Part shown: positions 1-64,000 of the stretch, one piece after another
How positions within the stretch are numbered: the stretch's first letter is position 1
How the letters are laid out: each line of letters starts with the position of its first letter
Assembly: GCF_035825295.1 (NCBI RefSeq)
Contig: NZ_JAYMGI010000002.1
Coordinates: forward strand, 6,834,001-6,898,000
DNA from: Actinacidiphila sp. DG2A-62
Lineage (GTDB): Bacteria > Actinomycetota > Actinomycetes > Streptomycetales > Streptomycetaceae
Length of the DNA: 64,000 nucleotides
Direction: 5' to 3'
Notes under the pieces: model-generated
Seen by the model: only the letters and a program-made list of their open reading frames with translations
What the model was told of the DNA's origin: nothing
Database searches by the model: none
Made by a program: the position numbers and the translations under genes

Positions 1-2
1 AG

Positions 3-629
3 CAACTGCTCGCCGATGCCGTCGCCACCGGCCTGCGCCGGGAGGCCATGGCCGTGGACGTGGTCTACGACGGCGGCGCCGCCCTGGAGCGGATCGGCGT
101 CAACGACTACGACGTCGTCGTCCTCGACCGCGACCTCCCGGTGGTCCACGGCGACGAGGTGTGCCGTCAGATCGTCGGCCTCGGCCTGCCCACGCGGGTG
201 CTCATGCTCACCGCCGCCGGGGACGTCAGCGACCGGGTGGAGGGGCTGGAGCTGGGCGCGGACGACTACCTCCCGAAGCCGTTCGCCTTCACCGAGCTGA
301 CCGCCCGGGTCCGGGCGCTCGGCCGGCGCACCACCACCGCGCTGCCGCCGGTCCTGGAGCGCTCGGGGATCCGGCTCGACCCCAACCGCCGCGAGGTCTT
401 CAGGGACGGCGCCGAGGTGCACCTGGCGCCCAAGGAGTTCGCCGTGCTGGAGGTGCTGATGCGCAGCGAGGGCTCGGTGGTCTCCGCCGAGCAGCTGCTG
501 GAGAAGGCCTGGGACGAGAACACCGACCCCTTCACCAACGTGGTGCGGGTCACGGTCATGACCCTACGGCGCAAGCTCGGCGAGCCCCCGGTGATCGTGA
601 CCGTGCCCGGCTCCGGCTACCGGATCTGA
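3..629 (+). CDS. cutR: OmpR-family response regulator CutR (5' end outside window)
   Basis: This is a DNA-binding response regulator, partner of the sensor kinase just downstream. The reading frame is open from the first bases (reading QLLADAVATGLRREAM), so the true start lies upstream of the window; about 208 residues are present. The receiver domain has its phospho-acceptor Asp in VVLDRDLP (codon near 126) and the conserved Lys in LPKPF. The C-terminal winged-helix domain ends in the typical VTVPGSGYRI. Length and motifs fit the OmpR/PhoB class. The name CutR rests on sequence style and on the following genes (cutS, DUF4193, DUF3093, dut), the order I recall around cutRS in Streptomyces. 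CutRS is known to affect secondary metabolism and envelope protein quality control. Confidence 0.85.
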   Translation, partial: QLLADAVATGLRREAMAVDVVYDGGAALERIGVNDYDVVVLDRDLPVVHGDEVCRQIVGLGLPTRVLMLTAAGDVSDRVEGLELGADDYLPKPFAFTELTARVRALGRRTTTALPPVLERSGIRLDPNRREVFRDGAEVHLAPKEFAVLEVLMRSEGSVVSAEQLLEKAWDENTDPFTNVVRVTVMTLRRKLGEPPVIVTVPGSGYRI

Positions 630-635
630 GCGCCC

Positions 636-1906
636 GTGGCCTCCCTCTCCTCCCCCAGCCCGCCGCGTCCCCGCCGCCGGACAAACCGCCCCTGCCGCCG
701 CGCCCGCTGTGGGACCCGCAGCCCACCGAGGCCCCCCGGCCCTGGCTGCGGCCGACCATCCGGATACGGCTCACGGTGCTCTACGGCGGCATGTTCCTGA
801 TCGCCGGCGTGGTGCTGCTGTGGATCATCTACCTGCTGGCCGCGCAGGCGATCCACCAGGGCAGCGCGCTGCCGTTCAAGATCATCACCGCGAATCTGCA
901 GCCGATCGACTGCAACGCGTTGCCGTCGGGCAGCAGCCTGCAGGCCGACGAGTTCAACCAGGCGGTCAACTCCTGCATGCAGCACCAGCGCGATCTGGCG
1001 CTGAACACGCTGCTCAAGCGGTCGCTGCTGGCGCTGATCGGGCTGGCCGTGGTGGCCTTCGCCTTCGGATACGTGATGGCCGGCCGGGTGCTGGCGCCGC
1101 TCGGCCGGATCACCAGGACCGCCCGCGGCATGGTCAGCTCCGACCTCAAGCGCCGGATCGAGCTGGACGGCCCGGACGACGAGCTGAAGGAGCTGGCCGA
1201 CACCTTCGACGGCATGCTGGACCGTCTGGAGCGCTCCTTCGACGCGCAGCGCCGCTTCGTCGCCAACGCCTCGCACGAGCTGCGCACCCCGCTGGCGATC
1301 AACCGCACGCTGCTGGAGGTCCAGCTCGCCGACCCCGAGGCGTCGCCGGACCTGCAGCAGCTGGGCAAGACGCTGCTGGCCACCAACGAGCGCAGCGAGC
1401 AGCTCGTGGAGGGCCTGCTGCTGCTGGCCCGCAGCGACAACGAGATCGTGGACCGCAAGCCGGTGGACCTCGCCGAGGCGGCCTCCCAGGCGCTGGAGCA
1501 GACCCGCGGCGAGGCCGAGGCCAAGGGCGTGGCGCTGCGCAGCAGCCTGAGCCCCGCGGTGGTCCAGGGCAGCGGCGTGCTGCTGGAGCGCATCGCCCTG
1601 AACCTGGTCCAGAACGCCGTTCGCTACAACGTCGCGGAGGAGGGCTGGGTCACGGTCGACACCGCGGCGGAGGGCGGCAGGGCGCTGCTGGTGGTGACCA
1701 ACACCGGGCCGGTGGTCCCCGCCTACGAGGTCGACAACCTCTTCGAGCCGTTCCGCCGGCTGCGCACCGAGCGCACCGGCAGCGACAAGGGCGTCGGGCT
1801 CGGCCTGTCGATCGTCCGCTCCGTCGCCCGCGCGCACGGCGGCACCATCTCCGCGGAGCCGCGCGAGGGCGGCGGCCTGGTCATGCGGGTCGCGATCCCG
1901 ATGTGA
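636..1906 (+). CDS. cutS: Sensor histidine kinase CutS (start uncertain, possible 1-nt deletion)
   Basis: Membrane histidine kinase that phosphorylates CutR. It has a short N-terminus, TM1 (MFLIAGVVLLWIIYLL), a small extracytoplasmic loop, TM2 (LLALIGLAVVAFAFGYVMAG), HAMP, the H-box ASHELRTPLA, the N-box NLVQNAVRYN and the G-box GVGLGLSIV. The loop holds two Cys (codons 911-913 and 974-976), the pair reported for CutS as a redox or disulfide sensor. The frame carrying the kinase has no ATG, GTG or TTG before the internal GTG 776, and starting there would remove the conserved IRIRLTVLYGG segment. A GTG at 636, 6 nt after cutR, reads into a proline-rich N-terminus that joins the kinase frame if one base is missing near 660-690. 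I use 636 as the likely start; alternatives are CTG 626 or GTG 776. Confidence 0.82.
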
Positions 1907-2377
1907 CCCGCGTGACCGAACCGAACCGGGCAACGCGCGGGATCTTGTGAACCCGATCACTGCCGGCCGCGTCCTAGAGGCGACAGGCCCGGGGCCTGTT
2001 CGCTATGCGAGTAATCTCCGGGTCTGCTCCCGCGCCCCGGAGCGTGTGACCGATCGCACATATCTCCAGCGACACGTGTACGCTCGGTGATCGCCAGATC
2101 AGGGGAAAAGACCGGAAAATCCATGTTTCCGCAGGTCATGATCACGGGAAGTACACGTGCATGCGGTGGTGACGTATGACTTTCGGACCGGCGCGGACCA
2201 TGATCGGCCACCCGCACGATCACCTCTTCGGGGGCCTCGTCGGGTGTCGGTTGAGTAACAGGCCTTGAGGTGAGGCAAAATCTCCGCCTCGAGGCGGGCA
2301 CAAGACCGGCCTCCCGCGCGTTACGTGCGCTGGAAGCTCCGCAGAGACCCACAGACACCCACAGGGGGAGAGCGAAA
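1907..2377. other. Intergenic region upstream of the DUF4193 gene
   Basis: About 470 bp without a convincing gene on either strand. It is less GC-rich than its surroundings and contains a perfect inverted repeat (2088-2101) and two ACACGTG cores (about 2072 and 2152). It probably holds the promoter and control sites of the DUF4193 gene. A minus-strand open frame at 1957-2358 has no protein-like composition and is not called. Confidence 0.5.
2088..2101. promoter_or_regulatory. Inverted repeat TGATC-N4-GATCA
   Basis: A perfect 5-bp inverted repeat, TGATC gcca GATCA, in the AT-richer region upstream of the DUF4193 gene. It could be a dimeric regulator site; no regulator can be named from sequence alone. 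Confidence 0.35.
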
Positions 2378-2677
2378 ATGGCTACGGATTACGACACCCC
2401 ACGCAAGACCGACGACGACGTCAACGAAGACAGCATCGAGGAACTGAAGGCCCGGCGGAACGAGAAGTCGACCTCCGCGGTCGACGTCGACGAGTTCGAC
2501 CAGGCCGAGTCCTTGGAGCTGCCCGGCGCCGACCTCTCCAACGAGGAGCTGTCGGTCCGCGTCCTGCCGCGTCAGGCCGACGAGTTCACCTGCATGAGCT
2601 GCTTCCTGGTGCACCACCGCAGCCAGCTCGCGTCGGAGAAGAACGGCAACCCGATCTGCCGCGACTGCGCGGCCTGA
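2378..2677 (+). CDS. DUF4193 family zinc-ribbon protein
   Basis: Small acidic cytoplasmic protein of 99 residues. The N-terminus MATDYDTPRKTDDDVNED is typical of DUF4193, a family found throughout actinobacteria and of unknown function. The C-terminal third carries CMSC and CRDC, four Cys spaced as a zinc ribbon. The ATG at 2378 has a strong ribosome site (GGGGGAG, 2364-2370), which favours it over the longer open frame from 2270. It follows cutRS after a 471-bp gap with its own presumed promoter and lies 13 nt before the next gene. Confidence 0.92.
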   Translation: MATDYDTPRKTDDDVNEDSIEELKARRNEKSTSAVDVDEFDQAESLELPGADLSNEELSVRVLPRQADEFTCMSCFLVHHRSQLASEKNGNPICRDCAA

Positions 2678-2690
2678 TCCGCGGGCGCCC

Positions 2691-3542
2691 GTGACCGGCA
2701 CACCGGACCCCGGCACCCCCGGCCCCTCCGGCACACCGGACCGCCACAAGGGCGACGAGCGAGGCCGCGCGGCCTCGCTCGCGGTCGCGACCGCGCGCGG
2801 CGTGGGCCGCGGTCTGGGCCGCGGCGTCGGCAAGGGCGTGGCAGGTGGCGCCCGCGTCGGCCGCCGGATGGCCAGAACGGGCATCGGCTCGGTCGCCGAG
2901 CGGCTGGTCGACGCCGCCCCGCGCATCCCGGTCCGCCGACTGGCCACGCTGCGGCGGCAGTTCCCCGGGCTCGGCCCCGAGGACATCGCCGACCGGCTGA
3001 TCGCCGCCGCGGTGAAGGGCACCATGACGGTCGGAGCGGGAGTGGGCGCGGCCGCGATGCTGCCGACCCCGCCCGCGATGCCGGCCGAGCTGGCCACCGA
3101 GACGCTCGGCGTCGCGGCGGTCGAGTACAAGCTCATCGCCGAGCTGCACGAGGTCTACGGACAGCGCGTGCACGGCACCGCCAGGGACCGCGCCACCGCC
3201 TACCTGTGGTCGTGGACCGAGCAGCGCGGCATCAACGTGCTCCGGCTGTCGACCGTCAACGCCGCGCTGGGCAGCGCGGCGAAGAAGGAGCTGCGGCAGC
3301 GCCTGACCCGCCGCACCCTGCGCCACACGCCGTCGCTGACGCCCTTCATGGTCGGCGCGGTCGTCGGGGCGCTGATGAACCGCCGGGACACCCTCAAGCT
3401 CGCCGAACGCGTCCGCCGCGACCTGCGGGCCCACCAGCTGCCCTGGCCGCCCGAGGACCCCGAGGACGCGGAGCCCGCCGACGACGGGGCGGCCGAGGCG
3501 TTCGAGGCGCACGAGCCCGACCAGGGCCCTCATCAGGACTGA
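2691..3542 (+). CDS. Conserved actinobacterial protein, EcsC-like core
   Basis: A 283-residue protein starting at GTG 2691. After a Gly/Arg/Lys-rich basic N-terminus (residues 1-60), the middle holds hydrophobic stretches: VGAGVGAAAMLPTPPAMPA, then ETLGVAAVEYKLIAELHEVYG, then LTPFMVGAVVGALMNRR. This pattern (a glycine-rich hydrophobic hairpin followed by a polar helix) resembles the EcsC family of membrane-associated proteins, a tentative match. The C-terminal tail is acidic and proline-rich. The gene is probably co-transcribed with DUF4193 and overlaps the convergent DUF3093 gene by 10 nt at its 3' end. No function is known to me. Confidence 0.8.
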   Translation: MTGTPDPGTPGPSGTPDRHKGDERGRAASLAVATARGVGRGLGRGVGKGVAGGARVGRRMARTGIGSVAERLVDAAPRIPVRRLATLRRQFPGLGPEDIADRLIAAAVKGTMTVGAGVGAAAMLPTPPAMPAELATETLGVAAVEYKLIAELHEVYGQRVHGTARDRATAYLWSWTEQRGINVLRLSTVNAALGSAAKKELRQRLTRRTLRHTPSLTPFMVGAVVGALMNRRDTLKLAERVRRDLRAHQLPWPPEDPEDAEPADDGAAEAFEAHEPDQGPHQD

Positions 3543-4072
3543 CCCGCCTCCGCGGCCCCGGCCGCCCGAGCGGGTCCCGCGGCGCCGGCCGCCCCCGGCT
3601 CGCTCGCACGCGCGCCCGCCGCGCCGCCCGCCGCCAGCGCGTCCGCCAGCCGCTGCGGCGACCGCGTGGACAGGTAGACGTACGGCGTGGGGTCCGCCGG
3701 ATCGGTCACCTCGACCTTCAGCGCCGTCGGCACGTACGAGCGCAGCAGCATGAACGCCCGCGAGTCCGCCTTGTGCGACCGCCAGGCCACCGCCTCCGCC
3801 GGGTCCAGCACCTGCGCCGCGCCCAGCGCCTCCAGCGGGATGCGAGCCTTGCCCGCCACCAGCGAGCCGGCCACCACACGGATGCGCGCCGACCCGTAGG
3901 AACTGACGGCCATCAGCGCGAGCGCCGCGCCGCCGACCAGGCCGGCCAGGATCGCGAGCGGGCCGAAGGGGAACAGGATCAGCGCGAAGGCCACTCCCAC
4001 CCCCAGGGCCAGGACCCACCAGGAGCGGGGCGCGGTGAGGCGTTCGTCGTAAGGCTGCGTGGCACCAGGCAT
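3533..4072 (-). CDS. DUF3093 domain membrane protein
   Basis: A 179-residue protein with two adjacent membrane helices at residues 18-60 (VLALGVGVAFALILFPFG and LAILAGLVGGAALALMAVS). A soluble domain follows, with SYGSARIRVVAGSLVAGKARIPL and YVYLSTRSPQRLADAL, both characteristic of DUF3093. This actinobacterial family has a PH-domain-like fold next to membrane helices and usually sits beside dut and DUF4193, as here. The C-terminal 30 residues are Ala/Gly/Pro-rich. Function unknown. Confidence 0.88.
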   Translation of the reverse strand: MPGATQPYDERLTAPRSWWVLALGVGVAFALILFPFGPLAILAGLVGGAALALMAVSSYGSARIRVVAGSLVAGKARIPLEALGAAQVLDPAEAVAWRSHKADSRAFMLLRSYVPTALKVEVTDPADPTPYVYLSTRSPQRLADALAAGGAAGARASEPGAAGAAGPARAAGAAEAGQS

Positions 4073-4200
4073 GGCACAAGACTGCCATGCGCCGCTGTGC
4101 CGGCGACCGCACGGGCGCGCCGTCGCGCGGACGGCGGCCGGGCGGTCTCATGGGCGGGCGGCCCCGTGGACGGACGGGTCGGCGGTCGTCCGGTCCGGCG

Positions 4201-4300
4201 ACCGCGCGGACGGTCCGGTTACCGCGCGGACGGTCCAGGGCCGGCCGGACGGTCTCAGGGCCGGCCGGACGGTCTCAGGGCCGGCCGGACGGTCAAGGGA
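4201..4300 (+). repeat. Five units of a 20-bp tandem repeat
   Basis: Intergenic array with exact 20-bp period. The units at 4241, 4261 and 4281 share CCGGCCGGACGGT, the first two being identical over 20 bp; the units at 4201 and 4221 are diverged versions beginning ACCGCGCGGACGGTCC. The array lies between DUF3093 (divergent) and the thioesterase gene, within its probable leader. Confidence 0.75.
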
Positions 4301-4391
4301 CGGCCACGGCTCGGCCAAAGCGTCCGCAGGACCTCCAAGAGCGGCGGACGCGGGACGGGAAACGATGCCCCAGGAGGGTAGGGTCTGCCGC

Positions 4392-5009
4392 GTGAGTGCA
4401 GCCACGACATCCGCGAATCCGCCGGGAGGCGGCCGCCGGCCCGGCCTCGTCCCGCCGTCCGACGCCGGAGAACCGGTACGGCACCCCGACGCCCCCGCGC
4501 CCGGCGAGGTGATCGGCTCGCACTACGACCAGTGCTTCGGCTGCGGCGAGGGCCAGCCGCACGGCCTGCACCTGGCCATCCGCGCGGGCGAGGGCGTCAG
4601 CGTCACCGCCGAGTTCACCGTGCAGCCGGCCCACCAGGGCGCTCCGGGCCTCGCGCACGGCGGCGTGCTCGTCTCCGCGCTCGACGAGACGCTCGGCTCG
4701 CTGGGCTGGTTGCTGCGGGTCATCGCCGTCACCGGCCGGCTGGAGTCGGACTTCGTCCGCCCGGTGCCGGTCGGCTCCCTGCTGCACATCTCCGCCCGCT
4801 GTACCGCGGTGGCCGGCCGCAAGATCTACAGCACCGCCGAGGGCCGCATCGGCGGCCCGGACGGCCCGCTCGCGGTTCGCGCCGACGCGCTGTTCGTCGA
4901 GGTCAAGCTGGAGCACTTCACCGACAACGGCCGCCCGGAGGAGATCAGGGCCGCCATGGCCGATCCCGACCAGGTCAAGGTCGCCCGAGCATTCGAGGTC
5001 AACCCGTGA
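4392..5009 (+). CDS. PaaI-family (hotdog) thioesterase
   Basis: A 205-residue single hotdog-fold protein. The segment [17 protein letters not shown] is the PaaI/HGG motif with the catalytic Asp in LDETLG. It is preceded by [17 protein letters not shown], a Cys/Gly turn common in actinobacterial members. The family hydrolyses acyl-CoA thioesters; the natural substrate here is unknown. I start at GTG 4392 (VSAATTSAN), 14 nt after an AGGAGG; the open frame continues upstream through the 20-bp repeats, which is not credible coding. The stop overlaps the GTG of dut by 4 nt (GTGA), so the two are translationally coupled. Confidence 0.88.
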
Positions 5010-5535
5010 GCGCCGTACGCCCCCCGGTCGACGTGCTGCTGCGGCGGCTGGACGACTCCGTGCCGGTCCCCTCCTACGCGCACCCCGGCGACGCCGGCGT
5101 CGACCTGGTCACCACCGAGGCCGCCGAGCTGGCGCCGGGCGAGCGCGCCGTGCTGCCCACCGGCATCGCGCTGGCCCTGCCGGACGGCTACGCGGCCTTC
5201 GTGCACGCCCGCTCGGGCCTGGCCGCCCGCTGCGGAGTGGCCATGGTGAATGCCCCGGGAACGGTCGATGCCGGGTACCGTGGAGAGATCAAGGTGATCG
5301 TGGTCAATCTGGACCCGCGCGAGCCCGTCAGGTTCGAACGGGGCGACCGGATCGCCCAACTGGTCGTCCAGCAGGTCGAGCGGGTCCGCTTCCACGAAGT
5401 GGCGGAGCTGCCCGGCTCTGCACGGGCCGCGGGGGGCTTCGGCTCCACGGGGGGCACGCCGCGGTGGAGACGCCGTCGGCGGGCACGTCCAGCTACGGAT
5501 ACGCATCGGTCGGCAGCGACCGGGAAGGACAGTGA
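5006..5535 (+). CDS. dut: dUTP diphosphatase (dUTPase), frameshifted near its 3' end
   Basis: Trimeric dUTPase, hydrolysing dUTP to dUMP and pyrophosphate. Visible motifs: HPGDAGVDL (motif I), HARSGLAAR (II), [14 protein letters not shown] (III, with the catalytic Asp), RGDRIAQLV (IV) and GGFGSTGG (V). After motif V the frame changes: the original frame runs without a stop to 7843. Adding one G to the G run at 5449-5454 instead gives the expected short tail [12 protein letters not shown] and a TGA at 5533-5535 that overlaps the next start. The corrected product is 176 residues. The lesion is either a sequencing error or a recent mutation. Confidence 0.9.
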
Positions 5536-6308
5536 CCGTGTTCCGTCGTCGCAAGGAGCGCGAAGACGCCGTCGACGAGTTCGACGAGGCCGAGGGCCCG
5601 GACGAGTCGGCCGAGGACGCAGGGGAGCCGGAGGACTCCGGCGACACCCGGTACAACCTTCCGCCCGCCCCGCGCCCCGACGGGCCGTGGGACCTGAGCG
5701 AGGTGAAGGAGCCCGGCGAGGGCCGGGTGGACCTGGGCGGGCTCTTCGTGCCCGGCGTCGAGGGCATGGAACTGCGGGTCGAGGTCGCCGGCGAGTCGAT
5801 CGTCGCCGCGACCGTGGTGCTGCGGGACAGCGCGGTCCAGTTGCAGGCGTTCGCCGCCCCGAAGTCCGAGGGCATCTGGGGCGAGGTGCGCGAGGAGATC
5901 GGCGCGGGCATCACCCAGCAGGGCGGCATCGTCGACGAGGTCGAGGGCCCGCTCGGCTGGGAGCTGCGCGCGCAGGTGCCGGTGCAGCTGCCGGACGGCA
6001 CCAACGGCGTCCAGCTGGTCAGGTTCGTCGGCTGCGACGGCCCCCGCTGGTTCCTGCGCGGCGTCATCTCCGGCCAGGGCGCCGTCCAGCCGGCCGCGGC
6101 CGGCGTGCTGGAGGCGGTCTTCCAGGACACCGTCGTGGTCCGCGGCGAGGCGCCGATGGCGCCCCGCGACCCGATCGTGCTCAAGCTGCCCAACGACGCG
6201 CAGATGGTGCCCGACGGCGCCGGCGCGCCCGCGCCGGCCGAGCAGGGCAAGTTCGGCGACGGCCTGGACCCGATGCGGCGCGGCCCGGAGATCACCGAGC
6301 TGCACTGA
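5532..6308 (+). CDS. DUF3710 domain-containing protein
   Basis: A 258-residue soluble protein that follows dut in actinobacteria. It has a highly acidic N-terminus ([19 protein letters not shown]), then a globular domain with [14 protein letters not shown] and [15 protein letters not shown], matching DUF3710. There is no catalytic motif and no signal peptide; function unknown. The GTG start at 5532 overlaps the corrected dut stop (GTGA). A second in-frame GTG at 5538 cannot be excluded. Confidence 0.9.
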
Positions 6309-6446
6309 GCGCGGCCGCGGGTGCTCGAGCCCCGACGCAACGTTGCACACGCCACCCGGTCACCGATACGTTCGGCGGCCGGGTGAGTCGTTCTCCGTAC
6401 GGCGCACGCGGGGCTTTCACGGCGGGTTCCGGCAGGGGGAAGCGGT

Positions 6447-7265
6447 ATGGGCGAGCAGTCCGCGTGGAGCGCGCCCGGCGCGGGCGCGGCCGGTGCGGGT
6501 GCGGGTGCGGGGGTGGCCGGTGCGGGTACGGCCGGTGCGGCGAGCGTGGTGGGCCGCGGGAGCGCGGCCGTCGCGGAGCCGCGCGGGGGCGACATGGTCG
6601 TCGTGGAGGACCTGCGCCGCACGTACGGCAGCGGCGACACCGCGGTGCACGCCCTGCGCGGGGTGAGCTTCACCGTGCCGCGCGGCGAACTCGTCGCGCT
6701 GAAGGGGCGTTCCGGCTCGGGCAAGACCACGGTGCTCAACCTGGTGGGCGGCCTGGACACCCCCGACGGCGGCCGCATCCTGCTGGACGGCGCCGACCTG
6801 GCCGCGCTCGGCGAGGACGACCGCCTGGCGCTGCGCCGCGACCGCATCGGCTTCGTCTTCCAGTCCTTCGGGCTGATCCCGATCCTCACCGCCGCCGAGA
6901 ACGTCGGCGTACCGCTGCGGCTGCGCAAGGCCCCGGCGCGCGAGCGCGAGGAGCGCGTCGCGCTGCTGCTCGACCTGGTGGGCCTGGCCGACCACGTCGA
7001 CCAGCGGCCCGGCGAACTCTCCGGCGGCCAACAGCAGCGCGTCGCCATCGCCCGCGCCCTGGCCAACCGCCCGCTGCTGCTCATCGCCGACGAGCCCACC
7101 GGCCAGCTCGACGCCGACACGGGCCTGGCCGTGATGGAGCTGCTGCGCGCGGTGGTGCGCAGCGAGGGCGTCACGGCCCTGGTCGCCACCCACGACCACC
7201 AGCTGCTCGCGCTGGCCGACCGGGTGCTGGAACTGCGCGACGGCCGCATCGTCACCGGGGAGTGA
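6447..7265 (+). CDS. ABC transporter ATP-binding protein, LolD/MacB type
   Basis: A 272-residue ATPase with Walker [11 protein letters not shown]-loop [10 protein letters not shown], signature LSGGQQQR, Walker [10 protein letters not shown] and the H-loop His in VATHDH. Spacing and sequence fit the LolD/MacB/FtsE-like group that drives lipoprotein or substrate extrusion with FtsX-like permeases. The ATG at 6447 has a good ribosome site (AGGGGGA, 6434-6440). The first 49 residues are Ala/Gly-rich low complexity ([12 protein letters not shown]), so ATG 6594 is a possible alternative start. No permease gene lies next to it, so its partner must be elsewhere. Confidence 0.88.
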
Positions 7266-7280
7266 GGCGGGCCGCGACCA

Positions 7281-7380
7281 GTGCGCCGGGGTCGGCGGCA
7301 ACCGGTGCGCCGGGGTCGGCGGCGACCAGTGCGCTGGGCGGCCTCGTCCGGTGCGCAGGGGCGGCCTCGTCCGGTGCGCC
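7281..7380 (+). repeat. Degenerate 22-24 bp tandem repeats
   Basis: At least five copies of a unit starting GTGCGC(C/T/A)GGG, at 7281, 7305, 7329, 7351 and 7374, between the ABC ATPase and OB-fold genes. The first three have an exact 24-bp period. No coding potential is evident. Confidence 0.6.
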
Positions 7381-7444
7381 GGAGCGGCCCGGTGCCCCCG
7401 TTCGGGCCCCTGGTCCCCGTGGCCCCGGCCGGTACCCTGGAGAC

Positions 7445-7843
7445 ATGAGTGGTGCCATCCGTTCCGACCGGCCCGCGGGCCGCTTCCGCCGCATGCTCGA
7501 CCGGCTGTCCTCGACGCCGGAGGAGCTGCACTCCGAGGAGCTGCGCAAGGACGCCGACGCGACCGGTTGCACCCGGATTCGCGACTGCTCCGACCGTCAG
7601 ATCGTCTCCGTGACCGGTACGCTGCGTACGGTCACGCTCCGTCCCCGGGCGGGTGTGCCCGCACTGGAAGCCGAGCTGTTCGACGGGTCCGCCGCGCTGG
7701 ACGTGGTGTGGCTCGGCCGGCGCAGCATCGCCGGCATAGAACCCGGCCGCAGGATCATCGCGTCCGGCCGGATCTCCATGAACCGGGGCCGTCCGGTGCT
7801 GTTCAACCCGAAGTACGAACTGCGTCCGGTCGGACAGGAGTAA
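7445..7843 (+). CDS. OB-fold nucleic acid binding domain protein
   Basis: A 132-residue protein. Residues 50-125 form an OB-fold of the tRNA-anticodon/RecG wedge type: [20 protein letters not shown], then [20 protein letters not shown], then [18 protein letters not shown]. The core [19 protein letters not shown] is very typical of the small actinobacterial OB-fold proteins encoded next to DUF3159. The ATG at 7445 lies 4 nt after a CTGGAGA ribosome site, a rather short spacing. It is followed after 3 nt by the GTG of the DUF3159 gene, so the two form an operon. A role in nucleic-acid binding is inferred from the fold only. Confidence 0.88.
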
Positions 7844-7846
7844 CAG

Positions 7847-8707
7847 GTGACGTCGATCGACAACCCGAACCGAACGGGCGACGACCCGTACCGCGCGGAA
7901 GGGTCCGGTGCGTCCGACGGACCCGGCGGACCGGTCGAGCCGGGCGGGCCGGGGGGTCCGGCCGCGCCAGGGGGTCCGTCCGCGTCGGGGGGCCCGGGCG
8001 GACGCCACGCCGCGGGCCGGGCCGGCGAGCCGACCGCCGAGGCGCGGGCGGTCACCGAGGCCGCGCTGTTCGAGGCCTTCGGCGGCGTGCGCGGCATGGT
8101 CGAGACCACCGTGCCGGGCCTGGTCTTCGTCGCGATCTACACCGTCAACAAGGACATCAAGTCCTCCGCGATCGCCGCGCTGGCGCTGTCGGTGGTCATG
8201 GGCGCGGCGCGCCTGGTCCAGCGCGACACCCTCAAGCACGCCTTCAGCGGGGTCTTCGGCGTCGCCTTCGGCGCGGTCTTCGCGATGATGTCCGGCAACG
8301 CCAAGAACTTCTACCTGCCGGGCATGCTCTACACCCTCGGGCTGGCGATCGCCTACCTGGTCTCGGCCGCGGTGAAGTTCCCGCTGCTCGGCCTGATCCT
8401 CGGACCGGTCTTCAAGGAGAACCTGTCCTGGCGCAAGCGCAACCCCGGCCGGCTGCGCGCGTACACCAAGGCGAGCTGGGCCTGGGGCCTGATCCTGCTG
8501 GGCAAGTCCGCGATCCTCTTCCCGCTGTACTGGTGGGGCGACGCCACGCAGCTCGGCTGGGTCAAGGTCGCCCTCGGCATCCCGCCGTTCCTGCTGTCGG
8601 TCTACCTCACCTGGATCTTCCTGGTGAAGGCGCCGCCGCCGATCGACGTGATCGCGGAGATGGAGGCGGAGGAGAAGGCGAAGAAGGAGCACGCGGCGTC
8701 GGTGTGA
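7847..8707 (+). CDS. DUF3159 integral membrane protein
   Basis: A 286-residue protein. Residues 1-65 are Gly/Pro-rich and disordered. A membrane domain follows with about six helices: ETTVPGLVFVAIYTV, AIAALALSVVMGAARL, FSGVFGVAFGAVFAMM, MLYTLGLAIAYLVSAAV, LILLGKSAILFPLYWWG and FLLSVYLTWIFLV. The FGGVRGMVETTVPG start and the NFYLPGMLYTLG segment are diagnostic of DUF3159. The C-terminus is charged. Function is unknown; the association with the OB-fold gene and the nearby TrkA genes is conserved in streptomycetes as far as I recall. Confidence 0.88.
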   Translation: MTSIDNPNRTGDDPYRAEGSGASDGPGGPVEPGGPGGPAAPGGPSASGGPGGRHAAGRAGEPTAEARAVTEAALFEAFGGVRGMVETTVPGLVFVAIYTVNKDIKSSAIAALALSVVMGAARLVQRDTLKHAFSGVFGVAFGAVFAMMSGNAKNFYLPGMLYTLGLAIAYLVSAAVKFPLLGLILGPVFKENLSWRKRNPGRLRAYTKASWAWGLILLGKSAILFPLYWWGDATQLGWVKVALGIPPFLLSVYLTWIFLVKAPPPIDVIAEMEAEEKAKKEHAASV

Positions 8708-8720
8708 CGCCCGCGCGGTC

Positions 8721-8756
8721 GGGCCGCCCGCCCCCGGGCTGCGGGGCGGGCGGCCC
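8721..8756. terminator. Bidirectional hairpin terminator
   Basis: A perfect 14-bp stem (GGGCCGCCCGCCCC at 8721-8734, its complement at 8743-8756) with an 8-nt loop. It lies in the 58-bp gap between the convergent DUF3159 and TrkA genes, as expected for a factor-independent actinobacterial terminator without a U tract. Confidence 0.8.
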
Positions 8757-8765
8757 ACCGTCGCC

Positions 8766-9449
8766 TCACTCCTCGCCGGAGTCCGCCCCGTCCTGCACCG
8801 ACAGCAGGTCCTCCAGCTGCTCCTCGCGGTGCGGCGCGGCCACGAACAGCAGCTCGTCGCCGGCCTCCAGCGCGTCGTCCCGGGACGGGGTGAGCACCCG
8901 GTTCCCGCGGATGATGGTCACCAGGGAGGTGTCGGTCGGCCACTCCACGTCGCCGACGCGGGTGCCGACCAGCACCGCCTCCTGCGGCAGCGTCAGCTCC
9001 ACCAGGTTGGCGTCGCCCTGGCTGAAGCGCAGCAGCCGGACCAGGTCGCCGACACTCACCGCCTCCTCGACCAGCGCCGACATCAGACGCGGCGTCGACA
9101 CCGCGACGTCCACGCCCCAGGACTCGTTGAACAGCCACTCGTTCTTCGGGTTGTTGACGCGGGCGACCACCCGCGGCACCCCGTACTCGGTCTTGGCCAG
9201 CAGCGACACGACCAGGTTGACCTTGTCGTCGCCGGTGGCCGCGATCACCACGTTGCAGCGGTGCAGCGCCGCCTCGTCGAGCGAGGTGATCTCGCAGGCG
9301 TCGGCGAGCAGCCACTCGGCCTGCGGCACCCGCTCCACCGAGATCGACGTCGGGTTCTTGTCGACGAGCAGCACCTCGTGCCCGTTCTCCAGCAGCTCGC
9401 CCGCGATCGAACGCCCGACCGCGCCGGCCCCGGCGATGGCGACCCTCAT
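8766..9449 (-). CDS. TrkA-family potassium uptake regulator, second subunit (CeoC-like)
   Basis: A 227-residue RCK protein. The N-terminal Rossmann domain carries GAGAVGRSIAGELLENGHEV and an acidic residue ending beta-2 (LLVDKN), as in NAD(H)-binding RCK domains. A C-terminal RCK_C domain follows (LPQEAVLVGTRVGDVEWP, DELLFVAAP). It gates or regulates K+ transport according to nucleotide binding. The ATG at 9449 overlaps the upstream TrkA gene by 4 nt (ATGA) and has a GAGGAGG ribosome site. The longer open frame to 9701 runs into that gene and is not used. Two adjacent TrkA genes resemble the CeoB/CeoC pair of mycobacteria. Confidence 0.9.
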   Translation of the reverse strand: MRVAIAGAGAVGRSIAGELLENGHEVLLVDKNPTSISVERVPQAEWLLADACEITSLDEAALHRCNVVIAATGDDKVNLVVSLLAKTEYGVPRVVARVNNPKNEWLFNESWGVDVAVSTPRLMSALVEEAVSVGDLVRLLRFSQGDANLVELTLPQEAVLVGTRVGDVEWPTDTSLVTIIRGNRVLTPSRDDALEAGDELLFVAAPHREEQLEDLLSVQDGADSGEE

Positions 9450-10114
9450 GAGCGAGCCTCCTCGGGACCCTTGGCGAACGCCGCCTCGACGTCGGCGACC
9501 GCGTCGGAGCGCATCATCACGTGCACCAGGTCGCCCTCCTGCAGCACCGTCTGCGAGGTCGGCAGCATCGCCTCGCCGAGCCGGGTGAGAAAGGCCACAC
9601 GGACCCCGGTCTCGTCCTGCAGGGTGCTGATCTTGTGCCCGATCCAGGCCGGGGAGGTGTGCACCTCGGCCAGCTGCACCCCGCCGCTGGGGTCGCGCCA
9701 CAGCGGCTCGGCGCCGGACGGCAGCAGCCGGCGCAGCATCTGGTCGGCGGTCCAGCGGACGGTGGCCACCGTCGGGATGCCCAGGCGCTGGTAGACCTCG
9801 GCGCGCCGGGGGTCGTAGATCCGCGCCACCACGTTCTCGATGCCGAACATCTCACGGGCCACCCGGGCCGCGATGATGTTCGAGTTGTCACCGCTGCTGA
9901 CCGCGGCGAACGCGCCCGCCTCCTCGATTCCGGCCTCGCGCAGCGTGTCCTGGTCGAACCCGACTCCGGTCACCCGGCGCCCGGCGAACCCGGAACCCAG
10001 GCGGCGGAAGGCCGTCTGGTCCTGGTCGACCACCGCGACCGTATGACCTTGCTGTTCGAGGGAGTGCGCGAGGGTGGAACCCACCCGCCCGCATCCCATA
10101 ATCACGACGTGCAC
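9446..10114 (-). CDS. TrkA-family potassium uptake regulator, first subunit (CeoB-like)
   Basis: A 222-residue RCK protein starting at GTG 10114 (MHVVIMGCGRVGSTLAHSLE). The Rossmann glycine motif GCGRVGS and the beta-2 acidic residue in VAVVDQD indicate NAD(H) binding; RCK_C follows from about residue 140 (VQLAEVHTSPAWIGHKI). It is the first gene of a two-gene operon with the TrkA paralogue and is divergent from the APC permease gene across a 189-bp shared control region. This suggests that the two RCK proteins control that transporter or a separate Trk channel. Confidence 0.9.
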   Translation of the reverse strand: MHVVIMGCGRVGSTLAHSLEQQGHTVAVVDQDQTAFRRLGSGFAGRRVTGVGFDQDTLREAGIEEAGAFAAVSSGDNSNIIAARVAREMFGIENVVARIYDPRRAEVYQRLGIPTVATVRWTADQMLRRLLPSGAEPLWRDPSGGVQLAEVHTSPAWIGHKISTLQDETGVRVAFLTRLGEAMLPTSQTVLQEGDLVHVMMRSDAVADVEAAFAKGPEEARS

Positions 10115-10208
10115 GACCGTCCTTCCGGCTGCCCAACGAACTGCCCACGTGTTTCGGTGTCGGCCTCAAGCGTCTCAGACCGCGGCCAAAGCTACACACG
10201 CGTAGGGC

Positions 10209-10226
10209 GGCGCAGAAGGTTGCGCC
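10209..10226. promoter_or_regulatory. Inverted repeat in the divergent trkA/permease control region
   Basis: GGCGCA-N6-TGCGCC, a perfect 6-bp inverted repeat near the middle of the 189-bp divergent promoter region between the TrkA pair and the APC permease. It is a candidate operator or hairpin. I looked for a c-di-AMP (ydaO) riboswitch, which controls kimA in Bacillus, and did not recognise one. Confidence 0.35.
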
Positions 10227-10303
10227 CGGGCCGCCTCACAAGTTCGCCACACTCGGCGGCACCGGGACCCCCACTCGGATGGACGATCCCTTAACATCGC
10301 GGG

Positions 10304-12364
10304 GTGTCCAAACTGACCGACCTGCCGAAACGGATCCTCATCGGCCGGGCGCTGCGCAGCGACAAGCTCGGGGAGACGCTGCTCCCCAAACGCCTCGCCC
10401 TACCCGTTTTCGCGTCGGACCCGCTGTCCTCGGTGGCATATGCGCCGGGCGAGGTGCTGCTCGTACTGTCCATCGCCGGAGCGTCGGCCTACCACTACAG
10501 CCCGTGGATCGCGGTGGCGGTCGTGGTGCTGATGTTCACGGTCGTGGCCTCCTACCGGCAGAACGTCCACGCCTATCCCTCCGGCGGCGGGGACTACGAG
10601 GTCGCCACCACCAACCTGGGCGCCAAGGCCGGCCTGACCGTCGCCAGCGCCCTGATGGTCGACTACGTGCTGACGGTGGCGGTGTCCGTCGCCTCCGGCA
10701 TCGAGAACCTGGGCTCGGCGGTGCCGTTCTTCGCCACCCACAAGGTCCTCGGCGCGGTCGGCACCATCGTCGTCCTCATGCTGATGAACCTGCGCGGTGT
10801 GCGGGAGTCGGGCACCATCTTCGCGATCCCCACCTACGCCTTCGTCTTCGGCGTCTTCTGCATGATCGGCTGGGGCGTCATCCGGATCGCCGCCGGCCAC
10901 GACATGCACGCACCCACCGCCGGCTACACCGTGCACGCGGAGTCCTCCGGCATCGGCGGCTTCGCATTGGTCTTCCTGCTGCTGCGGGCCTTCTCTTCCG
11001 GTTGCGCGGCGCTCACCGGCGTCGAGGCCATCAGCAACGGCGTGCCCGCCTTCCGCAAGCCCAAGTCGAAGAACGCCGCGACGACGCTGGCGCTGATGGG
11101 CCTGCTGGCGGTCACCATGTTCTGCGGCATCGTCGCGCTGGCCATGGACACCCATGTGCGGATGGCCGAGAACCCGGCGACCGACCTGCTGAAGAACGGC
11201 CGGCCGATCGGCTCCGGCTACACCCAGGACCCGGTCATCGCCCAGGTCGCCGAGGCGGTCTTCGGACACAACTCGATCCCCTTCATCTACCTGGCCTCCG
11301 TCACCGCGCTCGTGCTGTTCCTCGCGGCCAACACCGCGTACAACGGCTTCCCGGTGCTCGGCTCGATCCTGGCCCAGGACCGCTACCTGCCGCGCCAGCT
11401 GCACACCCGCGGCGACCGGCTGACCTTCTCCAACGGCATCGTGCTGCTGGCCGGCTTCGCCTGCGTGCTGGTGTGGATCTACGGCGCGGACTCCACCCGG
11501 CTGATCCAGCTCTACATCGTCGGCGTCTTCGTCTCCTTCACCCTCAGCCAGACCGGCATGGTCCGGCACTGGAACCGCCACCTGGCCACCGAGACCGACC
11601 AGAACAAGCGCCGCCACATGATCCGCTCCCGCGCGATCAACACCTTCGGCGCCTTCTTCACCGGCCTGGTCCTGGTCATCGTGCTGCTCACCAAGTTCAC
11701 CCACGGCGCCTGGGTCGCCGTCGTCGGCATGGTCGTCTTCTTCGCCACGATGACCGCGATCCGCCGCCACTACACGCGGGTGTCGGAGGAGATCGCCGCC
11801 GACGACGAACCCGGCGAGGACTTCGTACGCCCCTCCCGCGTGCACTCGATCGTGCTGGTCTCCCGGCTGCACAAGCCCACCCTGCGGGCCCTGTCCTACG
11901 CCAAGCTGATGCGCTCGGACTCCCTGGAGGCGCTCAGCATCAACGTCGACCCCGACGACACCAAGGCCCTCCAGGCCGACTGGCAGCGCTACGGCATCGA
12001 CGTCCCGCTGAAGGTCCTCGACTCGCCCTACCGCGAGATCACCCGGCCCATCATCGACTACGTCAAGGGACTGCGCCGCGACAGCCCCCGCGACGTGGTC
12101 AGCGTCTACATCCCGGAATACGTCGTCGGCCACTGGTACGAACACCTCCTCCACAACCAGAGCGCACTGCGCCTCAAAGGCCGCCTGCTGTTCACCCCCG
12201 GCGTCATGGTCACCTCCGTGCCCTGGCAGCTGGAGTCCTCCGAACTGGCCAAGGCCCGGGCCCGCCGCCGCGCCGACTGGAACGCCCCGGGCTCCATCCG
12301 CCGCGGCCCCGTCGGCCCGCCCCGCCCCAGCACCCGCGAGCGCAGCTCCTCCGGCCCCACGTAA
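10304..12364 (+). CDS. APC-superfamily permease, KimA/YdaO-like potassium importer
   Basis: A 686-residue membrane protein with about 12 helices in residues 25-480 and a cytoplasmic C-terminal domain (residues 500-686). The start of TM1, ALPVFASDPLSSVAYAPGE, and the segments YPSGGGDYEVATTNLG and SSGCAALTGVEAISNGVP match the APC transporters annotated in actinobacteria and related to KimA, the high-affinity K+/H+ symporter. The C-terminal domain (VHSIVLVSRLHKPTLRALSY) resembles the region that binds c-di-AMP in KimA. Start is GTG 10304, divergent from the TrkA pair, which supports potassium as substrate. A general amino-acid permease role is less likely but not excluded. Confidence 0.85.
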   Translation: MSKLTDLPKRILIGRALRSDKLGETLLPKRLALPVFASDPLSSVAYAPGEVLLVLSIAGASAYHYSPWIAVAVVVLMFTVVASYRQNVHAYPSGGGDYEVATTNLGAKAGLTVASALMVDYVLTVAVSVASGIENLGSAVPFFATHKVLGAVGTIVVLMLMNLRGVRESGTIFAIPTYAFVFGVFCMIGWGVIRIAAGHDMHAPTAGYTVHAESSGIGGFALVFLLLRAFSSGCAALTGVEAISNGVPAFRKPKSKNAATTLALMGLLAVTMFCGIVALAMDTHVRMAENPATDLLKNGRPIGSGYTQDPVIAQVAEAVFGHNSIPFIYLASVTALVLFLAANTAYNGFPVLGSILAQDRYLPRQLHTRGDRLTFSNGIVLLAGFACVLVWIYGADSTRLIQLYIVGVFVSFTLSQTGMVRHWNRHLATETDQNKRRHMIRSRAINTFGAFFTGLVLVIVLLTKFTHGAWVAVVGMVVFFATMTAIRRHYTRVSEEIAADDEPGEDFVRPSRVHSIVLVSRLHKPTLRALSYAKLMRSDSLEALSINVDPDDTKALQADWQRYGIDVPLKVLDSPYREITRPIIDYVKGLRRDSPRDVVSVYIPEYVVGHWYEHLLHNQSALRLKGRLLFTPGVMVTSVPWQLESSELAKARARRRADWNAPGSIRRGPVGPPRPSTRERSSSGPT

Positions 12365-12570
12365 CCCGCGCCGCCGCCAGGCCCGGACCGCCGGCGGGCG
12401 GGCGGAGACGGGCGACCGTCCGCGGGCCCGGCGGCGGCCCGCGGGCACGTAGACTCGAAGGCCGACCCCGCCGCGCCCCGGCCGCCCGCCCTCCGGCCGA
12501 CGGCCGCGTCCCGCGCCGGGCGCCGACCGACCCCGCGCCCCGCCCGCCCCAGCCCAGGAGCAGCCGCACC

Positions 12571-13940
12571 ATGCAGACCGAACCCGCCCCCTCGCTGATC
12601 GGCCGCGAGTACGAGGTCGAGGTGGGGCCGGTCGCCCACGGCGGCCACTGCGTCGCGCGCACCGACGCCGGCCAGGTGCTCTTCGTCCGGCACGCGCTGC
12701 CGGGCGAGCGGGTCGTCGCCCGCGTCACCGAGGGCGAGCAGGGCGCCCGCTTCCTGCGGGCCGACGCGGTGGAGGTGCTCACCGCCTCCAAGGACCGGGT
12801 CGACCCTCCCTGCCCCTTCTCCGGGCCGGGCCGCTGCGGCGGCTGCGACTGGCAGCACGCCGCGCCCGGCGCCCAGCGCCGGCTGAAGGCCGCGGTCGTC
12901 GCCGAGCAGCTGCGGCGGCTGGCCGGCCTCGACCCCGAGCAGGTCGGCTGGGACGGCACGGTCGAGCCGGCCCCGGGGACAAGGTCGCCAAGGGCGAGGT
13001 GCCGGCCTGGCGGACCCGGGTGCAGTACGCGATCGACCCCCAGAGCCGCGCGGGCCTGCGCCGCCACCGCTCGCACGAGGTCGAGGTCGTCGACCGCTGC
13101 CTGATCGCCGCGCCCGGTGTCAGCGAACTCGGCGTCGAGTCCAGGACCTGGCCGCAGATCGCCACCGTCGAGGCCATCGCCGCCACCGGCTCCGGGGACC
13201 GGCAGGTCGTGCTGACGCCGCGCCCCGGCGGCCGGCTGCCCATCGTGGAGCTGGACCGCCCGGTCTCCGTGCAGCGCATCGGCGAACGCGACCACGCGGT
13301 GCACCGCGTCCACGGCCGCCCCTTCGTCCGCGAGCGCGCCGCCGGCCGCACCTGGCGGGTGGGCGACGGCGGCTTCTGGCAGGTCCACCCGAAGGCGGCC
13401 GACCTCCTGGTGGACGCCGTCATGCGCGGACTGATGCCCCGCAAGGGCGACATGGCACTCGACCTGTACTGCGGCGTCGGCCTGTTCGCTGGAGCACTGG
13501 CCGAACGGGTCGGCGACAAGGGCGCGGTCCTCGGCATCGAGTCGGCCAAGCGGGCTGTCGAGGACGCCCGGCACAACCTCCAGGATCTGGAGCGCGTCCG
13601 GATCGAGCAGGGCAAGGTCGAGCAGGTGCTGCCCCGCACCGGCATCACCGAGGCCGACCTCGTGGTCCTCGACCCACCGCGGGCCAGCGCCGGCCACGCC
13701 GTCGTCCGCCGCGTCGCCTCCCTCGACGCCCGCAGGATCGCCTACGTCGCCTGCGATCCGGCCGCGCTCGCCCGCGACCTCGCCTGGTTCGCCGAGGAGG
13801 GCTACCGCCCCGTCACGCTCCGCGCCTTCGACCTCTTCCCCTTCACCCACCACGTGGAGTGCGTCGCCATTCTCGCTCCGGCCGGGAAGTCCGCGACCTC
13901 GACGTCCGCGACCGCGACGTCCGCCGCCGGGTCCGCCTGA
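12571..13940 (+). CDS. TRAM-domain 23S rRNA (uracil-5)-methyltransferase, RlmD/RumA-like, frameshifted
   Basis: SAM-dependent rRNA m5U methyltransferase. It has a TRAM domain (GREYEVEVGPVAHGGHCVAR), an iron-sulfur Cys motif (CPFSGPGRCGGC) and a fourth Cys in VVDRCLIA. The Rossmann domain has DLYCGVGLFAGALAERVG and ends with catalytic Cys in YVACDPAALARDL. ATG 12571 has AGGAG 10 nt upstream. The frame breaks after VEPAPG: adding one G to the run 12975-12978 restores DKVAKGEVPAWRTRVQY and a 456-residue protein, the normal family length. As read, the first half runs into a nonsense tail ending at 13104. The Ser/Thr/Ala-rich end of the protein is low complexity. Confidence 0.9.
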
Positions 13941-14351
13941 TCCCGCGCCCGGGCACCACCCCCTTCCTGTTCGCCTCGTCTCCGCTCGTTCGTCTCCGCT
14001 TGCCGTACCGTCCGCGCGCCCGCGCCGTGCCGCGTACGCTGTGCCGTTCACGCCGCGTGCGCACGTTCCGTGCTGTGACCGTGCCGCTCGGTCACGTGCT
14101 GTCAGCGTACGCGGAACGGCCTCCGGCCCGGTTTCCGGCCTGTGGATAACTCGTATCCGGCCAGGTCGGAGGGGGTGGGGACGGTCGACGGGCCGGATCG
14201 AGAGCGCGGACGGATCGGTCGGGACGGTCCGGTCTGCGCGGTTCGGCGCGGTTCGGCGCGAATCGGCCCGGGGCGGTCGGATCGGCGCGGGTCGGCGCGG
14301 GTCCGGCGCGGATCGGCTCAACCGGGAGGGACCGGGCCGGACCGGCCGGCC
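13941..14351. other. Intergenic region with a DnaA-box-like site and GC-rich repeats
   Basis: About 410 bp between the convergent methyltransferase and DUF1697 genes. No gene is supported. It contains a TGTGGATAA site (14141-14149) and, from about 14195 to 14325, imperfect repeats of CGGATCGG, CGGTTCGGCG and GGCGCGGGTC. The repeats lie just beyond the 3' end of DUF1697 and may act as a diffuse termination zone. Confidence 0.5.
14141..14149 (-). promoter_or_regulatory. DnaA box (TTATCCACA on the minus strand)
   Basis: A perfect match to the classical 9-mer DnaA box, reading TTATCCACA on the minus strand. It is intergenic and isolated, with two actinobacterial-type boxes about 2.5 kb away at 16615-16641. 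Binding is inferred from sequence only. Confidence 0.45.
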
Positions 14352-14915
14352 TCAACTCTCGGCGAGGGCGAGCAGCTTCGTGACCGTGTTCCAGTTGCGC
14401 GCGGTCGCGGTCACGCTCAAGCGGCGGTCCGTGAACATCGTGGCCAGCTTCGAGTCGCGGATGCCGTTCGGAAGGTTGACGTACAACACCCGCTCGCCCG
14501 CGGCGAACGCGTCCGGCGCGTAGGCGGCCGGGTCGATCGCGGCCAGCCGCTCGGGCGGCGGCGCCGCGGAGAGGAAGACGACGAGGAAGCGAGCCCCGTC
14601 GATCCCCTCCATCGGGAACGGGTTCGCCTCGACCACCCGGCGAAGCTCCGGCGCCGACCGGACCAGGCACGACAGCGTCAGCCCCAACTCCTCGGCCAGC
14701 GCCTGCTCCAGCGCCGATGCGAGCTGCCGCGTGTCCTGCTCGGTGTGGCGGAAGACGGCGTTGCCGCTCTGCAGATGGGTGCGCACGTCCGTGCCGCCGA
14801 TCCGTGCGATCAGCTCGCGCAGCGTCTGCATCGGAACCTTGTTCCTGCCGCCGACGTTGATGCCCCGCAGCAGCGCGACGCAGCTCGTACCGGTGGTGCC
14901 CGTGGTCGTCGTCAC
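14352..14915 (-). CDS. DUF1697 domain-containing protein
   Basis: A 187-residue soluble protein. CVALLRGINVGGRNKVPM at residues 12-29 is the signature of DUF1697, followed by THLQSGNAVF and NPFP(M). The C-terminal LYVNLPNGIRDSKL and ARNWNTVTKLLAL are also typical. The family is widespread, structurally alpha/beta, and has no established reaction. Start is GTG 14915 (MTTTTGTTG). It is divergent from the ATPase gene with a 129-bp gap. Confidence 0.93.
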   Translation of the reverse strand: MTTTTGTTGTSCVALLRGINVGGRNKVPMQTLRELIARIGGTDVRTHLQSGNAVFRHTEQDTRQLASALEQALAEELGLTLSCLVRSAPELRRVVEANPFPMEGIDGARFLVVFLSAAPPPERLAAIDPAAYAPDAFAAGERVLYVNLPNGIRDSKLATMFTDRRLSVTATARNWNTVTKLLALAES

Positions 14916-15044
14916 GGCGACACGCTACTTGCCCCGCGCCCCTTCTCCAGCAACCCGGCAAATCATGCGCGTTGTCCTTCTTTCGAAGGACGGCGGGACC
15001 GAGTGAACGGTTCGCCACCTCCGGGGCTGGCTACGTTCGCCGCC

Positions 15045-16259
15045 ATGAGCACCAGGCACCACCGGCCCCTCGTCACCGAACTGCGGCTGTCGGCCTTCAA
15101 ATCGCACCGGGGGGCGACGTTCGGGCTGGGCCCGCTGTCGCTGCTCACCGGTGGTAGCGGCACCGGGAAGTCCAGCGTGCTCGAGGGGCTGGCAGCGCTC
15201 GGCAGACTCGCCTGCGGCGACACGCTCGCCGAGGCCCTCGGGTCCGCGGTGCGCGGCGGCGCCGCCGCGTGCGTGCCGCAGGACGCGGCGGCCGACGCGC
15301 AGGGCCGCCGCGGCTTCCGGATCGGCTGCACTGTGACCGGCCCGGTCGGGCCGGTCCGGCTCGACGTCGCCGTGCAGGTCGAACCCACGCTGCGCATCGT
15401 CGGCGAACGCCTGACCGGCGCCGGCGAGACGCTGCTGACCACGGCGCTGCGCGATCCCTCCCGGTCCACCGTCCAGGCCGCCTGGCACACCGCCGGGGTC
15501 GTCGCCGTCACCCGTGCCCCGCTGCCGGACGACCGGCTGGCGACCGCCCTGCTGCCGCTGCGCGTCGCCGGACGCACCGACGGCCAGCGGCTCGTCCTGG
15601 CGGCGGTCGAACAGGTCGTCGTGGCGCTGCGCGGGGTCTTCCCCGTCTCGCCCCGGCCCGATCAGATGCGTGCCCCGGTCCCGGTCGGCGACGGGCGGCT
15701 GCGCAGCGCGTGCGACAACCTGTCCGCCGTGCTCGCCAGGACCGAAGGAGAGTGCAGTATCCGGCACGGCATGCTCGTGCACGCCGTACGTGCGGTGTGC
15801 AGCGGGCCGGTTGAGGGCCTCACCGCGCTGCCCGCCGTCCTTCCCGGCGACGGACGCGGGCCGCTCGCGGACGCGGTGATCGCCGCCGTCGACCGCGGGC
15901 CGCTCGGCGCCCTGCCCATCGACCGGCTCGGCGACGGCGAACTGCGTTTCCTCGCCCTGGCGCTCGTCCTGCTCACCGGCCCCGGCGTGCTCGACGTCGA
16001 CACCAGCACCGAGCTGCTGCCCGCCGGGCAGGTCCTCACCGTCGTCGCCGACGGCCTCGACCTCGGCATGGACCGCAGACAGGCTCGCGAACTGCTGCGC
16101 CTGGCGGGTCTGGCCGCCTCCCGCGGGCACATCCGGCTGCTGGCCACCGTGCAGGACCAGACGTGCGCGGACGGCATGGGCGGGGTGTCCGTCACCGCGC
16201 TCGGCGGCGAGCAGGGCGGCGGAGCCGGACGGCAGGATGAGGTAGACCAGTCGGGGTGA
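15045..16259 (+). CDS. AAA/RecF-like ATP-binding protein
   Basis: A 404-residue P-loop ATPase of the AAA_21/OLD-like ABC group. The N-terminus LRLSAFKSHRGATFGLGPLS is the usual first strand; Walker A is GGSGTGKSS; RLGDGELRFLALALVLL resembles the ABC signature helix. Where Walker B and its catalytic Glu are expected (hhhhDEP), the sequence reads GVLDVDTSTELL, so that element is degenerate and hydrolysis may be impaired. The family includes DNA-repair and anti-phage ATPases. ATG 15045 is used; GTG 15003 is in frame and could be the true start. The stop overlaps the MazG-like gene by 4 nt (GTGA), indicating coupled translation and a joint function. Confidence 0.8.
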   Translation: MSTRHHRPLVTELRLSAFKSHRGATFGLGPLSLLTGGSGTGKSSVLEGLAALGRLACGDTLAEALGSAVRGGAAACVPQDAAADAQGRRGFRIGCTVTGPVGPVRLDVAVQVEPTLRIVGERLTGAGETLLTTALRDPSRSTVQAAWHTAGVVAVTRAPLPDDRLATALLPLRVAGRTDGQRLVLAAVEQVVVALRGVFPVSPRPDQMRAPVPVGDGRLRSACDNLSAVLARTEGECSIRHGMLVHAVRAVCSGPVEGLTALPAVLPGDGRGPLADAVIAAVDRGPLGALPIDRLGDGELRFLALALVLLTGPGVLDVDTSTELLPAGQVLTVVADGLDLGMDRRQARELLRLAGLAASRGHIRLLATVQDQTCADGMGGVSVTALGGEQGGGAGRQDEVDQSG

Positions 16260-16609
16260 CCCGACGACACGACCTCGCCGCGCTCCGGCAGCGGCTGATC
16301 GACTTCGCCGCCGCCCGCGACTGGCGGCCCTTCCACACGCCGAAGAATCTGGCCGCGGCGCTCAGCGTCGAAGCGGCCGAGCTCCTTGAGATCTTCCAGT
16401 GGCTGACCCCCGAGCAGGCCGCGGCGGTCATGGACGACCCGGACTCCGCGCACCGCGTGCGCGACGAAGTCGCCGATGTCCTGGCCTACTTGCTGCAGTT
16501 CTGCGCTGTGCTCGGCGTCGACCCGCTCACCGCGCTCGCGGAGAAGATCGACCGCAACGAGCACCGCTTCCCCCGGCCCGGCGAGCGTCCGGCTCCCTCG
16601 TCCGGGTGA
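16256..16609 (+). CDS. MazG-like nucleotide pyrophosphohydrolase
   Basis: A 117-residue all-helical NTP pyrophosphohydrolase of the MazG-like/dCTPase (RS21-C6) group. Metal-binding residues are in VEAAELLEIFQWL (ExxE) and DEVADVLAYLL (ExxD), the pattern for Mg-dependent hydrolysis of (d)NTPs to monophosphates. WRPFHTPKNLAAALS before the first helix is typical of the subfamily. Start GTG 16256 overlaps the ATPase stop. Such enzymes clean nucleotide pools, and relatives take part in nucleotide-depletion defence. The exact substrate is not predictable. Confidence 0.9.
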   Translation: MTRRHDLAALRQRLIDFAAARDWRPFHTPKNLAAALSVEAAELLEIFQWLTPEQAAAVMDDPDSAHRVRDEVADVLAYLLQFCAVLGVDPLTALAEKIDRNEHRFPRPGERPAPSSG

Positions 16610-16614
16610 CGGAG

Positions 16615-16641
16615 TTGTCCACAATCGCATAGTTGTCCACA
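16615..16641 (+). promoter_or_regulatory. Pair of DnaA boxes (TTGTCCACA twice)
   Basis: Two exact copies of TTGTCCACA, the preferred Streptomyces DnaA box, at 16615-16623 and 16633-16641, in the same orientation and with starts 18 bp apart. They lie 6 nt after the MazG-like stop codon, in the 163-bp gap upstream of the next gene. They may be a DnaA titration or regulatory site; there is no oriC gene context here. Confidence 0.6.
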
Positions 16642-16772
16642 GATCCCCGGCGGGGCCTCCGCGGCCGGCCGAACTCTGTCACGCTGAGTGACATGAGGTC
16701 GACGGCACGAGGCCGTCGCGGCTGGACCCGCCCGCGCGCGTACGCGGGCGGGCACGCGAAAGGGGAGCGGAC

Positions 16773-17180
16773 ATGGACGCGGCACGGCTGGTGGCCGAAG
16801 GCGAGCGGGTGATGCGCGGGACACCGCGCCCCGACCAGGTCATCGCGGAGGCATGGCAGGCATACGAGCTGGCGGAGGCCTTGTGGCGGCTGCTCGGGCA
16901 CACCCCCGACGTGCCGGTCACGGGCGCCGGTCCGCCGCGGGCGGCACGGCTGACCCGGGCCGGCGACCCGGCCGGCACGCTCGGCGCACTGCGGCAGCTG
17001 CTCGGGGACATCGGCGTGGCCCTCGTCGACGCCACCTGCTCGGCCGAGGACGCCTCCGGTTACTGGCTGTGCATCGAGGCGCTCGACGTGGTGGACGAGG
17101 CGAAGGACCTGGTCGACAAGCTGGCACGGGAGCTCGCCCGCGGCGAACCGGAGGAGGGAGGTGACCGGGGAGGCGATTGA
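16773..17180 (+). CDS. Conserved actinobacterial protein, possibly DUF6099
   Basis: A 135-residue, mostly alpha-helical soluble protein. The start MDAARLVAEGERVM and the helical segment WQAYELAEALWRLLGHT, followed by LGALRQLLGDIGVALV and a closing acidic/basic helix (VVDEAKDLVDKLARELARG), resemble small streptomycete proteins that I recall being grouped as DUF6099; this assignment is tentative. ATG 16773 has an AGGGGAG ribosome site. There are no catalytic motifs. The DnaA-box pair lies about 130 bp upstream of its start. Confidence 0.75.
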   Translation: MDAARLVAEGERVMRGTPRPDQVIAEAWQAYELAEALWRLLGHTPDVPVTGAGPPRAARLTRAGDPAGTLGALRQLLGDIGVALVDATCSAEDASGYWLCIEALDVVDEAKDLVDKLARELARGEPEEGGDRGGD

Positions 17181-17213
17181 GGTCCGGCGCGGGCGGCGAG
17201 GCAGGATGGAGGC

Positions 17214-18137
17214 ATGGAACTGCGCATCTTCACCGAACCCCAGCAAGGGGCGAGCTACGACACTCTGCTGGCGGTCGCCAAGGCCACCGAGGACCTCGGC
17301 TTCGACGCCTTCTTCCGCTCCGACCACTATCTCGTGATGGGCGACTCGGACGGACTGCCCGGACCCACGGACGCGTGGATCACCCTCGCCGGGCTGGCAC
17401 GGGAGACCAGCAGGATCCGTCTGGGCACGCTCGTCACGGCCGGCACCTTCCGGCTGCCCGGTGTCCTGGCCATCCAGGTGGCCCAGGTCGACCAGATGTC
17501 GGGCGGACGGATCGAGCTCGGGCTCGGCTCGGGGTGGTACGAGGCGGAGCACACCGCCTACGGCATCCCGTTCCCCAAGGAGAAGTTCGCGCGCCTGGAG
17601 GAACAGCTCGCCGTCGTCACCGGGCTGTGGGGCACCCCCGTGGGCAAGACCTTCGACTACGACGGGACGTTCTACCAGCTGAAGGACTCGCCCGCGCTGC
17701 CCAAGCCCGCCCAGCCGAAGCTGCCGGTGATCGTCGGCGGCCTCGGCGCCAAGCGGACCCCGCAGCTGGCTGCGCGGTACGCGGCGGAGTTCAACATGCC
17801 CTTCGCGTCGCAGGAGGACACCGCGCGGCAGTTCGGCCGGGTCCGGGAGGCTGCCCAGGCCGCCGGGCGCGCGGCGGACGACCTCGTGTACTCCAACGCG
17901 CTGGTCGCCGCGGTGGGCAAGGACGACGCCGAGGTCGCCCGCAGGGCCGCGGCGATCGGCCGTGAGGTCGGCGAGCTGAAGGAGAACGGCCTGGCGGGCT
18001 CGCCCGCCGAGGTCGTGGACAAGATCGGGCGGTACGCCGAGGCGGGCGCCACCCGCTTCTACCTCCAGATCCTCGACCTGCACGACCTCGACCACCTGGA
18101 GCTGATCTCCTCGCAGGTCCAGTCCCAGCTCGGGTGA
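17214..18137 (+). CDS. LLM-class F420-dependent oxidoreductase
   Basis: A 307-residue bacterial-luciferase-like TIM-barrel enzyme. Recognisable parts are FDAFFRSDHYLVMG near residue 32, TSRIRLGTLVTAGTFRLPGVLA, MSGGRIELGLGSGWYEAEH and LPVIVGGLGAKRTPQLAARY. These are typical of actinobacterial F420-dependent oxidoreductases that reduce or oxidise small molecules with coenzyme F420. The substrate is not predictable. It begins 33 nt after the preceding small gene and is followed 10 nt later by the homocysteine methyltransferase gene, so the three may be co-transcribed. Confidence 0.9.
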   Translation: MELRIFTEPQQGASYDTLLAVAKATEDLGFDAFFRSDHYLVMGDSDGLPGPTDAWITLAGLARETSRIRLGTLVTAGTFRLPGVLAIQVAQVDQMSGGRIELGLGSGWYEAEHTAYGIPFPKEKFARLEEQLAVVTGLWGTPVGKTFDYDGTFYQLKDSPALPKPAQPKLPVIVGGLGAKRTPQLAARYAAEFNMPFASQEDTARQFGRVREAAQAAGRAADDLVYSNALVAAVGKDDAEVARRAAAIGREVGELKENGLAGSPAEVVDKIGRYAEAGATRFYLQILDLHDLDHLELISSQVQSQLG

Positions 18138-18147
18138 GCCGGCCGTG

Positions 18148-19038
18148 ATGTCGCTGCCGGCCGCGGGGGAGGCGCTCGTCCTGGACGGCGGGCTGTCCAA
18201 CCAGCTCGCCGACCAGGGGTGCGACCTGGACGACCCCCTGTGGTCGGCACGGCTCCTGGCCGACGCGCCCGAGCAGGTCGAGGCCGCGCACGCCGCCTAC
18301 GCGCGGGCTGGGGCACAGGTGCTGACCACGGCCAGTTACCAGGCGACGTACGAGGGGTTCGCGCGCCGGGGGATCGGCCCGGCGCGGACCACGGCGCTGC
18401 TGCGGCGCAGCGTCGAACTCGCCCGGCGGGCCGCGGCGGCGGGGTCCGGCGTGCGGGTGGCGGCGTCGGTCGGGCCGTACGGCGCGATGCTCGCGGACGG
18501 CAGCGAGTACCGCGGGCGGTACGGGCTGAGCGTGCGGGAGCTGACGGCGTTCCACCGGCCGAGGATCGAGGCGCTGGCCGAGGCGGGTCCGGACGTCCTC
18601 GCGCTGGAGACGGTGCCGGACGTGGCCGAGGCGGAGGCGATGCTGAAGGCCGCCCAGGGGTGCGGCGTCCCGGTGTGGCTGTCGTACACGGTGGCCGGCG
18701 ACCGCACCCGCGCCGGCCAGCCGCTCGCGGAGGCCTTCGCGGTGGCCGCGGGCCGGGAGGACGTCGTGGCCGTCGGCGTCAACTGCTGCAGCCCGCTGGA
18801 CGCCGACGCGGCGGTGCCGCTCGCCGCGCGGATCAGCGGCAAGCCCGTCGTCGTCTACCCCAACAGCGGCGAGGGCTGGGACCCGGCCGCCCGCGCATGG
18901 ACGGGTCCCGCCGCAGAGCCCGTAGGGCTCGCGGGCCACGCCCTGCGGTGGCGGGAGGAGGGCGCACGGCTCATCGGCGGCTGTTGCAGGGTCGGCCCGC
19001 CGGCGATCGCCGCCGTCGCCGGGGCGCTGCGCCCCTGA
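18148..19038 (+). CDS. mmuM: Homocysteine S-methyltransferase
   Basis: A 296-residue zinc-dependent TIM-barrel enzyme that transfers a methyl group from S-methylmethionine (or SAM) to homocysteine to give methionine. The zinc ligands are in VAVGVNCCSP and IGGCCRVGP, the conserved Cys sites of the family. The N-terminus LVLDGGLSNQLADQG is the standard start of MmuM. ATG 18148 follows an in-frame GTG at 18145; either could be used. It lies 10 nt after the F420 oxidoreductase gene. Confidence 0.9.
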   Translation: MSLPAAGEALVLDGGLSNQLADQGCDLDDPLWSARLLADAPEQVEAAHAAYARAGAQVLTTASYQATYEGFARRGIGPARTTALLRRSVELARRAAAAGSGVRVAASVGPYGAMLADGSEYRGRYGLSVRELTAFHRPRIEALAEAGPDVLALETVPDVAEAEAMLKAAQGCGVPVWLSYTVAGDRTRAGQPLAEAFAVAAGREDVVAVGVNCCSPLDADAAVPLAARISGKPVVVYPNSGEGWDPAARAWTGPAAEPVGLAGHALRWREEGARLIGGCCRVGPPAIAAVAGALRP

Positions 19039-19184
19039 CAGGTGACACGAGCCGCGTCTCGCGGTGGCGCCGGCCGCCTCCCGGCCCGCCACGCGGCGCA
19101 GCGCACCCGGCCACGGCTGTTCCCAAGGCCGCGCCCCGGGAAAAGTCGTGGCCGGGCGTCGTGGGGGCCGGGGATACTCGGCGG

Positions 19185-20720
19185 GTGTTCATGACGATCT
19201 CCACCACGCGCGACGCGGCAGGACCGGCGACGGACCTGGGATTCCTGCTGCACAAGCACCCGGACCGGGCCCAGGTCTTCTCGACCTCCTACGGGGACGC
19301 CCACGTGTTCTACCCCGAGGCGACGCCGGACCGGACGACGGCGGCGCTGCTGCTGGAGGTCGATCCGCCGGCGCTGGTGCGGCGCGGGCGGACCAAGGGC
19401 CGGGGCGGGGCGCCGGACGCGGCGCTGGCGCAGTACGTCAACGACCGGCCGTACGCGGCGTCGTCGCTGTTCGCGGTGGCGCTGCGGACGGTGTTCTCCT
19501 CGGCGTTGCGGGGGGAGTGCCGCACCATGCCCGAGCGGGCCGCAGCGCCGCTGCCGTTGAGGGTGGAGGTGCCCGCGCTGCCGGCGCGCGGCGGGCCGGC
19601 GCTGGTGGAGCGGCTGTTCGCACCGCTCGGCTGGCGGGTGGCGGCCGAACCCGTCGCGCTGGACGAGCAGTTTCCGCAGTGGGGCGAGTCGCGGTACGTG
19701 CGGCTGGTGCTGGAGGGCGAGCTGCGGCTGGCCGACGCGCTGCGGCACCTGTACGTGCTGCTGCCGGTGCTGGACGACGCCAAGCACTACTGGGTGTCGG
19801 CCGACGAGGTCGACAAGCTGCTGCGGTTCGGCGAGGGCTGGCTGCCCGGCCACCCGGAGCAGAAGCTGATCACCAGCCGCTACCTGTCCCGGCGCTGGTC
19901 GCTGACCCAGCGGGCGATGGAGCGGCTGGAGCTGGCCCGGCTGGCGGACGCCGACGACATCGAGGTGGAGGAGCTGGACAACGCGGTCGCGCCGCAGGCC
20001 CCGGACGACGAGCCGGAGCGGCCGACCCCGTTGGCGGTGCGGCGCCGTGAGGCGATCCTGGCCGTGCTGCGCGCGGCGGGCGCGGCCACGGTGCTCGACC
20101 TGGGCTGCGGGCAGGGGCAGTTGGTCGCGGCGATGCTCAAGGAGCCGCGGTTCACCGAGATCGTCGGCGTGGACGTGTCGGCGCGCGCCCTGGACATGGC
20201 CGCCCGGCGGCTGCGGCTGGACCGGATGGGGGAGCGGCAGGCGTCCCGGGTGACGTTGCTCCAGGGGGCGCTGACGTACACCGACGCCCGGCTGAAGGGT
20301 TACGACGCGGCGGTGCTGAGCGAGGTGATCGAGCACGTCGACGAGCCGCGGCTGCCGGCGCTGGAGTACGCGGTGTTCGGCGCCGCCCGGCCCGGCACGG
20401 TGGTCGTGACCACGCCGAACGTCGAGTACAACGTGCGCTGGGAGACGCTGCCGCACGGGCATGTCCGGCACGCCGACCACCGGTTCGAGTGGACCCGCGC
20501 GCAGTTCGCCGAGTGGGCGCGGCGGACGGCCGCGCTCCACGGGTACGCCGTCCGGTTCGCGCCGGTCGGCCCCGATGACCCCGAGGTCGGGCCGCCCACG
20601 CAGATGGCCGTCTTCACCCGCGGCGACGCGGAGCCGCGGACGGTCGGCGACCCCACCGAGAACGACGGCCGCACCGGCAGCGGCGGCCCGGACGACGAGA
20701 ACGAGGAGGCGACGGCATGA
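19185..20720 (+). CDS. hen1: 3'-terminal RNA ribose 2'-O-methyltransferase Hen1
   Basis: Bacterial Hen1 methylates the 2'-OH at the cut site of a damaged RNA during repair, so that the RNA resealed by Pnkp resists re-cleavage. The 511-residue protein has the bacterial-specific N-terminal domain (DLGFLLHKHPDRAQVFS, residues 15-240), a linker, and a C-terminal methyltransferase. SAM binding is in VLDLGCGQGQLVA; the metal-binding EVIEHVDEPRL holds the E..EH pattern. The C-terminal 35 residues are acidic/Gly-rich. Start is GTG 19185 (VFMTISTT), with ATG 19191 as alternative. The stop overlaps the pnkp start (ATGA). Confidence 0.93.
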   Translation: MFMTISTTRDAAGPATDLGFLLHKHPDRAQVFSTSYGDAHVFYPEATPDRTTAALLLEVDPPALVRRGRTKGRGGAPDAALAQYVNDRPYAASSLFAVALRTVFSSALRGECRTMPERAAAPLPLRVEVPALPARGGPALVERLFAPLGWRVAAEPVALDEQFPQWGESRYVRLVLEGELRLADALRHLYVLLPVLDDAKHYWVSADEVDKLLRFGEGWLPGHPEQKLITSRYLSRRWSLTQRAMERLELARLADADDIEVEELDNAVAPQAPDDEPERPTPLAVRRREAILAVLRAAGAATVLDLGCGQGQLVAAMLKEPRFTEIVGVDVSARALDMAARRLRLDRMGERQASRVTLLQGALTYTDARLKGYDAAVLSEVIEHVDEPRLPALEYAVFGAARPGTVVVTTPNVEYNVRWETLPHGHVRHADHRFEWTRAQFAEWARRTAALHGYAVRFAPVGPDDPEVGPPTQMAVFTRGDAEPRTVGDPTENDGRTGSGGPDDENEEATA

Positions 20721-23599
20721 CCGAGACGAAGACCGGGACGGGGACGGCGGACGCGACGCGCGCGCTGGCCGTCACCGACCTGTCCCTGGTGGTGCTGATC
20801 GGCGCCAGCGGGTCGGGCAAGTCCACGTTCGTCGCGCGCCACTTCAAGCCCACCGAGATCATCTCCTCGGACTTCTGCCGGGGCCTGGTCAGCGACGACG
20901 AGAACGACCAGAGCGCGACGTCGGACGCGTTCGACGTGCTGCACTACATCGCGGGCAAGCGGCTCGCGGCGGGCCGCCGTACCGTCGTCGACGCCACCAG
21001 CGTGCAGCGCGAGGCCCGCGCCCAGCTGGTCAAGCTGGCGCGCGAGCACGACGTGCTGCCCATCGCGATCGTCCTGGACGTCCCCGAGCAGGTGTGCCTG
21101 GAGCGCAACGCCGCGCGCCCGGACCGGGCCGCGCTGCCGCGCCACGTCGTGCAGCGCCACCAGCGCGAGCTGCGCCGCTCCCTGCGCGGCCTGGAGCGCG
21201 AGGGATTCCGCAAGGTGCACGTGCTGCGCGGCGTCGCGCAGATCGACGCGGCGCGGATCGTCACCGAGCGCCGCTACAACGACCTGGCGCACCTGACCGG
21301 CCCGTTCGACATCATCGGCGACGTGCACGGCTGCGCCTTCGAGCTGGAGGCGCTGCTCGACCGCCTCGGCTACGAGGAGCAGCCCGCGCAGGCCCCGCAG
21401 CCCGTGCCGCCCGCGCCCGCCTCCGCCGCGCAGCCCGCCTCCGCCGCGCAGGCCGACGCCGCGTCCGCTGTCGCCGCTACGGCCGACGTCGCTACCGCCG
21501 ACGTCGCTTCCGTCGGCGCCGCTTCCGCCGCCGCCCTCCCCGCGCGCCGCCGCGCGCCCGGCACCCCGCTGGGCCCGCGCGTGCACCCGCAGGGACGTAC
21601 CGCCGTCTTCGTCGGCGACCTGGTGGACCGCGGCCCGGACAGCCCCGGCGTGCTGCGCCGCGTCATGGCGATGGTCGAGGCCGGCTCGGCGCTGTGCGTG
21701 CCGGGCAACCACGAGAACAAGCTCGGCCGCTGGCTCAAGGGCCGCCAGGTGCGGCACACCCACGGCCTCGCCGAGACCGTCGAGCAGCTGGAGCGCGAGC
21801 ACGAGGCCGACCCGGCGTTCCGCGACCGGGTGCGCACCTTCGTGGACGGCCTGGTCAGCCACTACGTGCTGGACGGCGGCCGGCTCGTGGTGTGCCACGC
21901 CGGCCTGCCGGAGAAGTACCACGGCCGCACCTCCGGACGGGTGCGCTCGCACGCGCTGTACGGGGAGACGACCGGCGAGACCGACGAGTTCGGCCTGCCG
22001 GTGCGTTACCCGTGGGCGGAGGACTACCGCGGCCGGGCCGCCGTCGTCTACGGCCACACCCCTGTGCCCACCGCGTCGTGGCTGAACAACACGATCTGCC
22101 TGGACACCGGCGCGGTCTTCGGCGGGAAGCTGACCGCGCTGCGCTGGCCGGAGCGCGAGATCGTCGACGTCCCGGCCGAGCGCGTCTGGTACGAGCCGGT
22201 CCGCCCGCTGGAGTCGCGGACGCAGGCGCCGGGCGGCCGGGAGGGCCGGCCGCTGGACCTGGCCGACGTGACGGGCCGCCGCATCGTGGAGACGTCGCGG
22301 ATGGGCCGGCTCGCGGTGCGCGAGGAGAACGCGGCGGCGGCGGTGGAGGTCATGAGCCGTTTCGCGATCGACCCGCGGCTGCTGACCTACCTGCCGCCGA
22401 CCATGGCGCCGTGCGCGACCTCGCAGGCGGAGGGCTACCTGGAGCACCCGCGCGAGGCGTTCGCCGCCTTCCGCGAGAGCGGCGTGCGCCACGTGGTGTG
22501 CGAGGAGAAGCACATGGGCTCGCGCGCGGTGGCCCTGGTGTGCCGCGACGAGGCGGTGGCGAAGGAGCGGTTCGGCGTCGAGGGCGTCACCGGCGCGCTG
22601 CACACCCGCACCGGGCGGCCGTTCTTCGACGACCCCGCGGTGACCGAGGAGTTCCTCGCGCGGCTGCGCGCCGCGGTCGGGGCGGCGGGGCTGTGGGACG
22701 AGCTGGACACCGGCTGGCTGCTGCTGGACGCGGAGCTGCTGCCGTGGTCGCTGAAGGCGTCGGGGCTGCTGCGCAAGCAGTACGCGGCGGTCGGCGCGGC
22801 GGCGGGCGCGGTGTTCCCGCCCGCGCTTGCGGCTCTGGAGGCAGCGGCGGCGCGCGGCGCCGACGTGACCGGGCTGCTCGCCCGGCAGCGCGAACGGGCC
22901 GCGGACGCGGGGGCGTTCACCGACGCCTACCGCCGCTACTGCTGGACCACCGACGGGCTCGACGGGGTACGCCTCGCGCCGTTCCAGCTCCTCGCCGCCG
23001 AGGGCGCGAGCCTGGCCGGGCTCCCGCACGACCGGCAGCTGGAGCTGATCGACCGGCTCGTCGACGCGGACGCGGCAGGCGGATCGGGGAGCACGGACGG
23101 ACCGGGGAGCACGGACGGACCGGGCAGAACGGGGCACGCCGACGTCACGGGGGACGCCGGCGGCGCCGGCCGCGCCCGCCCGGGCGGCCTGCTCCAGCGC
23201 ACCGGCCGGCTGATGGTCGACACGGCGGACGAGCAGTCGGTCGAGGCCGGCGTCCGGTGGTGGCTGGACGCGACCGAGGCCGGCGGCGAGGGCATGGTCG
23301 TCAAGCCGCTGGACGCCCAGGTGCGCGACGAGGGCGGCCGGCTGGTGCAGCCGGGCATCAAGTGCCGCGGCCGGGAGTATCTGCGGATCATCTACGGTCC
23401 GGAGTACACCCGGCCCGAGCACCTGGCGCGGCTGCGGACCCGGGCACTGGGCCACAAGCGGTCGCTGGCGCTGCGCGAGTACGCGCTCGGTCTGGAGGCG
23501 CTGGACCGCCTGGCGGCGGGCGAGCCGTTGTGGCGCGTGCACGAGGCGGTGTTCGCGGTCCTCGCGCTGGAGTCCGAGCCGGTCGACCCCCGACTGTGA
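20717..23599 (+). CDS. pnkp: Polynucleotide kinase-phosphatase-ligase Pnkp (RNA repair)
   Basis: A 960-residue three-module RNA-repair enzyme. The kinase (residues 20-190) has GASGSGKST. The metallophosphatase (195-490) has DVHGC, GDLVDRGPDSPG and GNHENK. The adenylyltransferase/ligase (500-960) has the lysine motif EEKHMGSRA and GEGMVVKPL. It heals 3'-phosphate and 5'-OH ends and, with Hen1, seals the RNA. Two low-complexity inserts break the usual plan: an Ala/Pro stretch of about 55 residues inside the phosphatase (nt 21385-21560), and 18-bp tandem repeats encoding GSTDGP in the ligase (nt about 23090-23130). At 960 residues it is longer than the family norm of about 850 to 870. Confidence 0.93.
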   Translation: MTETKTGTGTADATRALAVTDLSLVVLIGASGSGKSTFVARHFKPTEIISSDFCRGLVSDDENDQSATSDAFDVLHYIAGKRLAAGRRTVVDATSVQREARAQLVKLAREHDVLPIAIVLDVPEQVCLERNAARPDRAALPRHVVQRHQRELRRSLRGLEREGFRKVHVLRGVAQIDAARIVTERRYNDLAHLTGPFDIIGDVHGCAFELEALLDRLGYEEQPAQAPQPVPPAPASAAQPASAAQADAASAVAATADVATADVASVGAASAAALPARRRAPGTPLGPRVHPQGRTAVFVGDLVDRGPDSPGVLRRVMAMVEAGSALCVPGNHENKLGRWLKGRQVRHTHGLAETVEQLEREHEADPAFRDRVRTFVDGLVSHYVLDGGRLVVCHAGLPEKYHGRTSGRVRSHALYGETTGETDEFGLPVRYPWAEDYRGRAAVVYGHTPVPTASWLNNTICLDTGAVFGGKLTALRWPEREIVDVPAERVWYEPVRPLESRTQAPGGREGRPLDLADVTGRRIVETSRMGRLAVREENAAAAVEVMSRFAIDPRLLTYLPPTMAPCATSQAEGYLEHPREAFAAFRESGVRHVVCEEKHMGSRAVALVCRDEAVAKERFGVEGVTGALHTRTGRPFFDDPAVTEEFLARLRAAVGAAGLWDELDTGWLLLDAELLPWSLKASGLLRKQYAAVGAAAGAVFPPALAALEAAAARGADVTGLLARQRERAADAGAFTDAYRRYCWTTDGLDGVRLAPFQLLAAEGASLAGLPHDRQLELIDRLVDADAAGGSGSTDGPGSTDGPGRTGHADVTGDAGGAGRARPGGLLQRTGRLMVDTADEQSVEAGVRWWLDATEAGGEGMVVKPLDAQVRDEGGRLVQPGIKCRGREYLRIIYGPEYTRPEHLARLRTRALGHKRSLALREYALGLEALDRLAAGEPLWRVHEAVFAVLALESEPVDPRL

Positions 23600-23606
23600 T
23601 CCCCGT

Positions 23607-23640
23607 CGCGCCCGGCCCGCCGCTCGCCGGGCCGGGCGCG
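23607..23640 (+). terminator. Hairpin terminator after pnkp
   Basis: A perfect 13-bp stem (CGCGCCCGGCCCG, 23607-23619; complement 23628-23640) with an 8-nt loop, starting 7 nt after the pnkp stop codon and ending before the arginine deiminase leader. Confidence 0.75.
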
Positions 23641-23671
23641 TGACGGCGGAAAAATGGGAAGGTCTGGTCTC

Positions 23672-24895
23672 ATGGGATTCCACGTCGACTCCGAGACCGG
23701 CCGGCTGCGCAGCGTCATCCTGCACCGGCCGGATCTGGAACTGAAGCGCCTGACCCCGACCAACAAGGACGCGCTGCTCTTCGACGACCTGCTGTGGGTG
23801 CGGCGGGCGCGGGCCGAGCACGACGGGTTTGCGGACGTGCTGCGCGACCGGGGCGTGCAGGTGCACCTGTTCGGCGACCTGCTGGCCGAGACGCTCGCGC
23901 TGCCCGCGGCCCGGCGGCTGGTGCTGGACCGGGTGTTCGACGAGAAGGAGTACGGCCCGCTGGCCACCGGCCACCTGCGGGCCGCCTTCGACGAGCTGGA
24001 CGCGGCCGACCTGGCGGAGGCGCTGGTCGGCGGGATGACCAAACGGGAGTTCCTGGAGCGCTTCGCCGAGCCGGTCTCGGTCCTCTTCCACGCCATGGAC
24101 CTGGACGACTTCCTGCTCAGCCCGCTGCCCAACCACCTGTTCACCCGGGACACCTCGGCGTGGGTGTACGACGGGGTGTCGATCAACGCGATGCGCTGGC
24201 CGGCCCGGCAGCGCGAGACCGTGCACTTCGAGGCGATCTACCGGCACCACCCGCTGTTCGCCGGCGGCGGCTTCCACGTGTGGTCCGAGGGCCAGAGCGC
24301 GTACCCGTCGACCATCGAGGGCGGCGACGTGCTGGTGATCGGCCGGGGCGCGGTGCTGATCGGGATGAGCGAGCGCACCACCCCGCAGGCGGTGGAGATG
24401 CTGGCCCGCGGCCTGTTCGCGGCGGGCTCGGCCCGGACCATCGTGGCGCTGGACATGCCCAAGCGGCGGGCGTTCATGCACCTGGACACCGTGATGACGA
24501 TGGTCGACGGCGACACCTTCACCCAGTACGCGGGGCTGGGCATGCTGCGTTCGTACACCATCGAGCCGGGCGCGGAGGAGGGCGACCTGAAGGTCACCGA
24601 CCATCCGCCGGAGCACATGCACCGGGCCATCGCGGCGGCGCTCGGCCTGGACACGATCACCGTGCTCACCGCGACGCAGGACGTGCACGCGGCCGAGCGC
24701 GAGCAGTGGGACGACGGCTGCAACGTGCTCGCCGTGGAGCCGGGCGTGGTGGTGGCCTACGAGCGCAACGCCACCACCAACACCTTCCTGCGCAAGCGCG
24801 GCATCGAGGTGATCGAGATCCCCGGCAGCGAACTCGGCCGGGGCCGCGGCGGCCCGCGCTGCATGAGCTGCCCTGTCGAGCGCGACGCGGTGTGA
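23672..24895 (+). CDS. arcA: Arginine deiminase
   Basis: A 407-residue enzyme hydrolysing arginine to citrulline and ammonia, the first step of the arginine deiminase pathway. Family motifs are present: [14 protein letters not shown] at the N-terminus, [35 protein letters not shown], and the nucleophile Cys in [10 protein letters not shown] at the C-terminus. ATG 23672 has a GGGAAGG ribosome site; an in-frame ATG 18 nt upstream is less well placed. It is followed by ornithine carbamoyltransferase, the next pathway step, after a 135-bp gap with its own control sequences. No carbamate kinase gene is visible. Confidence 0.95.
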
Positions 24896-24931
24896 GAACC
24901 CCGACCTACGCCTCGACCTACGCCCTAGCCT

Positions 24932-24957
24932 GTATAAGCATGCCGATGATCGTATAG
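24932..24957 (+). promoter_or_regulatory. Imperfect palindrome in the arcB leader
   Basis: An unusually AT-rich segment in the arcA-arcB gap. It contains GTATAAGCAT and, in inverse order, GATGATCGTATAG, giving a TATA-x-G...CAT/ATG...TATA dyad around about 24944. It may be the arcB promoter with an operator (ArgR is the obvious candidate regulator). It does not match an ARG box well enough to claim. Confidence 0.35.
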
Positions 24958-25030
24958 ACTTCCACCCGGCCGGCTGGTGCCTCACCGGTACGCCGCCGGT
25001 ACGTCGCAGCACTCGATCTAGGAGCTTCGC

Positions 25031-26032
25031 ATGGCCGTCGACCTCAAGGGCCGGCACTTCCTCAAGGAACTGGACTTCACCGCGGAGGAGTTCGGCCACC
25101 TGGTGGCGCTGGCCGCCGAGCTGAAGGCGGCCAAGAAGGCCGGCGCCGAGGTGCGGCGGCTGAGCGGCCGCACCATCGCGCTGATCTTCGAGAAGACCTC
25201 GACCAGGACCCGCTGCTCCTTCGAGGTCGCCGCCGCCGACCAGGGCGCGCACACCACCTATCTCGACCCCTCGGGCTCGCAGATCGGCCACAAGGAGTCG
25301 GTCAGGGACACCGCCCGGGTGCTGGGCCGGATGTTCGACGGCATCGAGTACCGCGGCCACGGCCAGGCGGTGGTCGAGGAGCTGGCCGCGCACGCCGGGG
25401 TGCCGGTGTGGAACGGCCTGACCGACGAGTGGCACCCCACCCAGATGCTCGCCGACGTGCTCACCATGACCGAGCACAACCCGAAGCCGCTCACCGAGAT
25501 CTCCTACGCCTACCTCGGCGACGCCCGCTCCAACATGGGCAACTCGCTGCTGGTCACCGGCGCGCTGCTGGGCATGGACGTGCGGATCGGCGCCCCCGAG
25601 GGACTGTGGCCGGACGCCACGGTGATCGCCGAGGCCCGGCGGCTGGCCGACGCCTCCGGGGCGCGGATCACCCTCACCCACGACGTGGCCGAGGCGGTGG
25701 CGGGCGTGGACCACGTGCACACCGACGTGTGGGTGTCGATGGGTGAGCCGAAGGAGGTCTGGGACGAACGGATCGCGCTGCTCAAGCCGTACGCGGTGAC
25801 CGCCGACGTGCTGCGCGCCACCGGCAACCCGCAGGTCACCTTCCTGCACTGCCTGCCCGCGTTCCACGACCTGGGCACCGGCGTCGGCCGGGAGATCCAC
25901 GCCCGGCACGGCCTGGAGTTTCTGGAGGTCTCCGACGAGGTCTTCGAGTCGGAGCGGTCCATCGTCTTCGACCAGGCGGAGAACCGGATGCACACGATCA
26001 AGGCGGTCCTGGTGGCGACCCTGGCCGGCTGA
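25031..26032 (+). CDS. arcB: Ornithine carbamoyltransferase
   Basis: A 333-residue transcarbamylase. The carbamoyl-phosphate site is in [14 protein letters not shown], with [12 protein letters not shown] as the second loop; the ornithine-side SMG loop ([10 protein letters not shown]) and [10 protein letters not shown] hold the catalytic Cys region. It interconverts citrulline plus phosphate and ornithine plus carbamoyl-phosphate. The neighbouring arginine deiminase suggests the catabolic (ArcB) form rather than the biosynthetic ArgF, which the sequence alone does not separate. ATG 25031 has a GGAGC ribosome site. The 3' flank carries three tandem hairpins. Confidence 0.93.
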
Positions 26033-26040
26033 GCCCGACG

Positions 26041-26121
26041 CCGGCCCTCGGCGGCGCGGCCCGAGCCCCGGCCCTCGGCGGCGCGGCCCGAGCCCCGGCC
26101 CTCGGCGGCGCGGCCCGAGCG
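26041..26121 (+). repeat. Three perfect 27-bp tandem repeats, each a hairpin
   Basis: Exact copies begin at 26041, 26068 and 26095. Each copy contains CTCGG-N9-CCGAG, a 5-bp stem. The array starts 8 nt after the arcB stop codon, so it probably serves as a multi-hairpin terminator or 3' stabiliser. Confidence 0.8.
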
Positions 26122-26250
26122 CCGTGTCCCGACGCCGGCGTCCCGCCCGCCCCGTCCCGCTCGCCGGCTCCAGCGGCCGTGCCTCCCCTGTGTCGCCTTG
26201 GTGACGACGGTCACGAACGAGTGATACCGTCGAGACGGAGGAGGCCGCGC

Positions 26251-27078
26251 ATGAGTCCGCATCCCAGCTCCGCGAGCCCGACGCCCCACTGGCGCCATCT
26301 GCGCCTGGAGCACGACGACGGCGTCGCCACCGTCACGCTCGACCGCCCGGACCGGCTGAACGCGCTGACGTTCGGCGCCTACGCCGATCTGCGCGACCTG
26401 CTCGCCGAGCTGGCCCGCGAGGGCGGGACGCGCGCGCTGGTGCTGGCCGGGTCGGGCCGCGGGTTCTGCTCCGGCGGCGACGTCGAGGAGATCATCGGCG
26501 CCACCCTCGCGATGGGCGCGGGGGAGCTGCTCGACTTCACCCGGATGACCGGCCAGGTGGTGCGGGCGGTGCGGGAGGCCCCGTTCCCGGTGATCGCGGC
26601 GGTGCACGGGGTCGCCGCGGGTGCCGGGGCGGTCCTCGCGCTGGCCGCGGACTTCCGGATCGCCGAGCCCGACGCGCGGTTCGCCTTCCTCTTCACCCGG
26701 GTCGGCCTGTCCGGCGCCGACATGGGCGCCGCCTACCTGCTGCCGCGGGTGGTCGGCCTCGGGCACGCCACCCGGCTGCTGATGCTCGGCGAGACCGTCG
26801 ACGCCGCCGAGGCGGAACGGATCGGCCTGGTCAGCTCCACCGCGCCCGAGGGCGGCGCGGACAAGGCCGCCGCAGCGCTCGCCCGCCGGCTCGCCGACGG
26901 CCCGGCGCTCGCGCACGCCCAGACCAAGGCCCTGCTCACCGCCGAACTCGACATGCCGCTCGCCGCGTCGGTGGAGATGGACGCCGCGACCCAGGCGCTG
27001 CTGATGACCGGCGAGGACTACGCGGAGTTCCACGCCGCGTTCACCGGCAAGCGCCCGCCGCGGTGGAAGGGCCGCTGA
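26251..27078 (+). CDS. Enoyl-CoA hydratase/isomerase family protein
   Basis: A 275-residue crotonase-fold enzyme. The oxyanion-hole segments are GSGRGFCSGGDVEE and HGVAAGAGAVLALAADFRIA. At the usual second catalytic position the sequence reads GLSGADMGAAYLLPR, with Asp rather than Glu, as in PaaG-type isomerases. The substrate is probably a ring-derived CoA thioester made by the neighbouring monooxygenase. ATG 26251 has a strong GGAGGAGG ribosome site. The flavoprotein gene starts 2 nt after its stop, so they are co-transcribed. Confidence 0.92.
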   Translation: MSPHPSSASPTPHWRHLRLEHDDGVATVTLDRPDRLNALTFGAYADLRDLLAELAREGGTRALVLAGSGRGFCSGGDVEEIIGATLAMGAGELLDFTRMTGQVVRAVREAPFPVIAAVHGVAAGAGAVLALAADFRIAEPDARFAFLFTRVGLSGADMGAAYLLPRVVGLGHATRLLMLGETVDAAEAERIGLVSSTAPEGGADKAAAALARRLADGPALAHAQTKALLTAELDMPLAASVEMDAATQALLMTGEDYAEFHAAFTGKRPPRWKGR

Positions 27079-27080
27079 CC

Positions 27081-29408
27081 GTGGCGCCCCCGGACGCGTC
27101 CGGCCCCGGCGCGCGCGTCGCCGTCATCGGCGGCGGCCCCGGCGGCCTCTACGCCGCCGCGCTGCTCCAGCGCCTCGACCCCGGACGCCGGATCACCGTG
27201 TGGGAGCGGGGCGCGCCCGAGGACAGCTTCGGCTTCGGCGTGGTCTTCTCCGACGAGACGCTCGGCGGCATCGCCGCCGCCGACCCGGTCGTGCACGCCG
27301 CCGTGGAGCGGGAGTTCGTCCGCTGGGACGCCATCGACATCCGGCACCGCGGCCGCACCACCCGCTCCGGCGGCCACGGGTTCGCCGCGCTGGACCGGCG
27401 CCGGCTGCTGGCGCTGCTGCGCGACCGCTGCCTCGACCTCGGGGTCGACGTCAGGACCCGCACGCCGGCCCCGCCCGCCGCCGAACTCGCCGCGGGACAC
27501 GACCTGGTGATCGCCGCGGACGGCGCGCACAGCGCCACCCGCGCCGCGCACGCCGACGCCTTCGGCCCGCACCTGACCGCGCACGACTGCCGCTACATCT
27601 GGCTGTCGGCCGAACTCGCGCTGGACGCCTTCCGGTTCGAGATCGTGGAGACGCCGTACGGCGTGATGCAGGCGCACCTGTACCCGTACCGCGCCGACGC
27701 CGCGACCTTCATCGTGGAGATGACCCGACAGGTGTGGCGGCGGGCCGGGTTCGACGCGATGGACGAGGCGGAGTCGGTCGCCGCGTGCGAGAAGCTGTTC
27801 GCCGAGGTGCTCGGCGGCCGTCCGCTGCACGGCAACCGGTCGCGCTGGCAGCACTTCACCACCGTGGTCAACGACCGCTGGCGGCACGGCCGTACGGTCC
27901 TGCTCGGCGACGCCGCCCACACCGCGCACTTCTCCATCGGCTCCGGCACCAAGCTCGCCATGGAGGACGCCCTCGCGCTCGCCGCGTCGCTGCGCGAACA
28001 GCCGGACGTGGACACCGCGTTGGAGGCGTACGAAGCCGAGCGGCGGCCGGTGGTGGCCAGCACCCAGCGGGCGGCGCTGGCCAGTCTGGAGTGGTTCGAG
28101 CGGCTGGCCGGCTACCTCGACCAGCCGGCCCCGCAGTTCGCCTTCAACCTGCTGACCCGCAGCCGCCGCGTCACGCACGGCAACCTGCGGCTGCGCGACC
28201 GGGAGTTCACCGACGCCGTCGAGAAGGACTTCGGCGCGCCGCCCGGCACCCCGCCGATGTTCACGCCCTTCACCCTGCGCGGGCTGACCCTGCGCAACCG
28301 CGTCGTGGTCTCCCCGATGGACATGTACGCGGCGCGCGACGGAGTCCCCGGCGACTTCCACCTCGTGCACCTGGGCGCGCGGGCGCTCGGCGGCGCGGGG
28401 CTGGTGATGACCGAGATGGTCTGCGTCAGCCCGCAGGGCCGCATCACCCCCGGCTGCACCGGGCTGTGGTCGGACGAGCAGGAGGCGGCGTGGCGGCGCG
28501 TCACCGACTTCGTGCACGCGGCGGGCCCCGGCGGCTTCGGCCTCGGTCCCGGACCCGGTCCCGCGATCGGGCTGCAGCTCGGCCACAGCGGCCGCAAGGG
28601 TTCGACCCGCCTGATGTGGGAGGGCATCGACCAGCCGCTGCCGGACGGCAACTGGCCGCTCAGCGCGCCCTCGCCGCTGCCGTACCGCTCCGGCGTCAAC
28701 CAGGTGCCGCACGCGCTGGACGAGGCCGGACTCGTCCAGATCCGCGGGCAGTTCGCGCAGGCTGCCGCCCGCGGCGCCCGGGCCGGCTTCGACCTGCTCG
28801 AACTGCACTGCGCGCACGGCTACCTGCTCTCCTCCTTCCTGTCCCCGCTGACCAACCGGCGCACCGACCGCTACGGCGGCGACCTGGCCGGCGGGCTGCG
28901 CTACCCGCTCGACGTCCTGGACGCCGTGAGGCAGGCGTGGCCCGAGGACCGCCCGCTGACCGTGCGGATCTCGGCCACCGACTGGGCGCCGGGCGGCACC
29001 ACCGGGGACGACGCGGTCACGATCGCCCGCGCGCTCGCCGCGCACGGCGCCGACGCGGTCGACGTCTCCACCGGCCAGGTCGTCCCCGACGAGACGCCCG
29101 CGTACGGCCGCTCGTACCAGACCCCGTACGCCGACCGCATCCGCAACGAGACCGGGATGCCGGTCATCGCGGTCGGCGCGATCTCCTCGTGGGACGACGT
29201 CAACTCCCTGCTCCTGGCCGGGCGCGCCGACCTGTGCGCGCTGGCCAGGCCGCACCTGTACGACCCGCACTGGACGCTGCACGCCGCGGCCGAGCAGTCC
29301 TACGAGGGCCCCGCCGCGCCCTGGCCCGCGCCCTACGCGGCCTGCCGCCGCCCGCCGCCGACCGGCCGCACCGACGCGCCCAAGCCCCGCCTCAGCCTCG
29401 ACGCGTGA
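27081..29408 (+). CDS. Bifunctional aryl-CoA monooxygenase/oxidoreductase (FAD hydroxylase fused to old yellow enzyme)
   Basis: A 775-residue fusion. Residues 10-390 form an FAD aromatic hydroxylase: GGGPGGLYAAALLQRLDP at the start and VLLGDAAHTAHFSIGSGTKL for FAD binding. Residues 400-775 form an FMN old-yellow-enzyme domain: NRVVVSPMDMYAARDG, HCAHGYLLSSFLSPLTN, NRRTDRYGG. The same fusion occurs in 2-aminobenzoyl-CoA monooxygenase/reductase and salicylyl-CoA 5-hydroxylase-type proteins, which hydroxylate and then reduce a CoA-bound aromatic ring. GTG 27081 has AAGGG about 10 nt upstream; GTG 27063 overlaps the preceding gene and lacks a ribosome site. The adjacent CoA ligase and RidA genes favour an amino-aromatic substrate. 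Confidence 0.9.
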   Translation: MAPPDASGPGARVAVIGGGPGGLYAAALLQRLDPGRRITVWERGAPEDSFGFGVVFSDETLGGIAAADPVVHAAVEREFVRWDAIDIRHRGRTTRSGGHGFAALDRRRLLALLRDRCLDLGVDVRTRTPAPPAAELAAGHDLVIAADGAHSATRAAHADAFGPHLTAHDCRYIWLSAELALDAFRFEIVETPYGVMQAHLYPYRADAATFIVEMTRQVWRRAGFDAMDEAESVAACEKLFAEVLGGRPLHGNRSRWQHFTTVVNDRWRHGRTVLLGDAAHTAHFSIGSGTKLAMEDALALAASLREQPDVDTALEAYEAERRPVVASTQRAALASLEWFERLAGYLDQPAPQFAFNLLTRSRRVTHGNLRLRDREFTDAVEKDFGAPPGTPPMFTPFTLRGLTLRNRVVVSPMDMYAARDGVPGDFHLVHLGARALGGAGLVMTEMVCVSPQGRITPGCTGLWSDEQEAAWRRVTDFVHAAGPGGFGLGPGPGPAIGLQLGHSGRKGSTRLMWEGIDQPLPDGNWPLSAPSPLPYRSGVNQVPHALDEAGLVQIRGQFAQAAARGARAGFDLLELHCAHGYLLSSFLSPLTNRRTDRYGGDLAGGLRYPLDVLDAVRQAWPEDRPLTVRISATDWAPGGTTGDDAVTIARALAAHGADAVDVSTGQVVPDETPAYGRSYQTPYADRIRNETGMPVIAVGAISSWDDVNSLLLAGRADLCALARPHLYDPHWTLHAAAEQSYEGPAAPWPAPYAACRRPPPTGRTDAPKPRLSLDA

Positions 29409-29441
29409 GGCGCCGGTGGCGGTGCCGCGCGGCACGGCCCG

Positions 29442-29550
29442 ACGCCGCGCCGCGTCACGCCGCGTCACGCCGCGCCGCGCCGCGTCACGCCGCGTCACGC
29501 CGCGCCGCGTCACGCCGCGCCGCGTCACGCCGCGTCGCCTCACGCCGCGC
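29442..29550. repeat. CGTCACGCCG-type short-period array
   Basis: About 110 bp of nearly pure 10-bp units (CGCGTCACGC) mixed with 5-bp CGCCG steps, filling the gap between the convergent monooxygenase and PaaX genes and running a few codons into the paaX 3' end. No coding role is seen. Confidence 0.75.
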
Positions 29551-30490
29551 GTGCCTGCCCCCGGGCCTGCTCGCGCACGTACGCCGCGCCGAGCTCCCGC
29601 AGCAGCTCGTGCAGCCGGCCGAAGACCGCGGCGGAGCGGGACCCCGGCCAGCCGTCGGGCAGCAGCGCCGCGGGCAGCCCCGGGTCGGCGTAGGGCAGCC
29701 TGCGCCAGGAGTCCAGCGCCCGCAGGTAGTCCGCGAAGGCCTCGGCGCCGCGGCCGTCCGCACCGCGCGTCCCCGCGCCGTCCGCGTTCGCACCGCGCGT
29801 CTCCGCGCCGTCCGCGTTCGCACCGCGCGTCGCCGCGCCTCCGGCGCCCGCGCCCGCCGCCGCCTCCCACCGCTCCAGCACCGGCTCGTGCGCCGCCAGG
29901 AACCCCCGGTGCAGCGCGGCCAGCGCGTCCAGGTCCCACCAGCGGCGCACCGCTTGCGCGGTCGGCGTGAAACCGGCGTGGGCGCCGCGGAACAAGTCCA
30001 CGTAGGACGCCAGGCCCAGCCGGTCCAGGGCGTGCCGGGTCTCCTCGTAGAGCGCGCCGGGCGCGATCCACACCCCGGGCGCGGCGGAGCCGAAGCCGAG
30101 CCCGGCCAGCCGGGAGCGCAGCACGTGCCGCTTCTGCCGCTGCGACTCCGGCACCGAGAAGACCACCAGCAGCCAGTCGCCCTCCTCGCGCGTGCCGGCG
30201 CCGTAGATCCGCCGGTCGCCGTCCGCGAGCAGCTGCCGCGCGTCGGCGGACAGCCCGTAGGCCGCCGCGCCGCCGGTCCGCGTCGGCACCAGCAGCCCGC
30301 GGCGCTTGAGCCGGGACACCGCCGAGCGCACCGACGGCGCGTCCGCGCCGGCCGCGGCCATCGTCCGGATCAGCACCGAGACCGGGACGTCCCCGCCCAG
30401 TTCGGAGCGGCCGTAGGCGCCGTAGAAGCTGAGGATCAGCGAGCCGGGGGTGTACGGCTGCGGCTCGCCCACGACGTGTTCTGCGGTCAC
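29540..30490 (-). CDS. PaaX-family transcriptional regulator
   Basis: A 316-residue GntR/PaaX-type repressor. It has an N-terminal winged helix (SVRSAVSRLKRRGLLVPTR), the PaaX middle domain (WLLVVFSVPESQRQKRHVLR, LGFGSAAPGVWIAP) and a C-terminal helical domain ending near the usual 280-residue length. Between them lies an insert coded by 30-bp tandem repeats (29761-29830 and flanks; GANADGAGTR units), which probably explains the extra length. PaaX regulators respond to aryl-CoA thioesters such as phenylacetyl-CoA, so this is the likely controller of the cluster. It starts 4 nt downstream of the CoA ligase stop. Confidence 0.92.
   Translation of the reverse strand: MTAEHVVGEPQPYTPGSLILSFYGAYGRSELGGDVPVSVLIRTMAAAGADAPSVRSAVSRLKRRGLLVPTRTGGAAAYGLSADARQLLADGDRRIYGAGTREEGDWLLVVFSVPESQRQKRHVLRSRLAGLGFGSAAPGVWIAPGALYEETRHALDRLGLASYVDLFRGAHAGFTPTAQAVRRWWDLDALAALHRGFLAAHEPVLERWEAAAGAGAGGAATRGANADGAETRGANADGAGTRGADGRGAEAFADYLRALDSWRRLPYADPGLPAALLPDGWPGSRSAAVFGRLHELLRELGAAYVREQARGQARAA
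29761..29830 (-). repeat. 30-bp in-frame minisatellite inside paaX
   Basis: Near-identical 30-bp units begin at 29761 and 29791, with the start of a third at 29821. They encode repeats of ten residues (GANADGA-E/G-TR) in a region of the PaaX regulator with no conserved function. Confidence 0.8.
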
Positions 30491-30494
30491 ACGA

Positions 30495-32096
30495 TCACTT
30501 TATGTCACGCAGCCGGAACCGCTGGAGTTTGCCGGTCGGGGTCCGCGGCATCTCTCGCAGAAAGCGGATCTCGCGCGGGCACTTGTACGGCACGATCACG
30601 CTCTTGGTGAAGTCCCGCAGCCGCCGCGCCGTCGCCTCGTCGTCCGCGACGCCCTTGCGCAGCACCACGAAGGCCCGCACGAGATGGCCGCGCTCCTCGT
30701 CCGGGACGCCGATCACCGCGGCCTCGCGGACGTCCGGGTGCCGCAGCAGGGCCTCCTCGACCTCGGGGCCCGCGATGTTGTACCCCGCGGAGATGATCAT
30801 GTCGTCGGCCCGGGCCACATAGCGGAACCTGCCGTCCAGGTCGCGGACGTAGGTGTCGCCGGTGACGTTCCAGCCGTCGCGGACGTACTCCGTCTGCCGC
30901 TCGTCGGCGAGGTAGCGGCAGCCGGTCGGCCCGCGCACCGCGAGCAGCCCCGGTTCGCCGTCCGGCACCGGGCGCATCGCCTGGTCGACCACCTGCGCGC
31001 GGTAGCCCGGCACCGGCCGGCCGGTGGCGCCGGGACGCGCCTCGGCGTCGGCGCCGGAGATGAAGATGTGCAGCATCTCCGTCGACCCGATGCCGTTGAT
31101 CAGCCGCAGCCCGGTCCTGTCGTACCAGTCCTGCCAGGTCACCGCGGGCAGGTTCTCACCGGCCGAGACGCAGCGCCGCAGGCTGGACAGGTCGTACGGG
31201 CCGGGGTCGCCGAGCATCGCGCGGTACGCGGTCGGCGCGGTGAACAGCACGCTGACCCCGTGCTCGGCGACCGCCCGCAGCAGCTCGGCGGGCCCGGCCC
31301 TCTCCAGCAGCAGCGTGGACGCGCCGGCCCGCATCGGGAAGACCACCAGGCCGCCGAGGCCGAAGGTGAAGCCCAGCGGCGGGCTGCCGGTGAACACGTC
31401 GGCCGGCTCGGGTCGCAGCACCTGCGCGGAGAAGGTGTCCGCGACGGCCAGCACGTCGCGGTGGAAGTGCAGGCAGCCCTTGGGCCGCCCGGTGGTGCCC
31501 GAGGTGAAGGCGATCAGCGCCACGTCCTCGGCCGCGGTCGGCACCGGGTCGTACGACGGCGGCCGCTCCTCGGCCAGCCGCAGCAGGTCGTCCGGCCCGG
31601 GGCCGCCGTACGCGAGCATCCGCAGCCCCGGCACCCCGGCCGCGACCAGGTCCTCGGTGCAGCGGTGGTCGCACAGCGCGTGCCGCACCTCGGCGATCCG
31701 GCACACCTCCGCCAACTCGCGGGCGCGCTGCGCGGCCAGCACCGTGACCGCGACGGCGCCCGCCTGGAGCACCGCCAGCCAGCAGGCCACCAGCCACGGT
31801 GTGGTCGGGCCGCGCAGCAGCACCCGGTTGCCCGGCACCACGCCCATCGGCCCGGTCAGCACATGGGCGATGCGCGCGACGGTCTCGCGCAGCTCGCCGT
31901 AGGACCAGCACTCGCCCCCGGGGGTGCGCAGGCAGGGCGCGCCGGCCGGGCCGCCGGCCAGCAACTCGGTCGCGCAGTTGAGCCGTTCGGGGTAGGGCGG
32001 GATGTTCTCCAGCCGGGGCCACAGCTCCGGGGGCGGCAGGTGGTCGCGCGTGAAGGTGTCCACATGGGCTGACGGCGGCGATACGTCCAGGTCCAT
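30495..32096 (-). CDS. Benzoate-CoA ligase family (AMP-binding) enzyme
   Basis: A 533-residue adenylating acyl-CoA ligase: ATP-binding loop FTSGTTGRPKG, SAGENLPAVTW, NGIGSTEMLHIF, GWNVTGDTY and the C-terminal Lys in PRTPTGKLQRFRLRD. SAGENLP and GIGSTEMLHIF are characteristic of benzoate- and 2-aminobenzoate-CoA ligases. It would activate the aromatic acid for the fused monooxygenase. ATG 32096 (MDLDVSPPSAHVD) is preferred over GTG 32120 because a GAGGGG ribosome site lies upstream of it. The gene is divergent from the acyl-CoA dehydrogenase across a 147-bp promoter region. Confidence 0.92.
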   Translation of the reverse strand: MDLDVSPPSAHVDTFTRDHLPPPELWPRLENIPPYPERLNCATELLAGGPAGAPCLRTPGGECWSYGELRETVARIAHVLTGPMGVVPGNRVLLRGPTTPWLVACWLAVLQAGAVAVTVLAAQRARELAEVCRIAEVRHALCDHRCTEDLVAAGVPGLRMLAYGGPGPDDLLRLAEERPPSYDPVPTAAEDVALIAFTSGTTGRPKGCLHFHRDVLAVADTFSAQVLRPEPADVFTGSPPLGFTFGLGGLVVFPMRAGASTLLLERAGPAELLRAVAEHGVSVLFTAPTAYRAMLGDPGPYDLSSLRRCVSAGENLPAVTWQDWYDRTGLRLINGIGSTEMLHIFISGADAEARPGATGRPVPGYRAQVVDQAMRPVPDGEPGLLAVRGPTGCRYLADERQTEYVRDGWNVTGDTYVRDLDGRFRYVARADDMIISAGYNIAGPEVEEALLRHPDVREAAVIGVPDEERGHLVRAFVVLRKGVADDEATARRLRDFTKSVIVPYKCPREIRFLREMPRTPTGKLQRFRLRDIK

Positions 32097-32175
32097 GGCG
32101 GCAGAGCCCCTCGTCGGCACCTGAAAGCGGACCGTTTCAGCGTAACGTGTTCATGACGGCAGTCAACCAAGCGCG

Positions 32176-32207
32176 ATAGAGCCCGCTGAGAATAGAGCCC
32201 GCTGAGA
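32176..32207. promoter_or_regulatory. Two direct 16-bp repeats in the divergent promoter region
   Basis: ATAGAGCCCGCTGAGA occurs twice in tandem (32176-32191 and 32192-32207), between the divergent CoA ligase and acyl-CoA dehydrogenase genes. It is an AT-richer island in a GC-rich genome and a candidate binding site for the PaaX regulator encoded next door. Confidence 0.45.
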
Positions 32208-32243
32208 AGCGTGCCGAGGCCCGATGAGAAGAAGGCGGCGCAG

Positions 32244-33583
32244 ATGAACGCTCCCGGCTCCCCCCGCACGGCCCCCGCCGGTCTCCCGCGGTCGGCCCCG
32301 GACGCCTCGCCCCCGTCGGCCGCGGCCGCGCCGCCGATGTTCCGGCTGGACGACCGGCGGGCCGCGTGGGCCGAGGAGGTGCGCGCGATCGCGCGCGAGC
32401 GGTTGGCGCCGCTGGCCGCGGCGGGACCCGAGGGCCGGGTCGACCGCGCGCTGGTCGCGGCGCTCGGCGAGGCGGGGCTGATCGCCCGGGTGCTCCCCGA
32501 GGGCCGCGCCTGCGCGCTGGACCTGTGCGTGCTGCGCGAGGCGCTGGCCCGCGAGTGCACCGAGGCCGAGACCGCGCTCGCGCTCCAGGGCCTCGGCGCC
32601 CATCCGCTGCGCGCCGCGCCCGAGGTGGCCGCGCGCTGGCTGCCCGAGGTGGTCGCCGGGCGCGCGGTCGCCGCGTTCGCGCTCACCGAGGAGGGGCCGG
32701 CTCCGACGCGGCGGCGCTCGCGCTGGCCGCCGAGCCGGACGGGCCCGGCCGCTGGCGGCTGACCGGCGAGAAGTGCTGGATCTCCAACGCGCCGGACGCC
32801 GACGTCTACACGGTCTTCGCCCGCACCGGGCCGCCGACCTCCGAGGCCGGGCCGCCGACCTCCGAGGCCGCGCCGCCCGCTGCTGACGCCGCGTCCGCCC
32901 CCGAGGCCGCGCCGCGCGACGCCGCGCCGCCCGCCGCTGACGCCGCGTCCGCCCCGCGCCGCGCCCGCGGCGCCCGCGGCGCCCGCGGCGTCACCGCCTT
33001 CGCCGTGCCCGCCGACCGGCCGGGGCTCGGCGGCGAGCCGCTCGACATGCTCGCGCCGCACGCGATCGGCCGGCTCACCTTCGACGCGGTGCCGGTCACC
33101 GCCGCGGACCTGCTCGGCGAGGAGGGACACGGCATCCGCGTGGCGATGGCGACGCTCGACCTGTTCCGGCCCAGCGTCGGCGCGTTCGCGGTCGGGATGG
33201 CGCAGGCCGCGCTGGACCTGGCGCTCGCGCACGCCGCGCGGCGCACCGCGTTCGGCGGGCCGCTGAAGGACCTGCAGGCCGTCGCGCACCCGCTCGCCGA
33301 GATGGCCACCAGGATCGAGGCGGCCCGCCTGCTGGTGCACGCCGCGGCCGCCGCCCACGACGCGGGCGCGCCCGACGTGACGCGGCGCGCCGCGATGGCC
33401 AAGCTGTTCGCCACCGAGACCGCGCAGTACGTGGTGGACGCCGCGGTGCAGATCCACGGCGCCCGCGCGCTGCGCCGCGGCCACCGCCTGGAGCAGCTGT
33501 ACCGCGAGGTGCGCGCCCCGCGCATCTACGAAGGCGCCACCGAGGTCCAGCGGAGCGTCATCGCGAGGGAGCTGTACCGATGA
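32244..33583 (+). CDS. Acyl-CoA dehydrogenase, frameshifted as read
   Basis: FAD-dependent acyl-CoA dehydrogenase, 446 residues if corrected. The N-terminal helices run to ALQGLGAHPLRAAPEVA; the middle has FALTEEG-AGSDAAAL and GEKCWISNAPDADVYTVF; the C-terminal FAD and catalytic part has GGPLKDLQAVAHPLAEMATR and the base Glu in YEGATEVQRSVIA. One G is missing from the run 32693-32696, so the first frame ends at 32762 and the rest lies in another frame. About 55 residues of Ala/Pro repeats (nt 32835-32995) are inserted in the beta-domain between YTVFARTG and VTAFAVPAD, which is unusual. ATG 32244 is used; GTG 32211 is possible. The end overlaps ridA (ATGA). Confidence 0.88.
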
Positions 33584-33978
33584 GCGTGCGCCGGATCAAC
33601 CCCGAGGGCCTCGCGCCCGCGAGCGGCTTCTCGCACGCGGTCGCCGCGACCGGCCGCACCTTGGTGATGCTCGCCGGGCAGACCGCGCTGGACGCGAGCG
33701 GGCGGATCGAGGGCGACGGCCTGCCCGCGCAGTTCGCCCGCGCGCTGGCCAACCTGCTCGCCGCGCTCGCCGAGGCCGGCGGCACGCCCGCCGACCTCGC
33801 CCGGGTCACCGTCTACACCACCGACGTCGCCGGCTACCGCGCGCACGCCCGCGAACTCGGCCGCATCTGGCGGGAGTCGGCCGGCCGTGACTACCCCGCG
33901 ATGGCCGTGATCGGCGTCGTGCGACTGTGGGACGAGCAGGCGCTGGTGGAGATCGACGGCATCGCGGTCCTGCCCTGA
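33580..33978 (+). CDS. RidA-family protein
   Basis: A 132-residue member of the RidA/YjgF superfamily, trimeric enzymes that hydrolyse reactive enamines and imines. The conserved Arg is in AVIGVVRLWD and the Glu in LVEIDGIAV; N-terminal LAPASGFSHAVAATGRTL and AGQTALD are standard. Encoded with the amino-aromatic CoA enzymes (ATGA overlap with the dehydrogenase), it probably releases ammonia from an enamine intermediate rather than acting as general RidA. Confidence 0.92.
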   Translation: MSVRRINPEGLAPASGFSHAVAATGRTLVMLAGQTALDASGRIEGDGLPAQFARALANLLAALAEAGGTPADLARVTVYTTDVAGYRAHARELGRIWRESAGRDYPAMAVIGVVRLWDEQALVEIDGIAVLP

Positions 33979-34080
33979 GCGCGTCCCGCCCTGACGCGCG
34001 CCCGCCCTGACGCGCGCCCGCCCCGAGCGCGTCCTGCCCTGACGCGCGTCCGCCCTGAGCGCGTGCCTGCCGTGAGCCAC
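33976..34080 (+). repeat. Degenerate tandem repeats after ridA
   Basis: Several imperfect copies of a 15-18 bp unit (CCTGACGCGCG(C/T)CCG or CTGAGCGCGTCC) follow the ridA stop codon and end near the strong terminator at 34126. Confidence 0.6.
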
Positions 34081-34125
34081 GGCCTGCCGTGGCCGCCCCG
34101 CCCCGAGCCCTCGGACGACACAAAA

Positions 34126-34162
34126 GCGCCGGGCGCCCCCCCGAAGGGAAGGCGCCCGGCGC
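34126..34162. terminator. Strong bidirectional terminator
   Basis: GCGCCGGGCGCC (34126-34137) is followed by its exact complement GGCGCCCGGCGC (34151-34162). The 13-nt interval can extend the stem further (CCC/GGG around gaa). An A-rich stretch (ACAAAA) precedes it, giving a U tract for the minus-strand transcript. It separates the convergent ridA and GH92 genes. Confidence 0.9.
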
Positions 34163-34189
34163 GCGGTCACGCGGCGGGACGGCGAGCGG

Positions 34190-37100
34190 TCAGCTCCCGT
34201 AGCCCAGCGCGAACAGGTGGACCGTGCCGGAGGCCCCGGTCACGGGCAGCGTCACCGACGCCACCGTCTTGCCCGCGTCCAGCGGGACCTTCACCGAGAA
34301 GACGTACGCCTTGACGTTGTCCCGGCCGCCGTCCCCGGTGTTGCGGTAGGTCGTGGTGATCGCCTCGGTGTTGCCGGGCAGCGGCTGGGTGGCGCCGCCG
34401 TTGAGCGTCCAGTCGGAGAAGACCACGTGCGCCTGCGAGGTGCTGCCGTCGGTGTAGGTGACGGTCAGGTCGCCGGGCACGCCGCTGCCGTCGGTCGGCG
34501 CGTTGGTGGCCGAGCCGAGCAGGCCGAGGTACGCGCCGGAGGAGCCGGCCGGCTGCGGGATGGTCTGCCCGCCGACCTCCAGGTTGTCCGGCTTGCCCGC
34601 GGCCACCGTCGGCCAGGTGTACGTGACGCCGTCCGCGGTGATCTTGCCGCCGTTGGTCACGCCGGCCGCGGTCAGCTGGTTCTGCGAGTACGCCCAGCCG
34701 CCGTCGTCGAACCCGCCGCTGAAGTGGGTGCCGTCGGGGTAGACGCCCTCGTTGGACTCGTACGGCCACAGCGCGCCCGGCTGCGCGACGGCCACCCGCA
34801 GGGTGGCGCCGCCCAGGTCCGCGCCGCCGGCGTGGTCGGTGAGCGCGAAGGTCACCGTGTACGCGCCCTCCGTGTCGCCGGCGGTGACCGGCACCCGCGC
34901 CTGCGCGGTCGCGGAGGCCGGCACGGTCAGCGAGCCGGAGGTGGCGCCCAGGCTCACGCCCGAGGAGGCGGTGGCCGTCCAGTCCACGGTCGTGGCCTTG
35001 TCGCCGAGGTTGGTCAGCTTCAGCGTCGCGTCACCGGTGCCGCCGGGCGCGACGATCAGCCCGTCGCTGGTCGGCCCGGTGGCCGCCAGCACCCGCTGGC
35101 CGCCGGTGGTGTCGGACGGCGGCGCGGCGTCGGGGCCGGTGGCCCAGGTGGTGCTGGGCGTCGTGGCGAGCGCGAAGTCCAGCGTCCTGGCCGAGTGGAA
35201 CTGGTCGAAGGTCAGCCAGGCCTTGCCGTACTCCTTGCCCTTGACGTCGAGTGACTGCACGTAGGGCGCGTCGGGGGCGGCCTGCGGCGCGTTGATCGTG
35301 ACCTGCTTGCCGTCGCCGAAGGTGACCCTGGCGACCGGGAAGGCCGGGCTGCCCAGCGCGAGCGTGTCGGTGCCGGGCGTCTCGGGGTACATGCCCAGCG
35401 ACGACCACACGTACCAGGAGCTCATCGCGCCCAGGTCGTCGTTGCCGAAGGAGCCCACCGGCGCGTTGAAGTACAGCTGGGTCTGCGCCTGCCGCACCGC
35501 GGACTGCGTCTTCCACGGCTGGCCCAGGTAGTCGTACTCCCAGGGGATCTCCAGGCTCGGCTCGTTGGACAGGTCCGCGTCGGTGCCGCCCGGCTGGGTG
35601 ATGTCGTCCAGCAGGCTGTCGAGGTACGAGGAGTAGGCCGCGGCGCCGCCGCGGGCGGTGATCAGCTGCTTGACGTCGAACGGGACCATCGGCGTGTACT
35701 GCGCCGAGGTGCCCTCGACGAAGCCGTTGGAGGTGCCGGGGGTGAAGCCGCCGGCAAAGCTGCCGTCCTTGTTGCGGCCCTGCATGTAGCCGGTCTGCGG
35801 GTTGAAGACGTTCATCCAGTCCTGGGCGCGGGTGGCGAACTTCTTGTAATCGGCAGTCTTGCCCAGCGACTTGGCGAACGACGCCAGCGCGTAGTCGGCG
35901 CTGTCGTACTCCAACTGGGTGGAGACCGGGCCGTAGAAGTTGCAGCAGCCGTAGTCGTTCTCGTCCAGCGGCAGGTAGCCCTTGGCGTCGCGGACCGCCT
36001 CGCCGGGACGGTCCTGGTTGGGCGTGGTCGCCTCGTGCTCCATGGCCTCCAGCGCGTGCGCGGTGTCGAAGTTCGTCGCGCCGAAGGCGTACGCGTCGGC
36101 GATGATCGCGGTGCCCGGGTCGCCGACCATGACGTAGCTCTCACCGTTGTTCGACGCCCACTTGGGCAGCAGACCGGTCTGGTCGTAGCCGTTGAGCATC
36201 GAGGTGACGACGTCGCCCGCGACCTTCGGGGCGGCCACCGCCATCAGCTGGGTCTGCGAGCGGTAGGTGTCCCAGCCGGAGTAGTTGGCGTACTGCGCCT
36301 TCTGGCCCTTGCTCAGCTTGTGGACCTGGTCGTCCATGCCCATGTACTGGCCGTTGTCGTCGGAGAAGACGTTCGGGTGCAGCAGCGCGTGGTACAGCGC
36401 GGTGTAGAACTCCACCTGCTGGTCGTGGCTGCCGCCGCCGATCGCCACCCGGCCGAGCAGGTCGTTCCAGGCGTCGTGGCTCGCGGTGCGCAGCTTGTCC
36501 AAATTCCAGCCGGTGATTTCCTTCGACAGGTTGCCGGCCGCGTTGTCGTCGCTGGTGTAGGAGATGCCGACCGCCGCGGTCACCGAGGCCGAGGACGCGG
36601 TGCCGAAGGTGAGGTACATGCCGTTGGCGCCGGTGACCGGGGCCGAGGCCGCGCTTGGCACCGAACCGCCAGCGGCGGCAGGGGAGTTCGCGCCGGACGT
36701 GCCCTTCGCCCCGGCGACGCTCTTCGCGCCGGAGGTCGGGTGCACCACGGGGGAGTGCGCCGGCGGCACGGTGAAGTGCTTCTCGTGCAGCGCCTTGCCC
36801 TGCTCGGCGGTCGTCGCGGGGGCCGCGGTGCGGCCGGCGGTCAGCGACGTCGCGTTCGGGTTGACCGTGCTGCCGACCCAGGTGCCGCTGGCGGAGAAGG
36901 GCCGGTTGAACTTGATGTCGAAGTGCAGCGTGTAGCGGTTGCCCGCGCCGCAGAAGTGGCCGCTGTCGATCGAGCCGCTGACCTCGCGGTCGCTGACCAC
37001 CTTGACCCGGGTGCCGTCGACCTGGGTGGCGCCGCCGCTCAGCTTGAGCAGCAGGTTGCCGTCGGCGCCGGCCGGGAAAGTGAAGCGGCCGAGCCCGGCG

Positions 37101-37648
37101 CGGGTGGTGTCGGTCAGCTCGGTGGTGACGCCGGACGCGTCGGTCACCGTGTACGAGCCGATCGCCGTCTTCTCGTCGTCGTGCGAGAAGGTCGCGGTGG
37201 CCGACGAGGGGCTGGCCGGCAGCGCGCCGGAGACCGGCAGGATCGGCAGGTCGCCGGCCACGTCGCAGCCGGGGCCGGAGATGTGGGTGAGGCTGAAGCC
37301 GGAGATCTTGGTGCTGTTGTACTCGTACCCGCCGCCCTGCGCGCGGTGCGGGGTGGTGTCCGGACCCCACTGCATCATGCCGAACGGCACATCGGGCCCG
37401 GGGAAGGTGTTGACCGCCCCGGAGGTGCCGATCAGCGGGTTGACCAGCGACGCCGGGTCCGTCACCAGGGGCGGGGCGGACGCGGCGGACGCGGTGGTGA
37501 GGGACTGGAGCGACAGGGCCGCCAGACCCAGCAGCGAGGACACCAGGGCCAGCCGGCGCAGCGCGGCGCCGCGGCGGGGTCTGGTGGTGCTCAGGGGGCG
37601 GGATCGGGGGGTGTGGCGAGGATCTTCCGGGCCACGCTTGGGGACCAT
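34190..37648 (-). CDS. Secreted GH92-family alpha-mannosidase with NEW3-like and C-terminal domains
   Basis: A 1152-residue exported enzyme. The signal sequence has an RR pair followed by LALVSSLLGLAALSLQ and an AlaXAla cut site near residue 56. The GH92 N-terminal domain starts LVNPLIGTSGAVNTFPGPD and includes GGYEYNSTKISGFSLTH; the (alpha/alpha)6 domain has YSGWDTYRSQTQLMA, NGESYVMVGDP and LSNEPSLEIPWEYDYLG. GH92 enzymes are Ca-dependent exo-alpha-mannosidases. Residues about 880-980 resemble an NPCBM-associated NEW3 domain (VDWTATASSGVSLG). A further beta-domain forms the C-terminus. ATG 37648 has a GGAGG ribosome site. A LacI-type operator lies upstream. Confidence 0.92.
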   Translation of the reverse strand: MVPKRGPEDPRHTPRSRPLSTTRPRRGAALRRLALVSSLLGLAALSLQSLTTASAASAPPLVTDPASLVNPLIGTSGAVNTFPGPDVPFGMMQWGPDTTPHRAQGGGYEYNSTKISGFSLTHISGPGCDVAGDLPILPVSGALPASPSSATATFSHDDEKTAIGSYTVTDASGVTTELTDTTRAGLGRFTFPAGADGNLLLKLSGGATQVDGTRVKVVSDREVSGSIDSGHFCGAGNRYTLHFDIKFNRPFSASGTWVGSTVNPNATSLTAGRTAAPATTAEQGKALHEKHFTVPPAHSPVVHPTSGAKSVAGAKGTSGANSPAAAGGSVPSAASAPVTGANGMYLTFGTASSASVTAAVGISYTSDDNAAGNLSKEITGWNLDKLRTASHDAWNDLLGRVAIGGGSHDQQVEFYTALYHALLHPNVFSDDNGQYMGMDDQVHKLSKGQKAQYANYSGWDTYRSQTQLMAVAAPKVAGDVVTSMLNGYDQTGLLPKWASNNGESYVMVGDPGTAIIADAYAFGATNFDTAHALEAMEHEATTPNQDRPGEAVRDAKGYLPLDENDYGCCNFYGPVSTQLEYDSADYALASFAKSLGKTADYKKFATRAQDWMNVFNPQTGYMQGRNKDGSFAGGFTPGTSNGFVEGTSAQYTPMVPFDVKQLITARGGAAAYSSYLDSLLDDITQPGGTDADLSNEPSLEIPWEYDYLGQPWKTQSAVRQAQTQLYFNAPVGSFGNDDLGAMSSWYVWSSLGMYPETPGTDTLALGSPAFPVARVTFGDGKQVTINAPQAAPDAPYVQSLDVKGKEYGKAWLTFDQFHSARTLDFALATTPSTTWATGPDAAPPSDTTGGQRVLAATGPTSDGLIVAPGGTGDATLKLTNLGDKATTVDWTATASSGVSLGATSGSLTVPASATAQARVPVTAGDTEGAYTVTFALTDHAGGADLGGATLRVAVAQPGALWPYESNEGVYPDGTHFSGGFDDGGWAYSQNQLTAAGVTNGGKITADGVTYTWPTVAAGKPDNLEVGGQTIPQPAGSSGAYLGLLGSATNAPTDGSGVPGDLTVTYTDGSTSQAHVVFSDWTLNGGATQPLPGNTEAITTTYRNTGDGGRDNVKAYVFSVKVPLDAGKTVASVTLPVTGASGTVHLFALGYGS

Positions 37649-37765
37649 CGAGAGTGCCTCCGCTGTTCGTGCGCACGGGCGTGCCTGGGAGGACGGATGG
37701 CGTCCTCGGCCGGCAACGGCGCCGCGCGTTCGTGCCTCGCGGTTCAGGCGGTGACAGTCATGCGA

Positions 37766-37779
37766 TGACAACGTTGCCA
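37766..37779. promoter_or_regulatory. LacI-family-type operator upstream of GH92
   Basis: TGACAACGTTGCCA, a near-perfect palindrome centred on CAACGTTG, which is the common core of LacI/GalR-type operators in actinobacteria. It lies 118 bp upstream of the GH92 start codon. On the minus strand it falls just after a TTGACT -35-like element, at the expected -10 position, which suits a repressor. No LacI-family gene is in the window. Confidence 0.55.
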
Positions 37780-37815
37780 GACCTGCACGAGCGACGAGTC
37801 AAACGCCAATGCTGA

Positions 37816-37831
37816 GGGCATGTCAATGCCC
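37816..37831. promoter_or_regulatory. Inverted repeat GGGCAT-N4-ATGCCC
   Basis: A perfect 6-bp inverted repeat between the sulfatase 3' end and the GH92 promoter. It could be a second operator for GH92 or a weak terminator for the upstream sulfatase operon. Confidence 0.4.
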
Positions 37832-37861
37832 TTGCACCGCATCCGTCCCGTCGCCCCCACA

Positions 37862-39322
37862 TCACCCGGTCGTCTCGAAGGAGCTGAGGGTCGGGTCGTG
37901 GTCGAGGTCGCCGGTCTCGTACATGGGCGTCATCCAGTGGTAGAAGTTGTCGCCGCGCTCGCGCAGCAGGTCGTACAGGCGGCGGACCAACCGCACCCGC
38001 ACCGGGCGCAGTTCGGGATGCGCATAACGGTTGACCAGCTCGTGCGGATCGGCCTCCAGGTCGTACAGCTCGTTCACCGACTCCGGGTTGACCACCAGCT
38101 TGTAGCGGTCGTCGCGGATCATCCGCTGCGGGTAGGGGAAGTGGTGGCCGTGGAACTCCGCCAGCAACTCGGCGCGCCACCGCGGGTGTTCGCCGCGCAC
38201 CAACGGCAGCAGGCTGCGGCTGTCCACGGCCGGCGCCGGGTCGCAGCCGGCCAGGTCCAGCACCGTCGCGGTGCAGTCGGTGAGGGTCGCGAACTCCTGG
38301 CGCACCCGCGGCGCGTGGCCGGGCACCCGGACGATGCCGGGGATGCGGTAGATGTCCTCGTACATCGCCGGGCCCTTGTCGTGCAGCCGGTGCGCGCCGG
38401 TGAACTCGCCGTGGTCCGCGGTGAAGAACACTGACGTGTCCCCGGCCAGGCCGAGTTCGTCCAGCCGGGTCAGGATGCGGCCGATCTGCTCGTCGATCAG
38501 CGAGACGTAGCCCCAGTAGACGGCGATGAGTTTGCGGGTGGTCTCGATCGGCAGGGTGTCGAACGCCCAGTGCGCGCTGTAGTTGGCCTGCACCGGCGGC
38601 TTGCCGGCGAAGGTCTCGGCGATCGAGGGCGGCAGCTCGACCAGGTCCGGGTCGTAGGCGTCGTAGTACGCGTCGGGCAGCAGGTACGGCAGGTGCGGCC
38701 CGAAGAAGTGGGTGGCCAGGAAGAACGGCCGCTCGCCCGCCGCGTACCGCTCCAACTGCTCGATCGCCCGGTCGGCCAGATAGTGCTCGAAGGTCGCCTC
38801 GACGGGCTGGTGCAGCCGGGCGGCGAGCAGGTTGCCGGGGTTGCCGTTGGGGAACACCCCGCGCACCGGGTCGCTGATCCGGTACGGCGGCAGACCGCGT
38901 TCTGCGAGGTAGGCGCGGTAGTCGGGGTGGTCCACCGGGTTGTGCCAGCCGGCCAGGTCCGGGCCCTCGAAGCCGTAGGAGGCGGCGTTGCGCCGGGTGC
39001 CGCCGTGCCACTTGCCGACCAGGCCCAGCCGGTAGCCGCGCTCGGCCAGCGCGGCGGGGAAGGTGAAGACGTCCTCGCGCAGGTCCTCCAGGTAGCCGAC
39101 GTTGCGCTCGTGGTTGGCCAGCAGCCGGTGGCGGAACGGCGCCTGGCCGGTGAGCAGGCTCGCGCGCGCTGGGGTGCAGATCGCGGTGGGCGTGTAGAAG
39201 CGGTCGAAGCGGGTGCCGGTTGCCGCCAGCCGGTCCAGGTTCGGCGTCGCCACGTGCGGGTTGCCGTAACAGCCGAGGGTGTCGACGCGGTGCTGGTCGG
39301 TCATCAGGAAGAGGATGTTCAC
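37862..39322 (-). CDS. Sulfatase (formylglycine type)
   Basis: A 486-residue cytoplasmic or unconventionally exported sulfatase; no signal peptide is visible. The active-site consensus is ICTPARASLLTG, with Cys49 to be converted to formylglycine and Arg53 conserved. Metal ligands are expected in FLMTDQHR at the start and in FFTADHGEF; the catalytic Lys/His are in LVGKWHGG. The sequence is closest in style to choline-sulfatase/arylsulfatase-like enzymes; the substrate is unknown. The GTG start at 39322 overlaps the substrate-binding protein stop (GTGA). The activating enzyme FGE is encoded 4 kb away on the same strand. Confidence 0.92.
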   Translation of the reverse strand: MNILFLMTDQHRVDTLGCYGNPHVATPNLDRLAATGTRFDRFYTPTAICTPARASLLTGQAPFRHRLLANHERNVGYLEDLREDVFTFPAALAERGYRLGLVGKWHGGTRRNAASYGFEGPDLAGWHNPVDHPDYRAYLAERGLPPYRISDPVRGVFPNGNPGNLLAARLHQPVEATFEHYLADRAIEQLERYAAGERPFFLATHFFGPHLPYLLPDAYYDAYDPDLVELPPSIAETFAGKPPVQANYSAHWAFDTLPIETTRKLIAVYWGYVSLIDEQIGRILTRLDELGLAGDTSVFFTADHGEFTGAHRLHDKGPAMYEDIYRIPGIVRVPGHAPRVRQEFATLTDCTATVLDLAGCDPAPAVDSRSLLPLVRGEHPRWRAELLAEFHGHHFPYPQRMIRDDRYKLVVNPESVNELYDLEADPHELVNRYAHPELRPVRVRLVRRLYDLLRERGDNFYHWMTPMYETGDLDHDPTLSSFETTG

Positions 39323-40314
39323 CGGCCGGCCGCCCGGGTGAAGGCGGCGCCGTCGTAGTACGCGGACACGGCCGGCTTGCTCGTGACCTGGCCGGTGCCG
39401 ACGAAGAAGTCGGCGAGGCCGTCCAGCCAGCCGTCCACCGTGCCGTCCTTCGTCTTCGCGACCAGGTCGGCGGTGGTGAGCAGCCGGACGTGCGCGGCGT
39501 CGGCGCGGGTCTGCTCCTCGGTGACCTGGAGCATCCGGGCGGCCAGGGAGATCGCCTGCTCCTTGTGGGCCGCCCGCCAGTCGTTGGCCCGCGCGAGCAC
39601 GCCGACGACCTTCCGCGTGGTGGCCGGGTCGGCCTTCGGCGCGGAGACGAAGGCGGTGGGGAAGGCGTGGTCGGGGAAGTCGTGGTCGGCGGCCAGTTCG
39701 ACCAGCTTCGGCACCCGCTTCCTGATGGTGTCGATGAGCGGGTAGTAGAAGCCGGCCGCGTCGATCTGCCCGGAGGAGAAGGCGGCGACCAGCGTCGAGG
39801 GGTCCATCGGGACCTTCTTGACGTCCGAGTCGGTCAACCCGGCCGTTTTCAGTGCCAGTTCGAGGATCATCTCGCCGGAGGTGCCCTCGGGGACGCCGAT
39901 CTTCTTGCCCTTCAGCGCGGCCACGGAGGTGATTTCGGGCTGGGCGATCACCCGGTCGGCGTCGGTGAGCGTGTCGATGGCGATGACCTTCGCCTTGCCG
40001 GTGGCCGGCAGCCACATCGCGCCCGGACCGATGTAGCCGTAGTCGAGGTCGCCGGCGCCCAGCGCCTGGATCTGGATCGGGCCGTTGGTGAAGACCTTGA
40101 TGCTCGGCGCGAGCCCGGCCTGTTTCCACAGGTCCTGGTCGTCGGCGATCGCCAGCAGGCTGGAGCCGTTGAAGTCGGCGATGTAGCCGAAGCGGACCTT
40201 CGTCCGGCCGCCCGAGCCCCCCGAGCCGTCGGAGGACGAGGAGCAGGCGGTCGCGGTCAGTGACAGCGCGGTCGCGGACAGGGAGGAGAGCAGGGCGCGG
40301 CGGGTCAGGGACAC
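39319..40314 (-). CDS. ABC transporter substrate-binding lipoprotein, SsuA/TauA type
   Basis: A 331-residue lipoprotein. MSLTRRALLSSLSATAL carries a twin-arginine-like start, and LTATAC|SSSS is the lipobox, followed by a Ser/Gly linker. The mature domain begins KVRFGYIADFNGSSLLAIA and includes IGVPEGTSGEMIL, typical of the NMT1/SsuA group that binds sulfonates, taurine or aromatic acids. In this operon with a sulfatase the ligand could be an organosulfur compound. Start is GTG 40314; a 62-bp gap separates it from the ATPase gene. Confidence 0.9.
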   Translation of the reverse strand: MSLTRRALLSSLSATALSLTATACSSSSDGSGGSGGRTKVRFGYIADFNGSSLLAIADDQDLWKQAGLAPSIKVFTNGPIQIQALGAGDLDYGYIGPGAMWLPATGKAKVIAIDTLTDADRVIAQPEITSVAALKGKKIGVPEGTSGEMILELALKTAGLTDSDVKKVPMDPSTLVAAFSSGQIDAAGFYYPLIDTIRKRVPKLVELAADHDFPDHAFPTAFVSAPKADPATTRKVVGVLARANDWRAAHKEQAISLAARMLQVTEEQTRADAAHVRLLTTADLVAKTKDGTVDGWLDGLADFFVGTGQVTSKPAVSAYYDGAAFTRAAGR

Positions 40315-40376
40315 GGGAGCGGTCCTTCCGTGGGAGGTGCGGGCGGTGCGGGCGGGCGTGGGGATACGGAGAGGGG

Positions 40377-41150
40377 TCAGCGGGCGGGCGGCTCCTGGTG
40401 GTGGACCGCGCTCCAGACCTCGTTGCGCAGCGCCGCGAACTGCGGTGACAGGCGGGTGCGTTCGGTCCTCGGATACGGCAGCCCGACCTCGACGACCCGG
40501 TGCACGCGGCCCGGCCGCGCGGCCATCACCACCACCCGGCCGGCCAGGTACACCGCCTCCTCCACGTCGTGCGTGACGAAGACGACGGTGCGGGTCTGCC
40601 GACTCCAGGTGTCCAGGAGCTGGTCCTGCAACTGCACCCGGGTCAGCGAGTCGAGCGCCCCGAACGGCTCGTCCATCAGCAGCACGTCGGGGTCCACGGC
40701 GTACGCGCGGGCGATCGCACAGCGCTGCCGCATGCCGCCGGAGAGCGTCTTGGGCAGGGCGTCGGCGAAGTCGGCCAGGCCCACCAGCTCGATCGCCTCG
40801 TCGGCGCGCCGCCGCCGTTCCGCCGCGCCGACGCCGGCCACCCGCAGCCCGAACTCCACGTTGCGGCGCACGCTCAGCCAGGGGAAGAGCGCGTACTGCT
40901 GGAAGATCATGCCGCGGTCGGGGCCGGGGCCCGTCACCGGGCGGCCGTCCACCACCACCTCGCCCGAGGTGGGCGCGACCAGCCCTGCGGCCATGTTGAG
41001 CAGCGTGCTCTTGCCGCAGCCCGACGGCCCGACGACGGTCACGAACTCGCGCTCGCCGACGTCCAGGGACACCCGGTCGACGGCGGTGAAGGAGCCGTTC
41101 TTCACCGGGAAGCTGCGCGTCACCTCGCGGAAGGAGATCTTGGCGGTCAT
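40377..41150 (-). CDS. ABC transporter ATP-binding protein, SsuB/TauB type
   Basis: A 257-residue ATPase: Walker [11 protein letters not shown]-loop [11 protein letters not shown], signature LSGGMRQR, Walker [15 protein letters not shown]-loop [13 protein letters not shown]. These features place it in the nitrate/sulfonate/taurine importer family. ATG 41150 overlaps the permease stop by 4 nt (ATGA), so the transporter genes are coupled. Confidence 0.94.
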
Positions 41151-42142
41151 CGGCGCTCCTGCCAGCGGGTGAGCCGGCGCTCGGCGATCAGCAGCAGCCG
41201 GTCCATGACCAGGCCGAGCACACCGATGGCGACCAGTCCCACGAAGATGGTGTCGAGGTCGTAGTACGTCTCGGCGTGCTGCATCCGGAAGCCGAGACCC
41301 TCCTGGGCGGCGATCAGCTCGGCGGCGACCACCGTCGCCCAGGCCGAGCCGAGGCCGATGCGCATGCCGACCAGGATGAACGGGGCCGCCGCCGGGATCA
41401 CCACGCGCAGGAAGACGGTCCTGTCGCGGGCGCCGAGCACCCGGGCGGCGTCGATGAGGGTGCGGTCGACGCCCAGCACGCCCTGGAGCGTGGCCACCAC
41501 GCTGGACAGGAACGCGGCCAGGAAGATCACGAAGACCTTCGGCGTCTCGCCGATGCCCATCAGGACCACCGCGAGCGGGATCAGCGCGAGCGGCGGGATG
41601 GTGCGGAAGAACTGCACATAGGGCTCGATCACCGCGCGCGCCAGTGGGTACCAGCCCATCAGGAAGCCGACCAGCACCGCGGCGACGGTGCCCAGCGCGA
41701 AGCCGATCACCACCCGGCGCAGGCTGGCGAGCATGTCGTCCTCCAGCGTGCCGTCGCGCAGCATGTCCACCGCGCGCCGGCCGACCGCGAGCGGCCCCGG
41801 CAGGTCGCCCACGCCGCGCGCGGCCAGCAGCGCCCAGACGCCGAGGCCGGCGGCGAGCGAGAGCACGTTGACCACGGCGCTCGGCACGCGGCGGGCGGGC
41901 CCGGCGGCGGACCGGGCCGAGGCGCGCGGGCGAGGAGAGCGCGCATCGGGCTTGCGCGCATCGGGCTTGCGCGCATCGGGCGTGCCGGACCGGGGCTTGC
42001 CGGCACCGGCGTCCGGCGAACCGGGCGAGTCCAGAGGGGAGTCGGCGGTGCGGGACGCCTCGACCGCTGCGACCCTTTCCGCCGGGGGCGTCAGGTCCGC
42101 GGGCCCGGGGCCGCGGTCATGCGTCGTCGTGTCCGGGTCCAT
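41147..42142 (-). CDS. ABC transporter permease, SsuC/TauC type
   Basis: A 331-residue membrane subunit with about six helices after residue 85 and the EAA-loop segment [41 protein letters not shown] is typical of SsuC. The first 80 residues are a hydrophilic extension containing 15-bp repeats that give [12 protein letters not shown]. The predicted start overlaps the ROK regulator gene by 26 nt; a later start is possible, since the extension is unlikely to be essential. Confidence 0.92.
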
Positions 42143-43322
42143 CGCCCTGGCCCTCCTGACTCGCGTGACTCGGGTAGCGCGACAGCAGCGGAGAGCGGTG
42201 CAGGACCAGGGCGATGCCGCCGAGCGCGGCGCCGACCTCGCCGAGCGCCGCGGGGCGCAGGTCGACCAGCGGCCGCGAGACCGGCATCAGCCCGGCGGTC
42301 AGCGCCTGCCGCACCGGCTCGGTCAACGCCTCGCCCGCGGCGGCCAGTTCGCCGCCGATCACCACGACGCCCGGGCCGACCGCGTTGCACACCGCGGCGA
42401 GCGCGGCGCCCACGTGCCGGCCGGCCTCGGCGAGGACCGACGCGGCGGGCTGCTCGCCGGCCCGCGCCGCCGCGGTGACGTCGGCGATGTCCGCCGCCGC
42501 GCCGCCGGCAGCCCGGTGGGCGGCGAGCACGGCGCCGACCGACGCGACGGTCTCCAGGCAGCCGGTCCCGCCGCACTCGCAGGGCGGTCCGCCGGGCACC
42601 GCGGTGATGTGGCCGAACTCGCCGGACAGGCCGTGGGCGCCGCGGTGCAGCGCGCCGTCCACCACCAGGCCGCCGCCGACGCCGTGCGACAGCCGCAGGT
42701 AGAGCACGTCCTGCGCGCCGGTGGCGGTGCCCCACACCGACTCGGCCAGCGCGGCCAGCCGGGTGTTGTTGTCCACCAGCACCGGCACGCCGAACCGCTT
42801 GCCCAGCAGCTCGGCGATCCGCTCGCGGTCGGCGGCGCCGTCGGCGGACGGCGTGACCGGGCCGACCACGCCGACGCCGATCGCGCTGAGCGCGGCCAAC
42901 CGCAAGGAGTCGCCGGCCAGTTCGCCGACCATCCGCTCGGCCAGCGCGATCCGCCCGGCCAGGTCCAGGTCCGGGCCGTGCGGGCGGCTGGCGCTGCCGA
43001 CCACCTCGTGGGCCACGTTCACCGCCGCGACGTGCACCGCGCGGCGGGCCAGGTCGATGCCGATGGCCTGCCCCGCACCGGGGTTGAGGGCGAGCCGTTC
43101 CACCGGTCGGCCGCGCCGCCGCCGTTCCGCGTCCGGCACCGACGCGACCACCGCGCCGTTGCCGACGAGCGCGCCGACGATGTCGTAGAGCGTGGTGCGG
43201 GACAGGCCGCACCGGGCGCCGAGTTCGGCCCGGCTCAGCGGTCCGTGGCGGCGCAGCAGGTCGAGCACCAGCTCCTCGTGGCCGCGCCGCAGGCGCGACA
43301 GGGGGCCGTCGTGTTGCTGCAT
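42117..43322 (-). CDS. ROK-family transcriptional regulator
   Basis: A 401-residue repressor. The N-terminal winged helix ([32 protein letters not shown]) is followed by the ROK sugar-kinase-like domain: [35 protein letters not shown] and the zinc site [23 protein letters not shown] regulators respond to sugars. Just 21 nt upstream of its start is an AT-rich palindrome that looks like its own operator. The permease, ATPase, binding-protein and sulfatase genes follow, all in one direction and apparently one operon, so the inducer is probably derived from a sulfated or mannose-containing glycan. Confidence 0.92.
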
Positions 43323-43342
43323 GCCGAACAGGATGGGGAGCC

Positions 43343-43381
43343 CCGGATTTTTTCGTCAACAGCCCGGAAAAAAGAATCCGG
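43343..43381. promoter_or_regulatory. AT-rich palindromic operator of the ROK operon
   Basis: An inverted repeat CCGGATTTTTTC ... GGAAAAAAGAATCCGG (arms 43343-43354 and 43366-43381), with outer 7-bp arms CCGGATT/AATCCGG matching exactly and inner A/T runs. It is the most AT-rich short stretch nearby and resembles Mlc/NagC-type sites. It is placed just before the ROK start codon, so autoregulation is likely. Confidence 0.7.
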
Positions 43382-43534
43382 TCCGCAGCCGCCGGGCACG
43401 CCGCGTCATCTCGCCTGGTGGCAGCGGGTGTTGGGGCGCGTCCGCGCGGGTCGCGGTGGCCGCGGGTTTATCACCGCTTTCGCACGGCCGTCACACGCGT
43501 TCACATTCGGCGCGGTCGCGCGGCCGGCCGTCGT

Positions 43535-44518
43535 TCACGCGTCGTAGGCGATGCGCAGGCCGAGGTTGCCGGTGGTGCTGTCGGGGGTGTTGGACGTGCG
43601 GGCCGCGACCCGGTAGCGGTTGCAGTACGAGCGGTGGCACAGGTAGGACCCGCCGCGCATGACGCGGGAGGCGCCGGAGGGCGGCCCGGTCGGGTTGCTG
43701 CGGCGGCCCGCCGGGTGGTCGGTGGTCCACCAGTCGGCGCACCACTCCCACACGTTTCCCGAGGTGTTGTGCAGGCCGAAGCCGTTCGGCGGGAAGGCGT
43801 CCACCGGCGCGGTGCCCTCGTAGCCGTCCTCGGCGGTGTTGCGGGTCGGGAAGGACCCCTGCCAGATGTTGCAGCGGTGCTCGCCGCCGGGCGTCAGCTC
43901 GTCGCCCCAGGGGTAGCGGCGCTGTTCCAGGCCGCCGCGGGCGGCGTACTCCCACTCCGCCTCGGTGGGCAGCCGGCCGCTGGCCCAGCGGGCGAACGCG
44001 GCGGCGTCCGCCCAGCTCACGTGCACCACGGGGTGGTCGCCCAGCCCGTCCAGCGTGCTGCCCGGCCCGAACGGCGCGCGCCAGTACGCGCCCCGGACGC
44101 CGCACCACCACGGGGTCTGCTCCGGCCGCGGGGCGCCGCGGCGCAGCGCAGCGGGCAGGAACCGCGCGAACACGTAGGACCAGCCGAAGCGTTCGGCCTC
44201 GGTGACGTAGCCGGTCGCGTCGGCGAAGGCGGCGAAGCGGTCGTTGCTTACGGCGTGCGCGTCGATCAGGAACGGCCGGACGGTGACCGGGCGGACCGGA
44301 CCCTCGCCGTCGGCCGCGAACCCCTCCGGGTCGTCGGTCCCCATCAGGAACGTCCCGCCGGGGAGCGCGAGCGGTCCGGCGGGGCCGGGGCCGGCGACCG
44401 GCTCCGGGGTGCGGGCCGAGGCGTGCGGCAGGGCGACCGGCAGGGCGACCGGCACGGGTCCCGGCGTGCCGCGTGCCGGGGCGCAGCAGCCGTGCGGATG
44501 CGGCTCGGTCTCACCCAT
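43535..44518 (-). CDS. Formylglycine-generating enzyme (SUMF1/FGE)
   Basis: A 327-residue copper-dependent oxidase that converts the sulfatase active-site Cys to formylglycine. The FGE core is clear: LPGGTFLMGTDDPEGF, HPVVHVSWADAAAFARW, LPTEAEWEYAARGG, GNVWEWCADWW, and the catalytic Cys pair in YLCHRSYCNRYRVA. The N-terminal 45 residues are a Pro/Ala-rich extension with HGCCAP. ATG 44518 follows a GGAGG ribosome site. It is the first gene of the sulfatase locus on this strand, 212 bp upstream of the ROK regulator, and supplies the modification for the sulfatase. Confidence 0.95.
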   Translation of the reverse strand: MGETEPHPHGCCAPARGTPGPVPVALPVALPHASARTPEPVAGPGPAGPLALPGGTFLMGTDDPEGFAADGEGPVRPVTVRPFLIDAHAVSNDRFAAFADATGYVTEAERFGWSYVFARFLPAALRRGAPRPEQTPWWCGVRGAYWRAPFGPGSTLDGLGDHPVVHVSWADAAAFARWASGRLPTEAEWEYAARGGLEQRRYPWGDELTPGGEHRCNIWQGSFPTRNTAEDGYEGTAPVDAFPPNGFGLHNTSGNVWEWCADWWTTDHPAGRRSNPTGPPSGASRVMRGGSYLCHRSYCNRYRVAARTSNTPDSTTGNLGLRIAYDA

Positions 44519-45040
44519 GGGTACCTCCGGATCGTCCGGGCGCTCGTCCCGGGGCGGTCCCGGCGTCCCGCGGCGTGCAGCATTACACCTGGTCAGCGGC
44601 ATCGGCAAGGGCGGTCCTCGGCGGGCCGAGGGGCCGAGCGCGCGTTCCCGTGCCAGGGGACCCGCCCGCGCCGACCGCACAAGAGCGCACACGACCGCAC
44701 CCGAGGGACCGCCGAACAGCCCCGTTTCCCCCAGGTGTTGACGCCTTCGACCATCCCTGCGTACGTTCTCCTGCCGGACGACGCCCTCGGGACCGATCGT
44801 CCACGGGTTCCTCATGCCCGCGCGGCGCACCGCCGTCCGCACCCGCCGTCCGCGCTCGTCCGTACGGTCCGTCCGCACGTCCGCATGCCTCCGCACGCCC
44901 GCGTACGTCGCCGCACCTCACGCCGCACGCGTCCGCTCGCGTCGGCTCGCGTGCGCCCGCACCGCCGTCCGCAGGCCCGCGGACGCCGACCGCCCGACTG
45001 CCCGCCCGCCCTCCGGCCATCCGTCAGGAGTCACTCCGCC
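44519..45040. other. Long leader region between fge and the GH54 gene
   Basis: About 520 bp between divergent genes. It has a candidate promoter at 44738-44767 and then about 200 bp rich in imperfect GTCCGCAC/GTCCGTAC repeats (44825-45000), so the GH54 mRNA would have an unusually long 5' leader of about 270 nt. No protein is supported in it. Confidence 0.5.
44738..44767 (+). promoter_or_regulatory. Candidate sigma-70-type promoter for the GH54 gene
   Basis: TTGACG at 44738-44743 and TACGTT at 44762-44767, separated by 18 bp, on the strand of the arabinofuranosidase gene. Confidence 0.5.
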
Positions 45041-46603
45041 ATGCGCAGAAAACGCTCTCCCGTCACCACGCCAGCCCCCTCCACCCCACGCGTCCCGCCG
45101 CGCAGTGCGGCCGTGTCGCCGCTCTCGCCCGCCGCGAGCACGCCCGCGATCCCGGCCGCGGGGGCGCTGCGGCACGCCCTGCGGCGGCTGCTGGTCGCCG
45201 CGGGCACGGTGCTGGCGCTGGTGTGCGCGTGGCTCGGCGGCACACCCGGCCAGTCGCACGCCGCCGCCTCGCTGCCCTGCGACATCTACGCCGCCGCCGG
45301 CTCGCCCTGCGTGGCCGCGCACAGCACCGTCCGCGCGCTGTACGGCGGTTACGCGGGCCCGCTCTACCAGGTCACCCGCGCCTCGGACGGCGCGACCCGG
45401 GACATCGGCCTGCTCACCGCGGGCGGTTACGCCGACGCGGCCGCGCAGGACGCCTTCTGCGCCGCCACGAGCTGCACCATCACCCGGATCTACGACCAGT
45501 CGCCGCGCCACAACGACCTGACGGTGGAGGGCGCGGGCACCGCGGGGGCCGCCGACCACGGCGCCTTGGCCACCGCCCTGCCGCTGGTGGCCGGCGGGCA
45601 CCGCGCGTACGGCGTGCTGGTGACCCCCGGCACCGGCTACCGGCACACCGACGCGGCCGGCGTCGCGGTGAACGGCGCCCCCGAATCGATGTACATGGTG
45701 GCCAGCGGCACCCACGTCAACGGCGGTTGCTGCTTCGACTACGGCAACGCCGAGCACACCATCAGCGACACCGGCAACGGCCACATGGACGCGGTCTACA
45801 TCGGCACCCGCTGCCACAACCCGCCCTGCACCGGAGCGGGCCCCTGGGTCGCCGCGGACCTGGAGAACGGCCTCTACCAGGGCAGCGGCAACAATCCGGC
45901 CAACCTCGGCAACGCCACCCCCTTCGTCACCGCGCTGCTGAAGAACGACGGTCGCACCTCGTTCGCGCTCAAGGGCGGCAACGCCCGCTCCGGCGCGCTG
46001 TCGACCTGGTGGAACGGTCCGCTGCCCAGCGGTGGTTACACGCCGATGCAGCAGGAGGGCTCGATCGTGCTGGGCACCGGCGGCGACAACAGCAACGCCT
46101 CCGCCGGGTCGTTCTACGAGGGCGTGATGACCTCCGGCTGGTCCACCGACGCCGCCGACGCCGCGGTCCAGGCGAACATCGTGGCGGCCGGCTACACCGG
46201 AGGCGGCGACGGCACCTCGGGCGCCACCATCACCGGCCCCGGCGGCGCGTGCGTGGACGTGGACGGCGACGACGTGGGGGCCGACCACGCCGCGGTCCAG
46301 CTGTGGCAGTGCCAGTCCTGGGCGGTGGACCAGCACTGGACCCACGCCTCCGACAACTCCCTGGTGACTCTGGGCCGTTGCCTGGACATCATGGGCAACG
46401 CCACCGCGGCGGGCACCAAGGTCCAGCTGTGGGACTGCAACGGGGTCGGCGGCCAGAAGTGGGTGCAGCAGGCCGACGGCTCGCTGCGCAACCCGCAGTC
46501 GGGCCGCTGCCTGGACAGCCCGAGCGGCGCCACCGCCAACGGCACCCGGCTGCAGATCTGGGACTGCAACGGCTCCGCGGCCCAGCGGTTCGCCCTGAAC
46601 TGA
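45041..46603 (+). CDS. Secreted alpha-L-arabinofuranosidase (GH54) with ricin-B lectin (CBM13) domain
   Basis: A 520-residue exported glycosidase. Residues 1-75 include a long, basic signal region with the hydrophobic core LLVAAGTVLALVCAWLGG. The GH54 domain has CDIYAAAGSPCVAAHSTVRAL, the vicinal Cys pair and nucleophile Glu in GGCCFDYGNAE, and the acid/base region GGDNSNASAGSFYEG. A ricin-B beta-trefoil follows (residues 390-520) with CLDIMGNATAAGTKVQLWDC and two similar repeats. GH54 normally carries an AbfB (CBM42) domain, so the lectin partner is unusual. It would remove arabinose side chains from plant hemicellulose. ATG 45041 follows AGGAG. Confidence 0.92.
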   Translation: MRRKRSPVTTPAPSTPRVPPRSAAVSPLSPAASTPAIPAAGALRHALRRLLVAAGTVLALVCAWLGGTPGQSHAAASLPCDIYAAAGSPCVAAHSTVRALYGGYAGPLYQVTRASDGATRDIGLLTAGGYADAAAQDAFCAATSCTITRIYDQSPRHNDLTVEGAGTAGAADHGALATALPLVAGGHRAYGVLVTPGTGYRHTDAAGVAVNGAPESMYMVASGTHVNGGCCFDYGNAEHTISDTGNGHMDAVYIGTRCHNPPCTGAGPWVAADLENGLYQGSGNNPANLGNATPFVTALLKNDGRTSFALKGGNARSGALSTWWNGPLPSGGYTPMQQEGSIVLGTGGDNSNASAGSFYEGVMTSGWSTDAADAAVQANIVAAGYTGGGDGTSGATITGPGGACVDVDGDDVGADHAAVQLWQCQSWAVDQHWTHASDNSLVTLGRCLDIMGNATAAGTKVQLWDCNGVGGQKWVQQADGSLRNPQSGRCLDSPSGATANGTRLQIWDCNGSAAQRFALN

Positions 46604-46734
46604 CCGGGTGCGGGGGAGTGACCGGTTCTCGCCCGCGACCCCTTCCGCCGGCGCCGCGCCGTGGTGGACACTGCGCGCGACCGCGGTGCCGCCACTCCGG
46701 TCGCTCCCCCCACTCCCGGACCAAGGGCCTCCCC

Positions 46735-48735
46735 ATGACGATGTCCCGGTCGTCCATCTCCCTGTCCCTGTCCCTGTCTCTGTCCCTGTGCATGGCCGCC
46801 GGACTGCTCCTCGCCGCCACCGGTGCGAGCGCCACCGCCGGAGCCGGCGCCTCCACCCGGGCGCCGGCCGCAGCTCCGGCTACCGCGGCGCCGGCCGTCA
46901 CCCCTGCGGGCGCGTCGGTCCCCGGCCCGACCGCCGCTCCCGCGGACGTGTCCGCGTGGTACCCGCCGCTGTCCACCCGAGGCCGGTACATCGTGGACGC
47001 CCACGGCGACCGCTTCCGCCTCAAGGCCGCCAACTGGGACGGCGCGCAGGGCTCCTGGACCGGCAGCGGCGACATCGCCGACCCGGCGAACCACCACGCC
47101 GGCCAGGACTCGTACGGCATCCCGCTCGGCCTCGACCGCGTGCCGCTGGCCCAGTTGACGGCCGACTTCCACGACCTGGGACTCAACAGCATCCGGCTGC
47201 CGTTCTCCAACGAGATGGTGCACAGCACGACGCCGGTGCCCGACCGGGCCGTCGCGGCCAACCCCGCCCTGCGCGGCGACACACCGCTGCAGGTGTTCGA
47301 CGCGGTGGTGGGCGCGCTCAGCGACAGCGGGTTCGCCGTCATCCTCAACAACCACACCACCACCTCGCGCTGGTGCTGCGGACTGGACGGCAACGAGCGC
47401 TGGAACACCAGCCAGTCCACCCGGCAGTGGGCCGACGACTGGGTGTTCATGGCCCGTCGCTACGCCTCGGTGCCCGGCGTGGTCGGGGCCGATCTGTACA
47501 ACGAGGTCCGCAGGAACGCCCTGGACGACCCCAACTGGGGCCTGGGCGACGACCACGACTGGTACGCCGCCGCCCAACTGGCCGGCGACCGCATCCTCAC
47601 CGAGGCGAACCCGCGGCTGCTCATCGTCGTCGAGGGCATCAACTGGACCGGTCTGCCGGTCGACGGGCTGCCGCACGGCCGCCCGATGCTCACCCCGGTC
47701 CGCGCCCTCTCCCACACCCTGGTGGACAGCCACAAGCTCGTCTACTCCGCGCACTTCTACGGGTACACCGGGCCGCACCACAGCGGCGCGACCGGCATCG
47801 GCGAGACCCACGACCCCCGCTACCGGGACATGACCCGCGCGGAGCTGGACCAGGCGCTGGACGACGAGGCGTTCTTCGTCGAGCAGCCGGAACAGCACTT
47901 CACCGCGCCGGTGTGGGTCAGCGAGTTCGGCGCCGGGGCCGACGAGACGGACGCGGCCACCCGCGCCTGGTTCGCCGACATCACCGACTACCTCGCCGAC
48001 CACGACGCCGACGTCGCGTACTGGCCGCTGGTGGGCTACCAGGGCCACGACACCTGGGCGCTGCTGAGCTACGACACCGCCGGGAACCGTACCGGCATCC
48101 TCGACCCGGGGGACTGGCGGGCGGCCGGCTGGCAGCACCTGACGGCCGCCGCCGGCGTCACCGGCCCGGTCGCGCCGGTCCCGGTCTGGCGGATGCTCAG
48201 CACCGACCACGGCGACGCCGTCGAGTCCCTGCGCGCGCGGGCGGCCGGCGACTGGGACCCCGGCGCCTCCAAAGCGGTCTGCACCGACGGGCTCCGGCTG
48301 ATCGGACTGAGCCACGACGGCGGCCGCGGCCTGTGCACGGACGCGGGCGCGCCCGATCCGCGCGCCGACGCCGGCGGCCAGAGCGTCGTGACCGACGAGA
48401 GCTACGTCCCGCCGGGCGGCGACTGGGCGAGCGGGTACACCAAGTTCCAGTGCCCGGCGGGCGACTTCCTGATCGGCTACAGCCTGCGCGGCTCGCGTGT
48501 CTCGGCCGCCCTGTGCGTGCCGGGCCGCACCGCCCTGGCCGGCGCGGGCCGCACGGTGTGGTTCGACCGGTCCGACGCCCGGCCCGCGGACGCGGCGGGG
48601 GGCGACTTCGCGGTGGGCCACTACAAGGGCCAGTGCGCGCGGGACGAGTACGCCGCCGGGATCGCCTTCACCACGCGGGTGGGCAGCGCCCAGGGCCCCG
48701 CCGCCTTGTTGTGCCGGGCGCTGGACGCCTCCTGA
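46735..48735 (+). CDS. Secreted GH5-family glycoside hydrolase with Cys-rich C-terminal domain
   Basis: A 666-residue exported endo-glycosidase. The signal peptide core is encoded by CTGTCC hexamer repeats and reads SLSLSLSLSLCMAAG. After an Ala/Pro linker (residues 30-85), the GH5 barrel begins at GRYIVDAHGDRFRLKAANWDG, with the acid/base Glu in GADLYNEVR and the nucleophile Glu in VWVSEFGAG. The family includes cellulases and mannanases; no subfamily is claimed. From about residue 500, Cys-containing repeats (FQCPAGDFLIGYSL, GQCARDEYAAGIAF) form a separate C-terminal domain of unknown role. It lies 131 bp after the GH54 gene on the same strand. Confidence 0.9.
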   Translation: MTMSRSSISLSLSLSLSLCMAAGLLLAATGASATAGAGASTRAPAAAPATAAPAVTPAGASVPGPTAAPADVSAWYPPLSTRGRYIVDAHGDRFRLKAANWDGAQGSWTGSGDIADPANHHAGQDSYGIPLGLDRVPLAQLTADFHDLGLNSIRLPFSNEMVHSTTPVPDRAVAANPALRGDTPLQVFDAVVGALSDSGFAVILNNHTTTSRWCCGLDGNERWNTSQSTRQWADDWVFMARRYASVPGVVGADLYNEVRRNALDDPNWGLGDDHDWYAAAQLAGDRILTEANPRLLIVVEGINWTGLPVDGLPHGRPMLTPVRALSHTLVDSHKLVYSAHFYGYTGPHHSGATGIGETHDPRYRDMTRAELDQALDDEAFFVEQPEQHFTAPVWVSEFGAGADETDAATRAWFADITDYLADHDADVAYWPLVGYQGHDTWALLSYDTAGNRTGILDPGDWRAAGWQHLTAAAGVTGPVAPVPVWRMLSTDHGDAVESLRARAAGDWDPGASKAVCTDGLRLIGLSHDGGRGLCTDAGAPDPRADAGGQSVVTDESYVPPGGDWASGYTKFQCPAGDFLIGYSLRGSRVSAALCVPGRTALAGAGRTVWFDRSDARPADAAGGDFAVGHYKGQCARDEYAAGIAFTTRVGSAQGPAALLCRALDAS

Positions 48736-48793
48736 CGGCCCGTCCGCACATTTTCACCATCGCGCGATGACGCGAACATGCCCTCCATCGGGC

Positions 48794-48811
48794 GGCCGGT
48801 GAATTCCGGCC
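48794..48811 (+). terminator. Hairpin after the GH5 gene
   Basis: GGCCGG-N6-CCGGCC (48794-48811), 58 nt after the GH5 stop codon. A second pair of the same arms lies about 60 bp downstream. It is probably a terminator. Confidence 0.5.
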
Positions 48812-49875
48812 ACCCCGCCGAACGGCCCCGCCAAACCGCCGCCCGACCAAACGGCCGGTCGTCCGGAAATCCGGCCGACACCGCGGCGCCGTCCGGCGGA
48901 CGTGACGCCCACCGACCATTGGTCTGGACCAGATGGAGACGCCGGTGCCCCCTTTCTTCCGTACCGGTCGGTAGTCCCGGCCTGCGCGGACGCCCCTGTG
49001 TGCGGGCCCGCGCCGCCCGGCGGCGCACCGAATTGCGCGCCGTGCTTGACGGCTTTTCAGAAGGGGAAATGCCGTGCCGTGAAATCAGCCCGCCATCATG
49101 TGTTCATCCTCCCCGTGTGCCGCGGTGATATGCGGAAACGAATATGCGGATGTCGGGGCCTGGTGATTCGGCTCCCGGAAATATCGGCTGCGGACTCGCC
49201 GTGCGGCGGGCCGGGCCCCGTGGGGACGTCCGATCCGCCGTGTGCGGGGCCCGTCCTCCGTCCGCGCCCGTGCGCGCCGGACCGGCCGCCCGCGCCGCTC
49301 GGACGGGTTTGGCGCGGGTCGGGTCGAATGCCCTGATTGTTCCTCCTCAAGTTTTGCTCAGAGAATGCCGTCGGCGGATCAGGTCCGCGTTCGCGGAAGG
49401 TGTGGGGAACGGGCGCGAGCACGCTGGGAGAAGTCACCGATTCGGGCCCGCGGGCTGCCCGTTGTGGCCCTCCTGGATGACCGGTTGCACGATGAAAAAG
49501 TCGATGTAACACCACCGCGCGGGTCGCCGCGGCGCTCTGCCGGCTCCCGGACGTCGTCCGTCCCCGGGCCGCCAGATCTCCGTCGACCCTCTCCTCACCT
49601 GCGACGATGACCCAGGCCGAGAGCGCTGCGGCGGCCCGGTCCCGGCGCGTTCCGCGTGAAGGCCGCAAGAAGCCCGGGGTGGGCAGGATTGAAGGGGATT
49701 CGCCGGGGAATACTGTCCTGCTGCGCTCGGGCCGGCCTTCCTTTGGAGTTCGGGGGAAAGTGCCTTCTTCGGGCCCGATGTCGCCTCCGGGGCGGTGCCC
49801 GGCAACTCGGGCGGCCATGCGTCGCCTTAGCGTGCCCGGCGCCGTGGAGGGCCGCCGGGAAAGGGAATTGGGGGC

Positions 49876-49904
49876 TGTTGCAAGGCGGGCGGATTCCCTA
49901 TAGT
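49876..49904 (+). promoter_or_regulatory. Candidate promoter of the ESX operon
   Basis: TGTTGC (49876-49881) and TATAGT (49899-49904) with a 17-bp spacer, ending 55 bp upstream of the eccC start codon. The -10 is close to the actinobacterial consensus. Confidence 0.5.
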
Positions 49905-49959
49905 CGCTGCGGTAACGGGGTGGCATGTACACCACTGCGCCGCATTGGGAGTCGCCGCT

Positions 49960-52900
49960 TTGAGTACGAAACCGGTGAAGCGTTCACCTCGCCGCGACGG
50001 GCCGCCGATGCCCGACGGGCAGACGGAGCTGGCCGAGCCTCCGGTACTCGGTGAGCCGGCCGGTGCGGATTTCAGCTCCGCCCTGATGTACCTGCCGATG
50101 GGCCTGGGCGCCGGCGCCATGGTGCTGATGTTCAGCGTCCGCAGTATGGGCCCGACGACGTACATGATGTCCGGGATGATGGGCGTCGCCATGATCAGCA
50201 TGACGCTGACCCAGGTGGGCCGCCAGGGCGCCGAACGCCGCCGCCGGATGCGGGCCGAACGCCGCGACTACCTCCGCTACCTGGCGCAGAAGCGCCGCCA
50301 GGCCAGGACCGCCGCCGCCGAGCAGCGGGCCGCCCTGCTCTGGGACAACCCCGACCCGCGCGACCTGTGGGCGTTCGCGATGGGACCGCGGCTGTGGGAA
50401 CGCCGCCCCAGCCACGAGGACTTCGCCCGGGTCAGGATCGGCCTGGGCATCCGCCGCGCGGAACTGGTGTTCCTGCCGCCCCAGACCAAACCCGTCGAGG
50501 ACCTCGAACCGCTCACCGCGATCTCGCTGCGCCGCTTCACCAAGGCCCACCAGACCGTCCCCGACCTGCCCATCCCGGTGGCGCTGCGCCGCTTCACCCG
50601 GGTGGAGTTCGCCGGCGACGGCCAGGAGGCGCTCGGCCTGATGCGGGCGATGGTCGCCCAGCTCGCCGTCCTGCACGCGCCCGACGAGATGCGCATCGCG
50701 GTGCTCGGCAGCCCCGCCGCCCGCGCCGAGTGGGACTGGGTCAAGTGGCTGCCGCACAACGCCCACCCCGAGGAGCAGGACGACGCCGGCCAGGTCCGGC
50801 TGGCGGCCGGCGACCACGACGAGCTGATGGCACTGCTCGGCCCCGAGGTGCGCGACCGCCCCGACCACGACCCCGACGCCTCGCCGAACGTCACCGAGCC
50901 CTTCGTGGTGGTCATCGCGCAGGGCGTCCACCTGCCCGACAGCGCCCGGCTGGTGAACGAGGGCCTGCGCAACACGCTGCTGCTGGACGCCACCGGCGCG
51001 CTGCGCGGCGGCGAGGGTGTGCTGCGGCTGACGGTGCGCGACGGCACGGTCAGCTTCCCCGCCGGCGACGACTCCTCCGCATCGGCCACCGCCGACACGC
51101 TCAGCGCCGTGGCCGCCGAGACGCTCGCCCGGCGCCTCGCGCCGCTGCGCACCGGCGGCACCGTCGACCTCACCGAACGCCCGCTGGAGTCCGACTTCGA
51201 CCTGACGTCGCTGCTCGGCATCCGCGACCCGCGCACCTTCGACGTGGCCGGCAAGTGGCGGCCGCGCCAGACGCAGTCGGCCCGGCTGCGGGTGCCGCTC
51301 GGCGTCACCGAGGACGGCGAGGTCGTCGAGCTGGACCTCAAGGAGTCCGCGCAGGGCGGTATGGGCCCGCACGGCCTGCTGATCGGCGCCACCGGCTCCG
51401 GCAAGAGCGAACTGCTGCGCACCCTGGTGATGGGCCTGGCCGCCACCCACTCCTCCGAGGTCCTCAACCTCGTCCTGGTCGACTTCAAGGGCGGCGCGAC
51501 CTTCCTCAACATGGACCGCCTCCCGCACACCTCGGCCGTCATCACCAACCTCGCCGACGAGATCCACCTCGTGGACCGCATGCGCGACTCCATCAACGGC
51601 GAGATGATCCGCCGTCAGGAACTGCTGCGCGAGTCCGGCCACTCCTCGCTGCTGGACTACGAGAAGGCCCGGCTGGCCGGCGCCACCCTCGCGCCGCTGC
51701 CCTCGCTGCTCATCATCGTCGACGAGTTCTCCGAACTGCTCGCCAGCAAGCCGGAGTTCGTCGACCTGTTCGTCTCCGTCGGACGCCTCGGCCGCAGTCT
51801 CGGCGTCCATCTGCTGCTCGCCTCGCAGCGGTTGGACGAGAGCCGCATCCACAAGGTGGAGGGCCACCTGTCCTACCGGCTGGCCCTGCGCACCTTCTCC
51901 TCGATGGAGTCCCGCAGCGTCATCGGCGTCTCGCACGCCTACGAACTGCCGCCGGCCCCGGCAACGGCTATCTGAAGGTCGACACCACCAACCTGGTGCG
52001 GTTCAAGGCCGCCTACGTCTCGGGACCCGCCCCCGAACCGGCCGGCGGGACCGACCCGGCGGCGGCGCGGCTCGCCGCCCAGGAGGTCGCCGTCTTCGGC
52101 CTCGACCGCAGCGGCGAACTCCTCTCGCAGCGGGCCGAACAGGCCGCCGCGCTCGCCGAGGCGGCCAGGGCGGCCGAGGAGCGGGCCCGTCCCAAGGTCG
52201 GCCCGGACGGCGAACCGCTCAGCGAGGAGAGCCTGCTGGAGGTGCTGGTCGACCGGCTGGAGGACGCCAGCCCGCCGGCCCGCCAGGTGTGGCTGCCGCC
52301 GCTGGACTCCTCCGTCAGCCTCGACCAGGTGCTGCCCGCCATCGTGCCGGACCCGCACCGCGGCATGAGCGCCGCCGACCATCCCGGCACGGGCGCGCTG
52401 CGCTTCCCGCTCGGCATGGTCGACAAGCCCTACGAGCAGTCCCGCGACCTGCTCACCGCGGACCTGTCCGGAGCGGACGGCCACATCGGCCTGGTCGGCG
52501 CGCCGCGCACCGGCAAGTCCACCATGCTGCGCACCCTCATGCTGTCCCTGGCGCTCACCCACACCCCGCAGGAGATCCAGTTCTACTGCCTGGACTTCGG
52601 CGGCGGCGGCCTGGTGTCCACCTCGGGCCTGCCGCACGTCGGCTCGGTCGCCACCCGCCTGGACCGCGACCGGGTGCACCGCACCGTCGCCGAGCTGACG
52701 CAGCTGCTGGAGCGCCGCGAGGCCGCGTTCGCCGCGCGCGGCCTGGAGTCCATGGCCGGCTACCGGGCGCAGCGCGCGGCCGGCGACCTCGACGACCCCT
52801 ACGGCGACGTGTTCCTCGTGGTCGACGGCTGGGGCACGCTGAAGCAGGACTACGAGGACATCGAGCCGCGCGTCATCGACATGGCCGCGCGCGGACTGTC

Positions 52901-53954
52901 CTTCGGCATCCACGTCATCGGCTCCGCGGTGCGCTGGTCGGAGTTCCGGCCCCGGCTGCGGGACCTGCTGGGCACCAAGTTCGAACTGCGGCTCGGCGAC
53001 ACGCTGGAGTCCGAGGTCGGCGCGCGGGCCGCGGCGGCCGTGCCGCACCAGCCGGGACGCGGCCTGACCTCCAGCGGCCACCACTTCCTCGCCGCGCTGC
53101 CCCGCCTGGACAGCTCCCCGCACACCGAGGACCTCACCGCCGCCACCAAGGAGGCGGTCGCCGAGATCGACGCGTTCTGGACCGGCCGCCCCGCGCCCGG
53201 CGTGCGACTGCTGCCCAGCCGGCTGTCCACCGCTCAACTCCCGCCCCCGGAGGGCGACCTGCGGGTCTGCCTGGGCTGGGACGAGCAGCGCCTCGAACCC
53301 GCCTGGCACGACTTCTCGGTCAACCCGCACCTGATGGTGTTCGGCGACAACGAGACCGGCAAGACCAACGTGCTGCGGCTGATGGTCGACGCCATCACCT
53401 CCCGCTACACCCCCGAGGAAGCCCGCATCATGGTCGCCGACCCCGGCCGCGGCCTGCTCACCGCGGTCCCCGAGGCGTACCGGGTCGGCTACGTCGTCGA
53501 CAGCGAGGCGCTCGGCCAACTGGCCGCGAGCGCCGCCGTGTCGGTCGGCAAGCGGGTGCCCGGCGCCGACATCTCGCCGGAGAACCTGGCCCGCCGCGAC
53601 TGGTGGAGCGGCCCGCTGCTGTTCGTGCTCATCGACGACTACGACCTGTTCTCCGGCGCGCCCGGCTCCCCCTCGCCGATGACGCCGCTGGTGCCGCTGC
53701 TCGCCCAGGCCCCGCACATCGGACTCCACCTGGTGGTCAGCCGCAGCACCTCGGGCGCCATGCGGGCGATGATGGACCCGGTGCTGCGCCGCCTGTGGGA
53801 ACTGGGCAACCCGGCCCTGCTCTTCTCCTACCCGAAGGAGGAGGGCAAGTTCATCGGCGAGGCGAAGCCGCGCACGCTGCCGCCCGGCCGGGCCCAACTC
53901 GTCACCCGCCGCTCGGTCAAGCTCATGCAGACCGGACTGGTGGCCGCCGAATGA
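49960..53954 (+). CDS. eccC: Type VII secretion protein EccC (FtsK/SpoIIIE ATPase), frameshifted as read
   Basis: The motor ATPase of the ESX secretion machine, about 1331 residues once corrected. Two membrane helices lie near residues 40-90 (LMYLPMGLGAGAMVLMF). Three FtsK-type ATPase modules follow, with Walker A motifs GATGSGKSE (about residue 476), GAPRTGKST (about 847) and GDNETGKTN (about 1128). The first frame stops at 51975 because one G is missing at 51960-51961; restoring it gives LPPAPGNGYLKVDT and a continuous protein. The TTG start at 49960 has GGGAG 9 nt upstream; the open frame begins at 49945. The stop overlaps the next ATG (ATGA). Confidence 0.93.
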
Positions 53955-54157
53955 GCCGATCCCGCCCATCCGCCGCGCCCACGGCCGTCCCTACCGCGCC
54001 GGCCCCGCGTCCCGCAGCGGCCGTCCGTGCGACGGCAGCCGCCCGCGCCGCTGCCGGGCCCGCACGCCGTACCGCCGCTGCAGGGCCCGCACGCCGTACC
54101 GCCACCGCCGGTCCGCGGGCCGGCGCCGCACCCCACCGCACAGGAGCGTCGCGATGA
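53951..54157 (+). CDS. Small Ala/Arg-rich ORF coupled between eccC and eccD
   Basis: A 68-codon frame that begins in the ATGA overlapping the eccC stop and ends in the ATGA overlapping the eccD start. The predicted peptide is basic and built of Ala, Pro and Arg, with a 27-bp tandem repeat giving GPARRTAAA/GPARRTATA. It has no recognisable domain. The exact ATGA junctions at both ends suggest that it is translated, if only to couple eccC to eccD. It may instead be a spacer that happens to be open. Confidence 0.4.
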   Translation: MSRSRPSAAPTAVPTAPAPRPAAAVRATAAARAAAGPARRTAAAGPARRTATAGPRAGAAPHRTGASR

Positions 54158-55554
54158 CCACTGCCTCCGTGGTTCCCGCCGCCGGGACCGGCACCGAGGT
54201 GTGCCGGCTGACCGTCCTCGGCCCCGGCGGCAAGGCCGACCTCGCCGTCCCCGTCACGCTGCCGGTCTCCGCGCTGCTGCCGGTCCTGGTCGAGCACGTG
54301 GTCTCCGACGTACGCGACCGGGGCGCGCCGTGGGCGCTGCAACGCCTCGGCGAGCCGCCGCTCGACCCGGACGGCACCCCCGCCGGGCTCGGCCTGCGGC
54401 ACGGCGACGTGCTCCACCTGCGGCCGGTCGACGAGCCGCTGCCCACGCTGCACTTCGACGACATCGCCGACGGCGTCGCCCACGTGGTCGGCGCCCAGCC
54501 GGGACGCTGGCGACCGGAGCTGACCCGCGCGCTCGCACTGACCATGGCCGCCCTCGCCGTCGCCTTCCTCGCGCTCGCCCTGGTCAGCGGCGGTCCCGGC
54601 GACTTCGCCGGCTACGGCTCGGGCATCACCGCGGTGCTGTTCGCGGCGGCCTGCGCGGTCGGCGCCCGGTTCACCGCCGACCGCGGCGCGGTGCTGACCG
54701 CGGGCATCGCCGCGATGGCCATGGCCGGACTGGCCGGACTCGCCTTCCGGACCGGCCCCGGCGGCGGCTTCGACCCCGGCGTGCCCGGCCTGCTGGTCGC
54801 CGCGGGCTGCGTCACCGCCGTCGCCGTCGCGCTGATCGCACTGCGCGCCATGCCCTTCCTGCTGCCCGGCACCGCGGTCGTCGTCGCCGCCGCGGCGGCC
54901 TCCGCCATCGGACTGCGCGCCGCCTTCGACTGGCGGGCCGGCCAGGCCGTCGCCGTCGTCGGGGTCGCCCTCTTCGTCCTCGGCCACTTCGCGCCGCGCA
55001 TCTCGCTGCGCGCGGCACGGCTGCGGGTCCCGCAACTCCCGCACAACGCGGCGGAGTTGCAAGAGGACACCGACCCCGAGCCGCAGGAGCGGGTGGAGCG
55101 CCGGGTGGCCGCCGCCACCTCCTACCTGGACGCCCTCAGCATCGGCTTCGCGCTGTCCTTCGCCGTCGTCTTCTGGTTCACGACCCGCGAACACGGCTGG
55201 ATCGGCTGGGCGTTGCCGCTCGTGCTGGGCGCCGCCGTGCTGCTGCGCTCGCGCGGCCTGTCCGGCACCCTCCAGCGGGTGCCCACCGTCGTCGCCGCCG
55301 GCGCTGGCCTCGCGCTGCTGCTCCTGCAGCAGTGGACCACCGGCGGCCCCGGCCAGCGCGGCGTCGCCGTCGCGCTGCTGGCGCTGACCGCCGTCGCCCT
55401 GCTCGCCGCCGCCTGGCGGCTGCCGTCCACCCGGCTGCTGCCGGTGTGGGGCCACAGCGGCGACATCGCCGAACTGCTCGTCGCGATGGCGCTGCTGCCT
55501 CTGCTCCTGCAACTGCTGCACGTGTACGCGCGGTTGCGCCACATGACCAGCTGA
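54154..55554 (+). CDS. eccD: Type VII secretion membrane protein EccD
   Basis: A 466-residue pore component of the ESX complex. Residues 10-95 form a ubiquitin-like (YukD) domain (EVCRLTVLGPGGKADLAV, LRHGDVLHLRP). About eleven membrane helices follow from residue 130 (LTMAALAVAFLALALVS through LLVAMALLPLLLQLLHV). Domain order and length match EccD. It lies directly after the small coupled ORF and is followed by eccB after 28 bp. Confidence 0.93.
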   Translation: MTTASVVPAAGTGTEVCRLTVLGPGGKADLAVPVTLPVSALLPVLVEHVVSDVRDRGAPWALQRLGEPPLDPDGTPAGLGLRHGDVLHLRPVDEPLPTLHFDDIADGVAHVVGAQPGRWRPELTRALALTMAALAVAFLALALVSGGPGDFAGYGSGITAVLFAAACAVGARFTADRGAVLTAGIAAMAMAGLAGLAFRTGPGGGFDPGVPGLLVAAGCVTAVAVALIALRAMPFLLPGTAVVVAAAAASAIGLRAAFDWRAGQAVAVVGVALFVLGHFAPRISLRAARLRVPQLPHNAAELQEDTDPEPQERVERRVAAATSYLDALSIGFALSFAVVFWFTTREHGWIGWALPLVLGAAVLLRSRGLSGTLQRVPTVVAAGAGLALLLLQQWTTGGPGQRGVAVALLALTAVALLAAAWRLPSTRLLPVWGHSGDIAELLVAMALLPLLLQLLHVYARLRHMTS

Positions 55555-55582
55555 CCCGCCGGAACCGAGAGGAGGACCGCAC

Positions 55583-56923
55583 ATGCAGACCCGACGCGAC
55601 CACGTCCAGGCGTACCAGTTCGCCGTCGGCCGGCTGGCCACCGCACTCGTCAGCGGCGACCCGGGCCGCGGCGACAGCCCCACCCGCCGCGCCTCGCTCG
55701 GCACCTTCTTCGGCGTCGGCATCGTCGTCCTGCTGTGCCTGGGCTTCGGCGTCTACGGCCTGATCTCCCCGGCCCCCGACCACTCCTGGCGCGCCTCGGG
55801 CGCGTACATCGTGGAGAAGGAGACCGGCAACCGCTACCTCTACGTGGACGGCGTGCTGCGCCCGGCCCGCAACTACTCCTCGGTGCTGCTGCTCGCCCGC
55901 GACCACACCGCGCACACCGTCTCCCGCGGCGACCTGGACGGCATCCCGCACGGCGCCGCCGTCGGCATCCCCGGCGCGCCCGACGAGGTGCCCGCGCCCG
56001 CGCAGGTCCTCGGCGGCTCCTGGACCCGCTGCCTGCGCCCGCGGTTCCCCGGCGGGCAGAGCGTCGACTTCAGCCCGGCGGCTGCCACCACCGCCTACCC
56101 CGACGACCGGCAGGCGCTGCTGGCCGGCGCCGACGGCGCCCGCTACCTGCTGTGGCAGGGCGTCAAGTACCGCGTCCCCGACCAGGCGACGCTGGTCGCG
56201 CTCGGCCTCGACACCGACCGTCCGACGCCCGCCCCCGCCGCCTGGCTCGCCGCCGTGCCGACCGGCCGCGCGCTGACCGCGGTACGCCCCGCGGGACTCG
56301 GCAAGCCCGCGGGCACGGTGGACGGACGGGCCGTCACCGTGGGCCAGTTGTTCACCACGACCACCACGGCCGGCGAACGCCACTACTACGTGATGACCGA
56401 GGCAGGGGTGGCCCGTACCACCGCCACCGAGGCCGCGCTGCTGGCCGCGCAGCCGCACGTCCCCCAGCCGATGTCGGTGCGGGCCGCCGCGCTGGCCGCC
56501 GTCAGGCTCGCCGACGACCCGGTCATGGCGGGCGCGCTGCCGGACGTCGCGGGCGCCCCCGCGGTCTCCGCCGACGGGCAGGCGGTCTGCCTGGCCCAGC
56601 ACATCGACGGCGCCGCCCTGGACACCCGGATCGTCCTGGAACGCGGCGCCGCCGCCTCCGGCGCCCGCCCGGTCGTCGTCCCGCCCGGGCACGGCCTGGT
56701 CGTCCGCAGCCGCGAGGACGCGCTGCACAAGGTCACCCACCCCAGGACGTACCTGGTCACCGACGACGGCAGCGCCTACCGGCTGGCCGACGACGACGTC
56801 ACCGCCGCCCTGGGCCTGTCCGGGCTGGTGTCGATGCTGCCCGACGAGGTGATCGCGCTGCTGCCGACCGGGCCCACGCTCACGATGCCCGGCTCGACGG
56901 GCGGGGGAGGCGGCCGTGTTTAA
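55583..56923 (+). CDS. eccB: Type VII secretion protein EccB
   Basis: A 446-residue ESX core component. The short cytoplasmic N-terminus MQTRRDHVQAYQFAVGRL is the EccB signature, followed by one membrane helix (FFGVGIVVLLCLGFGVYGLI, residues 48-67) and a large extracytoplasmic repeat domain (RYLYVDGVLRPARNYSS, YLLWQGVKYRVPD). It ends in a Gly-rich tail. The ribosome site GAGAGGAGG lies just upstream. The 3' end overlaps the next gene by 8 nt. Confidence 0.94.
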   Translation: MQTRRDHVQAYQFAVGRLATALVSGDPGRGDSPTRRASLGTFFGVGIVVLLCLGFGVYGLISPAPDHSWRASGAYIVEKETGNRYLYVDGVLRPARNYSSVLLLARDHTAHTVSRGDLDGIPHGAAVGIPGAPDEVPAPAQVLGGSWTRCLRPRFPGGQSVDFSPAAATTAYPDDRQALLAGADGARYLLWQGVKYRVPDQATLVALGLDTDRPTPAPAAWLAAVPTGRALTAVRPAGLGKPAGTVDGRAVTVGQLFTTTTTAGERHYYVMTEAGVARTTATEAALLAAQPHVPQPMSVRAAALAAVRLADDPVMAGALPDVAGAPAVSADGQAVCLAQHIDGAALDTRIVLERGAAASGARPVVVPPGHGLVVRSREDALHKVTHPRTYLVTDDGSAYRLADDDVTAALGLSGLVSMLPDEVIALLPTGPTLTMPGSTGGGGGRV

Positions 56924-59900
56924 GGGCATACGCTCCCTGCTGCCGCCCGGCCAGCCGCTCCAGTGCCACCCGGCCGGCCACGCGCTGCTGGTCCAGCCCA
57001 AGGGGCGCACCGACCCGGCCGCCCGCCGGTTCGCCGGAGCGCTGGCCCCCGACGACCAGCACACGGTGGTCGTCGTGGACGTGCCCGGCGCCGCCCCCGA
57101 CACCGTCGCGGAGGCCACGGCCCGCGCGCTGGCGGACGTCGGCGGCAGCCTGCGGCTGGTGTTCGGCGGCGGCACCGCCGCGGAGATCCGCAGGGCCGGA
57201 CAGCGGATCTGCGACGAGTTGGGCACGGTCGTGGTGGTGCCCGACGGCGAGGTGGTGCCCACCGCGGGCGGCGGCCTGTACATCCCCGGCGGGCGCGGCA
57301 CCGGATGGCTGCGGATGCGGCCCGGCCGCCCGGCCGAGCACGACTCGATGGGCTTCCCCAAGCCCCGCTGGCAGTACTCGACGCTGGACCGGCCCTGGGT
57401 GACCAGCCCGTACGCGGTGGTCGAGCCGCTGCCCTGCGGGGTGTGGGTGCGCGGCGCGCTGCCCGAGGCCGCGGACGACAACCGCCGCAGGCTCTTCGGC
57501 CGGCTGGCCGTCGACCCGGACGTGATGACCGTGGTCCTGGGCTGCCCCGGCGGCCCCGCGGTGCCGCTCGCGGACGTCGTGCGGTTCTGGGACACCGTGC
57601 TGCCGACGACCCGGTCGCGCGTCCGCTTCGTGCACTTCGGGCCGGTCGCGCTGCCCCAGGAGGGCGAGGCGCTCGGCCAGCAGCTCGCCGACGCGCTGGA
57701 GCACCAGGTGGTGCTGTACACCGGGATGAGCGGTGACGAGCGCGCGGGGGAGGGGGAGGCAGGGGAGCCGGCTGCCGGGTCCGGGAACGCGGTGTCCGTG
57801 GGCGCGGACGGGGCGACCGACGCGGCGGGCGACGCGGCGCGCGGGCGAACGGGTGCCGGGCGATCGGGTGCCGGGCGATCGGGTGCCGGGCGCGCGGGAG
57901 CCGGGGCGGGCGGGCACGACCCGGCGGCGTACGACGGGACGGCGCCGGACGGGATGCCGGCGGCCGGGGGCGAGGCCACCGCGGGCCGCGGCGCCTTCGT
58001 CCGCGAACTCCTGTACACCCCCAGGGGCGAGCAGGACGCACCGCCGCCGCCCGCGCTGCTCGGCGTGCGCGAGCCGCTGGCCGGCTTCCCGTCGCTCGCG
58101 CCCGGCGTCTACGAGTACGCCTTCGACGCGGTGCTGGAAGTCGTCCAGAGCGGGCTGTGGATGCGTCCGCAGACCGAGCCCGTCGACGCCGACGACGTGC
58201 GCCGTATCGCGGCCGCGCCCGGCGACCGGCTCTTCCTCTACCACCGGGGTACGCCGGACGTGGCCGCGCGCATGCGGGCGCTGGCCGAGGACGCGCTGTG
58301 GCGGCTCGGCGCGGCGGCCCGCGAGGCGTTCGTGCTGCGGCCCGCCGACGATCCGGCCGTCGACACCGGCGCGTGGTACGCCGAGCCGATCGCCGTGCCC
58401 GACGCGCGCGAAGCGGTGACCGCGGCGATTCCGCCGCCCGCCCGGCCGGCGGGCACCGCGCCCTGGGCGGTGGAGGCCGCTCAGGCCGCTCAGGTCGCGG
58501 AGGTCGCGGAGGTCGCGGAGGCGGCGCAGGTCGCCGCGTCGGGCGCCGCCGAATCCGGCGCGCCGGCCGCCGAGTCGCGGCACGCGGCCCCCCGCGAGGC
58601 GGTCGCGGCGCCGTTCGAGCCCGAGGTGTGGGCGTCCGCCGCGGAGGATCTGGCCGCCCCGGCCCCCCGGCCCGCCCCGGCCGAGCCCGCGCCGCCGCGC
58701 CCCCCGGAGACCCTGACCGCCGCCCTCCCCCTCCCCGACGGCTGGACCCCGTCCCCCGCCACCGAGTCCGCGGCGATCGCGGACCAGGCGGAGCCGGTCG
58801 CGGCGGCGGTGTCCGCGGGGGCCGCGGTGTCCGCGACGTCCGCGGTGTCCGCGGTGTCCGTGGCGGACGGCGGACCTGCCGAAGCCGCGGCGGCGGACGC
58901 TGACGCGGCGCCGGAGTACCCCGCGTGGTCGGCGGCGAGCGCGGAGCTGCTCCCCACCCCACGCCGCACGGCGGACCACACCCCGGACGCCGAGCCGGTC
59001 GGCCCCGCCGGGCCGGAAGCGACGCCGGACGACGAGCCCTCGACCACCGCGTGGCCGCCCGTCGACAGCGAAGCCCCGGCCGGCGCCGACCAGTTGGCCG
59101 AGGACGCGAACGCGGACGCGGCGCCCGAGCGGGGCGGCCGGCCACCGACCGACACCGAAACTCCCGACCCCACGGGGAAGTCGCCCGCGGACACGGAGGG
59201 GGACGTCGCCGGCGCGGACCCCGCCCCCGCGCGGCAGCCGGCCGCGGGCGGGGGCGCCGACGCCGAGTCGGCGGCCGGCGGCGAAGTCCTGGGCGGGGAC
59301 TGGTCGTTGTCCGCCGGCGTCGGGTCCGGGCGGCCGGAGGCTGGCGGTACGGGCCCCGGGCACGCACCGCGCTCGTCCGCCGACGCGGGTGCCGGGCCCG
59401 AGGGGTCAGCGCGACCGGGGGCCGTACCGCAGTCGCCCGCGCCCGCCGCGGACGGTCACCCGCCGCTGGGCTCCTCTCAGTCGGGTGAGCCGCTCCCGTC
59501 GACCGCTTCCGGGGCGCCGTCGTCGCAGGTGCCCTCCGTGTCCGGTTCCGTGGCCTCGGGTGCCGCGGTGTCGTCCGCCGCGGCACCGCCTGCCGCGCCT
59601 GTCGCGCCGCCCGTTGCGGCTCCTCGGCCCGCGGGGCTGCGGCTGGAGTCCGCCGGGGCGTATCCCGCGGCAGGGGGTGTCGGGGACGCCGCCGGCGGGC
59701 CCGCCGCGCCCGTCGCCCCGGTCGTCCCGACCACCACTGCGGCCGCCCCGGCCGAACCCACCGCCGCGGGCGCGGAGGGCGTGCGGGTGCAGCCCGTGCC
59801 GAAGGGGGCGGCCTGCGCCGTGCCCCCGGAGCGGGGGATCGAGCGGGAGCGGGACTGGGTGCGCAAGACGTTCCGCGCGCAGTTCGACGTGGCGGCGGGC

Positions 59901-60755
59901 ACCGTCTCGCGGGTGATCTCGCAGGTGCCCGGGCTGCGCGGGGCGAGCCGCGAGAAGGCGTCGGACGCGCTGATCGACCTGGTCGCCGTGCGGCTGTACC
60001 TGACCGGGAACAGCGCGGGGGTGGACGCGTCCGTGCGCTCCGCGCGGGTCGGCCCGCACGTGCCGCTGGCCCGCTGCGTGGCCTCCGGGCTGCGCCGGCT
60101 GCCCTCCTTCCGCGGCACCGCCGTGCTGGGCGCGGAGCCGACCGACGCCGAACGCGCCTGGTACCGCGACGGCCGGCTGGTGACCGAGTGGGCGTTCTGC
60201 CCGGCCGTCGCGCTGCCCTGCGACGACCTGCCGCCGCACCCGCGCTTCGTGGTCTGGTCGATGACCGCGCGCCGCACCGCCCTGCTGGACCCCACTGTCC
60301 CCGACCGGGTGGTGTTCCTGCCGGGCACGACGTTCAAGGTGCTGCGGCCGGCCGCCTCCGCGGCCGACCCGGTGCTGATCCGCGAGGTGGCGGCGACCGA
60401 GATCGGCGCGGACGGGCGGGTCACGCCGGGGCGGTCCGCGCTGGACGACCTCGCGCTGGAGAGCCTGGAGCGGGCCGTCGCGGCCCTGGCGCAGGCCCGG
60501 GACGCGGCGCCGGCCGCGGGCGGGACGGACCCGCGCGAGACGGACCCGCGCCGACCCGCCGCGCCGCAGACCCCGCCCGGCCTGATGCCCGCCGCGCGCC
60601 GGCAGCCCGCCGGAACCCGCGGCGCCACGCCGACCGCGCCCACCGCCCAGGGCGCGCAGGGCGCATCCACCGCACCCACTGCACCCACCGCACCGACCGC
60701 ACGACCGAACGGACCCGCGCGGGGCAGCGCGGCACACGAGGGGGCGACGCTGTGA
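56916..60755 (+). CDS. Large ESX-operon protein with degenerate ADP-ribosyltransferase-like C-terminus
   Basis: A 1279-residue protein with no signal peptide. Residues 1-270 form a globular region (HTVVVVDVPGAAPDTVAEAT, LGTVVVVPDGEVVPTAGGG) and a further globular part spans about 360-500. Then comes a long Ala/Pro/Glu-rich disordered section (500-960). Residues 970-1190 resemble an ADP-ribosyltransferase fold: FRGTAVLG (Arg about 1066), ERAWYRDGRLVTEWAFCPA, FVVWSMTARR and DRVVFLPGTTFKVL. The catalytic Glu before the VVFLPGT strand is replaced by Arg, so activity is doubtful. Its place next to eccB suggests a streptomycete-specific ESX component, possibly in the role of EccE, which it does not clearly resemble. 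Start GTG 56916; the stop overlaps the next gene (GTGA). Confidence 0.85.
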   Translation: MFKGIRSLLPPGQPLQCHPAGHALLVQPKGRTDPAARRFAGALAPDDQHTVVVVDVPGAAPDTVAEATARALADVGGSLRLVFGGGTAAEIRRAGQRICDELGTVVVVPDGEVVPTAGGGLYIPGGRGTGWLRMRPGRPAEHDSMGFPKPRWQYSTLDRPWVTSPYAVVEPLPCGVWVRGALPEAADDNRRRLFGRLAVDPDVMTVVLGCPGGPAVPLADVVRFWDTVLPTTRSRVRFVHFGPVALPQEGEALGQQLADALEHQVVLYTGMSGDERAGEGEAGEPAAGSGNAVSVGADGATDAAGDAARGRTGAGRSGAGRSGAGRAGAGAGGHDPAAYDGTAPDGMPAAGGEATAGRGAFVRELLYTPRGEQDAPPPPALLGVREPLAGFPSLAPGVYEYAFDAVLEVVQSGLWMRPQTEPVDADDVRRIAAAPGDRLFLYHRGTPDVAARMRALAEDALWRLGAAAREAFVLRPADDPAVDTGAWYAEPIAVPDAREAVTAAIPPPARPAGTAPWAVEAAQAAQVAEVAEVAEAAQVAASGAAESGAPAAESRHAAPREAVAAPFEPEVWASAAEDLAAPAPRPAPAEPAPPRPPETLTAALPLPDGWTPSPATESAAIADQAEPVAAAVSAGAAVSATSAVSAVSVADGGPAEAAAADADAAPEYPAWSAASAELLPTPRRTADHTPDAEPVGPAGPEATPDDEPSTTAWPPVDSEAPAGADQLAEDANADAAPERGGRPPTDTETPDPTGKSPADTEGDVAGADPAPARQPAAGGGADAESAAGGEVLGGDWSLSAGVGSGRPEAGGTGPGHAPRSSADAGAGPEGSARPGAVPQSPAPAADGHPPLGSSQSGEPLPSTASGAPSSQVPSVSGSVASGAAVSSAAAPPAAPVAPPVAAPRPAGLRLESAGAYPAAGGVGDAAGGPAAPVAPVVPTTTAAAPAEPTAAGAEGVRVQPVPKGAACAVPPERGIERERDWVRKTFRAQFDVAAGTVSRVISQVPGLRGASREKASDALIDLVAVRLYLTGNSAGVDASVRSARVGPHVPLARCVASGLRRLPSFRGTAVLGAEPTDAERAWYRDGRLVTEWAFCPAVALPCDDLPPHPRFVVWSMTARRTALLDPTVPDRVVFLPGTTFKVLRPAASAADPVLIREVAATEIGADGRVTPGRSALDDLALESLERAVAALAQARDAAPAAGGTDPRETDPRRPAAPQTPPGLMPAARRQPAGTRGATPTAPTAQGAQGASTAPTAPTAPTARPNGPARGSAAHEGATL

Positions 60756-63700
60756 ACCGGCAAGTGCTCGTGGTCTCGCCGGACCGGCCCGGCGCGTACC
60801 GCACGCTGACCGAGGCGCTCGCGGACGCCGCCGAGGGCGCGCTGATCACCGTGGGCCCCGGCCGCTACGACGAGGCGCTGCACCTGGTGCGCACGGTCAC
60901 CCTGGCCGCCGAGGGCGAGGGCGGCACGGCCCATGTGCACGCCCCGGCCGGCAGCACGGTGGTGGTGGACGCCGAGGCCGTGCAGATGTCCGGGCTGCTG
61001 CTCACCGGCTCCGACCCGGAGGCCCCGGTGCTCGACGTGCGCCGCGGCCAGGCCGCGCTGGACGGCTGCCGGGTGGCAGGCGAGGCGTGGACCGCGGTGC
61101 TGGCGTGGGACGCCGGCACGGTGGCGCTGCGCGACTGCCAGGTCTCCAACCCCCGCGGCGCCGGCGTGGTGCTGACCTCCGGCGGCGGCAACGTCGTGGA
61201 GCGCACCACCGTCTCGGAGGCCGGCTCGTCGGCCGTGGTCGTCGCCGAGCAGGGCCGGCTGACGCTGCGCTCGTCCACCCTGGACCGCGCCGCCGGGAAC
61301 GGCCTGTGCGTCAACGGCCGGGGCGCGGTGGTCGTCGAGGCCACTCGGATCACCGGCAGCGGCAAGCCGGCGCTGGCCGTCGAGCAGGACGCCCGGGCCG
61401 CGTTGAGCCGGGTGGAGGTCAGCGGCAGCGCCGGCCTGGACGCGTACCTCGCCAGCACCGCGGACGTGACGCTCTCCGACTGCGTGTTCACCGGTTCGCG
61501 CGGCGAGGCGGTGTACGTCAAGGACTGCGCGCCGGTGCTGCGCGACTGCGTGGTCACCGGCGCGGCCCAGGTCGGGCTGCACGCGGCGGCCGGTGGCCGG
61601 CCGGTCCTGGAGCGCTGCCGGATCGAGGGCACCCCGGTCGGCGCGCTGGCCGAGGACGGCGCCGAGATCACCGCGACCGGACTGACCGTGCGCGGCGCCG
61701 CGACCGCCGCGCTGCGGCTGGCCGGCGGAACCGCCCGGCTGACCCGGCTGTCGGTCGCCGACGGCGGCCCCGCCGTGCAGGCGCTCGGCGGCGCGCTGCT
61801 GGAGATGGCCGAGGCCGAGGCCGCGGTGACCGGGAGCACCGGTATCGAACTGGGCGAGCGGGTACGGGCCCGGCTGTCCGAGGTACGGCTGCGGGCCGGC
61901 GGCGGCCCCTCGCCCGTCCCCGCCCTCGCCCTGGCGGACTCCGCGCACGCCGAACTGGACGCCTCGACCGTGGAGGGCGCGGCGGTCGTCGTCGGCACGG
62001 ACAGCGAACTGACCGCCCGTGACAGCGAGTTCCTCGGCTCCGACAGCGACGGCCTGCGGGTCGCCGGCGGCACGCTCACCGCGGTCGGCTGCCGGGTGCA
62101 CGGCGCCCGCGGCCACGGCGTGCTCGTCGCGGCCTCCTCCCGCGCGGAGTTGACCAACTGCACCGTCTTCGACAACGAAGGCGAGGGCATCCGCACCGAG
62201 ACCACCGAGCACGTCGGCGTCCAGGACTGCGAGGTCCGCGACAACTCCGGTGACCCCGGGGGCCGTTCCGGCGGCGGGCGACCCGGCGGCGCCCGGTCCG
62301 GCGACCGGTCTGGCGGTCAGGCCGCGGTCGGCCCGGCCGGCGCAGGGGGCGGCGCGGGACCGGCCAGACTTCCGGTCGTCGGCGCGACCGGCGTCGGCCC
62401 GCTCGCCGAACTCCAGTCCCTGGTCGGCCTGGAGAGCGTCAAGCGCGAGGTCACCGGCCTGATCGACCTGAACAAGATGACCAAGCGGCGCACCGAGATG
62501 GGTCTGCCGATGCCGCCGATGCGCCGGCACCTGGTCTTCGCGGGCCCGCCCGGCACCGGCAAGACCACCGTCGCCCGGCTGTACGGCGCGGTGCTGGCCG
62601 AACTCGGCATCCTGCGCCAGGGCCACATCGTGGAGGTGGCCCGCGCCGACCTGGTCGCGCAGATCATCGGCGGCACCGCCATCAAGACCACCGAGGTCTT
62701 CAACAAGGCGCTGGGCGGCGTGCTGTTCATCGACGAGGCGTACACCCTGACCAACCAGTCCCGCGGCTCGGGACCGGACTTCGGCCAGGAAGCCGTCGAG
62801 ACGCTGATGAAGCTGATGGAGGACCACCGCGACGAGATCGTGGTCATCGTCGCCGGCTACTCGGCGCAGATGGACCAGTTCCTCGCCTCCAACCCCGGCA
62901 TGGCCTCCCGCTTCGCGCGGACCGTCGAGTTCCCCAACTACGAACCGGACGAACTGGTCACCATCGTCCGCGGGCTGTGCGCCAAGCACTACTACGAGCT
63001 GGACGACAGCGCGCTGGAGGCGCTGAACCGCTACTTCGTGGAGGTGCCCAAGGGCGACACCTTCGGCAACGGCCGCGTGGCGCGCAAGATCTTCGAGGAG
63101 ATGATCGGCCGCCAGGCCACCCGGCTCGCCGCGGGGCCGCCGCAGGACGACAGCGCGCTGAGCGTGCTGACCGGCGAGGACGTCACCGAGCCGGCGGCCC
63201 CCGTGACCGGCGACGCCGATCCCGAGCTGCCCGAACTGCCGGGCCTGCGCCGGCTGGCGTCGATGACCGGCCTGGACACCGCGCGTTCCGCGCTGCGCAC
63301 CCGGCTGCGCGCCCTGGCCAAGGCCCGGCAGCGCGGCGGCGCCCAGGCCGAACCGCTCTCGGTGCGCGCCAACATCGTCCTCGAAGGCCCGCCGGGCAGC
63401 GGCCGCCGCTCCCTCGCCGCGCTCTACGGGCGCTGCCTGGCCGAGCTGGGGCTGCTGCCGACCGGCGCCACCCGGCACATCCGGCTGTCCTCGCTGCCCG
63501 CCCGCTGGGCCGAACAGCCCCTGCTGCGCCTCGCGTCGGCGCTGGAGGAGAACGCCGGCGGGCTGCTCGTGCTGGAGTGGACCGAGGCGTTCGAGCAGCG
63601 CAGCCCGCAGTCCCGCGAAGCCGTGCTGGACGCGCTGGCCCGTATCGTCGCGGTGCCGGGCGACACCGTGCTCGCGCTCATCGGCACGCCGGAGCACCTG

Positions 63701-64000
63701 ATGGGCCTGATGCGCGAACGCACCGACGTCGCCCGGGGATTCGCCGAGTACGCGCGCCTGGAGCCGTACACGCCGGAGCAGAGCGTGGAGCTGGTGCGGC
63801 GCCGACTGCGGGGCTACGGCTTCCAGTTGGACGAGGACGCGGCGCAGGCGCTGGCCGAGACCTTCGGCCGGTCACCCGACCCGGCCGGCGCCCACCGCGC
63901 CCACAGGCTCGCCGAGAGCCTGGCCGCGAGCGCCCGCGCCCGTACCGTCACCACCGCCGATCTGCCGCGCCGGGCCGCCGAGCAGGCGCCCGTGCTCCCC
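60752..64000 (+). CDS. Beta-helix/tandem AAA (CbxX/CfxQ, EccA-like) protein, 3' end outside window
   Basis: At least 1083 residues, open to the window edge. Residues 1-490 are a right-handed beta-helix of repeated turns (VVLTSGGGNVVERTTVSEAG, TVFDNEGEGIRTE). A Gly-rich linker follows, then two AAA modules of the CbxX/CfxQ type. The first is intact: Walker A GPPGTGKTT (residue 598), Walker B GGVLFIDEAYTL. The second is degenerate: GPPGSGRRS (residue 879) has Arg in place of the P-loop Lys, and its Walker B reads GGLLVLEWTE. The AAA part resembles EccA of mycobacterial ESX systems, but the EccA TPR domain is replaced by a beta-helix. The GTG at 60752 overlaps the preceding stop. Confidence 0.88.
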   Translation, partial: MNRQVLVVSPDRPGAYRTLTEALADAAEGALITVGPGRYDEALHLVRTVTLAAEGEGGTAHVHAPAGSTVVVDAEAVQMSGLLLTGSDPEAPVLDVRRGQAALDGCRVAGEAWTAVLAWDAGTVALRDCQVSNPRGAGVVLTSGGGNVVERTTVSEAGSSAVVVAEQGRLTLRSSTLDRAAGNGLCVNGRGAVVVEATRITGSGKPALAVEQDARAALSRVEVSGSAGLDAYLASTADVTLSDCVFTGSRGEAVYVKDCAPVLRDCVVTGAAQVGLHAAAGGRPVLERCRIEGTPVGALAEDGAEITATGLTVRGAATAALRLAGGTARLTRLSVADGGPAVQALGGALLEMAEAEAAVTGSTGIELGERVRARLSEVRLRAGGGPSPVPALALADSAHAELDASTVEGAAVVVGTDSELTARDSEFLGSDSDGLRVAGGTLTAVGCRVHGARGHGVLVAASSRAELTNCTVFDNEGEGIRTETTEHVGVQDCEVRDNSGDPGGRSGGGRPGGARSGDRSGGQAAVGPAGAGGGAGPARLPVVGATGVGPLAELQSLVGLESVKREVTGLIDLNKMTKRRTEMGLPMPPMRRHLVFAGPPGTGKTTVARLYGAVLAELGILRQGHIVEVARADLVAQIIGGTAIKTTEVFNKALGGVLFIDEAYTLTNQSRGSGPDFGQEAVETLMKLMEDHRDEIVVIVAGYSAQMDQFLASNPGMASRFARTVEFPNYEPDELVTIVRGLCAKHYYELDDSALEALNRYFVEVPKGDTFGNGRVARKIFEEMIGRQATRLAAGPPQDDSALSVLTGEDVTEPAAPVTGDADPELPELPGLRRLASMTGLDTARSALRTRLRALAKARQRGGAQAEPLSVRANIVLEGPPGSGRRSLAALYGRCLAELGLLPTGATRHIRLSSLPARWAEQPLLRLASALEENAGGLLVLEWTEAFEQRSPQSREAVLDALARIVAVPGDTVLALIGTPEHLMGLMRERTDVARGFAEYARLEPYTPEQSVELVRRRLRGYGFQLDEDAAQALAETFGRSPDPAGAHRAHRLAESLAASARARTVTTADLPRRAAEQAPVLP

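Follow-up and report, generated by a model that had tools for sequence, protein, structure and literature searches.

Anthranilate (2-aminobenzoate) is a product of tryptophan breakdown, and the described systems closest to the locus studied here are those for its aerobic degradation through CoA thioesters in Azoarcus evansii and Arthrobacter Rue61a. Schuhle et al. are said to have described, in 2001, Azoarcus evansii clusters holding a CoA ligase, a fused monooxygenase/reductase and beta-oxidation genes, together with a gene for a “putative translation inhibitor”, the old name of the Rid family, and a regulator reportedly of the MarR type. The aerobic 2-aminobenzoate gene clusters (ABL/ACMR) of this organism are also cited in PMC4539516. 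Arthrobacter Rue61a grows on anthranilate, not on salicylate or gentisate; the ligase encoded on its plasmid pAL1 has demonstrated anthranilate-CoA ligase activity in E. coli extracts, and a C7H8O4 CoA ester, possibly cyclohexanedione-carboxyl-CoA, occurs only in anthranilate-grown cells (PMC3534580), a finding that fits the product of hydrolysis of an enamine. According to PMC9007349, tryptophan degradation via anthraniloyl-CoA monooxygenase/reductase was omitted from GapMind for lack of knowledge. The six-gene form that we describe in Streptomycetaceae is small enough for stepwise rebuilding and testing.

We analyzed a window of 64,000 nucleotides (the whole stretch of DNA under study) from the soil actinomycete Actinacidiphila sp. 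DG2A-62, in which six genes, each with a clear family match, occupy positions 26251-33978 (Table 1). The gene set, its order and conservation, the operators, the missing residues and the family placements reported below were obtained by computation. The locus is best read, from its sequence, as an aerobic 2-aminobenzoyl-CoA pathway of the Azoarcus evansii/Arthrobacter Rue61a type, and very probably encodes a PaaX-repressed degradation of 2-aminobenzoate via CoA thioesters, with the later steps as proposed below.

Table 1. Features of the locus (positions in the window).
Feature	Position	Strand	Basis or location
Crotonase-fold protein annotated “enoyl-CoA hydratase”	26251..27078	+	NF006107 386.7 bits, cut-off 330
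Fused FAD monooxygenase / old-yellow-enzyme, ACMR type (2-aminobenzoyl-CoA monooxygenase/reductase)	27063..29408	+	NF006101 1157 bits, cut-off 1078
PaaX-type transcriptional repressor (predicted)	29540..30490	-	PaaX, PaaX_M, PaaX_C Pfam domains
Aryl-CoA ligase, predicted 2-aminobenzoate-CoA ligase	30495..32096	-	AMP-binding domains
Acyl-CoA dehydrogenase	about 32244..33583 (start could also be 32337)	+	Pfam Acyl-CoA_dh domains
Rid-family protein	33580..33978	+	PF01042 66.7 bits
Predicted PaaX operator 1, TGACGACGGTCA	26202..26213	.	37 bp before crotonase start codon
Predicted PaaX operator 2, TGACGGCAGTCA	32154..32165	.	divergent ligase/dehydrogenase region

The first-pass annotation had proposed a six-gene cluster including a PaaX regulator, which the family matches and the conserved gene order confirm. 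All six genes occur in 68 of 80 Streptomycetaceae loci, which are the nearest relatives of the window's enzyme and mutually non-independent, with identical order and strands in the 68 complete ones, so that the set is more than a chance neighborhood. Twelve loci are incomplete: seven run up to the border of the contig or of the examined stretch, just 1.8 and 1.0 kb remain in L066 and L086, and clear absences from the examined DNA concern Rid at L015 and L031 and PaaX at L048. The collection contains repeated rows (e.g., L024/L154 and L073/L153), with 105 distinct sequences among 110 Rids and 99 among 102 crotonases. The wider comparison covered 36 phylum-wide loci, eight of them from the same family (Streptomycetaceae), and 18 plasmid contexts, hand-picked among the best 60 of 411 records, plus two from another list.

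Compared with Azoarcus evansii, the Streptomycetaceae loci have no detected hydroxyacyl-CoA dehydrogenase (HADH) or SDR, the regulator is of the PaaX type, and ligase-paaX and dehydrogenase-rid form divergent units. The ligase gene lies 4 bp from paaX, the two being likely one transcription unit, and rid overlaps the dehydrogenase stop codon. Identity with the proteins of Arthrobacter Rue61a pAL1/pARUE113 (L118) amounts to 60% for the ACMR (59.8%), 54% for the ligase, 53% for Rid and 40% for both PaaX-type regulators, which on pAL1 flank the cluster. The plasmid also resembles the window in the Met that occupies the Arg site of its Rid and in carrying the palindrome TGACGNNNGTCA between its PaaX gene and the divergent neighbor, but it differs by an upstream quinaldine pathway and by genes for FAH, a small cupin and a thioesterase that replace crotonase and acyl-CoA dehydrogenase. 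Since Rid occurs in such pAL1-type clusters without these two enzymes, the three do not constitute one inseparable unit. Operons of the Paracoccus/Ruegeria/Deinococcus type (L119, L126, L129) share ACMR, crotonase, acyl-CoA dehydrogenase, Rid and ligase with the window, and their crotonase and Rid lack the same residues (see below), whereas they differ by an SDR right after the ACMR, a MarR regulator and, in some cases, HADH, thioesterase and kynurenine-type genes in the vicinity. The SDR of proteobacterial clusters and the HADH or thioesterase that some of them have were not found in the Streptomycetaceae loci, implying that the lower pathway in this family needs enzymes from elsewhere or a different chemistry.

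The fused flavoprotein combines FAD_binding_3 and Oxidored_FMN Pfam domains in one 781-aa ORF. In a quick phylogenetic tree without bootstrap, where 15 of 65 rows fall in no group, it is placed inside the clade of the Rue61a pAL1 ACMR (SH-aLRT 100). The NCBI name of its family NF006101 is bifunctional salicylyl-CoA 5-hydroxylase/oxidoreductase, and our analysis suggests that many members are misleadingly labeled by the public name “salicylyl-CoA 5-hydroxylase”. The ligase is 55% identical to that of Deinococcus and its best solved match is the anthranilate-CoA ligase 4wv3 (271 bits, a modest margin over the 255 of benzoate-CoA ligases); against TIGR02262 it scores 329.6 bits, below the cut-off of 375.25. 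Its substrate is probably 2-aminobenzoate.

The regulator scores 124.4 bits against TIGR02277, the phenylacetate-operon PaaX equivalog, under the cut-off of 264.55, and is therefore a PaaX-type paralogue rather than the phenylacetate PaaX. The palindrome TGACGNNNGTCA, whose presence at both positions is new here, lies 5' of the crotonase gene in 80/80 loci and in the ligase/dehydrogenase interval in 73/75 regions, the window included in both cases (the second site is absent from L058 and L086), against a background of 15 sites in the remaining 1.54 Mb of these loci. This distribution supports the control by a PaaX-type regulator that had been predicted. By themselves, two sites in the 64-kb window are not significant (at least two in 13 of 100 shuffles). 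Genome-wide, TGACGRCRGTCA has 20 matches in 8.6 Mb versus six for the reversed control. Eleven of the 18 matches outside the cluster fall within likely genes according to a simple gene caller and seven outside called genes, with a called gene close downstream only at L217 and L221, the simpler reading being a local PaaX regulon, although further sites elsewhere in the genome may belong to it. The same caller placed cluster site 1 (L228) inside a minus-strand ORF that we judged spurious because it overlaps conserved genes. Sigma-70 promoter scans of both operator regions yielded nothing.

The protein at the end of the cluster, initially called RidA, is not canonical. RidA-type active sites lie between subunits, and at site 105, which holds the catalytic Arg of RidA needed for known Rid deaminase activity, the window protein has Met, as do 103 of the 110 cluster Rids (98 of the 105 distinct sequences), with Ile, Val, Leu or Ser in the other seven and Arg in none. 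While it shares with RidA (E. coli ridA) the fold family and Glu120, it misses the TIGR00004 cut-off (41 bits versus 106). Glu120 is present in all 43 diverse cluster Rids, in which new invariant residues (Tyr86 and Gly102 in 43, Arg98 in 40) are too few to define another catalytic group. At site 105, the five other Rid paralogues of the genome carry Ser, Ala (followed directly by an Arg), Arg, Ser and Ala; other paralogues thus lack the Arg too, but among the six only the cluster Rid has Met. The RutC variant R104A is inactive and deaminase activity has so far been reported for none of the Arg-less Rid4-7 subfamilies (PMC8113886; also PMC4433059), the roles of which are reported as unknown (PMC4433059). 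If active, the cluster Rid would provide a substrate for a Rid protein devoid of the catalytic Arg.

Rid also tracks the fused enzyme between genomes. All 26 tested ACMR-positive genomes (E <= 1e-150, at which the family cut-off is not always exceeded) have a Rid match of at least 65.6 bits, while the 54 negative ones, all from families other than Streptomycetaceae, reach at most 52.4 bits, so that 0/54 attain 65; these 26 come from a total of 38 positive genomes besides that of the window, the 12 set aside being mostly fragmentary, and the 54 from 257 negatives. The best readable matches in negative genomes have Thr, Thr and Arg at site 105. No Rid was found in the examined DNA of plasmid loci L120, L132 and L134 (L134 ends with its record) or of 11 of the 36 phylum-wide loci, several of them not truncated (e.g., L159, L163).

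The crotonase-fold protein likewise departs from its label, as the annotation “enoyl-CoA hydratase” is not borne out by its residues. At the positions of PaaF E109 and E129, the two catalytic hydratase glutamates, none of the 102 crotonase rows has a glutamate at either site; the protein has a conserved Asp in GxDMG, and its closest solved chain is 3g64, a putative enoyl-CoA hydratase. The absence of these glutamates and of Arg105 in Rid makes it probable that the lower pathway proceeds by a specialized hydrolysis of a CoA-enamine and an opening of the ring, and two helper proteins without the catalytic residues of their families point to unexplored chemistry in its poorly known later steps.

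Sequence comparison leads us to infer the substrate and the inducer, each of the reactions and the order in which the later steps follow. The ligase would form 2-aminobenzoyl-CoA. Hydroxylation at C5 and ring reduction by the ACMR would turn this ester into an enamine, 2-amino-5-oxocyclohex-1-ene-1-carbonyl-CoA. The Met-type Rid would then accelerate hydrolysis of this enamine (or the imine), with release of ammonia and formation of 2,5-dioxocyclohexane-1-carbonyl-CoA; Arg105 would be dispensable because a CoA thioester here takes the place of the carboxylate that this residue binds in RidA-type proteins. Ring opening by the crotonase would follow, a retro-Claisen hydrolysis of the C1-C2 bond to 4-oxopimeloyl-CoA being its simplest form, and the acyl-CoA dehydrogenase would begin beta-oxidation of the opened chain. 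The PaaX-type repressor would act on TGACGNNNGTCA before crotonase-ACMR and between ligase-paaX and dehydrogenase-rid, being released by an aryl-CoA, probably 2-aminobenzoyl-CoA. A bolder version, to which we lend slightly less than even credence, is that cluster Rids are their own branch of Arg-free CoA-enamine deaminases and the Asp-type crotonase a ring-opening C-C hydrolase, together supplying the middle steps so far lacking from aerobic anthraniloyl-CoA degradation, which in Streptomycetaceae would be organized as a two-operator PaaX-type regulon.

In the main alternative as to substrate, salicylyl-CoA ligase and salicylyl-CoA 5-hydroxylase would lead to gentisyl-CoA, which would be freed and then cleaved by gentisate dioxygenase. 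The family name of NF006101 favors it, as do two relatives (L120, L233; n=2) in which a gentisate-type dioxygenase and an FAH gene lie directly beside the fused enzyme and Rid is absent, and a gentisate dioxygenase homologue (248 bits, below the cut-off of 442) located 0.7 Mb away in the same genome. Thus, the reported absence of this dioxygenase holds for the cluster, while the genome has this homologue. However, the latter is accompanied by a separate FAD monooxygenase and a gene of the FAH type, with no AMP-ligase among the six proteins scanned; dioxygenase and thioesterase of the reference kinds were not found by tblastn in 81 Streptomycetaceae loci; and Rue61a does not grow on salicylate (PMC3534580). 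Moreover, in the tree both dioxygenase contexts fall together in a clade that lies within the crotonase/dehydrogenase/Rid clade and a long way from the window, and L233 has a kynurenine-formamidase-like gene (50% identity), so that even these contexts may use anthranilate. The argument that Rid separates the route from a salicylate pathway thus stands only in part: the Rid-less dioxygenase contexts agree with it and Rid accompanies both crotonase/dehydrogenase and FAH/cupin contexts, but the former are just two, L233 may be another anthranilate variant, which weakens the argument and lowers the case for salicylate members equally, and L170 has a Rid gene and a dioxygenase-like match about 8 kb off. 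The CoA-dependent ring-hydroxylating/reducing route and the preference for 2-aminobenzoate are upheld, with Rid as a weaker proof, and we consider the salicylate route improbable. Anthranilate as substrate is further supported by kynurenine-type genes (kynU, tryptophan dioxygenase or kynB-like) near 14 of 54 plasmid and phylum-wide loci, with kynU/kynA within the operon in Thalassospira, and by a kynureninase gene (282 bits, cut-off 246) that adjoins that of tryptophan 2,3-dioxygenase elsewhere in the DG2A-62 genome; against it, none of the examined flanks of the 81 Streptomycetaceae loci has a kynurenine-type gene.

Even within a 2-aminobenzoate pathway, Rid might bind or chaperone a CoA ester or act on another intermediate, the enamine hydrolyzing unaided. 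This would accommodate the Met in place of Arg105, held essential for Rid deaminase activity, and the several loci without Rid in the examined DNA, as well as the behavior of the ACMR product, which according to work cited in PMC3534580 is unstable below pH 5 and yields cyclohexanedione after hydrolytic deamination and acidic decarboxylation. Nevertheless, Rid recurs across very different downstream gene sets, follows the fused enzyme between genomes and keeps Glu120 in all diverse rows, and the pathway includes an enamine from which the amino group has to be removed; we find a non-deaminase role doubtful, though well worth considering. A biosynthetic locus, supplying a natural product with a dearomatized C7N or C7 CoA unit, or one serving anthranilate signaling rather than growth, seems very improbable. 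Conservation in Streptomycetaceae would suit it, as would the lack of a transporter family common to all loci (amino acid permease in 34, MFS protein in 11) and of kynurenine-type genes beside the locus. By contrast, no carrier-protein, PKS or NRPS gene turned up among the few neighbor families that were scanned (permease, HATPase, GNAT, MFS, antiporter, alpha/beta hydrolase, ATPase), and importers as well as kynurenine, quinolone or quinaldine catabolism frequently accompany the related sets of Proteobacteria, Deinococcus and other Actinomycetota, in line with the degradative reading that we prefer.

The acyl-CoA dehydrogenase gene is present as annotated, but its reading frame is broken once, near 32.69-32.70 kb, where the matches to relatives' proteins meet in two frames, so that the N-terminus predicted from ORF 32366-33583 has no meaning; the break may be real or a sequencing error. 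Dehydrogenases were matched in relatives with part of the window protein as query. As a separate observation, repeat-rich DNA lies inside this gene at 32826-32990.

By family matches, all the genes that the first-pass annotation had named for a CoA-dependent aminobenzoate (or salicylate) degradation cluster are there in the window (G000:C2:6834001-6898000, 74.5% GC, within an 8.6-Mb genome), and the locus that they form is conserved. Scanning species genomes with the fused FAD monooxygenase/old-yellow-enzyme protein (ACMR, 2-aminobenzoyl-CoA monooxygenase/reductase type) gave at least 597 pattern matches, at least 580 of them relatives; we used the best 80, whose titles all place them in Streptomycetaceae. 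The closest by this enzyme, among the matches listed, are two Actinacidiphila species (85% identity). All six genes occur in 68 of these 80 loci, with identical order and strands in every complete locus and a span of 7.2-11.6 kb. Seven of the 12 incomplete loci stop at a contig or stretch edge and two (L066, L086) have little DNA remaining; clear absences concern three of the 80, Rid in L015 and L031 and PaaX in L048, which keeps both predicted operators. Phylum-wide, the fused enzyme reaches E <= 1e-150 in 39 of 296 genomes (this one included) and exceeds the family cut-off in 17 of the 39.

Genes and predicted operators of the cluster (window positions)
Feature	Position	Strand	Basis or remark
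Crotonase	26251-27078	+	Family match
Fused FAD monooxygenase/old-yellow-enzyme protein, 781 aa	27063-29408	+	Family match
PaaX-type regulator	29540-30490	-	PaaX domains; faces crotonase/fused-enzyme pair
Aryl-CoA ligase	30495-32096	-	Family match; PaaX-type gene 4 bp behind
Acyl-CoA dehydrogenase	about 32244-33583	+	Family match; divergent from ligase
Rid-family gene	33580-33978	+	PF01042; overlaps acyl-CoA dehydrogenase
Predicted PaaX operator 1	26202-26213		Upstream of crotonase
Predicted PaaX operator 2	32154-32165		Ligase/dehydrogenase divergent region

The acyl-CoA dehydrogenase gene is present but has no single reading frame: it is broken once, at 32690-32700, and the proteins of relatives L010 and L016 align to it in two frames with a junction near 32.69-32.70 kb. 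The gene is one open frame in relatives L010, L013 and L016, and the break is either a mutation or a sequencing error. Short GC-rich tandem repeats are numerous here (26033-26159, 29443-29550, 29755-29843, 32826-32990, 33967-34077), two of them inside the regulator and dehydrogenase genes, as if minisatellites were expanding in this genome. Directly upstream of the cluster (23654-26032) lie genes for an arginine deiminase-like protein (recognised by eye; called in 71 of the 81 loci, the best 80 and the window) and for ornithine carbamoyltransferase (74 of 81), and in 34 loci an amino acid permease gene separates ornithine carbamoyltransferase from crotonase (e.g. L012, 6824-8446). About 5 kb downstream, at 39319-42142, the window encodes an ABC importer (SsuA-type binding protein, ATPase and permease), whose binding protein had no tblastn match in the flanks of any of the 80 relatives; many of these flanks stop near that distance.

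The RidA of the first-pass annotation is a PF01042 Rid-family protein but, judged by its residues, a non-canonical one: Met108 stands at the place of Arg105 of E. coli RidA, and the glutamate at 120 is retained. Among 110 cluster Rids (70 from Streptomycetaceae, the window included, 15 from plasmids and 25 phylum-wide) this site holds Met in 103, Ile in three, Val in two, Leu and Ser in one each and Arg in none; Met occurs in 98 of the 105 distinct sequences. In published Rid work, Arg105 is regarded as necessary (PMC4433059, PMC5619798, PMC8113886): six Arg-bearing Rid1-3 members were active (PMC5619798), Rid7, the sole Arg-less protein assayed in PMC4433059, lacked imine hydrolysis and Rid4-7 were termed mysterious there, and by 2021 no activity had been shown for Rid4-7 and RutC R104A was dead (PMC8113886). 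Loss of the arginine among Rids is not rare in itself, and this genome clearly retains it in one of its five other Rid genes. The cluster Rid is strongly associated with ACMR. Searches started from the window Rid gave a match of at least 65.6 bits in each of the 26 ACMR-positive genomes tested, and the 54 ACMR-negative genomes, which include no same-family members and thus provide a between-family contrast, all stayed at or below 52.4 bits. In 22 of the 26 positive genomes the top match is no more than about 7 kb away from the fused-enzyme gene, and in a further one the second match is. This clustering is not universal: in 11 of 36 phylum-wide loci, some incomplete and some not, no Rid was found in the flanking DNA, and in two of the genomes concerned (G042, G177) a different contig encodes a Rid relative. 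According to PMC4433059, the arginine of RidA-type proteins binds ligand carboxylates; since the pathway carboxylate is a thioester, the arginine would find nothing to bind here, and we therefore read the protein as a putative deaminase specialised for a CoA-bound enamine, acting after the fused enzyme. This reading agrees with a C7H8O4 CoA ester described in PMC3534580 only from anthranilate-grown cells of Arthrobacter sp. Rue61a, which its authors thought might be cyclohexanedione-carboxyl-CoA.

As for the substrate, the NCBI family name of the fused enzyme, salicylyl-CoA 5-hydroxylase, speaks for salicylate, whereas several lines point to 2-aminobenzoate (anthranilate). A quickly built tree with 65 members of the family joins the window's Streptomycetaceae group, with support 100, to that of the enzyme of pAL1, the Rue61a plasmid. 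As reported in PMC3534580, Rue61a grows on anthranilate via CoA esters but not on salicylate or gentisate, and the pAL1 ligase is a demonstrated anthranilate-CoA ligase; its ARUE_113p00220/00230 were equated with the NC_009453.1 ligase and fused-enzyme genes on the grounds of plasmid length and gene order. The window ligase shares 54% identity with the pAL1 ligase and 55% with that of Deinococcus, and its top solved match is anthranilate-CoA ligase 4wv3 (271 bits, versus 255 for benzoate-CoA ligase). Kynurenine-type genes (tblastn, one reference each) flank 14 of the 54 loci from plasmids and from across the phylum, but no Streptomycetaceae locus (0 of 81); the Thalassospira operon itself contains kynU and kynA, and in Rhodococcus L121 and pAL1 quinolone or quinaldine catabolism is coupled to the cluster. 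Elsewhere in the genome studied here, kynureninase adjoins tryptophan 2,3-dioxygenase.

A further line is that a gentisate-type dioxygenase lies directly beside the fused enzyme in only two of 20 plasmid contexts, Cupriavidus L120 and Caballeronia L233, where no Rid was found, and crotonase and dehydrogenase are absent by annotation. They form one clade nested within the Rid-bearing clade in the same tree, and so look derived. Salicylate is uncertain even for these two, given that the L120 dioxygenase scores below both cut-offs (312 bits for gentisate, 275 for 5-aminosalicylate dioxygenase) and that L233 has, near its fused enzyme and dioxygenase, a kynurenine-formamidase-like gene (15240-16004, 50% identity to the Deinococcus one); L233 is perhaps a third anthranilate variant. 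The earlier use of Rid as a mark against salicylate is weakened by this, and phylum-wide locus L170 has a Rid gene as well as a dioxygenase-like match of 34% identity, some 8 kb away from its fused-enzyme gene. Among the rows of this family (NF006101) that were examined, most contexts look like 2-aminobenzoate, and "salicylyl-CoA 5-hydroxylase/oxidoreductase" seems an apt name for no more than a small derived branch. A separate group in the Actinacidiphila genome (L179, G000:C2:6158805-6163913) comprises an FAH-type gene, an FAD monooxygenase, a gentisate dioxygenase homologue and a MarR-type regulator.

The crotonase had been taken for an enoyl-CoA hydratase, which its residues contradict. 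Neither hydratase glutamate (by comparison with E. coli PaaF and PaaG) is retained in any of 102 crotonase rows, PaaF E109 being replaced by Val (87), Ile (11), Ala (3) or Met (1) and E129 by Phe throughout, so that the protein is not a two-glutamate hydratase. All 102 rows have the Asp of a GxDMG motif, which falls at the place of an Asp in PaaG. Among solved structures the top match is 3g64 (475 bits), closely related but named just putative enoyl-CoA hydratase, followed by PaaG isomerase (139 bits). Ring opening or isomerisation is the more likely role. On the basis of chemistry and crotonase relatives such as BadI, we propose a C1-C2 retro-Claisen ring opening, in a route that would run from ligase to fused enzyme, Rid, crotonase and dehydrogenase. 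Proteobacterial operons have an extra SDR and sometimes HADH and thioesterase genes, and in the pAL1 type FAH, a small cupin and thioesterases replace crotonase and dehydrogenase. Both types share Rid, ligase and fused enzyme, so that they probably have nitrogen removal in common and differ in ring opening; exceptions include plasmid loci L132 (Comamonas) and L134, where Rid was not seen, the L134 sequence stopping at the record end.

Control by PaaX, also claimed initially, is well supported at the level of predicted operators. The regulator carries all three PaaX domains and scores far under the phenylacetate PaaX cut-off. Short-word counts in the relatives' promoter regions yielded one shared palindrome, TGACGNNNGTCA. 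Counting the window, it lies 5' of crotonase in 80 of 80 loci and between the divergent ligase and dehydrogenase genes in 73 of 75 (absent from L058 and L086); 72 of 74 loci have it at both places, and the other 1.54 Mb of these loci contains 15 sites. Taken by itself, the window's pair of sites is unremarkable, as 13 of 100 shuffles contain at least two. A similar palindrome, TGACGGTCGTCA, lies between the PaaX-type gene of pAL1 and the next divergent gene, and some TGACNNNNGTCA site occurs in six of 12 other PaaX-type loci checked (pAL1 included), not all at promoter positions. MeqR2, the regulator of pAL1, is reportedly a repressor with a palindrome of this kind as its binding site and anthraniloyl-CoA as its effector; the inducer here is likely to be 2-aminobenzoyl-CoA.

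The 2-aminobenzoyl-CoA pathway itself is already known. In the mostly open-access literature, we found no paper tying a Rid protein to 2-aminobenzoyl-CoA and no description of this locus in Streptomyces. A 2001 Azoarcus gene list is said to include a "putative translation inhibitor" already, so the presence of the Rid gene is not new; what is added here concerns its missing arginine and phyletic linkage, the residues of the crotonase and the predicted operators. Tryptophan degradation via ACMR was, in PMC9007349, among the pathways left out for lack of knowledge in 2022. Indolepyruvate ferredoxin oxidoreductase genes lie beside the ACMR clusters of loci L131, L233 and L123, with Rieske dioxygenase subunits also at that of Azospirillum L131, and these neighbours may link ACMR clusters to the breakdown of indole-3-acetate to anthranilate.
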